From assembly GCA_035691305.1 (NCBI GenBank), contig DASSJF010000079.1, positions 1-53,122 on the forward strand: 53,122 nucleotides of DNA, written 5' to 3'. Positions 1 to 53,122 of the stretch are shown here, piece after piece (the stretch's first letter is position 1; every line of letters starts with the position of its first letter). Below the pieces are notes generated by a model. It was not told the origin of the DNA. It did no database searches and worked only from the letters and a program-made list of their open reading frames with translations. The DNA comes from a bacterium. Lineage in GTDB: Bacteria > Sysuimicrobiota > Sysuimicrobiia > Sysuimicrobiales > Segetimicrobiaceae. The translations under genes were made by a program, and so were the position numbers.

Positions 1-76
1 TGGTGGAGACGAGCGGATTCGAACCGCCGACCTCCTGAGTGCGATTCAGGCGCTCTCCCAACTGAGCTACGTCCCC
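1..76 (-). tRNA. tRNA-Ala (anticodon CGC)
   Basis: The reverse strand folds into a full cloverleaf. The acceptor stem GGGGACG pairs with CGTCTCC and contains the G3:U70 pair that identifies alanine tRNAs. The D arm is GCTC/GAGC, and the anticodon stem CCTGA/TCAGG closes a 7-nt loop with anticodon CGC, which reads GCG. The T arm carries TTCGAAT, and the terminal CCA is encoded. GCG is a heavily used codon at this GC content. A good promoter lies upstream at 166-194. Confidence 0.97.
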
Positions 77-165
77 ACGCGGTGCAGAGGGCCGCGCACG
101 ACCGCGCCTTCGCACGATGGCACGCCGCGCCTTCGCGCAACCCGCTGCGATGAGACTGCGCACCG

Positions 166-194
166 ATTATATCCGACGTGCGGCGCCGCCGCAA
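166..194 (-). promoter_or_regulatory. Promoter of tRNA-Ala
   Basis: On the reverse strand a perfect -10 box TATAAT (166-171) is preceded by a 17-bp spacer and a -35 box TTGCGG (189-194, three of six consensus bases). The start would be near 159, giving a leader of about 80 nt. The leader contains a direct repeat of about 14 nt (GTGCGAAGGCGCGG). Confidence 0.7.
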
Positions 195-204
195 CGCTAC
201 CGGC

Positions 205-1101
205 CTACGCCGGGTCAAGCACGTGCCGCAGCGCGGGTTCGAGCTCCGGGAAGCGGAAGGCGTAGCCCGCCCCGCGCAGCCGGACCGGATCGACGCGCTG
301 GCTGACCAAGAGCGCGCCGTCCGCCATCTCGCCGAACATCGCGCGCAGCGCCGCGGCCGGAACCGGAATCATCGCGGGGCGGCCGAGCGCCCGTGCGAGC
401 GCGGAAGTGAACTCGCGATTGGTGACGGCGCGGGGCGACACGACGTTGACCGGCCCGTCGAGGGCGTCGCGCTCCAGCGCGAGCAGCAACGCGCCCACCG
501 CGTCGTCGATCGCGACCCACGGCAGATACTGCCGCCCGTGGCCGAGCGGACCGCCGGCGCCAATCTTAAAGATCGGCACGATCTTGGCCAGGACCCCGCC
601 GCTGCGGGACAGCACGACCCCGAAGCGCGGATGCACCACGCGAATGCCGGCCCGGCGCGCCGGCTCCGCCGCCGCCTCCCATTCCCGGCAGACCTCCGCG
701 AGAAAGCCCGTGCCCGGCTCGGACGACTCGGTGAGCACCTCGTCTCCGCGATCACCGTAGTAGCCGACGGCTGAGCCGCTCACGAAGGTCCGAGGCCCCC
801 CGCGCAGCCCCGCGAGCGCGCCGGCGAGCAGCTCCGTCCCCCGCCGCCTGCTCGCCAGGATCGCCATCTTCTGGTCCGGCGTCCAGCGCGTCGCGAGCGT
901 CGCACCGGCCAGATGAATCGCGGCGTCCACGTCCGCGAGACGCGCCGCGTCGATCAGGCCGGCCGCGGGGTCCCAGGCGACCTCCTCCGGCGCCGCGACG
1001 CCGCCTCGCACGAGGGGGACGACTTCATCCCCGCGGGCGCGAAGCGCGGACGCCACCGCGGAACCGATTAATCCGTGGGATCCCGTGAGGGCGACGCGCA
1101 T
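205..1101 (-). CDS. TIGR01777-type NAD(P)-binding epimerase family protein
   Basis: A 298-aa protein of the extended SDR family related to YfcH/SDR39U1. The Rossmann nucleotide-binding loop is at the extreme N-terminus (TGSHGLIGSA), followed by the family's typical VSGSAVGYYGDRGDE and a C-terminal DUF1731-like region ending around residue 290. The start is placed at 1101 because MRVALTGSHG is the family N-terminus and AGGAGG lies 13 nt upstream. A longer reading to 1212 adds only an Arg-rich tail unlike the family. The substrate is unknown; in the family the activity is inferred to be sugar-nucleotide or cell-division related. It stands alone, divergent from the methyltransferase gene. Confidence 0.88.
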   Translation of the reverse strand: MRVALTGSHGLIGSAVASALRARGDEVVPLVRGGVAAPEEVAWDPAAGLIDAARLADVDAAIHLAGATLATRWTPDQKMAILASRRRGTELLAGALAGLRGGPRTFVSGSAVGYYGDRGDEVLTESSEPGTGFLAEVCREWEAAAEPARRAGIRVVHPRFGVVLSRSGGVLAKIVPIFKIGAGGPLGHGRQYLPWVAIDDAVGALLLALERDALDGPVNVVSPRAVTNREFTSALARALGRPAMIPVPAAALRAMFGEMADGALLVSQRVDPVRLRGAGYAFRFPELEPALRHVLDPA

Positions 1102-1235
1102 GGGCGGACGGCGGCCTCCTTTGCCGGGGAAACGATCGCATCGTACCACACGCCCGCCGAGCCGCCGCCGGAGGGTGCGGGCTCGATCCCGGCGCCGCCG
1201 GGTCCGGAGCACCGCCGCTATCGTATCATGGTGTC

Positions 1236-1892
1236 ATGAGCAAAGACCTGTATCAGGATCTGGCGCAACCCGCGCTCACGGCGTATCTCGAGGGCGTGAT
1301 CCCGGCGCGGCCGGCCGTGCTTCGCGAGATGGAGGCGCACGCCGAGCAGCGCCGGTTTCCGATCGTCGGGCCCGTGGTGGGGCAGCTATTTTACCTGCTC
1401 ACGCGGGCGACGGGCGCCCGGCGCGTGTTCGAGATGGGGTCCGGTTTCGGCTACTCCACGGCGTGGTTCGCGATGGCCGTGCGCGACAACGGCGGCGGCG
1501 TGGTCCACCACGTCGTGTGGGACGAGGCGCTGTCGCAGCAGGCGCGCGGCTACCTCGGCCGGCTCGGGCTCGCGGACGCCGTCCGATTTTCCGTGAGCGA
1601 AGCCGTCGCGGAACTCGAGCGGACGCCCGGCGAGTTCGACGTGATCTTCAACGACATCGAAAAGGATGCGTACCCAAAGTCCTTCCCGGTGATGAAGGCG
1701 CGCCTCCGCACGGGCGGCCTGCTGCTTGTCGACAACATGATCTGGCGCGGCCGGGCGATGGATCCCGCCGCCGATGACCCGGCCACGCGCGGGGTCCGCG
1801 AGATCACGCGTCTTCTGTTCGCCGATCCGGATCTGACCGGCGTCATCGTCCCGCTGCGGGACGGCGTGTTCGTCGGCCACAAGACCCGCTAG
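1236..1892 (+). CDS. O-methyltransferase (class I SAM-dependent, COMT/MdmC type)
   Basis: A 218-aa SAM-dependent methyltransferase of the Methyltransf_3 family, which methylates catechol or other hydroxyl groups using divalent metal. The SAM-binding motif is VFEMGSGFGYSTAWFA near residue 65. The metal/catalytic motif FNDIEKDAYP lies near 140, followed by LLLVDNMIWRG. Length is normal for the family. No Shine-Dalgarno is visible. A -10-like TATCAT ends 6 nt before the ATG, so the transcript may be leaderless. The exporter gene pair starts 13 nt downstream, so these three genes may be one operon and the methylated product could be the exported molecule; that link is inference. Confidence 0.87.
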   Translation: MSKDLYQDLAQPALTAYLEGVIPARPAVLREMEAHAEQRRFPIVGPVVGQLFYLLTRATGARRVFEMGSGFGYSTAWFAMAVRDNGGGVVHHVVWDEALSQQARGYLGRLGLADAVRFSVSEAVAELERTPGEFDVIFNDIEKDAYPKSFPVMKARLRTGGLLLVDNMIWRGRAMDPAADDPATRGVREITRLLFADPDLTGVIVPLRDGVFVGHKTR

Positions 1893-1904
1893 CCCGCCCG
1901 CCGG

Positions 1905-3686
1905 ATGCGCAGCCGCCGTTTCTGGGCGTACGTCCGGCGCTACCGGCGCGCCTACGCCGTCGGCTACCTCGGCGGCCTCGTCTCCATCGCGATGGCGCAG
2001 TCGGCGCCGTGGGTGATGAAGCTCGCCATCGACGGCATCGGCCGCGGCGTCGGGACGGGCCGGCTCGCAATGTACGCCGCCGCGCTCGTCGGCCTCGCCG
2101 CGGCGGAGGCGGCCGCGACCTACGTCATGCGGTGGTCGATCATGGCGGCCGCGTACCGCGTCGAGACGGAACTGCGGCGGGAGTACTTCGCGCACCTGCA
2201 GCGCATGCCGCTCGCGTTCTTCGAGCGCACACCGACCGGCGACCTGATGGCCCGGGCCGTCAACGACATCCGCGCCGTGCAGCGGTTCGCCGGGGTCGGC
2301 CTGATGCGCTCGGTGCACACCACCGTCATGCTGGCGGCGTCGATCGCATTCATGCTGAGCATCAGCGTCCGGCTGACGCTCTGGATGATCGCGATCATGC
2401 CGTTCGTGACGCTCGTGTTTCTGCTGCTCGGCCGCGAGATCCACCGGCGGTTCGACGCGGTGCAGGCGCAGTTCAGCGTGCTCTCGACACGGGTGCAGGA
2501 GATGATGAGCGGTATCCGCGTCGTGAAGGCGTTCGCCCGGGAGCCGGACCAGTTGGCGCGCTTCAACGAGGCCTCCGAGGACGTCGTGCGCACAAACCTG
2601 CGTCTGGCGCGGGCGCAGGGTGCACTGTGGCCGTCGATCGGCCTGATCCTCGGCGTCGCCTCGGTCGTGCTGCTGTGGCAGGGCGGCGACGCGGTGATCC
2701 GCGGCACGCTCACCCTCGGCCAGATGGTGCAGTTCTCCTACTATCTCGCGCGCCTCAGCTTCCCGATGATCGCCCTCGGCTGGGTCACGAACCTGTGGCA
2801 GCAGGGCCGCGCCTCGATGAACCGGCTCGACGCGATCCTTGCCGAATCACCGGCGATCGCCGATCCGCCCAGGCCGCTCGTCGTCGACGGGATCCGGGGC
2901 GAGATCGCGTTCCGGCGGGTCGGCGTCGTGCGCGACGGCACGGTGGTGCTGCGCGACGTGAGCCTCGCGATCCCCGCCGGCCGGACCGTCGCCATCGTCG
3001 GCCCGACCGGCGCCGGCAAGACGACGCTCGTCTCGCTGATCCCGCGCCTGCTCGATCCGACCGAGGGCCAGGTACTGCTGGACGGCCACGACGTCCGCCA
3101 GCTGCCGCTCGCCGCGCTGCGCGGCGCCGTCGCGTTGGTGCCGCAGGAACCGTTTCTGTTTTCGGACACCCTGCGCGCGAACATCGGCTTCGGCGCCGCC
3201 GGCCCCGCGGACGACGCGCGGGTGTGTGAGGCGGCCGAAATCTCGCAGATCTCCGTCGACGCGGCGGAGTTTCCCCGAGGGTACGATACGGTGGTCGGCG
3301 AGCGCGGCGTGACGCTGTCCGGCGGCCAGCGGCAGCGCGCCACGCTCGCCCGGGCCGTGATCCGCGACCCCCGCGTGCTGATTCTCGACGACGCGCTGAG
3401 CAGCGTGGACACCCAGACGGAGCGGGCGATCCTGAAGGGACTGCGCGGGGTGATGGCGGCGCGGACCAGTCTCATTATCGCGCACCGGATCTCGACGATC
3501 CGCTCGGCCGACTGGATCGTCGTGCTGGACGGCGGACGGCCGGTCGATCAGGGGACGCACGACGAGCTGATCGCCCGCGGCGGCCTGTACGCGGAGCTGT
3601 ACGAGCGGGAGATACTGCGGGAGGCACTCGAGGCGGAAGAGCCGGCGGCAGACACCCCCGCCGGGACCGGCCCCGAATCCTCGTGA
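1905..3686 (+). CDS. ABC exporter half-transporter, degenerate-site subunit
   Basis: A 593-aa exporter subunit with an N-terminal six-helix ABC membrane domain (residues about 15-310) and a C-terminal ATPase domain. Walker A GPTGAGKTT sits near 366 and the signature LSGGQRQRA near 470. Walker B is LILDDALSSVD: the catalytic Glu after the Walker B Asp is replaced by Asp. This is the pattern of the non-hydrolysing site in heterodimeric exporters such as TM287/288 and BmrCD. The stop overlaps the next gene's GTG start (GTGA), so the two subunits are translationally coupled. Probable substrate is a drug or lipid; the cargo is not evident. Confidence 0.93.
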   Translation: MRSRRFWAYVRRYRRAYAVGYLGGLVSIAMAQSAPWVMKLAIDGIGRGVGTGRLAMYAAALVGLAAAEAAATYVMRWSIMAAAYRVETELRREYFAHLQRMPLAFFERTPTGDLMARAVNDIRAVQRFAGVGLMRSVHTTVMLAASIAFMLSISVRLTLWMIAIMPFVTLVFLLLGREIHRRFDAVQAQFSVLSTRVQEMMSGIRVVKAFAREPDQLARFNEASEDVVRTNLRLARAQGALWPSIGLILGVASVVLLWQGGDAVIRGTLTLGQMVQFSYYLARLSFPMIALGWVTNLWQQGRASMNRLDAILAESPAIADPPRPLVVDGIRGEIAFRRVGVVRDGTVVLRDVSLAIPAGRTVAIVGPTGAGKTTLVSLIPRLLDPTEGQVLLDGHDVRQLPLAALRGAVALVPQEPFLFSDTLRANIGFGAAGPADDARVCEAAEISQISVDAAEFPRGYDTVVGERGVTLSGGQRQRATLARAVIRDPRVLILDDALSSVDTQTERAILKGLRGVMAARTSLIIAHRISTIRSADWIVVLDGGRPVDQGTHDELIARGGLYAELYEREILREALEAEEPAADTPAGTGPESS

Positions 3687-5542
3687 GCGCCGTCTTCGAC
3701 GAAGATCCGATCCTGGGCCGCGCCTACGACGCGCGGCTGGTGCGGCGGCTGCTCGCGTACGTTGGCCCGTACCGCATCACGGTCGCCGCGTCGATCGGCC
3801 TGCTGCTCATCGCCTCCCTCGCGGACCTCGCGGGGCCGACGTTGTACCGGGTCGGCATCGACCGCTACATCGCGCCAGCCGGCGCCCGCAGCGCGGGCAC
3901 GGACTTCCGCGGCCTCGCCGGGCTCGCCGCGGTCTATCTCGCGGTGCTGGCGCTCGGCTTCGCGGCGCGCTGGGCCCAGAGCTACCTCATGCAGGCGGTG
4001 GGACAGCGGGTGATGGCCGACCTGCGCGCGCAGATGATCGCGCACCTCCAGCGCCTCTCGATGAGCTTCTTCGCCCGCACGCCGGTGGGGCGACTCGTCA
4101 CACGCGTGACGAACGACGTGGACGCCCTGAACGAGCTGATCACGTCGGGGGCGGTGGCGGTCTTCGGCGACGTCTTCACGATGATCGGGATCATGGCCAT
4201 CATGCTGTGGATGAACTGGCGGCTCGCGCTCGCCGCGTTCGTGGTGCTACCCGCCGTGTACGTCATCACCGAACGCTTCCGGCTGCGGTCGCGCGATGCG
4301 TACCGCGCGGTGCGTACGCGCCTCGCCCGGATCAACGCGTACCTGAACGAGCAGATCACCGGGATGACGGTGACGCAGCTGTTTACGCAGGAACCGCGCC
4401 GCCTCGCGGCGTTCGACGAGCTCAACGCCGCCCATCTCGAGGCGAGCCTCGCGTCCACCCGCAACTTCTCGCAGTTCTACCCGGCTATCCAGGTGATCGG
4501 CGCCGCCGGCGTCGCGCTGCTGTTGTGGTACGGCGGTGGCCAGATCGTGCGGGGCGTCGCCACCCTCGGCGTTCTCGTCGCCGCGATCCAGTACGCGGAG
4601 CGGTTTTTCGACCCGCTGCGGGATCTCGCGGACAAGTTCAACATCTTCCAGGCCGCGATGGCCTCTTCGGAGCGCATCTTCCGCGTGCTCGACGAGCCGG
4701 TCACCGTCCAGGACGCCGCCGACCCATCCCCGCTGTCCCGGGTGCGCGGCGAGATCGCCTTTCGGGACGTGTGGTTCTCGTACGACGACGGCGGCGCATC
4801 CCGCGGCCTCGTCCCCCCCCGGGGCGGCGGCGCGGCGGGCGGCCGGGAGCGGAGCTGGGCCCTACGCGCCATCTCGTTGACGATCCGCGCGGGCGAGCGC
4901 GTTGCGATCGTCGGCCACACCGGCGCCGGCAAGACCTCCATCATCAACCTGTTGACCCGCTTCTACGATCCGCAGCGCGGCGCGGTGCTGGTCGACGGAA
5001 CGGACCTCCGGCGCGTCCCGCAGCGGGATCTGCGGCGGCACGTCGGTCTCGTGCTGCAGGACGTCTTCCTGTTCTCCGGAACGATCGCGGACAACATCCG
5101 GCTCGGCAACGCCGCGATCTCGGACGCGGACGTACAGCGCGCGGCCGAGCAGACCGGCGCCGCCCGATTCATCGAGGCTCTGCCGCGAGGATACGCGACC
5201 GAGCTGCACGAGCGCGGCGCGGGCCTGTCGGCGGGGCAGAAGCAGCTGATCGCCTTCGCGAGGGCGCTCGCCGCGCAGCCGGAAATCCTGCTGATTCTGG
5301 ACGAGGCGACGAGCAGCGTGGACGCCGAGACGGAGGCGCTGATCCAGCGCGCGATGGCGGCGGCGCTGCGGGGCCGCACCGCGATCGTGATCGCCCACCG
5401 GCTGTCGACCGTCCGGTTCGTCGACCGGATCATCGTCCTGCACAAAGGCCGGATCGCGGAGGAAGGGACCCACGACGCGCTGCTGGCCCGCGGCGGCATC
5501 TATGCCAAACTGTATCGGCTGCAGTTCGCGGACCAGGACTAA
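3683..5542 (+). CDS. ABC exporter half-transporter, catalytic subunit
   Basis: The 619-aa partner of the preceding gene. The membrane domain covers residues about 20-320 and the ATPase domain the C-terminus, with Walker A GHTGAGKTS near 411, signature LSAGQKQLI and an intact Walker B ILLILDEATSSVD with catalytic Glu. It therefore supplies the active site of the heterodimer. A low-complexity Gly/Arg-rich insertion of about 20 residues, encoded around 4795-4858, lies just before Walker A. It includes an 8-C run at 4813-4820. The GTG start is set by the GTGA overlap with the upstream subunit. Confidence 0.93.
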   Translation: MSAVFDEDPILGRAYDARLVRRLLAYVGPYRITVAASIGLLLIASLADLAGPTLYRVGIDRYIAPAGARSAGTDFRGLAGLAAVYLAVLALGFAARWAQSYLMQAVGQRVMADLRAQMIAHLQRLSMSFFARTPVGRLVTRVTNDVDALNELITSGAVAVFGDVFTMIGIMAIMLWMNWRLALAAFVVLPAVYVITERFRLRSRDAYRAVRTRLARINAYLNEQITGMTVTQLFTQEPRRLAAFDELNAAHLEASLASTRNFSQFYPAIQVIGAAGVALLLWYGGGQIVRGVATLGVLVAAIQYAERFFDPLRDLADKFNIFQAAMASSERIFRVLDEPVTVQDAADPSPLSRVRGEIAFRDVWFSYDDGGASRGLVPPRGGGAAGGRERSWALRAISLTIRAGERVAIVGHTGAGKTSIINLLTRFYDPQRGAVLVDGTDLRRVPQRDLRRHVGLVLQDVFLFSGTIADNIRLGNAAISDADVQRAAEQTGAARFIEALPRGYATELHERGAGLSAGQKQLIAFARALAAQPEILLILDEATSSVDAETEALIQRAMAAALRGRTAIVIAHRLSTVRFVDRIIVLHKGRIAEEGTHDALLARGGIYAKLYRLQFADQD

Positions 5543-5584
5543 TAGTACGGTTGGACCCGAAGCGGCGCTCCCGACGCGTGCGCG

Positions 5585-6571
5585 CTAGACGGCCGCCGCC
5601 GCGGGGCCCATACGGCTTAGCCCGCGAATGCCTAGCCGAACCGCCAGGTAGTCGGCCAGCACAGCGTGCGGGTCGAACCCGATCACCTCGACGGCGTTCG
5701 ACACGAAATTCGACAACGAGTTGATGTCGTAATAGTAGATTTGTCCGTCGCGGTCGTTCACGAGGTACTCGACGCCGGCCAGATCAAGGCGCGCCCGCCG
5801 CGCGATCAAGAGCACGTCGCGGCAAACTTGGGCCGGCGGCGTCTCCGCCTCGACCCGGAGCGCGACCTTCGGCAGGTCGGACGGGCAGAGAGCGGCCGGC
5901 TCGGTCTGGCAAATGTCGGCGGGGCACAGGTTGAATCCGCCCGGTTTCGGAAACACTTTGATGCCGTAGAGCACGCGCCCGTCGAGCACCTCGACGCGGA
6001 CGATGTGGCCGCCGCGCGCCGGCAGAAACTCCTGCACGAGCGCCGTCTGATCGATCCCCAAATCCAGCGTACCGTCCGCGGCCGCCGCGGCGAGATCTTC
6101 CGCGCGGTCGAACCGCTGGATCCCCGCCCCGCTTCCGCCGATGTTCGGCTTCACCGCGACCGGAAACACGAGGCCGCCGGCCGCGGCGGCGGCCTGGCTC
6201 GCGTGATTGATCACTCGCGTGCGCGGCGCGCGCAGTCCGAGCCGCCGCACGAGCAGCAGTTGCGAGACCTTGGACGTCTCGAGCGCGAAGGCGCCGGCGC
6301 CGTTGACCGTCTCCACACCGGCGTCCTCCAGGGTCCGTAGGAGTTCCCGCGTATAGACGATGGCCTGTCCGTGGCCGCGGAGGTGGGCGGAAGGGCTCAT
6401 GCGGTTCAACACCAGCGTCCACGGCGGGGCAGCGCCGTCCAGAGCAAATCGATGCGTGCTCACGTCGATCCGGTCGAAAGGCACTTCGCGAACGTCCAAT
6501 GCCGCGAACAGCGGCGCGAACCACTCCGGGTGCTCGTAGACAATCCCCAGACGGGGACTCCCAGTCGCCAC
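5585..6571 (-). CDS. ATP-grasp family ligase (RimK-like)
   Basis: A 328-aa protein with an ATP-grasp layout: FPVAVKPNIGGSGAGIQRF (ATP-binding lysine and glycine loop) in the middle, VQEFLPARGGHIVRVEVLDG for the second nucleotide segment, and a C-terminal Mg-binding YYYDINSLSNFV. Such enzymes form amide bonds by way of acyl phosphates (alpha-L-glutamate ligase/RimK relatives); the substrate here is unknown. An unusual cysteine cluster, CPADICQTEPAALC, lies in the second half. GTG start at 6571, with GAGGTGG four nt upstream on the reverse strand. It is convergent with the exporter and monocistronic as far as can be seen. Confidence 0.82.
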   Translation of the reverse strand: MATGSPRLGIVYEHPEWFAPLFAALDVREVPFDRIDVSTHRFALDGAAPPWTLVLNRMSPSAHLRGHGQAIVYTRELLRTLEDAGVETVNGAGAFALETSKVSQLLLVRRLGLRAPRTRVINHASQAAAAAGGLVFPVAVKPNIGGSGAGIQRFDRAEDLAAAAADGTLDLGIDQTALVQEFLPARGGHIVRVEVLDGRVLYGIKVFPKPGGFNLCPADICQTEPAALCPSDLPKVALRVEAETPPAQVCRDVLLIARRARLDLAGVEYLVNDRDGQIYYYDINSLSNFVSNAVEVIGFDPHAVLADYLAVRLGIRGLSRMGPAAAAV

Positions 6572-6776
6572 GGGACCACCTCATGCGCCCTCGGGGGGCG
6601 GGTAGGTTCGGCAGCGGCACGCCCGTGCCGCGCTGCCGCGCTAACTTCGATTCAGTTGGACCTGCGAAGAACTGCGTGGAACGCCGGGAAGCGGAGGCGT
6701 GCTACCCCCGCGGAGGACAGATGCAGTGCAGAGGAGTCCGGGTGAAGGCCGTCATCTGGTTCACCATGCCATCCTA

Positions 6777-7667
6777 TCAGCCGGTGGGCGCCGGCGCAAG
6801 TTGAAGCTCACGCGCAACCTCGTCAAGATACGCGCGAGCCCGGTCCACCGTCAAGGTGCGATAGACCGGATCCACGATGAGTGTACGGGCGCCCGCCTCG
6901 GCGTACGCCGCGGCGAGTTCCCGCGTGATCTGCGTGCCGCGGCCGGTTCGCACCTGAAGCCACAGATCCTTAATCAATCGTCCATGCCGCGCGGCATAGG
7001 TCTCAAGACGCCCGACCCGCTCGCGGTACGCGTCCGGCGGGAGACCAAGCGGCTGCCAGCCGTCGCAGACTGCCGCAACGCGGCGCAGCGCGACGTCGCC
7101 CTCGCCGCCCACGACAATGGGCAGACGGGCGCCCTGCGGCGGCTTCGGGTCCATCCCGAACGGCGCCAGACGGTAGGCCTCGCCCCGGTGCTCGACCGGA
7201 TCGGGCCCCCAGCACGCGCGCAGCACGCGAATCGCCTCGTTAAGACGGCGGCCGCGATCTGAAAACTCCTGCCCGAGCAGAGCGAACTCTTCCGCCAGCC
7301 ATCCGGCACCGACGCCGAGCACCACCCGTCCGCCCGACAGATAGTCCAAGGTCCCGATGGCTTTGGCGACCGGCAGCGGATGGCGCATCGGCAGTACCAG
7401 GACGGAAACACCGAGCCGGACACGGCGCGTCAGCGCGGCGATCCAGGCCAGCACCGTCAGCGCGTCGAGGTACGGCACCGTGGGCTCCCACGGCGGGCGA
7501 TGGTCGCCGGAATACGGATAGGGGCTCTCGCTGCGCACCGGGATCGCGATGTGGTCGGTCACCCAGACCGAGGTGAATCCTCGTGCCTCGGCGTGCGCCG
7601 CCAGCGTGGAGACGGCCTCAGGCGACGCGAGAGGGCCCGCGGCGGGAAGGGTGACGCCGACGTCCAT
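6777..7667 (-). CDS. LLM-class F420-dependent oxidoreductase (luciferase-like)
   Basis: A 296-aa TIM-barrel oxidoreductase of the bacterial luciferase-like superfamily. The N-terminus is MDVGVTLPAAGPLASPEAV, followed by FTSVWVTDHIAIP, GVSVLVLPMRHP, and the cofactor-region motifs GRVVLGVGAGWLAEEFALLG and LPIVVGGEGDVALRRVA. These match F420-dependent family TIGR03619-like proteins. FMN use cannot be excluded from sequence alone. The strong ribosome site AAAGGGGGGAG precedes the ATG. The 205 bp between this gene's end and the ATP-grasp gene holds only a GC-rich hairpin (6614-6631). The substrate is unknown. Confidence 0.88.
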   Translation of the reverse strand: MDVGVTLPAAGPLASPEAVSTLAAHAEARGFTSVWVTDHIAIPVRSESPYPYSGDHRPPWEPTVPYLDALTVLAWIAALTRRVRLGVSVLVLPMRHPLPVAKAIGTLDYLSGGRVVLGVGAGWLAEEFALLGQEFSDRGRRLNEAIRVLRACWGPDPVEHRGEAYRLAPFGMDPKPPQGARLPIVVGGEGDVALRRVAAVCDGWQPLGLPPDAYRERVGRLETYAARHGRLIKDLWLQVRTGRGTQITRELAAAYAEAGARTLIVDPVYRTLTVDRARAYLDEVARELQLAPAPTG

Positions 7668-7927
7668 GACTCTCCCCCCTTTCTTTGGACGCCGCCCGGC
7701 TTCGGACCGCCCTGATCGGGCGCCGGCCCGTCCGGCCGCGTCAGTAGGCCATTACGTCGAGACGCGCCCCCCTCACCTCCCCCGCTGTGCGTCCACCTCG
7801 GCGCGCGGGATCTCCCCGCCGGAGCGAGGCCAACGCCGCCGCGAATCGCCGTGCAGCCTGCCAGGGAAAACCGCGCCGAATCGCGTAATCTCAGGCGTTT
7901 CGCAGAGCATACGGGGGTGCACGACGC

Positions 7928-9061
7928 ATGAAAAGACTATGGATTGTCGCCCTGCTGCTGCCGCTGGCCGTCTCCGCGGCGTGGGCGGCACCGGTCCGGC
8001 CGGTCAAAGTGGGCTTGGCGGTGGGGGTCAGCGGCGACATCGCCGTGTACGGCGATCCGATCCGGAACGGTTTCCAGCTGGCCTTCAAGCAGATCAACGC
8101 GATGGGCCAGGTGAAGATCGATCCGATTCTCGAGGATACGGGCGCCGGCCGTGACGGAGCGATCAACGTCTTTCAGAAGCTGATCCAGCGGGATCAGGTG
8201 GCGGCGATTCTCGGGCCGGTGCTGAGCGCCCAGGCGTTCGCCGCGGATCCGCTCGCCGTGCAGGCGGGCGTGCCGGTCGTGGGCGTCAGCAATACGGCGA
8301 AGGGCATCCCGCAGATCGGCGCCACGGTCTTTCGCGTCTCGGTGCCCGAGGCCGTCCAAATCCCCAAGTCGATCGCCGTCGCCAAGAAGGCGTTGAACCT
8401 GTCGAAAGTCGTGGTGCTGTACGACAACGCCGACGACTTCACGATCTCCGGCTACAAGACGTTCGTAGAAGAGCTGCAGAAAAACGGCGTCGCGATCGCG
8501 GACACGATCACGTTCTCGCGGGGCGACAGCGACTTCTCCGCCCAGCTCACCAAGGCCAAGGCCGCGAACCCGCAGGCGATCGTCGTGAGCGCGCTCGCGC
8601 GCGAGGGCACGCTGCTCCTGATCCAGGCGCGCAACCTCGGCATCAGCGTCCCGTTCATCGGCGGCAACGGCTTCAACGACACGAACATCATCACGCGGGC
8701 CGGTTCGGCGGCGGAGGGCTTGATCGTCGGCACGGCCTGGGTCCCCAGCGCGCCGTCCGCGGTCAATCTGAAATTCTACGGCGCGTACCGCGATGAGTAC
8801 AAGCGGGAGCCGAACCAATTCGCCGCGCAGGCGTACACGGGCGCGCAGGTGATCGCGGAAGCGATCCGGCGGGCGGGCCTCACCGGCGCGGAAGATCCCC
8901 GCACGCAACGGACCAAGATCGAGCAGGCGCTCTACACGATCAAGAACATCGAGACGCCGCTCGGCCGCATCAGCATCGCGCCCGACCGCGACGTGATCCA
9001 GCCGCGCACGTACGTCGCGGTGGTGCGGGGCGGACGGTTCGTCGAACTCGACGTCAAGTAA
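7928..9061 (+). CDS. ABC transporter substrate-binding protein, Leu/Ile/Val-amide type
   Basis: A 377-aa periplasmic-binding protein of the Peripla_BP_6 family. A signal peptide (residues 1 to about 21, KRLWIVALLLPLAVSAAWA) precedes the mature start APVRPVKVGLAVGVSGDIA. Family markers include LGPVLSAQAFAADPLAVQAGVPVVGVSN and FAAQAYTGAQVIAEAIRRAG. Usual length. It is the first gene of a liv-type operon: substrate-binding protein, two permeases, then a fused ATPase. The 260 bp upstream contain no other gene and should hold the promoter. A strong hairpin follows the stop. The cargo could be branched-chain amino acids, amides, urea or short acids; sequence alone does not decide. Confidence 0.93.
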   Translation: MKRLWIVALLLPLAVSAAWAAPVRPVKVGLAVGVSGDIAVYGDPIRNGFQLAFKQINAMGQVKIDPILEDTGAGRDGAINVFQKLIQRDQVAAILGPVLSAQAFAADPLAVQAGVPVVGVSNTAKGIPQIGATVFRVSVPEAVQIPKSIAVAKKALNLSKVVVLYDNADDFTISGYKTFVEELQKNGVAIADTITFSRGDSDFSAQLTKAKAANPQAIVVSALAREGTLLLIQARNLGISVPFIGGNGFNDTNIITRAGSAAEGLIVGTAWVPSAPSAVNLKFYGAYRDEYKREPNQFAAQAYTGAQVIAEAIRRAGLTGAEDPRTQRTKIEQALYTIKNIETPLGRISIAPDRDVIQPRTYVAVVRGGRFVELDVK

Positions 9062-9176
9062 CGTGACGCCCCCGGGCCCTCGCGTTCGCGACCACAACCG
9101 CCTGACGACACTCGCTCACGACGTCCGCGAGACAGCGGTGTCGGGCTCGCTGGGGCCGCAACGGGGGTAGGCGCCC

Positions 9177-9212
9177 GGCCCGGGCGGAGCGCTCCGGCGC
9201 TCCGCCCGGGCC
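9177..9212 (+). repeat. 16-bp perfect hairpin between binding-protein and permease genes
   Basis: GGCCCGGGCGGAGCGC (9177-9192) and its exact reverse complement (9197-9212) enclose the loop TCCG. It has no T-tract and ends 9 nt before the permease start. In known binding-protein operons such structures protect the upstream message and lower downstream expression; that role is inferred here. Confidence 0.8.
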
Positions 9213-9221
9213 GCATCGTAC

Positions 9222-10112
9222 ATGGCCGTCTTCCTGCAACAGCTCGTCAACGGCATCTCGCTCGGCTCGGTGTATGCGCTCTTCGCCCTCGGCTTCACTC
9301 TCGTCTTCGGCGTGCTCGATATCATCAATCTCGCCCACCCCGCGGTGCTGGCCGTCGGGGCCCTGATCGCGTACACCCTGCTCGTCGACGCGAAAGCCGG
9401 CCTCGCGCTCGCGGCCGCGGGCGCCTGTCTGGGGGGCGGTCTCCTCGGCTTGATCCTGGACGCCGTGGCGTTCCGCCCGCTGCGCCGCCGCCGCGCGACC
9501 CCGCTGTCGGCGGTGATCACGTCGATCGGCGTCGCGCTCATCATGGTCAATCTCGCGCAGACCGTGTGGGGCACCGAGCCGTTGAACTACCCGCCGGGCA
9601 CGGTGCCGCTCCGGTTCTTCACCGCCGGGCCGGTGACGGTCAGCCTGCTACAGGGAATCGTCCTGGCGACGGTCGTCGTGCTCATGGTCGGACTCCGGCT
9701 GCTGCTGGCCCGCACGCGGCTCGGGCTCGCGATCCGCGCGGTCGCCGAAAACCCGCAGACGGCGAGCCTGCTCGGGATGCCGTTCGACCGCATCGTCGCC
9801 TTTACGTTCTTTCTGAGTTCCGCGCTCGGGGCGGCCGCGGGCGTCCTCGTCGGCATGCTGTTCCAGGGCAGCGTGTCGCCGTTCATGGGCGACACCTACG
9901 GATTCAAAGGGATCGCCGCGATCATTCTCGGCGGCATGGGCGACATCGCCGGCGCGGTCCTCGGCGGTCTCATCATGGGCGTCGGGGAAGTGATGATCGT
10001 GCAGTATCTGAACAGCAGCTATCGCGACGCGGTGGCCTTCGGCCTGCTCTTCCTCGTGCTCGTCTTTCGCCCGACCGGACTGCTCGGACAGCAGCGCGGC
10101 CGCGAGGCGTAG
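9222..10112 (+). CDS. livH: Branched-chain amino acid-type ABC permease (LivH family)
   Basis: A 296-aa inner-membrane permease with about eight hydrophobic segments. The N-terminus FLQQLVNGISLGSVYALFAL and the internal EAA-like segment IRAVAENPQTASLLGM followed by FRPTGLLGQQRG at the C-terminus are LivH hallmarks. It forms the translocation channel with the LivM protein encoded 10 bp downstream. The ATG at 9222 lies right after the 16-bp hairpin and lacks a clear ribosome site, so its translation may be low relative to the binding protein. The symbol reflects family, not proven substrate. Confidence 0.92.
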   Translation: MAVFLQQLVNGISLGSVYALFALGFTLVFGVLDIINLAHPAVLAVGALIAYTLLVDAKAGLALAAAGACLGGGLLGLILDAVAFRPLRRRRATPLSAVITSIGVALIMVNLAQTVWGTEPLNYPPGTVPLRFFTAGPVTVSLLQGIVLATVVVLMVGLRLLLARTRLGLAIRAVAENPQTASLLGMPFDRIVAFTFFLSSALGAAAGVLVGMLFQGSVSPFMGDTYGFKGIAAIILGGMGDIAGAVLGGLIMGVGEVMIVQYLNSSYRDAVAFGLLFLVLVFRPTGLLGQQRGREA

Positions 10113-10122
10113 ACCCGGGCGC

Positions 10123-11007
10123 ATGGCCGCGATCGCCGACCTCTACGCCGCCTACAGCACGATCGTTCTGTTCGCCGGCGTCGCGGCGCTCCTCGCGCTG
10201 TCCATTTATGTCACGCTCATGGCGGGCCAGCTCTCGCTCGGCAACGCCGCCCTCGCGGCGATCGGCGGGTACACCGCCGCCATCCTGACGAAAACGTACC
10301 ACGCCCCGCTGTGGCCGGCGCTGCTGGCCGGCGCGCTGCTGGCGACGTCCGTGGCCTTCCTGATCGGCATCCCGTGCCTGCGGCTTCGGGGCATCTATCT
10401 CGCCCTCGCGACGCTGGCGTTCGGCGAGGTGGTGCGGGTCGCGGCGCTCAACTTGAGGATTACCGGAGGCGCGCTCGGCCTCGTCGGCATCGCGCCCCTC
10501 GTGTCGTTCCCCGAAGTCTACGGCACGCTCGCCGTCGCGGCATTCTTCTTCTACCGGCTCGAACGTTCGCGCACCGGCCGCGCGTTCGCCGCGATCCGGG
10601 AAGACGAGGCGGCGGCGCAGGCGATGGGCATCCGGGTGACCGCGTACAAGGTGCTCGCGTTTTCGATCGCCGGGTTCATCGCGGGGCTCGCCGGCGGGCT
10701 CGCGGTCCACTTCACGTATCTGATCAACCCGGCGCAGGCCGCGTTCGGCGAGGCGGTGACCATCCTCACGTACGCGGTGTTCGGCGGGACGGCTACCTTC
10801 GCCGGGCCCATCCTGGGCGGCGTCGCGCTGACGGTGCTGCCGGAGGCGCTGCGCTTTCTCAAAGGCTACCGGCTGCTGCTCGACGGTGCCATCCTCGTTC
10901 TCGTGACGACGTATCTGCCAAACGGGGTGCTCGATCCCTTGCTGCGGCGGCGCCCACCGCGGGCGGCGGCGCCCCCCGGCGGGATGCGCCGACGTCGCCG
11001 TGCTTGA
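10123..11007 (+). CDS. livM: Branched-chain amino acid-type ABC permease (LivM family)
   Basis: A 294-aa inner-membrane permease. LivM features are LSIYVTLMAGQLSLGNAALA at the N-terminus, LRLRGIYLALATLAFGEVVR, and the coupling segment FAAIREDEAAAQAMGIRVTAYKVLAF. The C-terminus ends in a short Arg/Pro-rich tail. Its last 8 bp overlap the start of the fused ATPase gene, indicating translational coupling. It is near the short end for LivM because it lacks the extra N-terminal helices of E. coli LivM, as in many LivM homologues. Confidence 0.92.
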   Translation: MAAIADLYAAYSTIVLFAGVAALLALSIYVTLMAGQLSLGNAALAAIGGYTAAILTKTYHAPLWPALLAGALLATSVAFLIGIPCLRLRGIYLALATLAFGEVVRVAALNLRITGGALGLVGIAPLVSFPEVYGTLAVAAFFFYRLERSRTGRAFAAIREDEAAAQAMGIRVTAYKVLAFSIAGFIAGLAGGLAVHFTYLINPAQAAFGEAVTILTYAVFGGTATFAGPILGGVALTVLPEALRFLKGYRLLLDGAILVLVTTYLPNGVLDPLLRRRPPRAAAPPGGMRRRRRA

Positions 11008-12496
11008 GATATCCGGCCTCACACGAACGTTTGGCGGGCTGCGCGCCGTGGACTCGATCTCGTTCGCCGTCCGGGAGGGCGAGATCGTCGGCCTGATCGG
11101 GCCGAACGGAGCCGGCAAGACGACGCTGTTCGACCTCGTCACCGGGTTCCTCGCGCCGACGGCCGGACGCGTGCGGTTTCGAGGCGCGGACATCACACGC
11201 AGGAGCCCGGACCGCGTCACCGCGGCGGGCATCGCGCGGACGTTCCAGAACATTCGCCTGTTCCGCGACATGCCGGCCGCCGAGAACGTCGTCGTCGGAC
11301 AGCACATCCGGACGTCGGCCACGCTGGCCGACGCCGTCTTCGCGACGCCGCGCTATCGGACGGAAGAGCGGGAGGCGCGGACCCGGGCGCGCGAACTGCT
11401 GGCGCTCGTCGGCCTCGGAGACCGCGCCTCGACCCCGGCCCGGTCGCTCGCGTACGGCGATCAGCGGCGGCTCGAGATCGCCCGCGCACTCGCCACGCGA
11501 CCGCGCCTCTTGCTGCTCGACGAGCCGGCGGCGGGCATGAATACGGCCGAGACGCAGACGCTCATGGCGCTGATCCGACGCCTCCGCGACGAGCACGGCC
11601 TCACGGTTCTCCTGATCGAGCACGACATGAAGCTCGTGATGGGGATCTGCGACCGCGTCGTCGTGTTGAACTTCGGCCGCGCGATCGCGGAGGGCGCGCC
11701 CGACCAAGTGCGGCGCAATCCCGCCGTGATCGAGGCCTACCTCGGCACGCAGACCGAGCGGGTCCGAGCCGCGCGGACCGAGGCGCCGGGGACGCCGGTG
11801 CTGTCGGTCGAGCGCGTCAACGCCGGATACGCCTCCGGCGACGTTCTCCACGACGTGTCGCTCCAGGTCGGCGCCGGCCAGATCGTGACGCTCATCGGCG
11901 CGAACGGCGCCGGCAAGACGACGCTGCTGCGGACGATCTCAGGGCTCGTGCGGCCCCGCGCGGGCGCGATCCGGCTACGCGGGACGGCGCTCGAGGGCGT
12001 GCGGCCGGACCGCATCGTCGGGCTCGGCGTCGCCCACGTCCCGGAAGGCAGGCAGGTCCTCGCCCGCATGACCGTGCTCGACAACCTCCGCGCGGGCGCG
12101 TTCGCCCGCCGCGACGGCGGCGTCGAAGCGGACCTCCTGACGCTTTTGGCGCGCTTCCCCGAGTTGGGGGCGCGGCGCGCGCAGGTCGCCGGCACCCTCT
12201 CCGGCGGCGAGCAGCAGATGCTCGCGATCGCCCGGGGCCTCATGACGCGGCCGGCGCTGCTCATGCTGGATGAGCCGTCGCTCGGCCTCGCGCCGCGGAT
12301 CGTCGAGCGGATCTTCGCAATTATCACTGAAGTCAACGACGGCGGAACGCCGATTCTCCTCGTAGAGCAGAACGCGCAGCTCGCGCTCGAAACGGCGGAT
12401 CAGGGCTACGTCCTCGAGACGGGCCGGGTCGTCCACCACGACCGCGCCGACCGCCTGCTCGGGGACGCGGCCGTCCGGCGCGCGTATCTCGGATAG
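11000..12496 (+). CDS. Fused LivG-LivF ATP-binding protein
   Basis: A 498-aa protein carrying both ATPases of a liv-type importer in one chain. Residues about 1-250 are LivG-like: Walker A GPNGAGKTT near 34, the LivG-specific GIARTFQNIRLF, and Walker B LLLLDEPAAGMN. Residues about 266-498 are LivF-like: Walker A GANGAGKTT near 300, GVAHVPEGRQVL, signature LSGGEQQML, and Walker B LLMLDEPSLGLAP. The linker is short and lies near 250-265. There is no stop or shift at the junction (around 11760-11800), so this is a real fusion. GTG start, overlapping livM by 8 bp. It ends the operon, convergent to the next gene. Confidence 0.93.
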   Translation: MLEISGLTRTFGGLRAVDSISFAVREGEIVGLIGPNGAGKTTLFDLVTGFLAPTAGRVRFRGADITRRSPDRVTAAGIARTFQNIRLFRDMPAAENVVVGQHIRTSATLADAVFATPRYRTEEREARTRARELLALVGLGDRASTPARSLAYGDQRRLEIARALATRPRLLLLDEPAAGMNTAETQTLMALIRRLRDEHGLTVLLIEHDMKLVMGICDRVVVLNFGRAIAEGAPDQVRRNPAVIEAYLGTQTERVRAARTEAPGTPVLSVERVNAGYASGDVLHDVSLQVGAGQIVTLIGANGAGKTTLLRTISGLVRPRAGAIRLRGTALEGVRPDRIVGLGVAHVPEGRQVLARMTVLDNLRAGAFARRDGGVEADLLTLLARFPELGARRAQVAGTLSGGEQQMLAIARGLMTRPALLMLDEPSLGLAPRIVERIFAIITEVNDGGTPILLVEQNAQLALETADQGYVLETGRVVHHDRADRLLGDAAVRRAYLG

Positions 12497-12503
12497 CGCC
12501 GCG

Positions 12504-14321
12504 CTACCAGCCGAGCGCGTAGTTGCGCTCGCCGCGCGAGCTCGCGCCGGCCTGCATGAGGCGGCGCGCCGGATCGTAGAGGATCGCCGTAGTGTAGTTG
12601 AGGCTCCAGTCGGGCGCCACCGTCACGGCATGGCCGCGCTCGCGCAACCCCTCGACGACGGGGGCCGGCATGCGGCCTTCCACCAGCATCTCCCCCGGCC
12701 GCGCCTTGCGGGGATAGAACGACCCCGGGAAGTGCACGCTGTGAAACGCCGGGGCGTCGATCGCGTCCTGCACGTCCATCCCGAACACGATCATGTTGAG
12801 GAACACCTGCAGCGTCCACTGGTCCTGCTGGTCGCCGCCGGGCGTGCCGAAGACCATGCACGGCCGCCCGTCTCTCATCACGAGCGTCGGCGACAGCGTG
12901 GTCCTGGGCCGTTTGCGCGGCACCAGCGCGCCCGGGTGCCGCGGATCGTGCAGCCAGAACATCTGGCACCGCGTCCCCAGGCTGAAGCCGAGGCTCGGAA
13001 TGACCGGCGAGCTCCGGAACCACCCGCCGCTCGGCGTCGCGGAAAACATGTTGCCGTCCGCATCGACCGCGCGGGTCCCGGTTGTCCCGCCCTCCCAGCC
13101 GCGCGCCTCCACCGCGGCGGCTTCCGCCGGCGCGGCGGCGCCCTCGAACGGATACGGGTCGCCCGGCCGCAGCTCGAGCGAGGCGCGACGCGGATCGATC
13201 AGGCCGCGGCGCGACGCCGCGTACTCGCCCGACAGCAGCCCGCGCATCGGCACGGCCGCAAACTCCGGGTCCCCGTAGAAGCGTTCCCGGTCCGCGAACG
13301 CCAGCTTGGCGGCCTCGGTGACGGTATGCACGTAGTCCGCCGTGTTGTGGCCCATCGCGGCGAGGTCGAAGCCGTCCAGCAGCGTGAGTTGCTGCAAGAA
13401 GACCGGCCCCTGCGACCACGGCCCGCACTTGTAGACATCGTAGCCGCGGAAGCGCACCGTCGCCGGCGCCTCGATCCGGGTCTCGAACGACGCGAAGTCG
13501 TCTTCGGTCAGCAGGCCCGGGGAGACGGTGCCGGTGGCGTCGCGCAGCCGGGTCTCCCGCTGGTAGGCGACGATCTCCCGGGCGATGGGCCCCCGGTAGA
13601 AGCAGTCGCGGGCGGCGCGCAGCGCCTCGTGGCGGCCGCGCCCGCGCGCGCCGCGCTCGGCCGCGATCAGGCGCTCGAAGGTGCGCGCGAGGTCGGGGTT
13701 GCGCCAGGTATCGCCGAGTTCCGGCGCCTGCCCGCCGGGCAGGAACAGCGCGGCGGACGTCGGCCACTCCGCGCGGAATCGTGCCTCGTGCTGCACGATC
13801 GACCGGCGCATCCCCTCGTACATCGGAAATCCGTTCGCGGCCAGTTCGAGCGCCGGGCCGAGCACCTGCTCCAGCGAAAGCCGCCCGTAACGGTCCAGGA
13901 CCGTGATCAGCGCGTCCGGGACGGCGCACGGGCCGGCCGGCAGGAAGCCGTCGCCGGGAATCAGGTTGAGCCCGCGCTCGCGGAACCACTCGATCGTCGC
14001 CGCCGACGGCGCCCGCGTGTTGCCGCTGACCGCCGCGACGCGGCCGTCGCGCGCGTCGTGGATCAACATCGGGACCTCGCCGCCGAACCCGTAGCTCTGG
14101 TATTCCAAGCATGACTGCGCGAACACCATGGCGACGCCCGCGTCGAACGCGTTGCCGCCGAGCGAGAACATCTTGAGCCCCGCCACGCAGGCGAGGTAAT
14201 GCCCGCAGGCGACCATGAACGACCGGCCGCGGATCACCGGGCGCGTCGACGCCCAGTTGAATGCCCAGTCGCCGTAGGCGGGGTCGGTGCCCTGAGCCCG
14301 CTGGGGCCGGCGCTCGCTCAC
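12504..14321 (-). CDS. Gamma-glutamyltransferase family protein
   Basis: A 605-aa Ntn-hydrolase precursor. The autoprocessing site is GGTTGTRAVDADGNMFSATP, with the predicted nucleophile Thr413 just where the family's TT motif lies. It is followed by VFGTPGGDQQDQWTLQVFLN in the small-subunit half. The N-terminal half begins GRSFMVACGHYLACVAGLKM with GGNAFDAGVAMVFA. No signal peptide is visible, so it may be cytoplasmic. The family cleaves or transfers gamma-glutamyl groups, and many homologues are misnamed and act as acylases. GTG start. It follows the aminotransferase gene by 4 bp in the same direction, so they are co-transcribed. Confidence 0.9.
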   Translation of the reverse strand: MSERRPQRAQGTDPAYGDWAFNWASTRPVIRGRSFMVACGHYLACVAGLKMFSLGGNAFDAGVAMVFAQSCLEYQSYGFGGEVPMLIHDARDGRVAAVSGNTRAPSAATIEWFRERGLNLIPGDGFLPAGPCAVPDALITVLDRYGRLSLEQVLGPALELAANGFPMYEGMRRSIVQHEARFRAEWPTSAALFLPGGQAPELGDTWRNPDLARTFERLIAAERGARGRGRHEALRAARDCFYRGPIAREIVAYQRETRLRDATGTVSPGLLTEDDFASFETRIEAPATVRFRGYDVYKCGPWSQGPVFLQQLTLLDGFDLAAMGHNTADYVHTVTEAAKLAFADRERFYGDPEFAAVPMRGLLSGEYAASRRGLIDPRRASLELRPGDPYPFEGAAAPAEAAAVEARGWEGGTTGTRAVDADGNMFSATPSGGWFRSSPVIPSLGFSLGTRCQMFWLHDPRHPGALVPRKRPRTTLSPTLVMRDGRPCMVFGTPGGDQQDQWTLQVFLNMIVFGMDVQDAIDAPAFHSVHFPGSFYPRKARPGEMLVEGRMPAPVVEGLRERGHAVTVAPDWSLNYTTAILYDPARRLMQAGASSRGERNYALGW

Positions 14322-14325
14322 CGCG

Positions 14326-15639
14326 CTACTTCCGGATGGCCGCGAACGCCTCGTCGCACGCCTGGAGCGTGCGGTCGACGTCGGCGTCCGAGTGCGCGAG
14401 CGAGATGTAGAACTTCTCGTTGGGGTTCACGAGGATGCCCCGCTTGATCATCTCGATCGACCAGCGCATGTGCACGTCTCGGTCGGAGGTGAGCAGATCC
14501 GTCCAGGTCCGGAGCGGACGGCGGTCGGTAAAGCGCACGCCGAAGACCGCGTCTTCGCCCGGCGTCTGCGCGGAGAAGCCGTGGCGCCGGCCGATCGCTT
14601 CGATTTCGCGGCGGAGCCGTCCGCCGATCCGGTGGAAGTGGTCGTACGCGCCGGCCCGGTTCAGCACGTCGAGGGCGACGAGCCCGGCGGTCGAGCTGAC
14701 GGGGTTACCGTTGAGCGTGCCGCTCGCCCACACGAGCTTCGACCGCGCGGTGCGGCGCGCGTCGAAGTGCGCCATGATGTCGCCGCGCCCGGCGATCGCG
14801 GCCATCGGGAACCCGCCGGACATCGCCTTGCCGTAGGTCGCCAGGTCGGGCACCACGCCGTACTTTTCCTGGGCGCCGCCCCATGCGATCCGGAAGCCGG
14901 TCACGATCTCGTCGAAGATCAGGACGATGCCGAGCCGGCGGGTGACCTCGCGCAGCGTCTCGAGGAAGCCGCGCTCCGGCAGCAGCACGCGCTGCAGCGG
15001 CTCGACGATCACGGCCCCCAACTCCGCGGCGTGGCCCTCGATGATCTCGACGGCGCGCGCCGTCTCGTTGAACGGCGCGACCAGGATCTGGCCGCGCAGC
15101 GCGTCGGGAATCCCGAGCGAGTCCGGCTCCGCGTTCGGATAGTCGCTCGGGCGTGACGGCGTCGTGCCCCACAGCGCGTAGTCGTTCATGCCGTGCCAGC
15201 CGCCCTCGAATTTGAGGATCTTCGGCCGGCCGGCCGCGGCGCGGGCGACGCGCAGCGCGAAGAACGTCGCCTCGGTCCCCGAGCCGACGAAGTGCACCTG
15301 ATCGGCGCACGGAATCGCCTCGACCAGCCGCTCCGCCAGCCGGATCACGGGCTCGTTGAGGAAGTAATAGGTGGAGCCTTTGACGACCTGGCGCTGCACC
15401 GCATCGACGATCTCCGGGTGGGCGTGGCCGAGCAGCGCGGGGCCGGACCCGAGGTGGTAGTCGATGAAGTCCCGGCCGCCGATGTCGGTGATGTGGCTGC
15501 CGCGCCCCTCGGCGATGACGAGGTTGACCTCGGGCGGCAGCACAAACAGGCCGAGGCCGCCGCCGGCGAGGTAGCGGCCGGCCTTTTGGAGCAGGTCCGC
15601 CTGCTTGCTCGCACTCGACGTGCCTGTGATCGGTGTCAT
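14326..15639 (-). CDS. Class III PLP aminotransferase, glutamate-1-semialdehyde mutase-like
   Basis: A 437-aa PLP enzyme of the aspartate aminotransferase superfamily, class III. The phosphate-binding region is FVGSGTEATFFALRVARA, the ring-stacking DEIVTGFRIAWGG carries the PLP-pyridine Asp, and Lys271 in ATYGKAMSGGFPMA forms the Schiff base. It resembles HemL but the N-terminus and substrate region differ, and it sits with a glutamyltransferase gene rather than heme genes. I read it as a catabolic or secondary aminotransferase/aminomutase. Ribosome site GGAGGGGACG precedes the ATG. The two-gene operon faces the antiporter gene 37 bp upstream, read in the same direction. Confidence 0.88.
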   Translation of the reverse strand: MTPITGTSSASKQADLLQKAGRYLAGGGLGLFVLPPEVNLVIAEGRGSHITDIGGRDFIDYHLGSGPALLGHAHPEIVDAVQRQVVKGSTYYFLNEPVIRLAERLVEAIPCADQVHFVGSGTEATFFALRVARAAAGRPKILKFEGGWHGMNDYALWGTTPSRPSDYPNAEPDSLGIPDALRGQILVAPFNETARAVEIIEGHAAELGAVIVEPLQRVLLPERGFLETLREVTRRLGIVLIFDEIVTGFRIAWGGAQEKYGVVPDLATYGKAMSGGFPMAAIAGRGDIMAHFDARRTARSKLVWASGTLNGNPVSSTAGLVALDVLNRAGAYDHFHRIGGRLRREIEAIGRRHGFSAQTPGEDAVFGVRFTDRRPLRTWTDLLTSDRDVHMRWSIEMIKRGILVNPNEKFYISLAHSDADVDRTLQACDEAFAAIRK

Positions 15640-15676
15640 CGTCCCCTCCGCGTGGGCGTAAACTCCATCCCGGCGT

Positions 15677-16765
15677 TCACGACGAGGTCACGAAGAACGC
15701 CGAGGCGGCCATGATGGCATACGCGGCGAGCAACTGCGCCCCCTCCAGCCAGTTGCTGCGGCCGTCGTGCGAAATGAACGTGACGATCAGGACCGAGAGC
15801 CCGACCGCGGCCACCTCGAACGTGGTGAAAATGAAGTCCATCGGATGTCCGGCGGCGAGCGAGATGAGGACGAGCGCCGGAGCGACGAAGAGCGCGATCT
15901 GGGTCGACGAGCCGATCGCGATCTCCAGCGTCACGTCGAGCTGGTCGCGCAGCGCGAAGACCACGGCGGCGCTGTGCTCCACGGCGTTCCCGAAGAACGG
16001 GATCAGCACGAGCCCCACGAAGAACTTCGAGAGGCCCAGGGCACCGATCGCCGGCTCGAGCGTCCGGACGAGAAGATCCGATTCGATCGCGACGACGATC
16101 GAGGCGGCGGCCAGGGCGCCCACGGCCCATGCGAGCGAGCACTGCGGCCGCTCCTCCGCCTTCGGCGTCAGAAACAGATGCTCGTGCGTCCGGTGTGTGA
16201 ACAGGAGCGCGGCGGCGTAGAGCACGATCAGGACGGCGGCCACAGCCACGCTGACCGTCTCGCCCTGGTGCGCGGTCGGCCGGCCCGCCGTGAGGAAGAA
16301 CAGCGCGGGCATCAAAAGCCCGATCACCGCCAGGGTCAGCGACGTCGAGTGCACCCCGGCGGCCGCGGCGTTGTAGCGCTGCACGCGGTGTCGGGTGCCG
16401 CCGGCCAGCAGCGCGAAGCCGAGCACGAGCAGCAGGTTGCCGAGAATCGACCCGGTGAGCGCCGTCTTGACGACGGCCGTCTCGCCGTGCGCCACGAGCA
16501 CGATCGAGAGGATGAACTCGGTGACGTTGGCGAACGTCGCGTTCAGCAGTCCGCCGACGCGGGGACCGGCGTGTACCCCGATCTGCTGCGTCGCGCCGCC
16601 GATGATCTCGGCGAGCGGGAGCAGGGCGCCGCCCGCCAGCAGAAAGGTCGCCAGCGGCCACCCGCCGGCCGCGGCGGCGGCCGCCGAGAGTGGGACGAGA
16701 ATCAGTAGCCAGCGTAGGGTCAGCCGCCGGAAGACGACGGGCACATAGACACGCACGGTGGGCAC
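15677..16765 (-). CDS. Calcium/proton antiporter (CaCA family)
   Basis: A 362-aa integral membrane protein with about eleven hydrophobic segments. Both duplicated CaCA alpha repeats are visible: GLLNATFANVTEFILSIVLV with SILGNLLLVLGFALLAGG in the first half, and FFGNAVEHSAAVVFALRDQL with LEIAIGSSTQIALFVAP in the second. The acidic residues in the helices bind Ca2+. It would export Ca2+ in exchange for H+. GTG start at 16765 with no clear ribosome site. It is divergent from the osmC gene. Confidence 0.9.
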   Translation of the reverse strand: MPTVRVYVPVVFRRLTLRWLLILVPLSAAAAAAGGWPLATFLLAGGALLPLAEIIGGATQQIGVHAGPRVGGLLNATFANVTEFILSIVLVAHGETAVVKTALTGSILGNLLLVLGFALLAGGTRHRVQRYNAAAAGVHSTSLTLAVIGLLMPALFFLTAGRPTAHQGETVSVAVAAVLIVLYAAALLFTHRTHEHLFLTPKAEERPQCSLAWAVGALAAASIVVAIESDLLVRTLEPAIGALGLSKFFVGLVLIPFFGNAVEHSAAVVFALRDQLDVTLEIAIGSSTQIALFVAPALVLISLAAGHPMDFIFTTFEVAAVGLSVLIVTFISHDGRSNWLEGAQLLAAYAIMAASAFFVTSS

Positions 16766-16826
16766 GTTTCGCGGTCCGGCGCCCGGCTCCCCGCTCGCGC
16801 GGCACGAACCGGCGGCATTCGCGCTG

Positions 16827-16860
16827 CCTGTCCGGAGGCGCTCGGCGGCATCCGGGCAGG
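16827..16860. repeat. Inverted repeat upstream of the OsmC-family gene
   Basis: CCTGTCCGGA and TCCGGGCAGG form a 10-bp stem (one T-G wobble) with a 14-nt loop. It lies in the 152-bp divergent gap between the antiporter and OsmC genes, 58 bp before the OsmC start. It could be an operator or 5'-leader structure; nothing in the sequence identifies a binder. Confidence 0.45.
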
Positions 16861-16917
16861 ACCGCGCCGCACGGAGCCGCGAACAGTCCCCAACGAGACC
16901 ATCACGCGGAGGCCCCT

Positions 16918-17337
16918 ATGCCCGACGAAACGGTGACGACGACGGTCCGCAGCGCGTCGATCGGACAGCCCGGCCGGTCCCTCAACAGCGCGCGAACCCA
17001 CCACTTCATCCTCGATTCGTCTACGAAGCCCGAGGCGCTGAGCAATACCGAGTCGTTTCTCGCCGCCATCTCGTCCTGCGGCGTGACGTTGATCGAGCAC
17101 TACGCGGCGGCCAACAAGATCCCGCTGACCGGCCTGACCGCCGCGATCACCGGCGTCCAGGAGCGCGCGGATCCGACGAAGTTCAAGCAGGTGGCGGTCC
17201 GGTTCGAGATGCGCGGCGTCGGCCGCGCCGACGCGGACACGCTGGTGGAGGTCTGGAGGGCCCGCTGACCACTCTATCGCACGGTCGCGGTCGCGACCGA
17301 AGTGATCGTCGACGTCACGGCGCAGGAGGCCCGATGA
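16918..17337 (+). CDS. OsmC-family thiol peroxidase, predicted selenoprotein (TGA = Sec117)
   Basis: OsmC/Ohr proteins reduce organic hydroperoxides with two conserved cysteines. Here Cys54 lies in AAISSCGVTLIEHYAA. The expected second Cys position is an in-frame TGA at 17266-17268, in the context VEVWRAR-U-PLYRTV. Reading through gives 23 further residues (ending ATEVIVDVTAQEAR) that complete the domain to 139 aa, the usual family length. The extended end forms an ATGA overlap with the next gene, and a hairpin with a GGTC loop begins 14 nt after the TGA. All this favours selenocysteine over a stop. A start at 16690 would add unrelated residues; ATG 16918 gives the family N-terminus. OsmC-like selenoproteins are known from metagenomes. 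Confidence 0.85.
17282..17299 (+). promoter_or_regulatory. SECIS-like hairpin in the OsmC-family gene
   Basis: CGGTCGC pairs with GCGACCG (7 bp, perfect) around the loop GGTC, which occupies nt 21-24 after the TGA. The E. coli fdhF SECIS has its SelB-binding GGUC loop at about nt 19-22 after its UGA, so both spacing and loop agree. No thermodynamic calculation was run. Confidence 0.65.
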
Positions 17338-18518
17338 AACCCGACACCAGGCTGGTCCACGCCGGCCGCAACCCCGAACGGCACGGGGGCACGGTGAATC
17401 CGCCCATCCACCGCGCGTCCACGATCCTCTACCCCACCGTGGAGGCCTTCGAACGCCGGACCGAGCGAAAGTACGGCGACGTCTCGTCGTACGGCATCTA
17501 CGGCACGCCGATCACTTTTGCACTGCGGGACGCGCTGGCCGAGCTCTCCGGCGGTGCGCGGTCGCTCGTCACGTCGTCGGGCCTGTCGGCGATCACGATG
17601 GCCCTCGCCGCTTTTCTGCGTCAGGGTGACCACGTGCTCGTGACGGACAGCGCCTACGGGCCGACGCGCAACTTCTGCGACGGAACGCTGGCCCGGTTCG
17701 GGGTCGAGACGACGTATTACGATCCCGCGATCGGCGCGGAGATCGCCGGGCTCATCCGGCCGAACACGAAGGTCGTCTACACGGAGTCGCCGGGCTCGCT
17801 CACGTTCGAGATCCAGGACGTTCCGGCGATCGCCGCCGCGGCGCACGCGTGCGGCGCCGCCGTGTTCTTCGACAACACGTGGGGCACGCCGCTCCATTTC
17901 CGGGCCTTCGACCACGGCGTGGACGTGGAAATCCAGGCGGGGACGAAGTACCTCGCCGGGCACTCGGACCTCCTCATCGGCGTGATCACCGCCCGCACCG
18001 AGGCGGTCTTTCGGACGCTCAAGGACGGCACCGACGGGTTCGGCGACTGCGTCGCGCCCGATCTGTGCTACGAGACACTGCGCAGCATGCGCACGCTCCA
18101 CGTACGCATGCAGCGGCATCGGGAGTCGGCCCTGACCGTCGCGCGCTGGCTGGCCGGACGCCCGGAGGTCGCGCGCGTGCTGCATCCGGCGCTTCCCGAT
18201 CATCCCGGCCACGCGCTCTGGCGGCGCGACTTCACCGGCTCGTCCAGCCTGTTTTCGATTCTGCTGCGCACCGAGTCGAAAGAGGCCGTCGCGGCGATGC
18301 TGGAGGGGCTCGAGCTGTTCAAGATCGGCGCGAGCTTCGGCGGGTTCGAAAGCCTGATACTTCCGGCAAACGTCACGGCCGCGCGCACGGCCCGACCGTG
18401 GACGGAGCGCGGCGCCCTCGTCCGCCTGCACGTCGGACTGGAAGCGGTCGACGATCTGATCGCCGATCTCGAAGCAGGGTTGCGGCGCCTCGCCGCGGTG
18501 CCTGCGAAAACCGGATGA
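17334..18518 (+). CDS. metC: Cystathionine beta-lyase (PLP, Cys/Met metabolism family)
   Basis: A 394-aa PLP enzyme that cleaves cystathionine to homocysteine, pyruvate and ammonia. Motifs include SGLSAITMALAAFLRQGDHV (PLP phosphate region), VFFDNTWGTPLHF (Asp contacting the pyridine ring), and Lys205 in QAGTKYLAGHSDLL as the Schiff-base lysine. The C-terminus FKIGASFGGFESLILP matches the MetC branch. GGAGG lies 4 nt before the ATG, which overlaps the OsmC stop as ATGA. The pairing of a Cys/Sec peroxidase with a sulfur-amino-acid lyase suggests a shared thiol or selenol task; that is inference. Confidence 0.92.
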   Translation: MKPDTRLVHAGRNPERHGGTVNPPIHRASTILYPTVEAFERRTERKYGDVSSYGIYGTPITFALRDALAELSGGARSLVTSSGLSAITMALAAFLRQGDHVLVTDSAYGPTRNFCDGTLARFGVETTYYDPAIGAEIAGLIRPNTKVVYTESPGSLTFEIQDVPAIAAAAHACGAAVFFDNTWGTPLHFRAFDHGVDVEIQAGTKYLAGHSDLLIGVITARTEAVFRTLKDGTDGFGDCVAPDLCYETLRSMRTLHVRMQRHRESALTVARWLAGRPEVARVLHPALPDHPGHALWRRDFTGSSSLFSILLRTESKEAVAAMLEGLELFKIGASFGGFESLILPANVTAARTARPWTERGALVRLHVGLEAVDDLIADLEAGLRRLAAVPAKTG

Positions 18519-18528
18519 CGGGAGCGCC

Positions 18529-18654
18529 ATGGGCGCATTTATCGGGTTCTTCGTGTTCTGGCTCGCCGGAAGCCTATTCGGTCCGTCGCACTACAGTCCG
18601 CCGGGCGATCCGGTGCCGGTGTTTCATGAATCGAGCGAAAGCGAGATGCGCTAG
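18529..18654 (+). CDS. Small 41-aa predicted membrane protein
   Basis: A short gene just after metC. The ATG at 18529 is preceded by GGGAG five nt upstream. The product starts MGAFIGFFVFWLAGSLFG, a single hydrophobic helix, followed by a hydrophilic tail rich in Pro, Ser and Glu that ends in SESEMR. Its stop codon shares the palindrome CTAG with the stop of the convergent downstream gene. No family is recognised. The 10-bp spacing from metC, ribosome site and amphipathic design argue that it is real, but no conservation could be tested. Confidence 0.5.
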   Translation: MGAFIGFFVFWLAGSLFGPSHYSPPGDPVPVFHESSESEMR

Positions 18655-19094
18655 CGGCGCCGCTCGGCCGCCGGTGCGCGCGCCTCGAGCCGGTTGGCGT
18701 GGCGGTGCACGAGCCGCCACGCGCCGTCTTCGAACCGGAAGATATGCGTCACCCGGTTCGACCACTCGGCCGGCGCTTCGACGCCGGCGAGCCGGACGCG
18801 GAAGGTTTCGACATCCGTCGTGTAGGCCATCTCCGCGGTGACGACGGTCGTCAGGTTCTCGTACGCGACCGTACCGCCCGCGAACTGCGCCGCCGCCCAG
18901 GCCCACCGCGTGCGCACCGCGTCCCAACCGCGCTCGTACCCGCCCCACCCGTAAAACGCCGTCACGTCGCCGGCGTGCGAATACAGCGCCTGAATCGGCC
19001 GGGGGTCACCGCCGGCGGCGCGGCCGATCGCCGCGTGCAGCCGGTCAATCGCCGTGCGGAGCGCCTCGGGTACGTGCCCGTCCTCCCGGTCCAT
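18651..19094 (-). CDS. SnoaL/NTF2-like protein
   Basis: A 147-aa protein with the cone-shaped NTF2-like fold pattern: an N-terminal helix, ALYSHAGDVTAFYGWGGYERGWDAVRTRW, then beta strands ending THIFRFEDGAWRLVHRHANRL. This resembles DUF4440/SnoaL_3 proteins, a group with varied or unknown ligands. No catalytic residues can be assigned. It is convergent with, and by 4 bp overlapping, the 41-aa membrane protein gene, and is otherwise alone. Confidence 0.8.
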   Translation of the reverse strand: MDREDGHVPEALRTAIDRLHAAIGRAAGGDPRPIQALYSHAGDVTAFYGWGGYERGWDAVRTRWAWAAAQFAGGTVAYENLTTVVTAEMAYTTDVETFRVRLAGVEAPAEWSNRVTHIFRFEDGAWRLVHRHANRLEARAPAAERRR

Positions 19095-19174
19095 CGATGC
19101 CTCCCCGGCCGTGCGCCGGATCGCCCGGTCGCGTTTCTACTATCATGTCCGCCATATCCGCGCGGAGTGCGGCC

Positions 19175-20113
19175 TCACACGGTGCGCCCGAACACCCCGA
19201 GCGGCAGCAACGCGCTCACGACATACTGCCCCGCGTCCACGATCTCCGAGATCTTCAGGTCGACGCAGAGGCTGCAGAGCACGTAGGCGTCTTCGGCCGG
19301 CAGCCGGTGCGCGGCCGACAGGTGCGCGATCATCGCGCGGACCGCGTCCTGAGACGCGCGATACAGATCCGGCCCGACGCCGGTCGTACCGTACCACCCG
19401 CCGCCGTTGAGACGGGGCACGAGCGGCCCCGGGACGGCGAACTGCGGGGCCGGCAGGCGGCGCCCCTTCTGCACCGTGAGCCGCAGCGTGCCGCGCATCG
19501 GCGCCTCGATGCCGGTGATGCACACCTCGCCGTCGCCCTGGGCCGCGTGGGCGTCGCCGCAACTGAACAGCGCGCCGTCCGTCTGCACCGGCAGGTACAA
19601 GGTCGTGCCGGCCGTCAACTGCCGGACGTCCATGTTGCCCCCGAAGGCGCCCGGAGGCATGATCGCCTGCTCCCGCGCCCCGGCCGGGCACACGCCCATC
19701 GTCCCGAAAAACGGCTCGATCGGGATCGCGATGTCGTCGCGCAGGCGCGCCACGTCGCCGCCGGTGAGGTCGAAGACCCGGAGGTACGGCTCCGCGAAAT
19801 CGTCCGGCAACAGGCCGCGGCCGGGAAAGAACGCGGTCCAGCCCCAACCGTCCGGACGGAGGTCCAGGATTTCGACCGCGAGGGTATCACCGGGAGCGGC
19901 GCCGCGGACGTACACCGGGCCTGCCAGCGGATACGACCGCCGGCGGTCCCGCTGTGCGAGCGACGCGGCGGTCGACGTTCGCGTGATCTGGTTGTCGCTG
20001 ACGTCGCGGGTGTGCACGACGATCGCGTCGCCGCTGTCGATCGTGCACGCCGGCGGGTGGCGGGCGTCCCAGCTGTGGTGCACCCGGTCGGGAGGAACCG
20101 TATGCGTGGTCAT
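19175..20113 (-). CDS. Acetamidase/formamidase family protein
   Basis: A 312-aa amidase of the FmdA/AmdA family, which hydrolyses formamide or acetamide to the acid and ammonia. Characteristic segments are PLAGPVYVRGAAPGDTLAVE, FFGTMGVCPAG, GGNMDVRQLTAGTTLYLPVQ and FSCGDAHAAQGDGEVCITGIE, which carries the metal/active-site His and Glu of the family. The start is set at ATG 20113 (MTTHTVPPDRVHHSWD), the family N-terminus; a reading to 20368 adds an Arg-rich extension. The liv-type importer 7 kb away could supply amides, but no direct link is visible. Confidence 0.88.
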   Translation of the reverse strand: MTTHTVPPDRVHHSWDARHPPACTIDSGDAIVVHTRDVSDNQITRTSTAASLAQRDRRRSYPLAGPVYVRGAAPGDTLAVEILDLRPDGWGWTAFFPGRGLLPDDFAEPYLRVFDLTGGDVARLRDDIAIPIEPFFGTMGVCPAGAREQAIMPPGAFGGNMDVRQLTAGTTLYLPVQTDGALFSCGDAHAAQGDGEVCITGIEAPMRGTLRLTVQKGRRLPAPQFAVPGPLVPRLNGGGWYGTTGVGPDLYRASQDAVRAMIAHLSAAHRLPAEDAYVLCSLCVDLKISEIVDAGQYVVSALLPLGVFGRTV

Positions 20114-20247
20114 GCCGTGCGGCTTCCAGGACGCGTGCGCGGCTCCTGCCCTGTCCCGGCCGTCCGCGGGGCTGCCGCCCGGTCTGCGCCGGGTCTCCGC
20201 CGGTCGGAGGAAGTGCCGGGGCGCGCGCGAATGGATGGCGCAATTTG

Positions 20248-23200
20248 ATGCGCACGGCGTCGCACGCATGGCCCTCGCGGTTCGCCGAGGCGGCGATCCT
20301 CGCCGTCGTGTATTACGTCGCCGCCAAAGCCGGGCTGCGCCTCGCCTTCCTGAACCCCAGCGCGACACCCATCTGGCCGCCCACGGGCATCGCGATCGCG
20401 GCGCTGCTGCTCACCGGCACGCGGGCGTGGCCGGGCATCCTCGCCGGCGCATTCGCCGCGAACCTCACGACCGAAGGGACCGTCTGGACGTCGCTCGGCA
20501 TCGCCGCGGGCAACACCCTCGAAGCCGCGGTCGCGGCGGCGCTGGTCGGACGCTACGCGGGCGGCCGGCGCGCGTTCAACCGCATCGAGGACATCGTGCG
20601 CTTCGCCGCGTTCGCCGCCGTGCTGAGCACCGCAATCAGCGCAACCGCCGGCGTGACCACGCTCGCGTCGGCCGGGTTTGTGCCGTGGCGGATGTACGGA
20701 CCGGTCTGGCTCACGTGGTGGCTCGGCGACGCGACGAGCGCCGTCGTCGTAACGCCGGCGCTGCTGCTGTGGATCGAAGAGGCCCGTCGCGGCTGGACGG
20801 TCCGCGGCGTGGTGGAGCGCCTCGTCTTCGTCGCGGTGCTGCTGGTCGCGAGCGTGACGGTGTTCGGCACGCGGTATCCGTTCAGCTTCGCCATCGTGCC
20901 CCTGCTCATCTGGGCGGCGTTCCGGTTCGGCGCACGGGACGCGGCGACCGTCGTCGTGTTCGTGAGCGCCGCCGCGATCGCCGGCACGCTGCGCCGCGTC
21001 GGACCGTTCGCGCTGGCCGGCGACCCGAACATCGCGCTGCTTTACCTGTCGCTCTTCATGGCAATGATGTCGATCGTCGTGCTCACGGTCGCGCGCATCG
21101 TGGACGACCGAGCCGCGGCCGCCGAAGAGCTCCACCGGCGGGTGCGCGCGGAAGCGGACGCCAGGCGGACCGCCGAGCGCGCCGTCGCGCACGCAAACCG
21201 CCTCGCCGCCGTCGCCGCGGCGCTGTCTCAAGCGGTGGGCCCCGAGGACGTCGCCGCGGTCATCGTCGACCAGGCGGTGGACACGCTCCGCGCGCGCGCC
21301 GCCGCGATCTCCCTGTTTGCGGACGACGGCATCCAGATGGAACTCGTGCACGCCAAAGGGTATCCGGCCGAGATTATCCAGCGCTGGCGCCGCTTCCAAC
21401 CCGCGCAGTTCGGCGGCGTCGCGGAATGCCTGCGGACCGGCCGGGTCATTTGGATGGCAACGGAGGACGACCTGGCGAAACGCTACCCCGAGCGCGAGGA
21501 ACTGCCGCCCGGAATCCGGGGCGGCGCGCGGGCCGCGCTGCCGCTTATCGCGCACGGCGCCGCCGTCGGCTGCCTCTATCTCAATTTCGGCGCGCCGCGG
21601 CCGTTCGAACCGGACGAGATCACGTTCCTCACCACGCTCGGCCACCAGTGCGCCCAGGCCGTCGAGCGCGCGCGGCTGTACGCGCGCGAGCACCATGCCG
21701 CGGAAACCTTCCAGCGCGCCCTGCTGCCGGTCGCCATCCCGGAGGTACCGGGCATCGCGATCCACACCGTCTACCGGCCCGGCGCCCGGGAAGCGAACGT
21801 CGGCGGCGACTGGTACGACGTCTTCCGCCTGCCCTCCGGCAACGTCGTGATTTCGGTCGGCGACGTCGCCGGCCGCGGCCTCAGCGCCGCGGTGGTGATG
21901 GGCGAACTCCGGCAGACCATCAGAACCGCGGCCCTGGAACACGGCGACCCGGCCGCGGTCCTCCGGCAGGCAAGCGAGGCGCTCGTCCTGGCGCACGGCC
22001 GTGACGCGATGGCGACGGCGATCGTCGCCCTGCTCGATCCCGTGTCGTCGGTCCTCACGTACGCGACGGCCGGACATCCGGCGCCGGTGCTGGCGGCGCC
22101 CGGCGCCGATCCCGTCGTCCTGCCGGCCGCCGGCGTGCCGCTCGGCTACCTGTCCGCCGCCCAGGCGCCGTCGTGGAGCGTCTCCCTGCCGGCCGGGGCC
22201 CTGCTCATCCTGTACACCGACGGCCTGATCGAGCACCGGCGCGACATTGCGGCGGGACAGGAAGCGCTCGTCGAGGCGGCGCGGCGCGAGATCGAGGCGC
22301 CCGGAGACGATCCCGCGCTCGGCATCCTTGGCCGCGTACTCGGCGACGGGCGCTCATCGGACGACGTGGCGATCATCGCGCTCGCGGTGGATCGCGAACC
22401 GCTCAACCGGTTCGAACTGGCGCTGCCGGCGGAGCCGGAGAGCGCGGCGGTGATCCGGCAGACGGTGCGGAGGCTGGCGCAGGTCGCGGCGCTCGATCAC
22501 GCCCCCGCCGCGGCCCTCGCGGTGGCCGTCGGAGAAGCGGTCAACAATGCGATCGAACACGCCTACCGCGTCGCGGGCGGGTCCGTGCACGTGAAAGGCG
22601 TACGCGACGACGCCGCGGTTCACGTTACCGTCACGGACACCGGCACGTGGCGTCCGGCGCCGCCGTCGGACGGCGGCGGCCACGGCCTGCGGCTGATCGA
22701 GCAGCTTGTCGACGCCGTGCAGATCCGCCACACGCCCTCGGGCACCACCGTCGCCATTACGATGCGCCTCTCGCGGCCGGCCGCCCCGCCCACCGCCGTC
22801 GTCCACGCGGAGGGCGGGCCCGGCTCCGAGGCGGGGCGCCCGCCCCGGAACGTCGGCGTCGTCATCGCGCAGGCCGCGGAACGGCCCTCCGGCCCGGCGG
22901 GCGCGCGGCTCGACACGCGGGACGGCGGCGCGATCGTCGAGCTCTACGGTGACCTGGATGCGACCGTGGCCGAAGTCGTCCGCGCGGCCCTGGCCCGGGC
23001 CGCGCGCGCCGAGGCCTCCGTGGTGCTCGTGTCGCTGGAGCGCGCCGACTACATCGACAGCCTCACGATCCGCGAGTTGTTCGCGTTCGGGCGGGACCTG
23101 GCGACGCGTCGGCGGTCGCTCGCGCTCATCATCCCGCCCGGTTCGCCGCTCGAGCGCGTGCTCACGATCGCCGGCCTGACGCGGCCGTACCGGGTGTTCG

Positions 23201-23253
23201 CCTCGGCGGCGGACGCGCGCCGTGCGCTCAAGGAGGTGACCGCCGGTGGCTGA
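20248..23253 (+). CDS. MASE1-GAF-SpoIIE phosphatase-HATPase-STAS fusion regulator
   Basis: A 1001-aa membrane regulator. Residues 1 to about 285 form a MASE1 sensor of around eight helices (FLNPSATPIWPPTGIAIAAL). A coiled coil covers about 285-325 and a GAF domain about 325-480. A SpoIIE/PP2C phosphatase spans about 490-715, with metal ligands in GGDWYDVF and YTDGLIEH. An RsbW-like HATPase covers about 725-850 (GEAVNNAIEHAY, VTDTGTW, GHGLRLIEQL). A C-terminal STAS domain covers about 905-1000 (DYIDSLTIRELF, phosphorylatable Ser). The phosphatase, kinase and antagonist of a sigma-factor partner switch are thus in one chain. ATG 20248 is preferred; TTG 20245 is also possible. Confidence 0.9.
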   Translation: MRTASHAWPSRFAEAAILAVVYYVAAKAGLRLAFLNPSATPIWPPTGIAIAALLLTGTRAWPGILAGAFAANLTTEGTVWTSLGIAAGNTLEAAVAAALVGRYAGGRRAFNRIEDIVRFAAFAAVLSTAISATAGVTTLASAGFVPWRMYGPVWLTWWLGDATSAVVVTPALLLWIEEARRGWTVRGVVERLVFVAVLLVASVTVFGTRYPFSFAIVPLLIWAAFRFGARDAATVVVFVSAAAIAGTLRRVGPFALAGDPNIALLYLSLFMAMMSIVVLTVARIVDDRAAAAEELHRRVRAEADARRTAERAVAHANRLAAVAAALSQAVGPEDVAAVIVDQAVDTLRARAAAISLFADDGIQMELVHAKGYPAEIIQRWRRFQPAQFGGVAECLRTGRVIWMATEDDLAKRYPEREELPPGIRGGARAALPLIAHGAAVGCLYLNFGAPRPFEPDEITFLTTLGHQCAQAVERARLYAREHHAAETFQRALLPVAIPEVPGIAIHTVYRPGAREANVGGDWYDVFRLPSGNVVISVGDVAGRGLSAAVVMGELRQTIRTAALEHGDPAAVLRQASEALVLAHGRDAMATAIVALLDPVSSVLTYATAGHPAPVLAAPGADPVVLPAAGVPLGYLSAAQAPSWSVSLPAGALLILYTDGLIEHRRDIAAGQEALVEAARREIEAPGDDPALGILGRVLGDGRSSDDVAIIALAVDREPLNRFELALPAEPESAAVIRQTVRRLAQVAALDHAPAAALAVAVGEAVNNAIEHAYRVAGGSVHVKGVRDDAAVHVTVTDTGTWRPAPPSDGGGHGLRLIEQLVDAVQIRHTPSGTTVAITMRLSRPAAPPTAVVHAEGGPGSEAGRPPRNVGVVIAQAAERPSGPAGARLDTRDGGAIVELYGDLDATVAEVVRAALARAARAEASVVLVSLERADYIDSLTIRELFAFGRDLATRRRSLALIIPPGSPLERVLTIAGLTRPYRVFASAADARRALKEVTAGG

Positions 23254-24127
23254 GATGGCGGGCCGGCCCGTCCGCGTTGTGCCGCATTTCATGCGGTTGC
23301 ACGAATGGATCGCGCTCGACGAGGGCTACTTCGCCGCGGAGGGCCTCGCGCCGGAGTTACGGCCGGACGTAATGCACCAAGTCTCGAGCCACGCGCGCAG
23401 CGAGTACTTCAAGCGGCCGCAGGACGCGCCGTTCTTCGGCGCCGTGCCGGTCGCGAACTCGGCGTGCGAGTGGGGATCCGTCTGCAACGCCGGCGCCGGG
23501 ATGGGCCGGTTCGTCCCGGACCTTTACGGCGTCGCGCGCTTTGTGATTTTCGCGCGGCCGGCATCCGGCCTCCGCCGGCTCGGCGACCTTCGCGGCGTGC
23601 CGGTCGGCGTCGGGCTGATGGCCGGAAGCCACTTTACCACGCTGCGGACGCTGGAAGCCGTGCTGCCCAAGGACCAGATCCGCATCGAAAACGTCGGCGG
23701 CCCCGGCCGGCGGCTGCTTGCGCTGCGCGAGGGTGAGATAGCGGCGGCGACGCTGCTCGATCCGGAGATCCCACTCGCCGAAGCGGAGGGCTTCGTCCCG
23801 CTCGCCTCCGGCGAATTCCGCACGCTCTTCTGGGTCTCGCCCGGGATCCCGGCCGGCGTGCTGGCCGCGTACTTCAACGCGCTGCGCCGAGCGGACCGCG
23901 CGCTGCGGGCATCGCCGGATCGGTACATGCCGCTGTGGGCGCGCAACGTGCCGCCACATCTTTCGGGCGACCACGACTACGCGCGGTTCGGGCTCGGGGA
24001 ACTGCTCGTTTTCGAGCCGTACCCGCGCGAGATCTACGATGAGACCGTGGCCTTCGTGCGTCGCTGGGGGCTCGGCGGCAACATGCGTGAGGACGCGTTC
24101 GAGGTGCTCGCCCTGACGACGGCTTGA
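23246..24127 (+). CDS. Cytoplasmic NMT1/SsuA-like ligand-binding protein
   Basis: A 293-aa protein of the periplasmic-binding fold, near the NMT1/THI5-like or ABC nitrate/sulfonate binding group. Supporting segments are EWIALDEGYFAAEGLAPELR, LGDLRGVPVGVGLMAGSHFT and LREGEIAAATLLDPEIPLA. No signal peptide or lipobox is present, and no permease or ATPase adjoins. It begins (GTG 23246) inside the last 8 bp of the fusion regulator gene, so the two are co-translated. It may sense a small molecule for that regulator, or be an enzyme of thiamine-pyrimidine or decarboxylase type; neither can be confirmed. The alternative start is ATG 23255. Confidence 0.72.
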   Translation: MAEMAGRPVRVVPHFMRLHEWIALDEGYFAAEGLAPELRPDVMHQVSSHARSEYFKRPQDAPFFGAVPVANSACEWGSVCNAGAGMGRFVPDLYGVARFVIFARPASGLRRLGDLRGVPVGVGLMAGSHFTTLRTLEAVLPKDQIRIENVGGPGRRLLALREGEIAAATLLDPEIPLAEAEGFVPLASGEFRTLFWVSPGIPAGVLAAYFNALRRADRALRASPDRYMPLWARNVPPHLSGDHDYARFGLGELLVFEPYPREIYDETVAFVRRWGLGGNMREDAFEVLALTTA

Positions 24128-24308
24128 CCGCTACACGCATCGTCGGGTCGAAGAGCACGACAACCGCGTTCTCCGACAGCTTTCGCAGGTCCTTGAGAGG
24201 ATTACGCGCAAACGCGACGGAAGTTCGGTGGAGTTTGCTCGATTGAGTGGGCGCGCCCCGCAGCGGCGACGTCACAATCGCAGCGCAGCGGGGGCACAAT
24301 TCACTGCG

Positions 24309-25235
24309 ATGTTCAGCGGTCATTCGGTGGGGGAGACAATCGGCGCGTCCTTCGGTACCAGCGCCCTTGACGTGCGCGAATTTCCGCGCCGCCCCCGACG
24401 TATCGCCCGCGCCGCCGCCGCTCTGCTGCTCCTCCTCACGTTCGCCGTCCCGTCGGGCGCGGCCTTCGCCGAGCAGCCCAGCGAACAACCGTCGTCGGAG
24501 CCGCCCTACATCGGCGACCTGATCGACGACGGCATCGGCCGCTATCAGGCCGGCGCGCCTACGCACGCGCTCGAGATCTTCCTCCAGGCGGCGCAGACGG
24601 ATCCGGACGCTTCGCTGCCGTGGATCTGGGCGGGCATCGCGGCGACCGCGGCCGGCAAGATGCAGGACGCAGACCGGTACTTCAAGCACGGCCTCGCGGA
24701 CCAGCACAGCGCGTTCCAGGATCGGATCATCCGCGGCTGGCTGGCGCGGCTCACGGTCTTTGCCGCCGCTCCGCAGCCGGCAAAGCCGGGCACGCCGCAG
24801 GCGATCGCCGCCCTCGCGAGGGCCACCAACCCTCGGCTGACGCCGGTCCAGGCCGAATGGCTCGGCGAGCGCCTCGTCACCGCCGCAAAGCAGCATCACG
24901 TCGACCCGTGGCTCGTCGCGGCCGTGATCTACGTGGAAAGCAAGTTCAACCAGGCCTCCGTAAGCAGCCGCGGCGCGATGGGACTCGGGCAGCTGATGCC
25001 GCACACCGCGCGCGCGGCGGGCGTGAACCCGCACGACGCGTGGGGCAATCTGCTCGGAACGTCGATGACGCTCAGTGCCTGCATCCGTGAGTTCGGCGAC
25101 TGGCGTCTCGCGCTCGCGGCGTACAACGCGGGCCCGACCGCCGTCTACCGCTACCGCGGCGTCCCCCCGTTCGCGGAGACACGGTGGTACGTCACCGCCG
25201 TCCTCGCGGTCTACAAGCACATCCGGCCCGAATAA
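24309..25235 (+). CDS. Lytic transglycosylase with TPR-like N-terminus
   Basis: A 308-aa exported peptidoglycan lyase. A signal/anchor helix lies around residues 35-55 (AAAALLLLLTFAVPSGAAFA). A TPR-like region follows (YQAGAPTHALEIFLQAAQTD), then a C-terminal SLT domain with catalytic Glu in VAAVIYVESKFNQASVSSRG, GAMGLGQLMPHTA and LAAYNAGPTAV. ATG 24309 is chosen because it leaves a sensible signal peptide; a start at 24228 would add 27 polar residues. The 181-bp upstream gap has no recognised riboswitch. A -10-like CACAAT lies 8 nt before the ATG. Confidence 0.87.
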   Translation: MFSGHSVGETIGASFGTSALDVREFPRRPRRIARAAAALLLLLTFAVPSGAAFAEQPSEQPSSEPPYIGDLIDDGIGRYQAGAPTHALEIFLQAAQTDPDASLPWIWAGIAATAAGKMQDADRYFKHGLADQHSAFQDRIIRGWLARLTVFAAAPQPAKPGTPQAIAALARATNPRLTPVQAEWLGERLVTAAKQHHVDPWLVAAVIYVESKFNQASVSSRGAMGLGQLMPHTARAAGVNPHDAWGNLLGTSMTLSACIREFGDWRLALAAYNAGPTAVYRYRGVPPFAETRWYVTAVLAVYKHIRPE

Positions 25236-25347
25236 CACCGATCCGCGCGACCCGGCGCTACCCCGCCGCCGATCCGTCCGTTCCCGCCGTTTGACGGTTC
25301 TCCGGACTGGAAAACGACACGACGAGGGGATGTACGGAGGTGTCGGG

Positions 25348-25800
25348 ATGGCGGTGTTGCATGACGATCGAATTCCCATCGCGGCGGTTCCGGCGCACAG
25401 TGCGCTGCGGACGCTCCGGTTTGCGTTCACGATCGCCCCAATCGTCATGGGGCTGGATAAGTTCTTCAATCTGCTGGTGACCTGGCCGCACTACCTGGCG
25501 CCGGTGGTCTCGCAGACATTGCCGGTGCCGCCGGCCGCGTTCCTGCAGGCCGTCGGCGTGGTGGAGATCGTCGCGGGGCTCATCGTCGCGTTCTACCCGA
25601 TCGTCGGCGGCTGGGTGGTCGCGGCGTGGCTGTGGGCCATCATCATCAACCTGCTGCTGGTGCCGGGCTACTATGACATCGCCGTGCGCGACTTCGGCCT
25701 ATCGCTCGGCGCGGTCTCGCTCGCGCGCCTCGCCGCCGCCTTCGCCGTCCCGACGCAGCGCGGCGCGTTCCGGGACGAGGAACCCCGCCGGGCGGCGTAG
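25348..25800 (+). CDS. DoxX-like four-helix membrane protein
   Basis: A 150-aa membrane protein with four hydrophobic helices. Typical DoxX-like segments are FTIAPIVMGLDKFFNLLVTWPHYL, QAVGVVEIVAGLIVAFYPIVG, AAWLWAIIINLLL and DFGLSLGAVSLARLA. The family includes quinone-linked oxidoreductase subunits and many uncharacterised proteins. GGAGG seven nt before ATG 25348 sets the start; ATG 25330 would add six residues. It is followed by a bidirectional terminator. No partner gene adjoins. Confidence 0.82.
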   Translation: MAVLHDDRIPIAAVPAHSALRTLRFAFTIAPIVMGLDKFFNLLVTWPHYLAPVVSQTLPVPPAAFLQAVGVVEIVAGLIVAFYPIVGGWVVAAWLWAIIINLLLVPGYYDIAVRDFGLSLGAVSLARLAAAFAVPTQRGAFRDEEPRRAA

Positions 25801-25824
25801 CGTCCCGCGTCGGCCCGTCAAATC

Positions 25825-25855
25825 GCCGGGGCCGGCGATTACCGCCGGCCCCGGC
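25825..25855. terminator. Bidirectional terminator-like hairpin
   Basis: A 13-bp perfect GC stem (GCCGGGGCCGGCG and its complement) with the 5-nt loop ATTAC lies between the ends of the convergent DoxX-like gene and the 50-aa minus-strand ORF. No strong T-tract is present. Confidence 0.6.
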
Positions 25856-25882
25856 ACCTTACGCTCTATTCGCAGCCCTCGC

Positions 25883-26035
25883 TCAGAAAAACCTCCACGT
25901 CCCGTGCACGAAGTAGTAGGCCAAGACCCGGGTCCCGTAAAGGATGAACCGCATCAGAAGGTAGCTGATCGCCAGCAACTTCGCAAAGTAGACCGTCCAG
26001 AAGCGCAGGTCCCGCTTCGATGCGGCGGCGGGCAC
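25883..26035 (-). CDS. Possible 50-aa basic membrane protein
   Basis: An ORF just after the protease gene on the same strand. The GTG start at 26035 is 8 bp after the protease stop. The product reads VPAAASKRDLRFWTVYFA, then a hydrophobic and aromatic stretch (KLLAISYLLMRFILYGTRVL) and ends FVHGTWRFF. One membrane helix flanked by Arg/Lys is likely. No family is recognised and there is no ribosome site, but the position between gene end and terminator, and the non-random composition, suggest it is a real co-transcribed gene. Confidence 0.42.
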   Translation of the reverse strand: MPAAASKRDLRFWTVYFAKLLAISYLLMRFILYGTRVLAYYFVHGTWRFF

Positions 26036-26042
26036 AGCCGGG

Positions 26043-27446
26043 TCACTGCTCGCAGGCGCGGACGACGGTCCCTATCGTCGAATCCCGATCGGCGCCGCCG
26101 CGGGCCGCGCCGGTCACCCACGTCGTCAGGTCCGCGAGCACGTCGCCCTTGCCGTCGAGACACTTGAAGAGCGCGATCGCCCGCTGGGTATCGATGCCGG
26201 CGTCCTGGGCCGCCGTCGCAAAGAGCGAGATCGAGTCGTAGAGGCCGGCCGCAAACCCGAGCCGGTAGTCGTCGCTGTTGCGCTTGAAATCCGACACGTG
26301 GGCGAAGAACGACCCCGGCGCGAAGGCCCGCTGGCACGCCCGCACGACGACGGCGACCACGGCCGTCGAGTCCGACGCGTCTTGGGCCGCCCCCGCGAGC
26401 CACGTACTCAGCTGCCCAAGCCGATCGCCCTTTTCGTCGATGCACTGGAAGAGGCCGACCGCGGCCGGACTGCTGAGCCCGGCGCCCTGCGCCGCGGCGG
26501 CGAACATCGACACCGCATCGTACATGCCGGCGGCGTAGCCCAGCCGGAACGGATCGGCGCTCGAGCGGAAATCGGCCACGTGTTCGAAGAACGACCGCGG
26601 CGTCCAGGCGGCGCCGGCGGCCGGCGGGGCGGCGGGACGTGGAGCCGCCGGAGCGGGCTGCCCGGGCGCGGGCTGGGCAGGCGCGGGTGCGGGCGGAGCC
26701 GCCGGGCGCGGCGGCGGCGTGCCGCCGGCCGCGGTGCGCACCCACTCTTCCCACGTCAGCTTCGCCGTATCGTTGAAGTAGGGCTTCACGTAGTTGATCG
26801 GGATGGCGCCGTTCAGGTTCTGCGCGTCGCGCACCCCGAACGCGTTGATGCCGATCACCTCGCCCTTCGTGTTGATGAGCGGGCCGCCGCTGGACCCGGG
26901 CGAGATCGGCGCCTGATGCTGGATGAAGCGATACCCGTTCTGCGGATCCAGCCGGATGCTCTCGACGATCCCCTCGGTCAACGTGAGCTCGAGCCCCTTG
27001 GGATTGCCGATGGCGATGACGCGATCGCCGACTTCGACCTTGTCGGAGTCTCCGACGGGGAGCGCCGGCAGGCCGGTGGCCTTGATGGTAATCACCGCGA
27101 AGTCTCGCCGCGGCTCGGCATAGATCACCCTGACGTCGGTGAACACATCGCCCCGCGGCACCTTGACGCGGATGTGAACGGCGCCCTGGTCCGGATCGAT
27201 CACGTGGTGATTCGTCACGATGACGCCGTTCGGCGAGACGAGAAAACCGCTGGCGAGCGACGTGGTTTTGCCGGAGGCGTCGACCTGGGTAATGAAGACC
27301 ACCGCCGGCGAGGCCTTGCGGTAGATCTCTTGAATCGAGGGGGCGGTGGGCGCCGCGGATGCGATCGGGACCGCGGACAGCGCCGCAACGAGACTCCAAG
27401 ACAAAAACGCCGCGAAGGAACGGCGCCGGTGCGGTAGACCGGTCAT
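26043..27446 (-). CDS. Secreted S1C trypsin-like protease with duplicated C-terminal domain
   Basis: A 467-aa HtrA-like serine protease. A signal peptide covers residues 1 to about 31. The protease domain has the triad His81 (VTNHHVID), Asp115 (RRDFAVI) and Ser186 (SPGSSGGPL). There is no PDZ domain. A Pro/Ala-rich linker (about 243-278) leads to two tandem repeats of about 86 residues (286-371 and 380-465). Each repeat has FF-HV-DF, RLG-AAG-YD, an LF-C-D-KGD motif and a terminal AC, so four cysteines are placed symmetrically (335/371 and 429/465). The repeat is not a domain I recognise. Start ATG 27446 with GGAGAGGG upstream. Confidence 0.87.
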   Translation of the reverse strand: MTGLPHRRRSFAAFLSWSLVAALSAVPIASAAPTAPSIQEIYRKASPAVVFITQVDASGKTTSLASGFLVSPNGVIVTNHHVIDPDQGAVHIRVKVPRGDVFTDVRVIYAEPRRDFAVITIKATGLPALPVGDSDKVEVGDRVIAIGNPKGLELTLTEGIVESIRLDPQNGYRFIQHQAPISPGSSGGPLINTKGEVIGINAFGVRDAQNLNGAIPINYVKPYFNDTAKLTWEEWVRTAAGGTPPPRPAAPPAPAPAQPAPGQPAPAAPRPAAPPAAGAAWTPRSFFEHVADFRSSADPFRLGYAAGMYDAVSMFAAAAQGAGLSSPAAVGLFQCIDEKGDRLGQLSTWLAGAAQDASDSTAVVAVVVRACQRAFAPGSFFAHVSDFKRNSDDYRLGFAAGLYDSISLFATAAQDAGIDTQRAIALFKCLDGKGDVLADLTTWVTGAARGGADRDSTIGTVVRACEQ

Positions 27447-27608
27447 TGTTTCCCTCTCCCCCCGGATACGAAATCCTTGCCGCGTCGGCGACTGCCGGTG
27501 GATCCTAATTACGGCCTCCAGAACTTCAATCCTCTGGCCCCGGACGGCTCGACGCTCATCAACAAATTGTACACCAAGACGATCAATACAATGACCACGC
27601 TCAAAGGG

Positions 27609-27635
27609 AAGACCGGCCGCCAGGCGGCCGGTCTT
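27609..27635 (-). terminator. Terminator hairpin after the DoxX gene
   Basis: A perfect 12-bp stem (AAGACCGGCCGC with its complement) and 3-nt loop lie 42 bp beyond the DoxX stop. Read on the minus strand it is followed by CCCTTTG; read on the plus strand by CTTG. The adjacent 27490-27600 stretch is markedly AT-richer than its surroundings and may hold the protease promoter. Confidence 0.6.
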
Positions 27636-27676
27636 CTTGTGCGGAAGGCGCTGCGCGGCGCCCGGGCCGCATCCGG

Positions 27677-28264
27677 TCAGGCGGGCAGTGGGTGCGTTCT
27701 CCTGACCGGGGCAAACAGCCGTCCGGGCCGTCCCGGAGTCCCGAGCAGCGGCAGTACGTAGAAATCCAAACCGATGTACCCCGCGGTCTTCCACGCCAGC
27801 ACCAGCCAGGTGGCGAGGATGAACAACATCGGGTTGGTGCTGACCGTTCCCGCCAGCAGGTAGTTGGCATTCATGAGACCGCCGAAGAACGCGGCGATCC
27901 CGGTGAACAACCCGAGCACGAGTCCGATGCCGACGGCGATTTCGCCCAGCGTAATCGCCCAGCTCCACGCAGCCGCGTGGGGGATAACGAAGTTACTCAA
28001 GAACGACGCGTACCAATGCGCGACGTTGGGATGCTCGCCCCCCGTCTTCGTCAGCGCGCCCTTCGCAAAGCCGCCAATCGCGACCCCGGCCTTCGAACCC
28101 GTCCAGGCGGGATTGCCCAGCTTCTCCGTCCCGGCGACCAGCCACTCATAGCCGGCATACAGCCGGACCAGCAGCCAGAACCACGCTATGCGGGTATCAC
28201 CGAACAGGAATTGCGCCACCGGCGGATCCTCGACGATCGTGCCGCGCACCAGGACCTTCGCCAT
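27677..28264 (-). CDS. DoxX/DoxD-family membrane protein
   Basis: A 195-aa protein with four membrane helices. Family segments are WFWLLVRLYAGYEWLVAGTEKL, WAITLGEIAVGIGLVLGLFTG, and FFGGLMNANYLLAGTVSTNP. The last is the NxNY-LAG motif seen in DoxX proteins related to the small subunit of thiosulfate:quinone oxidoreductase. A very strong ribosome site, GAGGAGGTGG, precedes the ATG. Its own promoter region carries the palindrome at 28283-28294. It differs from the shorter DoxX-like protein at 25348 and is not an obvious duplicate. Thiosulfate oxidation is possible but unsupported by neighbours. Confidence 0.86.
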   Translation of the reverse strand: MAKVLVRGTIVEDPPVAQFLFGDTRIAWFWLLVRLYAGYEWLVAGTEKLGNPAWTGSKAGVAIGGFAKGALTKTGGEHPNVAHWYASFLSNFVIPHAAAWSWAITLGEIAVGIGLVLGLFTGIAAFFGGLMNANYLLAGTVSTNPMLFILATWLVLAWKTAGYIGLDFYVLPLLGTPGRPGRLFAPVRRTHPLPA

Positions 28265-28282
28265 AATTCCACCTCCTCGCTA

Positions 28283-28294
28283 ACTGACTTCAGT
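28283..28294. promoter_or_regulatory. Palindrome upstream of the DoxX gene
   Basis: ACTGACTTCAGT has 5-bp arms ACTGA/TCAGT with a 2-bp centre. It lies 19 nt before the DoxX start and overlaps the likely leader or promoter. Many redox- or ligand-sensing repressors bind such short palindromes; no regulator gene adjoins. Confidence 0.35.
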
Positions 28295-28426
28295 CTACGG
28301 ACAGACGCCGCGGCGCGAATCGGGCGGGAGTCTGATTCGGCATCGGGCCGGAGGAGGAGCCGGTTCTAGTCCGCGGAGGCCGGCGTCACGATACGGTGCC
28401 GGCCTTAACGGTATAGTGATCGGAGG

Positions 28427-28969
28427 GTGAGCCGGCGAGAGCACCTTGGCGTCACAATCGAATGCGTGCGCGGCAACATCGCTGCGCAGGACGGCATCGA
28501 CGCGGTGGTCAATGCGGCCAACGGCGCGCTGCGAACCGGCGGCGGTGTCGCCGGCGCGATCCATCGGGCCGCCGGACCCGGGCTCGAGGCCGAATGCCGG
28601 CCGCTGGCCCCGATCCGCCCGGGGCAGGCCGTGATTACGGGCGGACACAACCTGCCGAACCGACACGTCATTCACTGCCTGGGGCCGGTCTACGGCCGGG
28701 ACGAGCCCGCGGATCGGCTGCTGGCCGCCTGCTACCGCAACGCGCTCGCCCTCGCGGAGCGGCACGGCCTCGCGTCGGTTGCGTTCCCGGCGATCTCAAC
28801 AGGCGTGTTCGGCTATCCGATGGAAGCCGCGGCGCGCGTCGCGCTGCGGACGGTGCTCGACGAGATCCCGAGACTGTCGTCGGTCAAATACATCCGGTTC
28901 GTGCTCTACGGGCCGTCCGACGCCACGGTCCACACGCGGGTGCTCGAGGAGCTGCTTCCCGTCGGCTGA
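28427..28969 (+). CDS. Macro domain protein (ADP-ribose hydrolase/binding)
   Basis: A 180-aa single macro domain. The ADP-ribose pocket is visible in IDAVVNAANGALRTGGGVAG with AIHRAAG, and in FPAISTGVFGYPMEAAARVA. These match MacroD-type deacetylases that remove ADP-ribose or O-acetyl-ADP-ribose. GTG start. A -10-like TATAGT (28412-28417) ends 9 nt before the GTG, while the only purine-rich ribosome-site-like sequence directly abuts it, so a leaderless transcript is likely. It is convergent with the sugar-catabolic island. Confidence 0.92.
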   Translation: MSRREHLGVTIECVRGNIAAQDGIDAVVNAANGALRTGGGVAGAIHRAAGPGLEAECRPLAPIRPGQAVITGGHNLPNRHVIHCLGPVYGRDEPADRLLAACYRNALALAERHGLASVAFPAISTGVFGYPMEAAARVALRTVLDEIPRLSSVKYIRFVLYGPSDATVHTRVLEELLPVG

Positions 28970-28981
28970 GGCGAACCTGTG

Positions 28982-29776
28982 TTAGGCGCCCTTCGACACG
29001 ACCCCCCAACGGCGCGCCCATGCGAGACCTTCGGCGGTCCCGGCCGCCGGCCGGTATTCCAGCCCGACCCAGCCGTCGTAGCGGATTTCGTCCAACAGCT
29101 CGAGCAGGTACGGGTAGTTGACTTCGCCGCGGTCGGGTTCGTGCCGGTCGGGCACGCCGGCGATCTGCACGTGCGCGTAGGCGCCGGCGAGTTTGCGGAT
29201 GTGCGTGGCGAGATCGCCCTCCATGATCTGGCAGTGGTAGAGATCGAGCTGGAGCTTGACGTTCGGCCGCCCGACCGCCTCGATCACCGCCATCGCCTCT
29301 CCGGTCGTATTCAAGAAATAGCCGGGCATGTCGCGCGTGTTGATGGGCTCGATCAGCACGGTGATGCCGTGCTCCGCGGCGAGGTCGGCGGCCCGCCGAA
29401 TATTGCCTGTGTAGACGGCGAGCCCTTCGGCGCGATCCCGTCCGGCCGGCCAGTTGCCGGCCATCGGATGGATGCGGCAGCAGTCCAGCGCCAGAGCGTA
29501 CTCAATCGCCCGTTTCAGACCGGCTTCGAATTCACGCTCGCGTCCGGGCAGGGCGGCCGTTCCGCGCTCACCCTTGGCCCAATCGCCCGGCGGCAGGTTG
29601 AACAGCGCCTGCGTCAGGCCGGCTCGTTTGAGCCGCGCCGCGACCTCTGCGGCCGGGAAGTCGTACGGGAAGAGGTACTCGACGCCGGTAAATCCCGCCG
29701 CCGCGGCCGTCTCGAACCGATCGAGGAAGCCGGCCTCCTGAAACATCATGGTGAGATTGGCCGCCAGCTTCGGCAT
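28982..29776 (-). CDS. hyi: Hydroxypyruvate isomerase family protein
   Basis: A 264-aa TIM-barrel isomerase that interconverts hydroxypyruvate and tartronate semialdehyde. Family segments are MPKLAANLTMMFQEAGFLDR, GVEYLFPYDFPAAEVAARL, FNLPPGDWAKGERG, and the metal/catalytic Glu in VLIEPINTRDMPGYFLN with QLDLYHCQIMEGDL. Length matches Hyi. The start at 29776 follows GGGGGGAG; a reading to 29965 adds unrelated residues. It is the last gene of the Grd-containing operon, 20 bp after another TIM-barrel isomerase, and would process a three-carbon product of sugar-acid breakdown. Confidence 0.88.
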   Translation of the reverse strand: MPKLAANLTMMFQEAGFLDRFETAAAAGFTGVEYLFPYDFPAAEVAARLKRAGLTQALFNLPPGDWAKGERGTAALPGREREFEAGLKRAIEYALALDCCRIHPMAGNWPAGRDRAEGLAVYTGNIRRAADLAAEHGITVLIEPINTRDMPGYFLNTTGEAMAVIEAVGRPNVKLQLDLYHCQIMEGDLATHIRKLAGAYAHVQIAGVPDRHEPDRGEVNYPYLLELLDEIRYDGWVGLEYRPAAGTAEGLAWARRWGVVSKGA

Positions 29777-29795
29777 TTGGGCTCCCCCCGTCCGG

Positions 29796-30581
29796 TCAGG
29801 CCGGCGTATCCGTGAGTCCGAGGCTCCGGAGATGCGCGAGGGCGCGCGGCACCGCCGTGCGTCCCGGCTCCTCACCCTCGTATTCGACAGAAACCGCGCC
29901 GCGGTAGCCGGCGGTGCGCAACAACTCGAGGGCTCCCGCGTTATCGATCCGGGCGTCGCGTCCATCCTCCCCCACTTGAGTGAATTTCGCGTGGACGTGG
30001 CGGGCCAGGCGCGCCGTGCGGACGATCGACGGCCGGCCGTCGATGAAGTTCCCCGTGTCGAGCAGGAGGCTGAGCGCCGGGCTGCCCACCGCGTCGAAGA
30101 TCGCCGCCACGTCGGCGGCGGTCTGCACGAAGCCGCCGTGGTTGTGGTTTTCCATAACCAGCGGCACCCCGGCCGCCTGGGCGCGGGCGCACACCGTCTT
30201 GAGCGACGCGATCATCGCGGGCCACCGCTCGGCGCGATCCCCTTCGGGCCAGCCCGCGAACGTCCGCAGGAACCGGCTCCCGAGATCCCGCGACACCTTC
30301 ATCCATTCGACCGTCCGGTCTTCCTCCGCGCGCCGCCGCGCCCCGTCGGTCAGGCCGAAGTTGTTCATGAGGGCAATGTTGACGATCTGGAGTCCCAGGC
30401 GCGAGGCGGCCGCCGTGAGCTCGTTGATCCGTGCCGCGGTCGGCCCGCCGATGTGCTTGTCCTCGAGTTCCACCGATCGCAGCCCCAATTCCTCGGCGCA
30501 CACCCGGAACCAGTCGGTCAGGCTCAAGCGCCCGCCGTTGATCTCCGGCGCGTACGATTCCGAACTGCACGAGAGATACAT
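29796..30581 (-). CDS. Sugar phosphate isomerase/epimerase (AP-endonuclease-2 fold)
   Basis: A 261-aa TIM barrel of the xylose-isomerase-like group (IolE/IolI/TIM_2). The metal-binding Glu and His/Asp residues appear in VPLVMENHNHGGFVQTA, LSLLLDTGNF, RHVHAKFTQVG and AVSVEYEGEE. The N-terminus LSCSSESYAPEINGGRLSLT is typical of sugar isomerases in inositol or keto-sugar pathways. AGGAGT precedes the ATG. It lies 4 bp after the Gfo/Idh gene and so is translationally coupled. The substrate is unknown; a keto-sugar or keto-sugar acid is likely from context. Confidence 0.88.
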   Translation of the reverse strand: MYLSCSSESYAPEINGGRLSLTDWFRVCAEELGLRSVELEDKHIGGPTAARINELTAAASRLGLQIVNIALMNNFGLTDGARRRAEEDRTVEWMKVSRDLGSRFLRTFAGWPEGDRAERWPAMIASLKTVCARAQAAGVPLVMENHNHGGFVQTAADVAAIFDAVGSPALSLLLDTGNFIDGRPSIVRTARLARHVHAKFTQVGEDGRDARIDNAGALELLRTAGYRGAVSVEYEGEEPGRTAVPRALAHLRSLGLTDTPA

Positions 30582-30584
30582 GGG

Positions 30585-31568
30585 CTACTCCTGAGGAACC
30601 GGGGTGGACACGCCGCCGGTTCGGATGCTGGTGTACGCGGCCTCGAGTACGGCGATGCTCTGAAGGGCCTCCGACACGCCGACCGGCGGCGCCGCCTGGG
30701 CCAGGCAGGCGTCGATGAACTCGCGGTCCTCGTCGACGTAACCCCACAGCGTCACGCGGTCCGGCGACGGCAGCTGCTCCCACGGCGCGTCGGCCGTCTC
30801 GCGCGTCGTGTACCGGACGCGGTCGAGGTCCTCCGAGACGAGCAGCGCGTGATCGCCGTACAGCTCCACGCGCTCCTGGGGCGCCGCCCACGACGCGTGT
30901 CCGCACGTGCTGAAGACGACCGGCCGGTCGCCGTGGCAGCGTAGCAGCATCGCGATGTCGTCGTAGTCGGGGTAGCAGCTGCGCCGGCCGAGCGCCGAGA
31001 CCTGCTCGACGGGGCCCACCAGCCACCCGACCATGTCGACGAGATGCACGGCGGTATCGTACATGAAGCCGCCGCAGATCTCGACGTTCGTGTACCAGCT
31101 CGGGGTCAGCATGTCGCCGTCGTTGATCTTCACGTTCGCGGAGTACGGGACAAACCCCGCGTCTACATGGGATTTCAGGAAACGGTACGACGGCGACCAG
31201 CGCCGGTTGAACCCCATCTGGTAGACCCGGCCGGAGCGCCGGACCCGCTCCGCGACCGTCCGTCCGTCGGCGAGCGTGGTCGCCATCGGCTTCTCGCAGA
31301 AGACGTGAAGCCCACGGTCGAGCGCGTCGAGCACGACCCGGGCGTGGAAGGCGTTCGGCAGCGTCACGAAGACCGCTTCCGCGCCGGCGTCGGCAAGGTC
31401 CCCGACGTCGCGGCACGGCTTCGCCCCGGCCTCGGCCGCCGCGGAGCGGGCGGCCTCCTCTGCCGCGTCGGCGACGCCCACCACCCGCACGCGGTCGTCG
31501 CGCGCGAGCGCCTCCAGGTGCCGGCGGCCCATCGCGCCGGCGCCGATCAACCCCACCTTCACGCCCAC
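30585..31568 (-). CDS. Gfo/Idh/MocA NAD(P)-dependent dehydrogenase
   Basis: A 327-aa oxidoreductase. The N-terminal Rossmann domain has GLIGAGAMGRRHLEAL, and the family's catalytic Lys lies in VFCEKPMATTLADG. The C-terminal half has the beta-sheet domain with GFMYDTAVHLVDMVGWL, whose conserved Asp-x-x-x-His supports sugar binding. It would oxidise or reduce a sugar, inositol or sugar acid. GTG start; a second GTG at 31562 would give an exact GTGA overlap with the alcohol dehydrogenase stop. Its N-terminus closely resembles the partial gene at 52993, suggesting paralogues at the two ends of the island. Confidence 0.92.
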   Translation of the reverse strand: MGVKVGLIGAGAMGRRHLEALARDDRVRVVGVADAAEEAARSAAAEAGAKPCRDVGDLADAGAEAVFVTLPNAFHARVVLDALDRGLHVFCEKPMATTLADGRTVAERVRRSGRVYQMGFNRRWSPSYRFLKSHVDAGFVPYSANVKINDGDMLTPSWYTNVEICGGFMYDTAVHLVDMVGWLVGPVEQVSALGRRSCYPDYDDIAMLLRCHGDRPVVFSTCGHASWAAPQERVELYGDHALLVSEDLDRVRYTTRETADAPWEQLPSPDRVTLWGYVDEDREFIDACLAQAAPPVGVSEALQSIAVLEAAYTSIRTGGVSTPVPQE

Positions 31569-32761
31569 GGTTCGATCACCACTTTCATTGAATCCGGCGC
31601 CATCGACTTGCGGACGGCCGCCTCAACCTGCTCGAGTGGGAACCGGTGCGAGACGAACCGGTCCAGCGGATAGTGCTTTCGGTAGCGCGCCATCTGCCGC
31701 AGGCTGGGTCCGTAGCTGCCCACTTCCTCGCCGCCGACGCCGAGCATGCGGACGCTCTTGGTGCAGAGGTGCCGGTGCGGATTGATGGGCACGTCGCCGA
31801 GGTCGGAGAAGTTGCCGGCCTCGACCAGGAGCCCGCCTACGCGGAGCATCTCGAGCGCCTCCGGGATCACCTGCGGGACCCCTGCGCACTCCACCACCAC
31901 GTCGGCGCCGCGGCCGTGGGTAAAACCGCGCACGGCTTCGAGGCGCTCGGCCGCGGTCAGCCGGCCGGCGTCCAGCACGTGGTCGGCGCCGAGCGCGCGC
32001 GCCATCTCCAGCCGGTACGGCGAAAGGTCCACCGCCGCGATGATCCCGGCGCCGAGCATCCGCGCCTTCATTAGAAAGCACATCCCGAGGGGCCCGGCGC
32101 CCAGCACGACCACCGTGTCGTCGAACAGAAACGGCACGTCGGGCACGGCCGACATCTGCTTGGCGCGGTCCAGCCCGACCGTCACCGCCATGACCTCGGT
32201 GAGCACGGCGATCTCGTCCGGCACCCCGTCGGGCACCCGCACGAGGAAACTGCCGGACACGACGTACAGGTACTCCGCCCACCCGCCGAATAGATGCGGG
32301 GCGTCCGCGGCGCTCATGTTGTTGCCGTAGTCCACCATCCGCTCGCAGAAGTAGTACGGGAATCCGCGACGACAGTAGTAGCACGTGCCGCACACGACGT
32401 TGGTGCCGACCACGACGCGGTCGCCGACCGCGAGGGGCGTCCCCTCGACGTCGCGGTAGGTTCCGTCGCCGCCGATCGCGGCGACCGTCCCGACGTTCTC
32501 GTGGCCTTGGATGATCGGGAACGGAATTTGGCGCGGCGCCGCCGTGCCGGCGTACTGCGTCGTGTAGCCCTGATACGTGTGCTTGTCGGTGCCGCAGATG
32601 CCGGACAGCCGCATTTTGACGAGCGCGCACCCCCGCTCCGGCTCCGGCAGCGGATACTCGCGAATCTCGTAGCGCCCGGGCGCGACCAGGGTCGCGGCCC
32701 GCACGCGGCCGTTCGCCGTCGCCGCGGGCGGGCGGGTCGGTCGCCCGGCGGCGGGCGTCAT
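31559..32761 (-). CDS. Zinc-dependent alcohol/polyol dehydrogenase
   Basis: A 400-aa medium-chain dehydrogenase. Catalytic zinc ligands are seen in LSGICGTDKHTY and IQGHENVGTVAAIG. The structural-zinc loop is visible as CGTCYYCRRGFPYYFCER, and the NAD-binding motif as VVVLGAGPLGMCFLMKARMLG. The nearest groups are sorbitol, threonine or L-gulonate dehydrogenases. ATG 32761 is chosen because it overlaps the enolase-family stop as ATGA; four further residues are possible from 32773. It sits between the dehydratase and Gfo/Idh genes, so it likely oxidises the hydroxyl of a sugar-acid intermediate. Confidence 0.92.
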   Translation of the reverse strand: MTPAAGRPTRPPAATANGRVRAATLVAPGRYEIREYPLPEPERGCALVKMRLSGICGTDKHTYQGYTTQYAGTAAPRQIPFPIIQGHENVGTVAAIGGDGTYRDVEGTPLAVGDRVVVGTNVVCGTCYYCRRGFPYYFCERMVDYGNNMSAADAPHLFGGWAEYLYVVSGSFLVRVPDGVPDEIAVLTEVMAVTVGLDRAKQMSAVPDVPFLFDDTVVVLGAGPLGMCFLMKARMLGAGIIAAVDLSPYRLEMARALGADHVLDAGRLTAAERLEAVRGFTHGRGADVVVECAGVPQVIPEALEMLRVGGLLVEAGNFSDLGDVPINPHRHLCTKSVRMLGVGGEEVGSYGPSLRQMARYRKHYPLDRFVSHRFPLEQVEAAVRKSMAPDSMKVVIEPWA

Positions 32762-33870
32762 TCGAAGATCCAATCCTGCAGTTCCACGCCGAGGCCGGGC
32801 CCCTGCGGAACCTGCACCATGCCGTTGTCGACGACCAGCGGCGTCTTCAGCGTTTGCTGGTAGACGGCCGCGGGGAACGCCGGGGGATCGTCCGGGAACT
32901 CGAAATAGGTGACGTTGGGAATCGCCGCGGCCAGGTGTAAGTTGGCCACCGTGCCGAGCGGGTCACCCCAGGTGTGCGGCGTCAGCTCCACGTTCATCGC
33001 CGCCGCCGCCGCCGCCAGCGCGCGCATGCGCAGCAACCCCTCACACAGCGTGACGTCCGGTTGCAACACGTCGTAACAGCCGTCGCGCAGGAGCCGGTCG
33101 AGCTCCGCATATCCTTGGTTGACCTCCCCCCCCGCGATCGGGACCGGGGACGCCTCGCGCAGGCGGCGCAGCTGCTCGTAGGCGTGCCGCGGCAGCGGCT
33201 CCTCGAGCCACGTCACGTCGTACTCCGCGAGCGCCCGCGCCGTGTCGAGCGCGCGGTGGTAGCTCCAGTGCGGACCCGGCAGCGGGGCGCCGTCCACGTC
33301 GGTCTGGTTGGCGTCGGCCATGATGGCCATGCCGCCGCCGACGGCCTTCCGCACCGCGGCGATCTGCGCGACGTCGCCGGCCAGCGTCTCGTTGTGGATC
33401 CGCAGCTTGATCGCGCGGTAGCCCTCGTCGCGCAGTCGCTTCGCGTCCTCGGCGCGCTGGGCCGGCGTGCGGTTCTGGCCGGTGGACGCGTAGGCCGGCA
33501 GCGCGTCGCGGCAGTTGCCGAGCAGCTTGTAGACCGGCAGACCGGCGACCTTACCCAGGATGTCCCACAGCGCGATCTCCACGAACCAGACCGCGGTGCC
33601 GAAGTACGGCCAGAGGTAGCGCAGCGTGCCGGCGTGTTTCTCGATCCGCAGCGGATCCTCGCCGACCAAGTACTGCGCAATCCGCGCGACGCACTGCTCC
33701 TCGGCGCCGTAGAACTCGTGGCCGGCGATGCCGTAGACCCCGGCGTCCGTGTCGATCCGCACGTACGCGAGGTGGATCGCCTCGACGATCTGGCCCGGCG
33801 CCCACGCCGGATGAAACGGCGCCGGCAGCGGAACGTCCACCTGGCGCGTCCGAACCTTCGTGATGCGCAT
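32758..33870 (-). CDS. Mandelate racemase/acid-sugar dehydratase (enolase superfamily)
   Basis: A 370-aa protein with the capping domain at the N-terminus and a TIM barrel beyond about residue 130. Catalytic and metal residues are visible: Lys155-x-Arg157 (AIKLRIHN), Asp186 (IMADANQT), Glu224 (WLEEPLP) and Glu249 (IAGGEVNQ). Asp272 and His299 (LTPHTWGDPLG) form the His-Asp dyad of the mandelate racemase subgroup. Most such enzymes dehydrate aldonates to 2-keto-3-deoxy acids. It lies 30 bp after grdA in the same operon, so its product or substrate is probably connected to the Grd-type reaction. Confidence 0.91.
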   Translation of the reverse strand: MRITKVRTRQVDVPLPAPFHPAWAPGQIVEAIHLAYVRIDTDAGVYGIAGHEFYGAEEQCVARIAQYLVGEDPLRIEKHAGTLRYLWPYFGTAVWFVEIALWDILGKVAGLPVYKLLGNCRDALPAYASTGQNRTPAQRAEDAKRLRDEGYRAIKLRIHNETLAGDVAQIAAVRKAVGGGMAIMADANQTDVDGAPLPGPHWSYHRALDTARALAEYDVTWLEEPLPRHAYEQLRRLREASPVPIAGGEVNQGYAELDRLLRDGCYDVLQPDVTLCEGLLRMRALAAAAAAMNVELTPHTWGDPLGTVANLHLAAAIPNVTYFEFPDDPPAFPAAVYQQTLKTPLVVDNGMVQVPQGPGLGVELQDWIFE

Positions 33871-33900
33871 GCCCGCCCCCGGGTACGGCGTCTCGGAGTG

Positions 33901-34368
33901 CTACGCACGCGGCCGGCCGCGCACGGTCGCGAGCGCCTCCTCGATACCGGGCTTATCCAGCACGAACGCCATGGGGCCGATCTGCTCGTCGTACACGCCG
34001 GCCGGAATGGCGTCCTTGACGCTCTCTTCGAGCACATGGTACACGGGGAGTCCCAACGGGACTCCGGCGAGCGGTCCGGCGTAGCTGGGGTCGCCGTCGG
34101 TCAGCGTGAGCGCGACCATGAGCGTGCTGGCGGCGTTCGGCGTGCCGAGCACCACCACCATCCGGTCGCGATCGCCGGCCTCGACGAGCTGCTGGATCCT
34201 CCCCTGCTCCTCCAGATCCATCGCGCCCGCCGACGTTCAGACGAAGCACTGCGTCGCGGCGTAGACGACCCGGCCGCCGGCGCTCTCGGCGCAGGCGGCG
34301 ATCGCTTGGGCCGGAATGCCGTCGCGTTCCCCGAGGGCGAGGACGAGCTTGCCGTGCAAATCGATCAT
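33901..34368 (-). CDS. grdA: Glycine reductase-type selenoprotein A (TGA = Sec44)
   Basis: A 155-aa selenoprotein. GrdA is the small carrier that accepts the substrate carbon chain as a selenoether in the reductase complex. Read through the in-frame TGA at 34237-34239, the protein gives VYAATQCFV-U-TSAGAMDLEEQG. This is the canonical GrdA redox motif CxxU with Sec at residue 44, its classical position. Downstream NGDP/AGPLAG-type text (DGDPSYAGPLAGVPLGLPVY) and length are normal. The ATG overlaps the grdC stop (ATGA). Treated as a stop, the TGA would leave two meaningless fragments. No clear SECIS stem is obvious; GGATC/GATCC arms 18-43 nt after the TGA are weak. Confidence 0.95.
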
Positions 34369-35825
34369 GCGACCCCTCCTCCGGCCGGCGGCGTCTCGTT
34401 GCGCTCCAGCAGCAGGCTGACGCCGTCCGCCATGTTGGTCATGCGGCCGAGAAACAAGCTGCCCTTCGCCACAAGCTGCACCCGCCGCAGCCGGCCGTCC
34501 GAGAGGCCGGCGATCGCGTGCGGCAGGTACGCTACCGCGGACGCGATGTGCCCCTGCGTCGGCGAGAAACCCGGCATCCCGTGCGCCGCGATGAAGGCGT
34601 CCATCCCCGCGCGGTCGATCTCGCCGCCCTGCGCGGCCAGCGCGGCGATCATCTGGTAGTTGCGGTACGGCACGTCGCCGGATCCGGCGGGCTCCGTGAT
34701 GTCCGGGTTGTGCAGTTCGACGGCGTACCGGTCCACGTCGGACAGCCGCAGGCCGGCGGCCCGCAAGGGCGCCGCGGAAAGCACCTGCGCCATCTGGTGA
34801 GGCGCGGCGCCGTCGCCGACCCGATGCACCGCCGCGGCGTCGAGGCGCAGCACCGGGCTGCGCCCGTCGTCCGGCACGACGTCGACCGCGGCGCCGACGA
34901 TGACGTCCTCGAGCACCGGATAGCCGGCGGCCACGTGGCCGCGGTACTTCATGCCCAGCTTCGCCAGCGAGCCGCCCGCCACCACGACCACGCGCCGGTG
35001 CACCCCCGCGGCGACCAGCGCGCCGGCCACCAGGAGCGCGTGCAGCGGACTCGCGCAGAACGACTTGACGTCCGACGCCCCGGCGGTGCGCACGCCGGCG
35101 AGTTCGCCGATCGTCTTGGCGAGGTTGCCGCCGCCCCGCTGGTATCGGTCGCCGACCGCCTCCTCGCCGCACCCGAGGAGATAGTCGACGGTCCCGTCCG
35201 CGGGCACCGCATCGAGCAGCGCCCGCAGGGCCAGCGCGCCGGTCACCTTCGCGGCGAGATTCTCCAGCAGCACCGCCGCCGCCAGCGACTCGTCCTGTTC
35301 GTGTCCGGGCACGAGGACGCCGACCGTTTCGTCGGGGGCGCGGCGCAGCGGCTCGGCGCCGCGCGCCGCCGCCCGCGCCAGGTCGGCCGCGGCCATCGTC
35401 TGGATCTGGTCCGGCGCGCCGAAACTCCGCAGCGTCTTCGCGAACTCGGGTGTGACGTACAGCAGGCTCGCCGTATCCGCACGCGCCAGCCAGGCGTAGA
35501 ACTCCGTCTCGTCGAGCATCCGCCCGGCGGGCCCCTCCGCGCGCGCCCCGTCCACCGGCCGGTCATGCCACGGCCGGGGAATCCCGCGCAGCGCCTCCGG
35601 CGGAAGCGCGCCGAGCATCACCTGGTGCGGCGGGTATCGCACGGCGTCCTCGAACGACCGCAGGTGCCGCACGAGCGCCTCGCGCTCCGCGGCGCCTCGG
35701 GACGCCAGCTCGCGCCGCGGTTTGGATCCGGCCGCGATCAGCCCCGGCGTGTGGGCGATGGCGAACCGCGCCGCGCGCACGACGGGCCGGAGGCCGAGGA
35801 CCGGTCCGGCGCCTTCAGTAGTCAA
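34365..35825 (-). CDS. grdC: Glycine reductase-type component C, beta subunit
   Basis: A 486-aa thiolase/KAS III-like protein. In glycine reductase, GrdC takes the acyl (ketene-level) unit from GrdA selenium onto a cysteine. Conserved text includes YVTPEFAKTLRSFGAPDQIQ, SFCASPLHALLVAGAL (candidate active-site Cys257), ELHNPDITEPAGSGDVPYRN, GMPGFSPTQGHIASAV and KGSLFLGRMTNMADGVSLLL. TTG start overlaps the grdE stop by 11 bp. The usual partner GrdD, a PlsX-like protein that releases acetyl phosphate, is absent here, so the fate of the acyl thioester is open. Confidence 0.92.
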   Translation of the reverse strand: MTTEGAGPVLGLRPVVRAARFAIAHTPGLIAAGSKPRRELASRGAAEREALVRHLRSFEDAVRYPPHQVMLGALPPEALRGIPRPWHDRPVDGARAEGPAGRMLDETEFYAWLARADTASLLYVTPEFAKTLRSFGAPDQIQTMAAADLARAAARGAEPLRRAPDETVGVLVPGHEQDESLAAAVLLENLAAKVTGALALRALLDAVPADGTVDYLLGCGEEAVGDRYQRGGGNLAKTIGELAGVRTAGASDVKSFCASPLHALLVAGALVAAGVHRRVVVVAGGSLAKLGMKYRGHVAAGYPVLEDVIVGAAVDVVPDDGRSPVLRLDAAAVHRVGDGAAPHQMAQVLSAAPLRAAGLRLSDVDRYAVELHNPDITEPAGSGDVPYRNYQMIAALAAQGGEIDRAGMDAFIAAHGMPGFSPTQGHIASAVAYLPHAIAGLSDGRLRRVQLVAKGSLFLGRMTNMADGVSLLLERNETPPAGGGVA

Positions 35826-37164
35826 GGTACGTCTGGCTTCCGAGGCCGTAGTTGTCGAAGTGGCCGAAGATCGGCGAATACGCCCCGGACACGGCCTCGA
35901 GATCCAGCGGCCCGGCCGCCGGCGTGCGGACGTCCGGGCGCTCCTGGTCGAAGACCACCTCGCGGCCGCCGATGACGCGCGGCATCGCCGGCAGCGGATC
36001 GGCCGGCGCGAGGGTGCCCGTGCTCACGATCGCGTCCGCCTCCGGGACGCTGAACAGCAGCGGCGGCTCCGACGTGCCGGTCTCTGCGAGCGCCGGCGTC
36101 ATCCTGACCACCTTGATGTCCGACTCGATCGTGAGGAACGTCGTCTTGATGCCGGCGCGCTCGAGGCTCTGAATCGTCATCATCACCTCGAGCAGGTCGT
36201 TGCCGCCGTGGTTCCAGGTGACGAGCGCGCCCTCGGCGCCGAGCATCGACGCCAGCTTGGCGGTCTGGTACGCGCTCAGGCGTTTCTCGTCGAGCCCGCC
36301 CCAGCGCGTGCGCGAGATGATGGAACCCAGCCACGCGACGTCGGTCCCGTCGCGGTCGTACAGGGCGCCGAGCACCGGGTTGTTCACGTGCAGCCACGTA
36401 CACTTGCCGGGATACGTCACGACCGCGTCGCCGGCGACCGCGCCGTCGAGGATTTCGTTGGGGTGCAGCAGCACGGGCAGGGCGTGCTGCGTATACCCGT
36501 AGATGCCGGTGCCGATGCCCGGGACCATCGACGCGTTGAGGGTGTGCACGTGCACGACGCGCGGCCGCCCCGCGGCCGGCGCCGCCAGCCGGTACCCGCG
36601 CCGCTCCGGCGGCGTCTGCCCGCGCACGAGCTCCGCGAGATCGGCCGCCACGCGGTGGGCGGCCCCGCGCAGCGCGTCGTTCCAGGACGTCAGGTCGAGG
36701 TCCGGCAGCGTCTCGATCGTCAGCGCCACGTACCGCAGCGTGCTGTAGACGGTCACGGCGCCGGGGCCCGACATGTCGATGAGGCTGTCCGTGGCCGCGC
36801 TGACCGTGCGGCGGATGTGCGGGAGCGCCTCCGAGGCGATGAGGACGCCGAAACCGGCGTACCGGTGCGTCACGCCGTCGCCGACGGTGTCCGGAGCGTG
36901 GCCGCAGATGCCGGGATAGGTATGGCCGGGGCCCTCGACCTTGACGCGCGGCTCGATCACGTCGCGCACCTGTACGATCCGGGCCGCCTCGCCCGGTTGG
37001 ACGAGATCCACGGCGACGCGGCGGATACGGCGGTCTTCCCGCACGAGCGCGGCGACGCGGTCCGTGTCGACCACGAGCCGGCCGTCCTTCCACCCCGCCG
37101 GCGCGCCGGAGGCGACCTCGCGAACGGGGAAGGTGCCCACGATCAGGTTCATCGGAACCGTCAT
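35815..37164 (-). CDS. grdE: Glycine/sarcosine/betaine reductase component B proprotein-like subunit
   Basis: A 449-aa protein of the GrdE/GrdG family, which forms the substrate-binding part of component B with GrdB. Conserved text includes RVAVDLVQPGEAARIVQVRD, VIEPRVKVEGPG, DTVGDGVTHRYAG and DMSGPGA, then LHPNEILDGA and WLHVNNPVLGALYDR. Glycine-type proproteins self-cleave at an Asn-Cys to make a pyruvoyl cofactor. By alignment from memory, that spot is Asp246-Ala247 here (AGDAVVTYPGKC), so no pyruvoyl should form and the substrate may lack an amine. The start overlaps the grdB stop as ATGA; the ORF extends further upstream to 37440, but that part is a grdB shadow. Confidence 0.9.
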   Translation of the reverse strand: MTVPMNLIVGTFPVREVASGAPAGWKDGRLVVDTDRVAALVREDRRIRRVAVDLVQPGEAARIVQVRDVIEPRVKVEGPGHTYPGICGHAPDTVGDGVTHRYAGFGVLIASEALPHIRRTVSAATDSLIDMSGPGAVTVYSTLRYVALTIETLPDLDLTSWNDALRGAAHRVAADLAELVRGQTPPERRGYRLAAPAAGRPRVVHVHTLNASMVPGIGTGIYGYTQHALPVLLHPNEILDGAVAGDAVVTYPGKCTWLHVNNPVLGALYDRDGTDVAWLGSIISRTRWGGLDEKRLSAYQTAKLASMLGAEGALVTWNHGGNDLLEVMMTIQSLERAGIKTTFLTIESDIKVVRMTPALAETGTSEPPLLFSVPEADAIVSTGTLAPADPLPAMPRVIGGREVVFDQERPDVRTPAAGPLDLEAVSGAYSPIFGHFDNYGLGSQTYLDY

Positions 37165-38495
37165 CGCGCCGCCACGGCCGTGGCGGCGTCCTCGAAGAGC
37201 GTGGGGCGCTCCACCCCGGTCCCGAGCGCCCGCAGCGCGCGCTCCACCAGGCGACGACGCACCTCGCCGTCCTCGTCGGCCGGCAGCGCGGGGTCCCCGC
37301 AGACGTGCTCGATCTTGACGCCCTGCACGACGCGGTTCGCGCCGGCCTGCATCGCCAGGGGCGGCAGCGCGCTGATGACAACCACCGGGATCCGCCGCCG
37401 TTCGATCTCTTTGCTGATCGTTGCGCCGCAACGATTGCACGACCCTCAGGTGGCGACGAGCAACACCCCGTCGATGCGCTCCTGCCAGAGCAGCTCCGCG
37501 ATCTCCTTGCCGTTGCGCACGCAGTCCGCGAACCGCTGGTCGTTACCGGTCGTGGTGCAGTAGAAGTCGGCGAGCCGCGCGAACACGCCGCGGGTTTCGA
37601 GGTCGCGCAGCGCGTCGAGCGGCAACACGACGTTGGGGTTCTCCGACGCCGGCACGTTGTAGAAGCCGCCGTGGACGCACTCGAACTCCGCCGGCGACAG
37701 GCGCTTCCGCCCGTCCAGCTCGTAACGCCGCCAGCGGGTCTCGCTGCACCGCTTCAAGTGGTCCGGATTCCCCTTCGGCACGATCGCGCCGGTCGTCACG
37801 ACGGCGATCGTCGCGTGCGGCAGGTCCGCGACCGGCGGCGCGGGCGCCACCGCCTCGTACCCTTCCACCGGCAACTCGGTGCGAAACGGCGTTCCGGCGA
37901 GTTTGGCGACGAGCATGTCGACGGCCCGCCGCGCGCCGGGGAGCGCCCGCGTGCCGGGACGGCGGACGCCGCGGGGCAGATAGCCCTCGTCCTCCGCCGG
38001 GCCGGCCGGGATCTTCGCGCCGAGCTTGAGCGCGAGCGGCACGATCGCGGCGATCGCCGCGCCCATGCCGGCGGCGGTGCCCGCGGTCGGCACGACGTAG
38101 GCCTCCCGGTACATGAGGAGCCCGGGATTCTCCGGGTACATGCCGCTGACGGCCGAAATCCCGAGGTCCGCCGCGATGCGGCACACCTCGACGCACGCCC
38201 GCCCGTACCGGCCCGCGGCGAACGCCGGCCCGGCGATCACCACGTCGGGACGCTGCGCGTCGAGCCAGGCGCGGACCGCCTCGGCCGCCGGCCCGATCTG
38301 CTCGTTGAAGTAACTGTCGCCGCATACCATCGTGGAGACCACCGCGCCGCGCGGGCCGAGGGCCGCCTGAATCGCGCGCCCGGGGCCGACCGCGCCGTCC
38401 TTGACGGCCGGCGGCGTGTCCGCGCGCTCCTCGCCGCCGATCCCGGCGAAGAACTGGTTGATGTAGTGCGCCACCCGCAGCCCGTGAGCGTCCAT
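37161..38495 (-). CDS. grdB: Glycine reductase-type selenoprotein B (TGA = Sec350)
   Basis: A 444-aa selenoprotein. GrdB's selenium attacks the substrate carbon bound by component B and passes it to GrdA. The N-terminus YINQFFAGIGGEERAD, FAAGRYGRACVEVCR and ENPGLLMYREAYVV are GrdB hallmarks. The in-frame TGA at 37446-37448 reads LLVAT-U-GSCNRCGATISKEIE, the family's UxxCxxC centre, and 94 conserved residues follow (RIPVVVISALPPLAMQAGAN). An 8-bp hairpin lies just after the TGA. ATG 38495 gives the family start; the longer reading to 38573 is basic and unrelated. A LacI-type operator and promoter lie about 80-120 bp upstream. Confidence 0.95.
37417..37435 (-). promoter_or_regulatory. SECIS-like hairpin in grdB
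   Basis: On the coding strand ATCGTTGC and GCAACGAT form a perfect 8-bp stem with loop GGC, spanning nt 11-29 after the TGA. The G-rich loop at nt 19-21 is where bacterial SECIS loops lie. It overlaps codons of the conserved UxxCxxC centre, so some pairing could reflect protein constraint. Confidence 0.6.
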
Positions 38496-38572
38496 CGCGC
38501 CTACCCGCTCCGCACGTTGTGCCCTTCGCGAATCACCCGGCCGCCGCCGCGACGCCGCGCGGCATCGCCGCA

Positions 38573-38614
38573 ATTATGGGGCACGGCGGCGGCGTTAGTC
38601 AAACCGATTTGGCA
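38573..38614 (-). promoter_or_regulatory. grdB promoter with LacI-type operator
   Basis: On the minus strand the 18-mer TGCCAAATCGGTTTGACT (38597-38614) matches the operator before the LacI gene in 16 of 18 positions. Its right arm contains the -35 box TTGACT (38597-38602). An 18-bp spacer and -10 box CATAAT (38573-38578) follow, each box matching five of six consensus bases. Transcription would start near 38566, about 70 nt before grdB, so the grd genes form a separate unit from the upstream Dpp genes. Binding at the -35 box would repress. Confidence 0.82.
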
Positions 38615-38625
38615 AAGTCGCCGGG

Positions 38626-39495
38626 CTACGGCGCACGATTGGCGCTCCAGCGGCCCCGCACGCGGTCGGCCAACCGGTTCAGGGCCAGGACGGTGAGCGC
38701 GATGAGCGCCCCAGGGAAGATGCCGTACCACGGCGCGGCGTACATGTACTCGCGGCTCTCGCTGATCATGAGGCCCCACGACGGCTGGGGCGGCTGGGTT
38801 CCGAGCCCGAGAAAACTCAGGCTCGCCTCGAGCAGGATGGCGCGCGACACGCCGATCGGAATCTGGATCAGCACCGGCGAGAGCACGTTCGGCAGGATCG
38901 TCCGAAAGACGATACGCGCATCCCGCGCGCCGGCCGCGACGGAGGCCTCCACGTACTCCATCTCCCGATGGATCAGCACGCCGGCCCGCGCGATCCGGGC
39001 GAACTGCGGCAGCCCCACGAGCGCGATCGCGATCCCGGCGTTCAGCGATCCCGGCCCGACCGCCGCGACGAGTGCCATCGCCAGCAGGACGGGTGGAACG
39101 GCGAGCAGGGTGTCGACCGTCCGCATCGCGACCGCGTCCACGGCGCCGCCTTTGAATCCGGTCCACAACCCGAGCGGCACGCCGCACACCGCGGAGACCG
39201 TGGTCGACCCGACGCCGATGAGGAGGGCCGTCCGGGCGCCGTAGAGGAGCCGGCTGAGAATGTCCCGGCCGAACTGGTCGGTACCGAGCAGGTGGCGCCA
39301 CGACGGGAGCGCGAGGACGGATTCCTTGCTCATGTCCGTCGGGCTGTACCGCGCGAGGAGCGGCGCGGCGATCGCCGCCGCCGCGATCGCCGCCAGGAAG
39401 ACCGCGCCGGGATCGAACAGCCCCCGCCGGCGGAGCCGCGGCCGCGCGCGGAGGCCGACGCGGGGATCCACGAGGCTCCGCGCCGACACGCTCAT
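38626..39495 (-). CDS. Dipeptide/oligopeptide-type ABC permease (DppC family)
   Basis: A 289-aa inner-membrane permease. The N-terminal DppC segment LARYSPTDMSKESVLALPSW with HLLGTDQFGRDILSRLLYGA, the EAA loop EYVEASVAAGARDARIVFRT-ILPN, and LSFLGLGTQPPQPSWGLMI are diagnostic. About six helices. The ATG overlaps the DppB stop as ATGA. It pairs with the DppB and binding-protein genes; no ATPase gene is in this cluster, so the energising subunit is either elsewhere or shared. Cargo may be a peptide, opine, glycoside or sugar acid. Confidence 0.93.
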   Translation of the reverse strand: MSVSARSLVDPRVGLRARPRLRRRGLFDPGAVFLAAIAAAAIAAPLLARYSPTDMSKESVLALPSWRHLLGTDQFGRDILSRLLYGARTALLIGVGSTTVSAVCGVPLGLWTGFKGGAVDAVAMRTVDTLLAVPPVLLAMALVAAVGPGSLNAGIAIALVGLPQFARIARAGVLIHREMEYVEASVAAGARDARIVFRTILPNVLSPVLIQIPIGVSRAILLEASLSFLGLGTQPPQPSWGLMISESREYMYAAPWYGIFPGALIALTVLALNRLADRVRGRWSANRAP

Positions 39496-40451
39496 TGGTA
39501 CCGCACGCGCGGGTCGAGCAGCCCGTAGAGCGCGTCGGTGCAGAGGTTGATCCCCACGAACGCGGCGATCCCCACGAGGATGACCGACTGCGTCACGAGG
39601 TAGTCCCGCGTCAGGATCGAGCGCCAGAGCATGCTGCCGAGACCCGGAATCGCGAAGACGGCCTCGGTGATCACGGCGCCGCCGATGAAGAATCCGGCCT
39701 GAATGCCGAGCACCGTCACGATCGGGATGAGCGCGTTGCCGAGGGCGTGCCGCCAGACGACGGCGCGGGCCGGCAGGCCCTTTGCGCGGGCGGTGCGGAT
39801 GTAGTCGTTCGACAGCACGTCGCCGAGCGACGCCTCGACGAAGCGCGCCATCACCGAGCCGACCCCGAGGCCGAGGGTGATCCCCGGCAGCAGGAGGCTG
39901 CGCGCCCACGCGGTCGGGTTCACTCCGAAGCCCGCGAAGCCCGACGGCGGCAGCCATTTCAAAACGACGCCGAAGTACCACGACAGCACGACGCCGAGCC
40001 AGAACACCGGGACCGCGAGCGCCCATCCATGGTACCAGCGCAGCGCGACCGTGACCGGCGACCGCGGCCGGGTCGCCGCGAACACGCCGGCGGGAAACGC
40101 GATGAGCACGACGACCGCGAACGCCCACAGCGACAACTGCAGGGTCAGCGGAAGCGCGCGGCCGACGATCTCCGCCACGGGCGCGCCGTTGATGAGCGAG
40201 TGGCCGAGGTCTCCATGCGCAATGCGGACGATCCAGTTCCCGTACTGCAGCGGGAGCGGCCGGTCCAAGCCGAGATACACCCGCAGCGCCCGCACCTGGT
40301 CGGGGGTGCCGCGGTCTCCAAGGATCACCTGCGCCGGATCGCCGGGCAGCGCGGCCACCATGGCGAAGACCAGGACCGACGCGAGGAACAGGGTGAACGC
40401 GGCCTCGATGCCGCGCCGCACCAAGTAGCGTCCCAGCCCGCCGGCCGCCAT
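39492..40451 (-). CDS. Dipeptide/oligopeptide-type ABC permease (DppB family)
   Basis: A 319-aa permease starting YLVRRGIEAAFTLFLASVLV, with GDPAQVILGDRGTPDQV and the coupling loop LGDVLSNDYIRTARAKGLPA-RAV, then GNALIPIVTVLGIQAGFFIG. These are standard DppB segments. It lies 5 bp after the creatininase-family gene and overlaps dppC, so the order binding protein, hydrolase, permeases is one transcript. The gene cluster lacks DppD and DppF ATPases. Confidence 0.93.
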   Translation of the reverse strand: MAAGGLGRYLVRRGIEAAFTLFLASVLVFAMVAALPGDPAQVILGDRGTPDQVRALRVYLGLDRPLPLQYGNWIVRIAHGDLGHSLINGAPVAEIVGRALPLTLQLSLWAFAVVVLIAFPAGVFAATRPRSPVTVALRWYHGWALAVPVFWLGVVLSWYFGVVLKWLPPSGFAGFGVNPTAWARSLLLPGITLGLGVGSVMARFVEASLGDVLSNDYIRTARAKGLPARAVVWRHALGNALIPIVTVLGIQAGFFIGGAVITEAVFAIPGLGSMLWRSILTRDYLVTQSVILVGIAAFVGINLCTDALYGLLDPRVRYQ

Positions 40452-40456
40452 GGCCC

Positions 40457-41248
40457 CTATTGCCGCTCTAGCGCGGCGAGCGCTTCTGTGACCCTCCGTG
40501 CGATCTGATCGGACTCGTAAGCCACGTCCTCACGCCCCTTCGCCGCGCTGGCGCGGCGGGGATCGTGCTCCGGGGCCACCGTGAAGTCAGGGGTGGGCTC
40601 GCCGACCACCGTTTGGCGGTCGAGGATCCCGAACTCGCGGTAGCCAAGCGGCTGCGGCGGCGCCGGCAGCGCGGAGAGGTCGATGGCCTCGGGATGGTAC
40701 GCCAGCAGGTATGACGTTTCGCCGATCGCCGCGTGCTCGCGGTATCGGCCGTCGTAGAGGTATCCCGCCAGCAGGACGGTCGCGCGGCCCGGTTCCGTCG
40801 TCTCGGTCGCCACCCGCATCAGCGTCATCCGGTGGTTGAGCGCCCCGTGACCGTTCACGAGCGCGATCACTTTGAACGCCTGGCGCTTCAGGCCCCGCAC
40901 TACCTCGCGTACGATCAACGCGAACGCGCTCTCCTCGATGTAGAGGCTCGGCAGCGCGAACCCGGGGTAGTCCATCCCGTAGATGCGCTCGGTCCCGGTG
41001 AAGCCGCGGTGGCGGAGTCGCTCCGCGTCCGTGTAGGTCTCGGTGCCGAGCGGCAGGGGCGGCAGGACGACGCCGCCGGCCTTGCGCGCCGCGTCCAGCG
41101 CCATCGTGTGCGCGTGCAGCATGTCCATCCCGACGGCCATATGCGGGCCGTGCCATTCCATCGGACCGATCGGCAGATAGGCGATCGCCGCCCGCGCGCG
41201 GGCGGCGACGATGTCTTGGGGCCGCATCAGTTCGTACCGGATCTCCAT
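40457..41248 (-). CDS. Creatininase-family amidohydrolase
   Basis: A 263-aa metal-dependent hydrolase of the creatininase family, which opens cyclic amides (creatinine to creatine) or acts on peptides and lactams. Metal-binding text is visible: YLPIGPMEWHGPHMAVGMDM (Glu, His, Asp), VNGHGALNH and GETSYLLAYHPE. The family is broad and also includes MftE and sugar-lactam enzymes, so creatinine is not proven. It sits between the binding protein and the permeases, implying that it acts on the imported compound. The grd genes next door could use a sarcosine-like product; that is speculative. Confidence 0.88.
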   Translation of the reverse strand: MEIRYELMRPQDIVAARARAAIAYLPIGPMEWHGPHMAVGMDMLHAHTMALDAARKAGGVVLPPLPLGTETYTDAERLRHRGFTGTERIYGMDYPGFALPSLYIEESAFALIVREVVRGLKRQAFKVIALVNGHGALNHRMTLMRVATETTEPGRATVLLAGYLYDGRYREHAAIGETSYLLAYHPEAIDLSALPAPPQPLGYREFGILDRQTVVGEPTPDFTVAPEHDPRRASAAKGREDVAYESDQIARRVTEALAALERQ

Positions 41249-41285
41249 GGTCTTTCCCCGCCTTCCCGGTCCCGGCGCCGCGCCG

Positions 41286-42866
41286 TCAGCGGTTGAGCCA
41301 CGTCCCCTTCAGCTGAATCAGCATCTGCGGATCGACGTCGAACCCCTGCACCGCCTTGCCGAGGCCGTATGTCGGCAGGCGCAGCGCGACCGGCACGGCC
41401 CACGCCTGCTCGAGGATATAGCGGATCACGCCGCGCAGGCGCGTCCAGCGCTCGCGCATGTCGGACGTCGTGTTGAGGCCGAGCAGCCCGTCGACGTATT
41501 CGCGCGGCGGTCCGACCTGGATCCACGCCGGATTCGTCCCGTCCGTCCGGAACGCCGAGCTGATGGTGAAGTCCGTCGGGTCGATCGTCGCCAGCGTGAG
41601 GAACGAGAGGCTGAGGTCGAAGTTGCCGGCGAAGTACGGCGGGAAGTATTGGGCCGGCTCGTGGATCGTGATGTTGGCGTCGAGGCCGGCCTGCCGGAGA
41701 TCCGCCTGGATGATCTGCGCGATCTGCGGCAGTTCGGGCGTGCTGGTGGAGGTCAGGAAGTTCAGCCGCACGTTGCGGCCCGCACCGGCCGACGCGAGGA
41801 TCTGCTTCGCCTTCGCGGCGTTGTACCCGTACTCGGCGTCGAGCTTCGGGTCGTAGCCCGGCGAGGCCGGGGTGACCATCTGCACGACCGGCCGGCCGAC
41901 GCCGCCCAGCACGGTGCGCACGACCGCGGCGCGGTCGACCAGCAACTGGATCGCCTGCCGGACCTTGATGTTGTCAAGCGGCGGCCGGCGCGTGTTGATG
42001 ACGAGGACGTAGTACTCGTTCGGCACCGGGGCGGGCGTGATCTCGAAGCCGGCCTGCCGGAGGCGCGCGACGTCCTTGTTGACGATCGTGTGCGCGACGT
42101 CGACCGTGCCGGCCTGGAAGGCGTTCTCGAGCGCCTGGGGATCCGAAAACACCCGGCAGACGACGCGGTCCAGCAGCGGCAGCCCCTGCTGCCAGTACCC
42201 GTCGAAGCGGGTGAAGGTGACGTGGTCGCCCGGCGCCCACTCCTGCACGCGGTACGGTCCGGTGCCGCCGCCCTTGTTCCGCACCGTGGCGAACGCCGCC
42301 GGATCGACCATGCCCCAGCGGGCGATCTGCGCGAGGTAATCAGGGTGCGGATGCGCGAACCGGAACCGGACGGTGCGCGCGTCGAGGCGGTCGGCCGCCT
42401 CCCAGTCGGCGAGGCGGCTGAACAGCCCCCCGCCCGTCGCCTTGTCCTTCGTGCGGCGGAAGTTGGCGATCAGCGCGTCGGCGCCGAAGGTGCCGCCGGA
42501 ATGTGTCCGCACGCCGTCGCGCAACCGGAACACGACGCTCAGGCCGTCCTTCGCCACGTCCCAGAACTCGGCCAGGTCCGGCCGGGCCTGCAGCGTGGTC
42601 GTGTACTTCACCAGATAATTGTAGACCTGGAAAAACATCGGCACGTTCGCGAACACGATGTCGTTCGGATCCAGCGACACGAGGTCGGTGTTCAGGCCGA
42701 CCGTCAACGTGCCGCCGCGCTTCTCCGCGGCCGCGAGCACCCGCGGGGCAGGCAGCCGCCCGCCGGGCAGCACCGCGCCGGCCGCGGCGCCCGCCGTGAG
42801 CGCCAGCAGCCGGCGACGCGTCAAACTCTCTCGACCGGGCTCCGAGCGATTGCCCCCGTGCGCCAT
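41286..42866 (-). CDS. ABC substrate-binding protein, family 5 (Dpp/Opp type), Tat-exported
   Basis: A 526-aa binding protein. The N-terminus has a twin-arginine signal (LTRRRLLALTAGAAAGA), then GGTLTVGLNTDLVSLDPNDI typical of SBP_bac_5 proteins. Internal markers include GDHVTFTRFDGYWQQGLPLL and IQLLVDRAAVVRTVLGGVGR. It ends in a normal C-terminus, VDPQMLIQLKGTWLNR. GGAGGGAG precedes the ATG. First gene of the transporter-hydrolase unit that abuts grdB. The 25-bp gap to the preceding permease gene (42892) leaves little room for a promoter, so read-through from the carbohydrate transporter is possible. Confidence 0.93.
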   Translation of the reverse strand: MAHGGNRSEPGRESLTRRRLLALTAGAAAGAVLPGGRLPAPRVLAAAEKRGGTLTVGLNTDLVSLDPNDIVFANVPMFFQVYNYLVKYTTTLQARPDLAEFWDVAKDGLSVVFRLRDGVRTHSGGTFGADALIANFRRTKDKATGGGLFSRLADWEAADRLDARTVRFRFAHPHPDYLAQIARWGMVDPAAFATVRNKGGGTGPYRVQEWAPGDHVTFTRFDGYWQQGLPLLDRVVCRVFSDPQALENAFQAGTVDVAHTIVNKDVARLRQAGFEITPAPVPNEYYVLVINTRRPPLDNIKVRQAIQLLVDRAAVVRTVLGGVGRPVVQMVTPASPGYDPKLDAEYGYNAAKAKQILASAGAGRNVRLNFLTSTSTPELPQIAQIIQADLRQAGLDANITIHEPAQYFPPYFAGNFDLSLSFLTLATIDPTDFTISSAFRTDGTNPAWIQVGPPREYVDGLLGLNTTSDMRERWTRLRGVIRYILEQAWAVPVALRLPTYGLGKAVQGFDVDPQMLIQLKGTWLNR

Positions 42867-42891
42867 CGTCTCCCTCCGGATCGTCGACGTC

Positions 42892-43797
42892 TCAGCCCTT
42901 GAGCGCGCCGGCGGTGAAGCCGCGGACCAGCGACTGCCGGAACGCCAGCACGAACAGCACGACGGGGATCGTCATGATCACCCCGAGCGTGGCGAGCGCG
43001 CCCCATTGCAGCTTCTTGTAGCCGGCGGTGAAGCTCATGATCGCCACCGAGCCGGTGCGCGCGTTGAAACTCGTCACGATCAGCGGGAACAGAAACTCGT
43101 TCCAGTTGAAGATGAAGCTGAGGATGAAAGCGGCCAGCAGGCCCGGCCCCGCCAGCGGCAGCAGGATTCTCGTCACGATCGCCGGCAGCGAGGCGCCGTC
43201 CAACGCCGCGCTCTCGGCGAGCTCCCGCGGCACGTCCGCGAGGAACGTATGCAGCACCCACATCGCCAACGGGATCTCGAACCCGATGAACAGGATGACG
43301 AGGGCCGTCTTGGTGTCGATGAGTCCGAGGTGCTTCAGGGCCAGCTGAATCGGGATCAGTGTCGTCACCGGCGGGAACATCCGGGGCAGCAAGATGAGCA
43401 GAAACAGCACCGTCTTCGCCTTGAAGTCGAGGAAGCGAAACGTCATCGCCGCGAGGCCGGCCAGCACGACGGTGCCGGCCGCCCCGAGCGTGGACGTCAG
43501 CAGGCTCGTCCAGATCGGCGCCGCCAGGCCGCTGGCGACGAAGTCGTGGTACCGCTCGAGCGTCGGGACGAAGAACACCGCGGAGCGGTCGATCAGAAGG
43601 CGCTCGGGCTTGAGCGACAGGGCGATGAGGTACAGGAACGGCGGCAGCGTCCAAGCCAACACCGCCGCGATGCCGGCGATCTGCCAGCGGCCGCGACGGA
43701 CGGCCGCCGCCGACCGGTGGCGGACGTGCGTACGCGCCGCCCGCCGGTGGACGGCCTCGGCGTCGCCTTCGCGCGGAGCCAGGTCGCGGGCGTCCAT
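42892..43797 (-). CDS. Carbohydrate ABC permease (MalG family)
   Basis: A 301-aa inner-membrane permease. The MalG-type pattern is clear: six helices starting AGIAAVLAWTLPPFLYLIALS, PIQLALKHLGLIDTKTALVI, the EAA loop ELAESAALDGASLPAIVTRI-LLPLAGPG, and FILSFIFNWNEFLFPLIVTS. Its ATG overlaps the upstream permease stop in the pentamer TGATG. The first 40 residues are an unusually hydrophilic Arg-rich extension. It pairs with the MalF-type permease. The usual MalK ATPase is absent from the cluster and is often shared in such genomes. Confidence 0.93.
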   Translation of the reverse strand: MDARDLAPREGDAEAVHRRAARTHVRHRSAAAVRRGRWQIAGIAAVLAWTLPPFLYLIALSLKPERLLIDRSAVFFVPTLERYHDFVASGLAAPIWTSLLTSTLGAAGTVVLAGLAAMTFRFLDFKAKTVLFLLILLPRMFPPVTTLIPIQLALKHLGLIDTKTALVILFIGFEIPLAMWVLHTFLADVPRELAESAALDGASLPAIVTRILLPLAGPGLLAAFILSFIFNWNEFLFPLIVTSFNARTGSVAIMSFTAGYKKLQWGALATLGVIMTIPVVLFVLAFRQSLVRGFTAGALKG

Positions 43798-44696
43798 CAC
43801 AAATTCGCGGACCCCAGGGCCCGGTAGTAGCTGCGCAGGTACAGCCAGTAGGCGGCGGCGAGGACGGCCAGCAGCACCGTGATCACCGCCGACGCGTAGC
43901 CCAGCTCGTAGAACTGGAACGCCTGCTTGTAGACGAACATGCTTACGAACTGGGTCGACGAGCCCGGGCCGCCGCCGGTCATCACGAACACCTTGTCCAG
44001 CTCGAGGAAGGCGTCCATGAGGCGGAGGCCGGCGGCGACGAGGACCATCCCGGTAATCTGCGGCAGGATGATCCGGCGGAACAGCTGCCATCCTGAGGCG
44101 CCGTCCACGCGGGCGGCCTCGAAGTGTTCCCGCGGGATGGTCTGCAGGGAGGCAAACAGCAGCAGCGTCACGAGCGGCGCCCACTCCCACGTGTCGGCGA
44201 CGATGAGCGCGAACATCGCGCCGCCGGGGGTCGCCAGCCAGTCGGGCTGCGGCACGTTCAACTGCTGCAGGATGTACGGGATGTAGCCGACGGTCCGGTC
44301 GAAGAGCGTCCCCCACGCCGTCCCGACCACGACGGGGGCCATGATCATCGGCAGCAGGAAGACGCCGAGCAGCAGGTTCCGCCCCGGCGGGTCGCTGTCG
44401 AAGAAGAGCGCCGCGGCGAGCCCGATCATGACCTCGGCGGCGGTGGCGATGAGGCCGAACTTCGCGGACAGGCCCAGCGACTGGCGGAGCGAGCCGTCGC
44501 GCGCGATCTGGACGAAGTTCGCCAGATGGTTCCAGCGCGGCGCGTTATCGTACACGATGTTGTACGTGTGCCCGCCGAGCCACAGCGTGTAGAGCGCGGG
44601 GGCGAGGCGCCACGCGACCACGTACAGCACCGCGGGCAGCGTCATGATCCAGAAGTAGAATCGCCCGCTGCCGAGGACCGCCCACTTCATGCCCAT
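43797..44696 (-). CDS. Carbohydrate ABC permease (MalF/UgpA family)
   Basis: A 299-aa permease with six helices. Supporting text: WIMTLPAVLYVVAWRLAPAL at the N-terminus, FLLPMIMAPVVVGTAWGTLF, the coupling loop HFEAARVDGASGWQLFRRI-ILPQITG, and VFVMTGGGPGSSTQFVSMFV, the sugar-permease signature. Start ATG 44696; ATG 44690 is an alternative. A long hairpin separates it from the binding-protein gene upstream, which likely sets subunit ratios. The sugar is unknown. Confidence 0.93.
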   Translation of the reverse strand: MGMKWAVLGSGRFYFWIMTLPAVLYVVAWRLAPALYTLWLGGHTYNIVYDNAPRWNHLANFVQIARDGSLRQSLGLSAKFGLIATAAEVMIGLAAALFFDSDPPGRNLLLGVFLLPMIMAPVVVGTAWGTLFDRTVGYIPYILQQLNVPQPDWLATPGGAMFALIVADTWEWAPLVTLLLFASLQTIPREHFEAARVDGASGWQLFRRIILPQITGMVLVAAGLRLMDAFLELDKVFVMTGGGPGSSTQFVSMFVYKQAFQFYELGYASAVITVLLAVLAAAYWLYLRSYYRALGSANL

Positions 44697-44723
44697 GGCG
44701 CGCTCCGGAGGACGCCTTCGGAC

Positions 44724-44764
44724 GGGAGGCCGCCGCCCGCCTCACGGCGGGCGGCGGCCCTCCC
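44724..44764 (-). repeat. Long hairpin between binding-protein and permease genes
   Basis: Arms 44724-44741 and 44746-44764 pair over 12 bp plus 6 bp, separated by a single-base bulge, around loop TCAC. It occupies the 84-bp gap after the carbohydrate-binding-protein gene. Its position mirrors the 9177-9212 hairpin in the liv-type operon. Probable mRNA stabiliser and attenuator. Confidence 0.75.
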
Positions 44765-44780
44765 GCGCCGCCTTAGGCGG

Positions 44781-46175
44781 TTACTTGATGTAGCCCTGCC
44801 GCTTGAAGAAGTCCAACGTCTTGGCCTGGGCACCGTTGAGCGCGTCTTCCACCGACGATTGGCCCGACATCGCGGCGGACAGCGCCTGTTCGTAAATGTC
44901 CTGAGCCTGGACCCATTCCTTGAGCGGCGGGATGAAGGTCGTGTACGGCTTCCCGTTGATGAAGGTGGTCATCGCGTTGAACACGTTCGGATAGTTCGTC
45001 CGCACTTCCGGGTCCTTGATCACAGAGGACCGCATGGGAATGAGCGCGGGGTACTCCTTCATCACCTGCTTCGTCCCCCGGGCGTTCAGCACGGCCGTGG
45101 CCAGCTTGAACGCTTCGGCCTTGTGCTGGGTGAGCGCGTAGATCGCGAGACCGTTCGCGTCACCGACGTTGGCGTGGGGCCGGCCCGCAACCTGCGTCGG
45201 CAGCAGCGTGTAGTTGATCTTGCCCACGACCTTGGACAGCTTCGCCACGGGCAGCACGGACAGCATGTTGTCGAGCGCGTCCATCGCGATCGCACCCCGG
45301 CCGGACGCCATGATGCGCTCCGCGCCGCCGCCGGTCAGGGACTCGCTGCCGGGCTCCATGTACTTGTGGAGCGCGACGTAGTACTTCGCCGCGGCGATGC
45401 TCTGCGGCGAATTGACCGTGGGCTGCATCGTCTTGGGGTCGTAGATCAGGTCCGCGCCGAACGCGACCAGAATGTGCTCGTACCGGTGGAACAGGAAGCC
45501 GCCGCTCTTATTCGCCATGACGACGCCGTAGAAGTCCTGGGCGAGCGGCTTGCCCATCAGCTTGTCGCCGGCCTTGCGGGTGAAGAACTGCGCCACGTCC
45601 ATCAGCTGCTTGTACGTCTGCGGGACGGCCAGCGCGTAGCCGTACTTGGCCTGGAACGCCTTCTTCTCGGTCGGATCGGCGAAGATGTCGGTCCGGTACC
45701 CCATCATGTACGGGGCGGCGAGCATCGGCATCGCCCACAGCTTCTTGTCGAACTGGAGCCCGACCGTCGTCAGGCTGATGAAGTCGTCCGGCTGCACCGC
45801 CTTCTGGGCCTCGGGCGTGGCCATCAAGTCATCGATCGGGATGACCGCCTTGGCCGCGGCGAGGCCCGGGATCCAGGTGTTGTAGACGTAGACGTAGTCC
45901 CACGTCTTCACGCCGGACTTGGAATCGATCAGCGCCTTCTGGAACACGTTGTCCCAGGGCAGGTACTCCGGCTTGATCTGGATGCCCATGGGCTTGCCGA
46001 TCTCGTTCGCGACCTTGACGAAGGCCACCCACTCGTCAAAGTCCGGGCCCAGGAACGTGAGCGTCGTCATGTTCTGGGCGCGCGACGCCTGGGGCAGCGA
46101 GCCGGTCACTAGCACCGCCGCGAGCAGCATTGCGAGCACGGTCGCGGCGATGCGGTATCGTGGCTGACGCAACAT
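44781..46175 (-). CDS. Carbohydrate ABC substrate-binding protein, family 1
   Basis: A 464-aa exported sugar-binding protein. A signal peptide spans residues 1 to about 34 (AATVLAMLLAAVLVTGSLPQ). Mature family features include MTTLTFLGPDFDEWVAFVKV, AVIPIDDLMATPEAQKAVQ, MPMLAAPYMMGYRTDIFADP and GRGAIAMDALDNMLSVLP. Length is normal. No lipobox is seen, so it is soluble or helix-anchored. It is the first of three genes of a sugar importer that lies downstream of two FAD oxidoreductases; the 148-bp gap to them could hold a separate promoter, but I see no clear boxes. Confidence 0.92.
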   Translation of the reverse strand: MLRQPRYRIAATVLAMLLAAVLVTGSLPQASRAQNMTTLTFLGPDFDEWVAFVKVANEIGKPMGIQIKPEYLPWDNVFQKALIDSKSGVKTWDYVYVYNTWIPGLAAAKAVIPIDDLMATPEAQKAVQPDDFISLTTVGLQFDKKLWAMPMLAAPYMMGYRTDIFADPTEKKAFQAKYGYALAVPQTYKQLMDVAQFFTRKAGDKLMGKPLAQDFYGVVMANKSGGFLFHRYEHILVAFGADLIYDPKTMQPTVNSPQSIAAAKYYVALHKYMEPGSESLTGGGAERIMASGRGAIAMDALDNMLSVLPVAKLSKVVGKINYTLLPTQVAGRPHANVGDANGLAIYALTQHKAEAFKLATAVLNARGTKQVMKEYPALIPMRSSVIKDPEVRTNYPNVFNAMTTFINGKPYTTFIPPLKEWVQAQDIYEQALSAAMSGQSSVEDALNGAQAKTLDFFKRQGYIK

Positions 46176-46323
46176 ACGCGTGATCCCCTCCTCCGTCGTG
46201 ATCTCGACAGGCCGGCGTTCGGCTCCGGCCCGGCCGTCGTACTCTTACGCGATCAGCAAGGTCCGCGCGGCGGTGTCCCCCCCTTCCCACCTCGACGTAT
46301 CGCTCGTACCGCGGCCCGGTCCG

Positions 46324-47733
46324 TCACGTCGCCGGAACCGCGGAGTCCAGTACGGCGTGCTGCGCGCGCAGCGTCCGCTGAACGGCGGGCATCGGGAGCC
46401 GCCGGGGCGGTGTCCCCGCGGCGGCGCTCATCGCGGCGACGGTGCCTGCGGCGTGCCCCGTCGCCATGCAGACGGCCTGGCCTCGAACGGACGCGGCGGC
46501 TTCATGGGTCGCGGAGATCGCGCGGCCCGCTACGACGAGGCCGTCGACCGCCGCCGGGGTCAGGCACCGCAGCGGAATCCCGTGGGAGTGCTCGACCCGC
46601 CGAAGCGTCACGCCGCCGCCGCCCACCCGGCTGCCGAGCACGTTGGCGCCCGGGCGCATGTCGTGCAGATCGAGCGGATAAGCGCCCCGGGCGACCGTGT
46701 CGGGAAAGTCGGCGCCCGACAGGACGTCGTCCATCGTGAGCACATAGTCCCCGGCGACGTGCCGCGACTCGCGCACGCCGACCTGGTAGGCGGAGTCGAG
46801 CAGCCTGGCCCTCGCGAACCCCGGCACCCGCCGTCGAAGAAGCCGTAAGACCTCGAACATCTGGCGCTGCGTCTCCACTTCCGCGCGGCTCAGCGCGTCG
46901 GGATCGGTCGCGTCGACGCCGTGGACGCGAGTCGCGTTGACGGTGACCACCCCGGACACCGGGCCCGTCTCGAGGCCGAGGCGGTCCCGCGGCACGGTCA
47001 ACTCGCCGGCCTGCCGGGCCGCGGCGACGAGCGACGGAAATGCGTCCATGACGACCGACCGCTCCTTCAGGTCGTCCGCCGTGTACGCGGCGCCGCCGTC
47101 CCACCGCTCGGGCAGATCCATCTCCTCCGGATGGACCCGCAGATACGCCAGCATCTCGTCCACGTCGACGTCGCACACGCGGAAGATTCGCGTCACGGGC
47201 TGCAGCAGGCCGTCGCCCGTGCGGCCGAGGATGAACCGGGCGCCGGCGCGCGCGGCGACATCGCCGTCGCCCGTCGCGTCCACAATCGCCCGCGCGAGGA
47301 CGGTTTCGAGGCCGCCCTTGTTGGCCGCGAGGATGCCGCGGACCCGCGGCCCTTCGGTCACCGCATCGACGCAGAAAGTGTGGAGCAGAAACTCCACGCC
47401 GGCGCCGAGGAGCATCTCCAGCAGCGTCTGCTGCAGCGCGACCGGATCCGCCACCGTGACCGACGCGACCTGCTTGTCCGGCCGGTCGTCAAAGGCGGCG
47501 CCGGCGCCGGTCAGCCGCTCGAAGAGCTCCGCGCCGATCCCGCCGAGCGCGCGCCGGCCGCTACCGTCGCTCACGCCCAGAAAGGACATCCCCGTCGACG
47601 CCATGCCGCCGACCGTGCCGTACTGCTCCACGAGGACCGTGCGCGCGCCGGTTCGCGCGGCGGCGACCGCGGCGACGGCACCCGCGGTTCCACCGCCGCA
47701 GACGAGGACGTCGACTTCCGGACGGACGCGCAT
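46324..47733 (-). CDS. FAD-dependent oxidoreductase (FAD_oxidored type), copy 1
   Basis: A 469-aa flavoprotein. The dinucleotide-binding loop VLVCGGGTAGAVAAVAAART is at the N-terminus. It is followed by GTVGGMASTGMSFLGVSDG, IVDATGDGDVAARAGARFIL and a C-terminal GLVVAGRAISATHEAAASVR-GQAVCMATGHAAG. These fit the FAD_oxidored (PF12831-like) group commonly beside sugar importers. It is paralogous to the next gene upstream, from which it is separated by 6 bp. Likely oxidises a hydroxyl or deoxy sugar derivative, but the substrate is unknown. Confidence 0.9.
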   Translation of the reverse strand: MRVRPEVDVLVCGGGTAGAVAAVAAARTGARTVLVEQYGTVGGMASTGMSFLGVSDGSGRRALGGIGAELFERLTGAGAAFDDRPDKQVASVTVADPVALQQTLLEMLLGAGVEFLLHTFCVDAVTEGPRVRGILAANKGGLETVLARAIVDATGDGDVAARAGARFILGRTGDGLLQPVTRIFRVCDVDVDEMLAYLRVHPEEMDLPERWDGGAAYTADDLKERSVVMDAFPSLVAAARQAGELTVPRDRLGLETGPVSGVVTVNATRVHGVDATDPDALSRAEVETQRQMFEVLRLLRRRVPGFARARLLDSAYQVGVRESRHVAGDYVLTMDDVLSGADFPDTVARGAYPLDLHDMRPGANVLGSRVGGGGVTLRRVEHSHGIPLRCLTPAAVDGLVVAGRAISATHEAAASVRGQAVCMATGHAAGTVAAMSAAAGTPPRRLPMPAVQRTLRAQHAVLDSAVPAT

Positions 47734-47739
47734 CGCGCC

Positions 47740-49185
47740 TCAGACCTCGAGCGACGCCGGCGACGGCCCGAGGCGGCGCAGGAGTTCAAGGTCGACGCCG
47801 AGGCGGGTCAGCTCGCGCTGCACCGCCCGAATATCGACGGAGCGCGGCGCGACGCCCGCCCGCGCCGAAAGCGCGCCGGCCACGCCGGCGGCGACGCCCG
47901 TGGCCATGGCCGTGCCCTGGTTGCGCGTGTAGACGTCGGCGTGGTGGTCGACGGAGAGGCAGCGTCCGGCGACGAGCAGCCCGTCGATCTCCCGCGGCAC
48001 CAGCGCCCGGTAGGGGATCTCGTACACGAACATCTTCGCGACCATCTCCCGCGCCTCGGCGTCCTGCGGGCCGCCCTCTTTGCCGTCCGGCGGGTGGCCG
48101 CCCTGCTGGCGCGGGTTCTGCTGGTTCGCGTCCACGCCGACAACGTCGTCGTAGTGGCGTCCGGCCAGGATGTCCTCCTCGGTCATCAGGTACTCACCGC
48201 GGATCCGGCGCGTCTCCCGCACGCCGATCGTGTTCGCGGAATCCAGGATGAAGGAGCGTTCGAAGCCGGGCACGCGCGCCCGCGCCCAGGCGGCCAGGCG
48301 GATCATCTGGTGGCGCGTCTCGATCTCCGCGCGCGACAGGTCCTCGGCGTTGGTGCCGTCCACGCCGTAGACCCGGGTGGCGTTCACGGTGAGCACTCCC
48401 CGGTCGGGCAGGACCGACTCGACGCGGAAGTAGTAGCAGTCCGGCCACAGTTCGCCCCGCGCCTTTGCCTCCTCGACCATCTTGAAGAATCCGAAGATCC
48501 GGATCATCTGGTGCTCGAGGTCGAGCATGCACTGCAGGGGATCGGGCGAGAAGTCGTCCGGATGTAACCGCACGTACTCGACGAGTCGCGGGACGTCCAC
48601 GCCGCCCATGCGGAAGATCAGCGTCATCGGCCGCATCTTGCCGTCCCGCTCGCGGCCCTTGATGTAGGGAGCGCCCGCCCGCGCCGCGATGTCGCCGTCC
48701 CCGCTGGCGTCCACGGTGACCCGGCTCAGAATCGCTTGACGCCCGGATTTGTTCTCGGCGACGATACCCCGCAGATCGCGGCCGTCCAAGACCACGTCGC
48801 TCACAAAGGTGTGGAGCAGCACGCGGGCGCCGGCCTCGGCCAGCATCTCGAGGGCCGTTACTTTGTACAGTTCCGGATCGTAGACGACGAACTCGCCGGG
48901 AATCGCGCCGCCGCGCCCGATGAGCCGGTCGAAAAGCTCCCGGATGAGACCGCGAGAGGCCGCGTAAGGGACGTAGAACAGGTTCATCATCGCCGCCGTG
49001 CCGGTGCCGCCGAGCGAGCCAAAACGTTCGACGAGCAGCGTTCTGGCGCCGGTCCGCCCGGCGGCGAGCGCCGCCATCACGCCCGCGATGCCGCCGCCGA
49101 CGACGAGGACGTCGGCATCGTGCGCGACCGGGAGATCTCGGGCTTCTTCGGCCACCCGTCCCGATGCCACAGTCCGTGCTGGCAA
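47740..49185 (-). CDS. FAD-dependent oxidoreductase (FAD_oxidored type), copy 2
   Basis: A 481-aa paralogue of the following gene. FAD-binding loop VLVVGGGIAGVMAALAAGRT, then FGSLGGTGTAAMMNLFYVPY, TVDASGDGDIAARAGAPYIK and GLLVAGRCLSVDHHADVYTR. TTG 49185 is chosen because GGAGG lies nine nt upstream; GTG at 49170 or 49155 has no site, and an ORF extension to 49374 crosses the operator and adds a non-family tail. It contains an internal loop of about 25 residues rich in Gln and Gly (NQQNPRQQGGHPPDG) absent from copy 1. First gene of the minus-strand island, divergent from the LacI gene. Confidence 0.88.
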   Translation of the reverse strand: MPARTVASGRVAEEARDLPVAHDADVLVVGGGIAGVMAALAAGRTGARTLLVERFGSLGGTGTAAMMNLFYVPYAASRGLIRELFDRLIGRGGAIPGEFVVYDPELYKVTALEMLAEAGARVLLHTFVSDVVLDGRDLRGIVAENKSGRQAILSRVTVDASGDGDIAARAGAPYIKGRERDGKMRPMTLIFRMGGVDVPRLVEYVRLHPDDFSPDPLQCMLDLEHQMIRIFGFFKMVEEAKARGELWPDCYYFRVESVLPDRGVLTVNATRVYGVDGTNAEDLSRAEIETRHQMIRLAAWARARVPGFERSFILDSANTIGVRETRRIRGEYLMTEEDILAGRHYDDVVGVDANQQNPRQQGGHPPDGKEGGPQDAEAREMVAKMFVYEIPYRALVPREIDGLLVAGRCLSVDHHADVYTRNQGTAMATGVAAGVAGALSARAGVAPRSVDIRAVQRELTRLGVDLELLRRLGPSPASLEV

Positions 49186-49334
49186 GCGCCCGCACCTCCG
49201 AGACGATGGCCGCCGAGGCGACCGCCCGGCCGCCGAGGCAGAGGCCGAGCAATCTGCCGTGACGGCGGGGCGAATGTCTGATCTGATCGGATACGCTGTG
49301 GGCCTGACGTTTCGGGCCGCCGCCCGGGAATTCC

Positions 49335-49375
49335 TGTCAAATCGGTTTGACAAATGGGTCCGCTGTCCCCACAAT
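49335..49375 (+). promoter_or_regulatory. LacI-gene promoter with overlapping palindromic operator
   Basis: TGTCAAATCGGTTTGACA (49335-49352) is an 18-bp palindrome with a central CG, the form bound by LacI-family dimers. Its right arm is the consensus -35 box TTGACA (49347-49352). A 17-bp spacer precedes the -10 box CACAAT (49370-49375, four of six). The site lies between the divergent FAD and LacI genes and implies autorepression. A clear promoter for the minus-strand genes was not found. Confidence 0.85.
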
Positions 49376-49417
49376 GGGTGCGTGCGGCGTCTTCGCGTTG
49401 CGGTGCGGGGCTAAGCC

Positions 49418-50506
49418 GTGGCCCGGGTGGCGGCACGCAAGAATAAGGTCGCGCCGGGGCGACGAGCACGGCTCAACCGCCGGGCGCACGCCGCCAGCAG
49501 CCTGCGCGATGTCGCCCGGCTGGCGGGGGTATCCCTTCCCACCGCCTCCCAGGCGCTCAACGGCCGGGCCCGCGTCAGCACCATCACCCGTAAGCGCGTC
49601 CGCGACGCGGCCCGGCGGCTCCGGTACACGCCGAACGCCGCGGCCCGGCGGCTCAAGTTGGGCCGCTCCAACTCCGTCGCGATCGTGCCGGGGCTCAACA
49701 TGACCGGCATCTTCTCCGATCTCTTCTACCGGGCGGTCCTCGCCGGGGTGGGCAGCGTGTTCGAGGAGGTCGGCGTGCGCATGCTGATCGCACCGCCGCT
49801 GCGACCATCGTCCTCCGCGCCCCCGTTCGTCGAAATGGCGCAGGCGCGCGAGGTCGACGGCATCCTCGTCGCGGGCGTTGTCGAGGCGCGCTGGGTGCGC
49901 GCCGCGCTCGGAGCGGGCGTCCCCGTCGTGATCCTCGACAACTTCGTCGCGGGCGTCGCCGCGCCCGCGGTGGTAAACGACAACACCGGGGGGGCCTACG
50001 CCGCCACCCGGCACCTCGCCGGTCTCGGCCACACGCGCATCGGATTCGTCGGCGCCGCGGTCGACTATCCGTTCGGCCGCGAGACCCAGGAAGGCTACGT
50101 CGCCGCGCTGCGGGACGCCGGCCTCGGGCGCGATCCGGCGCTCGAGGCGCTGATCCCGGTCGACGCGGACGCGGCCTTTCGGCGGTCGTCGGAGCTGTTG
50201 GGGCTCGCCGATCGTCCGTCCGCGATCTTCGCCGTCACCGACAAGCAGGCGCTCGGCGTGATGCGGGCGGCCGGCGCCGCCGGTCTCAAGATTCCGGACG
50301 ACCTCTCCGTCGTGGGGATGGACGACATCGAACTCGCGGCGACAACCGATCCGCCGCTCACGACGGTCCGCATTCGCAAGGACGTCATGGGCGCGACCGC
50401 GGCGCGGATCCTCCTCGGCCTCATCGATGGGGACCGGGCGCCGCGGCCCGTCACCTTGGTGGCGAACGAGCTCATCATCCGCGGCACCACGGGAGGCAGG
50501 CTATGA
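49418..50506 (+). CDS. LacI-family transcriptional regulator
   Basis: A 362-aa repressor. The helix-turn-helix is at about residues 28-50 (SLRDVARLAGVSLPTASQAL), with hinge helix PNAAARRLKLGRSNSVAIVP. The sugar-binding core contains RHLAGLGHTRIGFVG, RPSAIFAVTDKQALGVMRAA and LSVVGMDDIELAATTDPPLT. The 27-residue basic extension before the helix-turn-helix is unusual, so a later start is possible, but GTG 49418 is the only start I support near the promoter. The palindrome before it is repeated before grdB, so it likely controls the catabolic island. Its stop overlaps the next gene as ATGA. Confidence 0.93.
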   Translation: MARVAARKNKVAPGRRARLNRRAHAASSLRDVARLAGVSLPTASQALNGRARVSTITRKRVRDAARRLRYTPNAAARRLKLGRSNSVAIVPGLNMTGIFSDLFYRAVLAGVGSVFEEVGVRMLIAPPLRPSSSAPPFVEMAQAREVDGILVAGVVEARWVRAALGAGVPVVILDNFVAGVAAPAVVNDNTGGAYAATRHLAGLGHTRIGFVGAAVDYPFGRETQEGYVAALRDAGLGRDPALEALIPVDADAAFRRSSELLGLADRPSAIFAVTDKQALGVMRAAGAAGLKIPDDLSVVGMDDIELAATTDPPLTTVRIRKDVMGATAARILLGLIDGDRAPRPVTLVANELIIRGTTGGRL

Positions 50507-51780
50507 GCAGAACGGCGGGCGAGCGGTTGGCGGTCGACGGCGGGACTCCGGTGCGGACCGAACCTCTCCTCCCCGGCTATCCCGGCGGCCTCTTGATCGG
50601 TGCCGAGGAAAAGGCCGCGGTCATGGAAGTCCTGGACAGCCAGAGCCTCTTCCGGCACTATGGGCCGAAGCCGCTCGGCAAGGTGGTGGCGTTCGAGCAC
50701 GCGTTTGCGCGCGCGGTCGGCGCGCGTCACGCGGTCGGCGTCACCTCGGGCACGGCCGCGCTCATCACGGCCCTCGCCGCCCTCGGTGCCGGACCCGGCG
50801 ACGAGGTGATCGTCCCGACCTATACCTGGATCGCCACGATCAACGCGGTCGTCATCCTGGGCGCGGTGCCGGTGTTCGTCGACATCGACGAGAGCCTCAA
50901 TATGGACCCGCGCGCCGTCGAGGCCGCGGTCACCCCCGCGACCAAGGTGATTCTACCCGTGCACATGCGCGGCGCCGGCGCCGACATGGCGCCGATCGTC
51001 GAGACGGCGCGCCGTCACAAACTGCGCATCGTCGAGGACACCGCGCAGGCGGTGGGCGGCCGGTACAGGGGCGCGCGGCTCGGCACGTTCGGCGATCTCG
51101 GGGCGTTCAGCCTCCAGTACCACAAGGTGATCACGACCGGCGAAGGCGGCGTGGTCGTCACGAACGACGCCACGCTCTACGACCGCGCGGTGCGCTTCCA
51201 CGACCAGGGCTCCGCGCGCATCCAGGAGCTCGACGAGACGCTGCCGTCCGGGAACCCGTTGATGATCGGCCTAAACTTCCGGATGAGCGAAATCACCGGC
51301 GCGATCGGGCTCGTGCAGCTCGGCCGGATGGACGGCATCGTCGAGCGCATGCGGGCGCACAAGCGGACGATCCTCGACGGTCTCACCGGCGTGCCGGGCC
51401 TGACCCCGCGCCCGCTGCCGGACGCGGAGGGTGACACCGGCGCGACGCTGATGTTCTACCGGCCGGCGGGCGAGCAGACCCGGGCCTTCAGCACCGCCCT
51501 CAATGCCGAGGGCATCCGCAACACCATCGCCTGGGACAGCGGCCAGCACGTGTACTACCACTTCGATCAGATCATCGAACGGCGGATGTTCTCGGAGCGG
51601 CACTGCTCGTGGGAGTGTCCCCACTACCGCGGCAGGGCGCGCCTCGAGAAGGGCATGTTCCCGCGGAGCGACGATCTTCTCAAGCGGGCGATCCACATCG
51701 ACCTGCATCCGCTGATGACGGAGCGGGACGAGGCCGATATCGTGCGCGCGATCCGCAAAGTATCACACGCGCTTAGTTAG
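50503..51780 (+). CDS. DegT/DnrJ/EryC1/StrS-family PLP aminotransferase
   Basis: A 425-aa sugar aminotransferase. The family's core is plain: AVDGGTPVRTEPLLPGYPGG, VTSGTAALITALAALG, TYTWIATINAVVILGAVPVF, VEDTAQAVGGRYRGARLGTF, and the Schiff-base Lys in FSLQYHKVITTGEGGVVV. A C-terminal HCSWECPHYRGRARLEKGMF is seen in a subgroup of catabolic rather than antibiotic-sugar proteins. It transfers an amino group to or from a keto sugar. It is coupled to the LacI gene (ATGA) and to the Gfo/Idh gene, so it belongs to the same regulated system. Confidence 0.93.
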   Translation: MSRTAGERLAVDGGTPVRTEPLLPGYPGGLLIGAEEKAAVMEVLDSQSLFRHYGPKPLGKVVAFEHAFARAVGARHAVGVTSGTAALITALAALGAGPGDEVIVPTYTWIATINAVVILGAVPVFVDIDESLNMDPRAVEAAVTPATKVILPVHMRGAGADMAPIVETARRHKLRIVEDTAQAVGGRYRGARLGTFGDLGAFSLQYHKVITTGEGGVVVTNDATLYDRAVRFHDQGSARIQELDETLPSGNPLMIGLNFRMSEITGAIGLVQLGRMDGIVERMRAHKRTILDGLTGVPGLTPRPLPDAEGDTGATLMFYRPAGEQTRAFSTALNAEGIRNTIAWDSGQHVYYHFDQIIERRMFSERHCSWECPHYRGRARLEKGMFPRSDDLLKRAIHIDLHPLMTERDEADIVRAIRKVSHALS

Positions 51781-51797
51781 CCCGGTGGCGGCGTAGC

Positions 51798-52967
51798 GTG
51801 GCGCGGCCGCTCGGCGTCGCGGTCCTCGGTTACACGGGCGTCGCAAAGGCGCACCTGGCGGCCGTGCGACGCCATCCCGAGTTGTTTCCCGACGCGCCGG
51901 CGCCGCTGCGCCTGGTCGCGGTCTGCGGCCGGACCCGCGATGCCGTCGACGAGGCGGCCCGCCGGTACGGCGCGGAGCGGGCGACGACGGAGTGGCAGTC
52001 GCTCGTCGAGGACCCGGGCGTCGACCTCTTCATCAACGCGGCCCCGAACGATCTTCACGCGGCCCCGAGCGTGGCGGCGCTTCGCGCGGGAAAGGGCGTG
52101 CTGTGCGAGAAACCGCTCGGCCGGACCGCCCGCGAGGCGATGGAGATGGCCAAGGCGGCCCGAGAGAGCCGCCGGGTCGCGATGACCGGCTTCAACTACC
52201 GCTTCATGCCGGCCGTACTGCTGGCGCGCCGGATGATCGCATCGGGCGATCTCGGCCGGCTCTACCACTTCCGCTGCCGCTACAGCGACGACTCGCTGGT
52301 GGACCCGAAGGCCGCGTGGAACTGGCGTCACGATCGAGAGACGGCCGGGAGCGGCGTGATCGGCGACCTCGCCGCCCATCCCCTCGACCTCGCCCTCCTG
52401 CTCGCCGGTCCGATCACCGCGGTCACCGCGGCGACGCGCACGTACATTCCCGAGCGGCCGCGCGGCTCAGGCCCGGCGCCCGTCACCGTGGAGGACGCGG
52501 TCGTCGCTACCCTGGAGTTTCAAAACGGCGCGGTCGGCACCCTCGAGGCCAGCGGTATGTGTCCCGGCCGGAAGAACCTGTTTACCTTCGAACTGAACGG
52601 GGAGCGCGGCACCGTCGCCTGGGACCTCGAGCGCCTCAACGAACTGCGGGTCTACCACGGCGACGGGGACGCGCGCGGCCTCGCCGACGTGCTCGTCACG
52701 GAGCGCACGCATCCCTACGGCGGCCGGTGGTGGCCGCCGGGCCACACGCTCGGCTGGGAGAGCGGTTTCGTTCATCAGCTCGAAGAACTGGGCCGGCGGA
52801 TCGCGGGCGCGGACGGTCCGATGGCCGGCGCGACCTTCGCGGACGGCCTCGCGTGCGCGCTCGTCTGCGACGCGCTGCTGACGGCGGCGGAGACCGGACG
52901 GCGGATCACCGTGCCGCCCGTACCCGCCCCGTTCCAGAGCGGCGCGGGATCGGACACGGCGCGCTAG
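51798..52967 (+). CDS. Gfo/Idh/MocA dehydrogenase
   Basis: A 389-aa NAD(P)-dependent dehydrogenase. Rossmann motif VAVLGYTGVAKAHLAAVRRH at the N-terminus, catalytic Lys in VLCEKPLGRTAREAMEM, and the substrate-domain text NYRFMPAVLLARRMIASGDL with GVIGDLAAHPLDLALLLAG. GTG start with no strong ribosome site, 17 bp after the DegT gene. A keto sugar made here could feed the upstream aminotransferase, a pairing common in amino-sugar pathways. It differs clearly from the shorter family member at 30585. Confidence 0.93.
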   Translation: MARPLGVAVLGYTGVAKAHLAAVRRHPELFPDAPAPLRLVAVCGRTRDAVDEAARRYGAERATTEWQSLVEDPGVDLFINAAPNDLHAAPSVAALRAGKGVLCEKPLGRTAREAMEMAKAARESRRVAMTGFNYRFMPAVLLARRMIASGDLGRLYHFRCRYSDDSLVDPKAAWNWRHDRETAGSGVIGDLAAHPLDLALLLAGPITAVTAATRTYIPERPRGSGPAPVTVEDAVVATLEFQNGAVGTLEASGMCPGRKNLFTFELNGERGTVAWDLERLNELRVYHGDGDARGLADVLVTERTHPYGGRWWPPGHTLGWESGFVHQLEELGRRIAGADGPMAGATFADGLACALVCDALLTAAETGRRITVPPVPAPFQSGAGSDTAR

Positions 52968-52992
52968 ACGCCATGCGTCCGGAGGGAGCGGC

Positions 52993-53122
52993 GTGCCGGT
53001 AAAGATCGGGCTGGTCGGCGCCGGCGCCATGGGCCGCCGGCACCTCGAAGCGCTGTCGCGTGATTCGCGGGTCGTGGTGGCGGGCGTGGCGGACAGCGTG
53101 GACGCGGCCGCGGGGCGCCCGG
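52993..53122 (+). CDS. Gfo/Idh/MocA dehydrogenase, 5' part only
   Basis: The first 43 codons of a gene cut by the window end. GTG start preceded by GGAGGGAG. The product begins VPVKIGLVGAGAMGRRHLEA, a Rossmann NAD-binding loop. This is nearly identical in layout to the N-terminus of the dehydrogenase at 30585-31568 (VGLIGAGAMGRRHLEALARD), so it is a likely paralogue. Third enzyme of the LacI-led plus-strand operon. Confidence 0.9.
   Translation, partial: MPVKIGLVGAGAMGRRHLEALSRDSRVVVAGVADSVDAAAGRP

Follow-up and report, generated by a model that had tools for sequence, protein, structure and literature searches.

Grd selenoenzyme complexes are usually taken as markers of amino acid (Stickland) fermentation, and databases label such genes glycine, sarcosine or betaine reductase. 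What, then, does a set of these genes do when it is embedded among genes for sugar transport and oxidation? We address this question for a locus in a 53,122-nucleotide stretch of DNA (the window) from a bacterium of the phylum Sysuimicrobiota, by analysis of the window, family-by-family searches of the source genome (G000), and a survey of related genomes.

The grd genes and selenocysteine coding

The four grd genes occupy positions 38495-33901 of the minus strand, in the order grdB, grdE, grdC, grdA:

37161..38495, minus strand: grdB, 444 aa, selenoprotein B of the GrdB/GrdE 'protein B' pair (Pfam GRDB, 395 bits)
35815..37164, minus strand: grdE, protein B partner subunit (Pfam Gly_reductase, 251 bits)
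34365..35780, minus strand: grdC, thiolase-like protein C beta subunit (Pfam DUF5940, 178 bits; NF040746, 499 bits)
33901..34368, minus strand: grdA, selenoprotein A (Pfam GRDA, 174 bits; NF040748, 176.4 bits)
37417..37435, minus strand: SECIS-like stem-loop of grdB, an 8-bp stem with a GGC loop that begins 10 nt past the UGA codon
34203..34216, minus strand: weak SECIS-like hairpin candidate of grdA, with a 4-bp stem (RNAalifold on relatives; single-sequence z-score 0.29)

The grdC gene ends at 34365 and starts at either GTG 35780 or TTG 35825. The grdB/grdE and grdC/grdA pairs each overlap by ATGA, which indicates translational coupling. By NCBIfam, GrdC is component C beta (cut-off of NF040746, 450 bits) and GrdA is component A (cut-off of NF040748, 130 bits) of glycine/sarcosine/betaine reductase, and an active-site-like FC is conserved in the GrdC alignment. 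GrdB passes the broad model TIGR01918 (442 bits) and none of the substrate-specific equivalogs; GrdE passes no NCBIfam equivalog. Among solved structures, GrdB, GrdE and GrdC have no relatives except weak thiolase-like matches, and the AlphaFold model of GrdE (pLDDT 79) yields zero PDB matches at E <= 0.001.

Both selenoproteins are encoded with in-frame TGA codons, at 37448-37446 for Sec350 of GrdB (motif VATUGSCNRC) and at 34239-34237 for Sec44 of GrdA (CFVUTSAGAMDLE). The TGA position is identical in 12 of the 12 GrdBs of the clade described below and in every clade GrdA covered. The grdB stem is present in all clade members, with 97.5% of the alignment cells paired and compensatory changes at two pairs (L040, L037), a covariation equalled in 1 of 500 shuffles. 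This signal came from the alignment: single-sequence folding energies are not significant. For grdA, the predicted hairpin is a weak SECIS candidate. An Rfam scan of the whole window returned one tRNA as the sole match and no bacterial SECIS. An earlier note on this DNA had read the four coupled genes and both Sec residues in the same way, a reading that the gene calls, Pfam matches and conserved TGA codons bear out, and the selenocysteine machinery that it called for is encoded in the source genome: selA (466 bits), selB, selC as tRNA-Sec(tca), and selD (393 bits). Conserved in-frame TGA, a SECIS-like stem and selA/B/C/D thus occur together, which places these proteins among the selenoproteins. 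The selD gene of this genome itself contains an in-frame TGA.

A distinct clade without amine-handling residues

In both the GrdB and the GrdE trees, these proteins fall in a clade of their own (100/100 support), to which the glycine, sarcosine and betaine reductases do not belong. Several residues and components to which a role in glycine handling is attributed are missing (residue roles from PMC10838667 and PMC9908766). The pyruvoyl-forming Cys is absent from GrdE, which has AGDA where the glycine and sarcosine reductase subunits have SGNC; aligned with the subunits of glycine, sarcosine and betaine reductases, all full clade GrdEs have AGDA, TGDA or AGDM at this site. In GrdB, the CxxC motif is retained, and Ala replaces the conserved Ser two residues ahead of Sec (ATUG versus STUG), a Ser that is a proposed carbonyl site only (PMC10838667).

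Comparison with substrate-specific models and the published GrdB and GrdF motifs (PMC9751293) gave uniformly negative results. For glycine reductase GrdB, TIGR01917 scores 418 bits against a cut-off of 602, and the motif pieces GPxF[NF]AGRYG and AHGGxD both fail in all clade members. The sarcosine reductase GrdF/GrdG models score 448 of the required 800 bits (NF040794) and 172 of 780 (NF040793), with the IHGGYDR motif absent; betaine reductase GrdH/GrdI reaches 379 of 775 (NF040795), and its clade is separate. The FarE model of fluoroacetate reductase, NF053623, scores 68.5 of 675, and GrdB has the CxxC that FarB lacks.

The earlier note called the grd set complete, which is incorrect by the classical definition: grdD, for the protein C alpha subunit of acetyl phosphate formation, is absent, with NF040747 over its cut-off in 0 of the 43 phylum genomes and no match of any kind in G000. 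Acetate kinase (PF00871) is absent from G000 and from 8 of the 10 clade-bearing genomes (two of the eight being less than 70% complete), so that G000 lacks the Stickland-type route of energy conservation from acetyl phosphate to ATP via this enzyme.

A carbohydrate-type island with predicted LacI-type operators

The grd genes lie within an island of carbohydrate-type genes:

28985..29782, minus strand: 2-oxo-tetronate/hydroxypyruvate isomerase, Hyi-like, AP_endonuc_2 (NF043033, 386 bits, cut-off 325)
29796..30581, minus strand: AP_endonuc_2 TIM-barrel isomerase/epimerase (Pfam; orthologue in L044, 71%)
30585..31568, minus strand: Gfo/Idh/MocA dehydrogenase, IolG-related (Pfam, NCBIfam)
31559..32725, minus strand: Zn-dependent alcohol dehydrogenase (ADH), MDR family (HpnZ and IolM relatives, under cut-offs)
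32758..33870, minus strand: enolase-superfamily, acid-sugar dehydratase-like (MR_MLE_C, 215 bits; closest solved: galactonate dehydratase, mandelate racemases)
38573..38602, minus strand: sigma-70-like promoter of grdB, TTGACT-18-CATAAT
38597..38614, unstranded: LacI-type operator in the grdB promoter, AGTCAAACCGATTTGGCA, 12-base core perfect
38626..39489, minus strand: DppC-type permease (BPD_transp_1, 104 bits, and OppC_N)
39492..40451, minus strand: DppB-type permease (orthologues adjoin the Grd set in L041, L044, L046)
40457..41248, minus strand: creatininase-family hydrolase (far under creatininase and IolN equivalog cut-offs)
41286..42866, minus strand: Dpp/Nik-type ABC binding protein (NCBIfam, under equivalog cut-offs)
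42892..43749, minus strand: CUT1-type permease 2 (BPD_transp_1)
43797..44696, minus strand: CUT1-type permease 1 (BPD_transp_1)
44781..46175, minus strand: CUT1-type sugar ABC binding protein (SBP_bac_1; closest solved relatives maltose/trehalose/sorbitol-type)
46324..47733, minus strand: FAD2, second PF12831 oxidoreductase (Pfam; syntenic in L043/L044 and L048)
47740..49212, minus strand: FAD1, PF12831 FAD-dependent oxidoreductase (Pfam, 350 bits), the genomic partner of the Grd clade
49335..49352, unstranded: LacI-type operator between FAD1 and lacI, TGTCAAATCGGTTTGACA, 0 mismatches
49418..50506, plus strand: LacI-family regulator (Pfam LacI and Peripla_BP_3)
50503..51780, plus strand: DegT/DnrJ/EryC1/StrS aminotransferase-family protein (Pfam, 304 bits)
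51798..52967, plus strand: Gfo/Idh dehydrogenase, levoglucosan-dehydrogenase-like (NF052479, 269 bits, cut-off 650; solved relatives 4h3v, 6a3f)

Pfam and NCBIfam agree with the earlier reading of the genes downstream of grdA as an enolase-superfamily protein, a Zn-ADH, a Gfo/Idh dehydrogenase and two AP_endonuc_2 TIM barrels, one of them Hyi-like. The closest relatives of the CUT1 binding protein, the creatininase-family protein and the enolase-superfamily protein do not assign a substrate. The FAD1 model resembles flavoprotein reductases, halogenases and FixC at the fold level only and accordingly names no reaction. The creatininase-family gene raised the possibility of creatinine fermentation, in which creatininase would lead to sarcosine as the substrate of Grd; this was rejected given a score of 66 against 235 bits and the failed sarcosine reductase tests.

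Two sigma-70-like promoters were found in the region, versus 0.7 expected. With up to 3 mismatches allowed, none of 100 shuffles contained the LacI-type operator sequence, which is repeated in relatives (L041, L043, L044, L048); in L044, the same motif precedes the orthologue of the 29796..30581 TIM barrel. Judging from these sequences, the predicted operators probably have a regulatory function, and the locus, which had been called a sugar-acid operon, corresponds more closely to a LacI-type regulon that comprises several transcription units.

Distribution of the clade and its partner

In a survey of 43 genomes of Sysuimicrobiota/CSP1-3 ("ANGP1" soil lineages), the Grd clade was detected in 10. 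A FAD1 orthologue (at least 81% identity) is present in all 10 of these and in none of the other 33 (Fisher p 5e-10, uncorrected for kinship), and the contrast recurs within two genera (G000/G023 versus G024; G020/G021 versus G022). Heme-copper oxidase genes were identified in 9 of the 10, and the remaining genome is a bin of 64% completeness. No heme-copper oxidase occurs in the genus that has a glycine-type Grd. A published survey of the phylum mentions neither glycine reductase nor selenium (PMC11604079).

Every clade locus long enough for judgement, including one from a genome outside the phylum, has a carbohydrate context. The recurring neighbors are sugar ABC transporters, FAD oxidoreductases, enolase, ADH and Gfo/Idh proteins, not glycine-cleavage genes; an operon that combines grd with gcv genes (L036) was found within the phylum, in a different genus and with a different Grd clade. 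The comparison of neighborhoods suggested by the earlier note thus came out in favor of a sugar-type association. The neighbor set varies, and in the f4 genomes it is reduced to FAD1 and the CUT1 transporter beside grdBECA. The locus L057 carries a Gemmatimonadetes label but matches an ANGP1 contig at 99.5% identity across 5.2 kb, and it was given no weight as a case from a second phylum. TrxA is encoded between grdA and grdC in G043 (L059), and TrxB adjoins grd in L036.

Proposed function and alternatives

Without its glycine-handling parts, the complex probably cleaves a compound other than glycine. We consider it likely that this Grd complex has a non-Stickland role, has been recruited to a LacI-type carbohydrate regulon, and acts by reductive cleavage on an alpha-substituted carboxylate that arises from a carbohydrate-like compound. 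In this scheme, the starting compound, carbohydrate-like or polyol-like, would be imported by the CUT1 or the Dpp-type ABC transporter, or by both. FAD1, along with NAD- and Zn-dependent dehydrogenases, would oxidize it to a carboxylate whose alpha-carbon carries a leaving group, and GrdB/GrdE would bind this product. Given the GrdE without pyruvoyl and the Ser to Ala replacement before Sec, binding would not go through a Schiff base of the kind postulated for glycine and sarcosine and might resemble that in betaine or fluoroacetate reduction. Sec350 would then displace the leaving group and pass the acyl-methylene unit to Sec44 of GrdA, followed by formation of an acyl thioester on GrdC, with the oxidized GrdA later re-reduced by thioredoxin. 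In the absence of GrdD and acetate kinase, the acyl group is probably not released from GrdC as acetyl phosphate for ATP formation but passes to CoA or leaves by a different path. This reaction would support carbon use and act as an electron sink under oxygen shortage.

More tentatively, we see an appreciable possibility that this is an undescribed selenoenzyme reaction, namely, cleavage of the C-alpha-O (or another non-amine) bond of a carbohydrate-derived acid, with an obligate FAD oxidoreductase partner and a GrdD-independent acyl exit, in soil bacteria that also carry genes for aerobic respiration. The earlier note assigned the complex a role outside Stickland metabolism, on an oxygenated C-alpha compound. 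The non-Stickland, carbohydrate-tied part is upheld by the LacI-type operators, the FAD1 co-occurrence and the loss of amine-handling residues; the oxygen part is less secure, given that the Dpp, creatininase and DegT genes also fit an N-linked substrate.

Such a substrate, which we consider unlikely, would be a glycine conjugate of a sugar, cyclitol or other carbohydrate-like compound (R-NH-CH2-COO-, for example, Amadori- or mycosporine-type) or a betaine-like quaternary amine, imported and trimmed by the island proteins, with Grd cutting the N-C-alpha bond to an acetyl unit and an amine. The Dpp-type transporter, creatininase-family hydrolase and DegT protein that share the island would suit a nitrogenous compound, and the characterized Grd complexes, fluoroacetate reductase excepted, all cut C-N bonds. 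A nitrogen leaving group is compatible even with the pyruvoyl-less GrdE, which also occurs in betaine reductase, a C-N bond cleaver; however, GrdB and GrdE both fall outside the betaine reductase group, the Cys of glycine/sarcosine reductase GrdE/GrdG is missing, and the f4 genomes combine Grd, FAD1 and a sugar transporter with no Dpp, creatininase or DegT gene in the stretch read.

The idea that this is simply a reductase of glycine, sarcosine or betaine that happens to lie among sugar genes is already difficult to sustain and, in our assessment, highly improbable. Although GrdA and GrdC pass the respective equivalogs and the genome has a gcv system, gcvP is on a different contig, and the separate clade, failed GrdB and GrdF motifs, missing pyruvoyl Cys, GrdD and acetate kinase, common operator and exact co-occurrence with FAD1 all speak against this reading. 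A dehalogenation or detoxification role akin to that of FarB/FarE, with an alpha-substituted acid losing its halogen or a comparable group, hardly merits consideration: FarE also lacks the pyruvoyl cysteines (PMC10838667), but GrdE falls far below the FarE cut-off, GrdB keeps CxxC, and sugar transporters and dehydrogenases fit poorly.

What emerges is a well-supported Grd clade without amine-handling residues that is linked to a carbohydrate regulon by operator sequence and co-occurrence in soil bacteria. If the proposed function is confirmed, selenium-dependent reductive cleavage would gain a new substrate class, glycine reduction would prove to be overcalled in genome annotations, and the binding proteins, FAD1 and GrdB/E would offer a direct route to identifying a soil compound.

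Comparison with known systems

The Gfo/Idh, Zn-ADH, creatininase-family and TIM-barrel superfamilies recall Thermotoga-type inositol catabolism (IolG, IolM, IolN, IolO), at the superfamily level only, because all scores are far under the equivalog cut-offs. With glycine reductase (GrdA; GrdB/GrdE; GrdC/GrdD), the complex shares bona fide GrdA and GrdC-beta and a GrdB with Sec350 and CxxC, so that by analogy the same three-component chemistry would be expected; it differs in the lack of GrdD and of the pyruvoyl Cys in GrdE, Ala for Ser before Sec, its clade, its carbohydrate regulon, and its occurrence in genomes with heme-copper oxidase and, in G000, without acetate kinase. Betaine reductase (GrdH/GrdI) likewise has no pyruvoyl Cys in GrdI, whereas it keeps STUG in GrdH, forms a separate clade and, in E. 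gilvus, is encoded in an operon with grdD and a BCCT-family transporter. Fluoroacetate reductase (FarB/FarE) differs in the FarB without the CxxC that the clade GrdB keeps and in a FarE model that remains unmatched, and it offers a precedent for a non-amino-acid substrate on a pyruvoyl-less protein B (PMC10838667).

The grd genes and selenocysteine coding

Protein B (GrdB and GrdE), the beta subunit of protein C (GrdC) and selenoprotein A (GrdA) are encoded in the window as follows:

38495-33901, minus strand: grdB, grdE, grdC and grdA, in this order

The grdB/grdE and grdC/grdA junctions are ATGA overlaps. By their Pfam scores (395, 251, 178 and 174 bits for GrdB, GrdE, GrdC and GrdA, respectively), all four proteins are real family members. 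Among the NCBIfam models scanned, equivalogs accept GrdA and GrdC, the broad subfamily TIGR01918 alone accepts GrdB, and none accepts GrdE. One in-frame TGA is present in grdB (codon 350) and one in grdA (codon 44), at identical positions in 12 of the 12 GrdBs of the clade described below and in every clade GrdA covered. The four-gene set with Sec350 and Sec44 recognized in the earlier note is confirmed.

Downstream of the grdB UGA codon, starting after 10 nt, lies an 8 bp stem in which, across 10 distinct sequences, 97.5% of the cells are paired and two pairs are changed on both sides; its covariation score was matched in 1 of 500 shuffles. The grdA hairpin is weak. Both are predicted SECIS elements. 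The selenocysteine genes that the earlier note had listed for checking are all present in G000, the genome of the window (3.58 Mb, 96% complete): selA, selB and tRNA-Sec lie together on one contig, and selD is at C40:8198-9118 (L080/L103). Because selD contains one in-frame TGA, SelD is probably a selenoprotein itself.

Separation from the glycine, sarcosine and betaine reductases

The window Grd set is very unlikely to be a glycine reductase. In both the GrdB and GrdE trees, its clade stands alone (support 100/100), with sisters in G109 and G295, and in the GrdB tree the glycine, sarcosine and betaine reductases cluster together, apart from it (100/97). The window GrdE reads AGDA in place of the SGNC of glycine and sarcosine proteins, whose Cys is turned into the pyruvoyl group (PMC9908766), and the window GrdB reads ATUG in place of the STUG of the amino acid and betaine enzymes, in which Ser is a proposed second carbonyl site (PMC10838667). 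No clade member matches the published GrdB and GrdF motifs. GrdD, the alpha subunit of protein C, is above the cut-off in none of the 43 genomes of the phylum, and acetate kinase is missing from eight of the ten clade genomes, G000 among them; with both absent, the classical acetyl phosphate route is unavailable in G000, where the gcv genes are on a different contig from grd.

By contrast, the Grd of genus g11 in the same phylum (G008, G010 and G011) is of the glycine type: it carries STUG, and also SGNC in the two members with a complete GrdE. Genus g11 has no haem-copper oxidase, in contrast to the clade, where nine of the ten genomes encode one and the exception is a 64%-complete bin. On one g11 contig (L036 of G010, 1-8436), glycine-type grdE-grdB-trxB-grdC-grdA is followed by gcvH-gcvPA-gcvPB, without grdD.

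Beyond the clade, multiple grdE-grdB pairs lack both the pyruvoyl Cys and STUG (L106 in G109, L107 and L108 in G213, L102 in G313; G043's phylum), those of G313 adjoining Dpp-type binding proteins. Judged by sequence, these pairs constitute a large uncharacterized radiation of protein B. In G295 (L100:9521-13650), grdB-E-C-A, in the gene order of the window, adjoins a BNR-repeat (sialidase-like) protein.

Distribution of the clade

GrdB was detected in 14 of the 43 genomes searched in the phylum, and the clade in ten (G000, G020, G021, G023 and G028-G033). The named clade contigs belong to ANGP1/Terrabacteria MAGs from Angelo grassland and Centralia soils; ANGP1 corresponds to CSP1-3, now Sysuimicrobiota, in line with the family names in PMC11604079. 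The text of that phylum survey contains neither 'glycine reductase' nor 'selen'. The clade genomes are all metagenome-assembled, and the recurrence of the island in ten MAGs with high identity argues against contamination. G043 (Centralia_MAG_106, labelled Proteobacteria), from another collection, also carries the clade, in a context of sugar ABC transporters, an enolase-superfamily gene, a LacI regulator and a grdA-trxA-grdC set; of 400 genomes sampled from its phylum, nine have a GrdE relative, and G043 is the only one with a clade member.

Contig L057 (AG29), labelled Gemmatimonadetes, matches the ANGP1 contig L045 at 99.5% identity over 5.2 kb and probably represents a mislabelled bin. In G028, the whole island is duplicated on the same contig (L044:10628-14652), with grdB, grdE and grdC of the copy split into several frames, reflecting either a decaying duplicate or assembly errors.

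Carbohydrate neighbourhood and predicted operators

Around grd, the window encodes two PF12831 FAD enzymes, a Zn-alcohol dehydrogenase, two Gfo/Idh dehydrogenases, CUT1 sugar-type and Dpp-type transporters, creatininase-family and enolase-superfamily proteins, two TIM-barrel isomerases, DegT and a LacI regulator. The same genes recur beside clade grd in variable order, with FAD1, the CUT1 transporter and grdBECA retained as the core in family f4. A macro-domain protein gene (28427-28969) lies immediately downstream of the island on the opposite strand.

47740-49212, minus strand: FAD1, PF12831 FAD-dependent oxidoreductase

Orthologues of FAD1 (at least 81% identity; a fragment in G030) occur in exactly the ten clade genomes, the best match elsewhere being 48% (Fisher's exact p for the co-occurrence 5e-10, uncorrected for kinship and reflecting few independent events). 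Within one genus, G000 and G023 have both FAD1 and the clade whereas G024 has neither, and G020 and G021 contrast with G022 in the same way.

Two copies of the 18-base palindrome TGTCAAAYCGRTTTGACA (at most 3 mismatches) lie in the window, one in the grdB promoter and one in the FAD1-lacI gap, compared with 0 in 100 shuffles. In relatives, it is found upstream of FAD3-grdB (L041), FAD1/lacI (L043, L048) and, in L044, both the sugar-binding protein gene and the TIM-barrel gene. These palindromes are predicted LacI-type operators. Together with the separate clade, the residue losses, the recurring sugar-type neighbours and FAD1 co-occurrence, they support the non-Stickland, carbohydrate-linked role proposed earlier.

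Proposed mechanism

In established Grd chemistry, activation by protein B leads to loss of the substituent, a Se-bound two-carbon unit on GrdA and an acyl thioester on GrdC. Given the regulon and FAD1, the precursor here would be carbohydrate-like and oxidized before the Grd step. Protein B would then activate an alpha-substituted carboxylate, the departing substituent of which may be O- or N-linked; GrdA would carry the Se-bound two-carbon unit, and GrdC would make the acyl thioester as GrdA becomes oxidized. A second Grd cluster in G023 (L039:10972-18392), comprising grdB, grdC, grdA, a grdE-like gene, an ADP-forming acyl-CoA synthetase and another grdE-like gene, hints through this synthetase that acyl groups pass from GrdC to CoA. 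Schiff-base substrates, glycine and sarcosine among them, are made less likely by the missing carbonyl sites, a loss that the window set shares in part with the betaine and fluoroacetate reductases.
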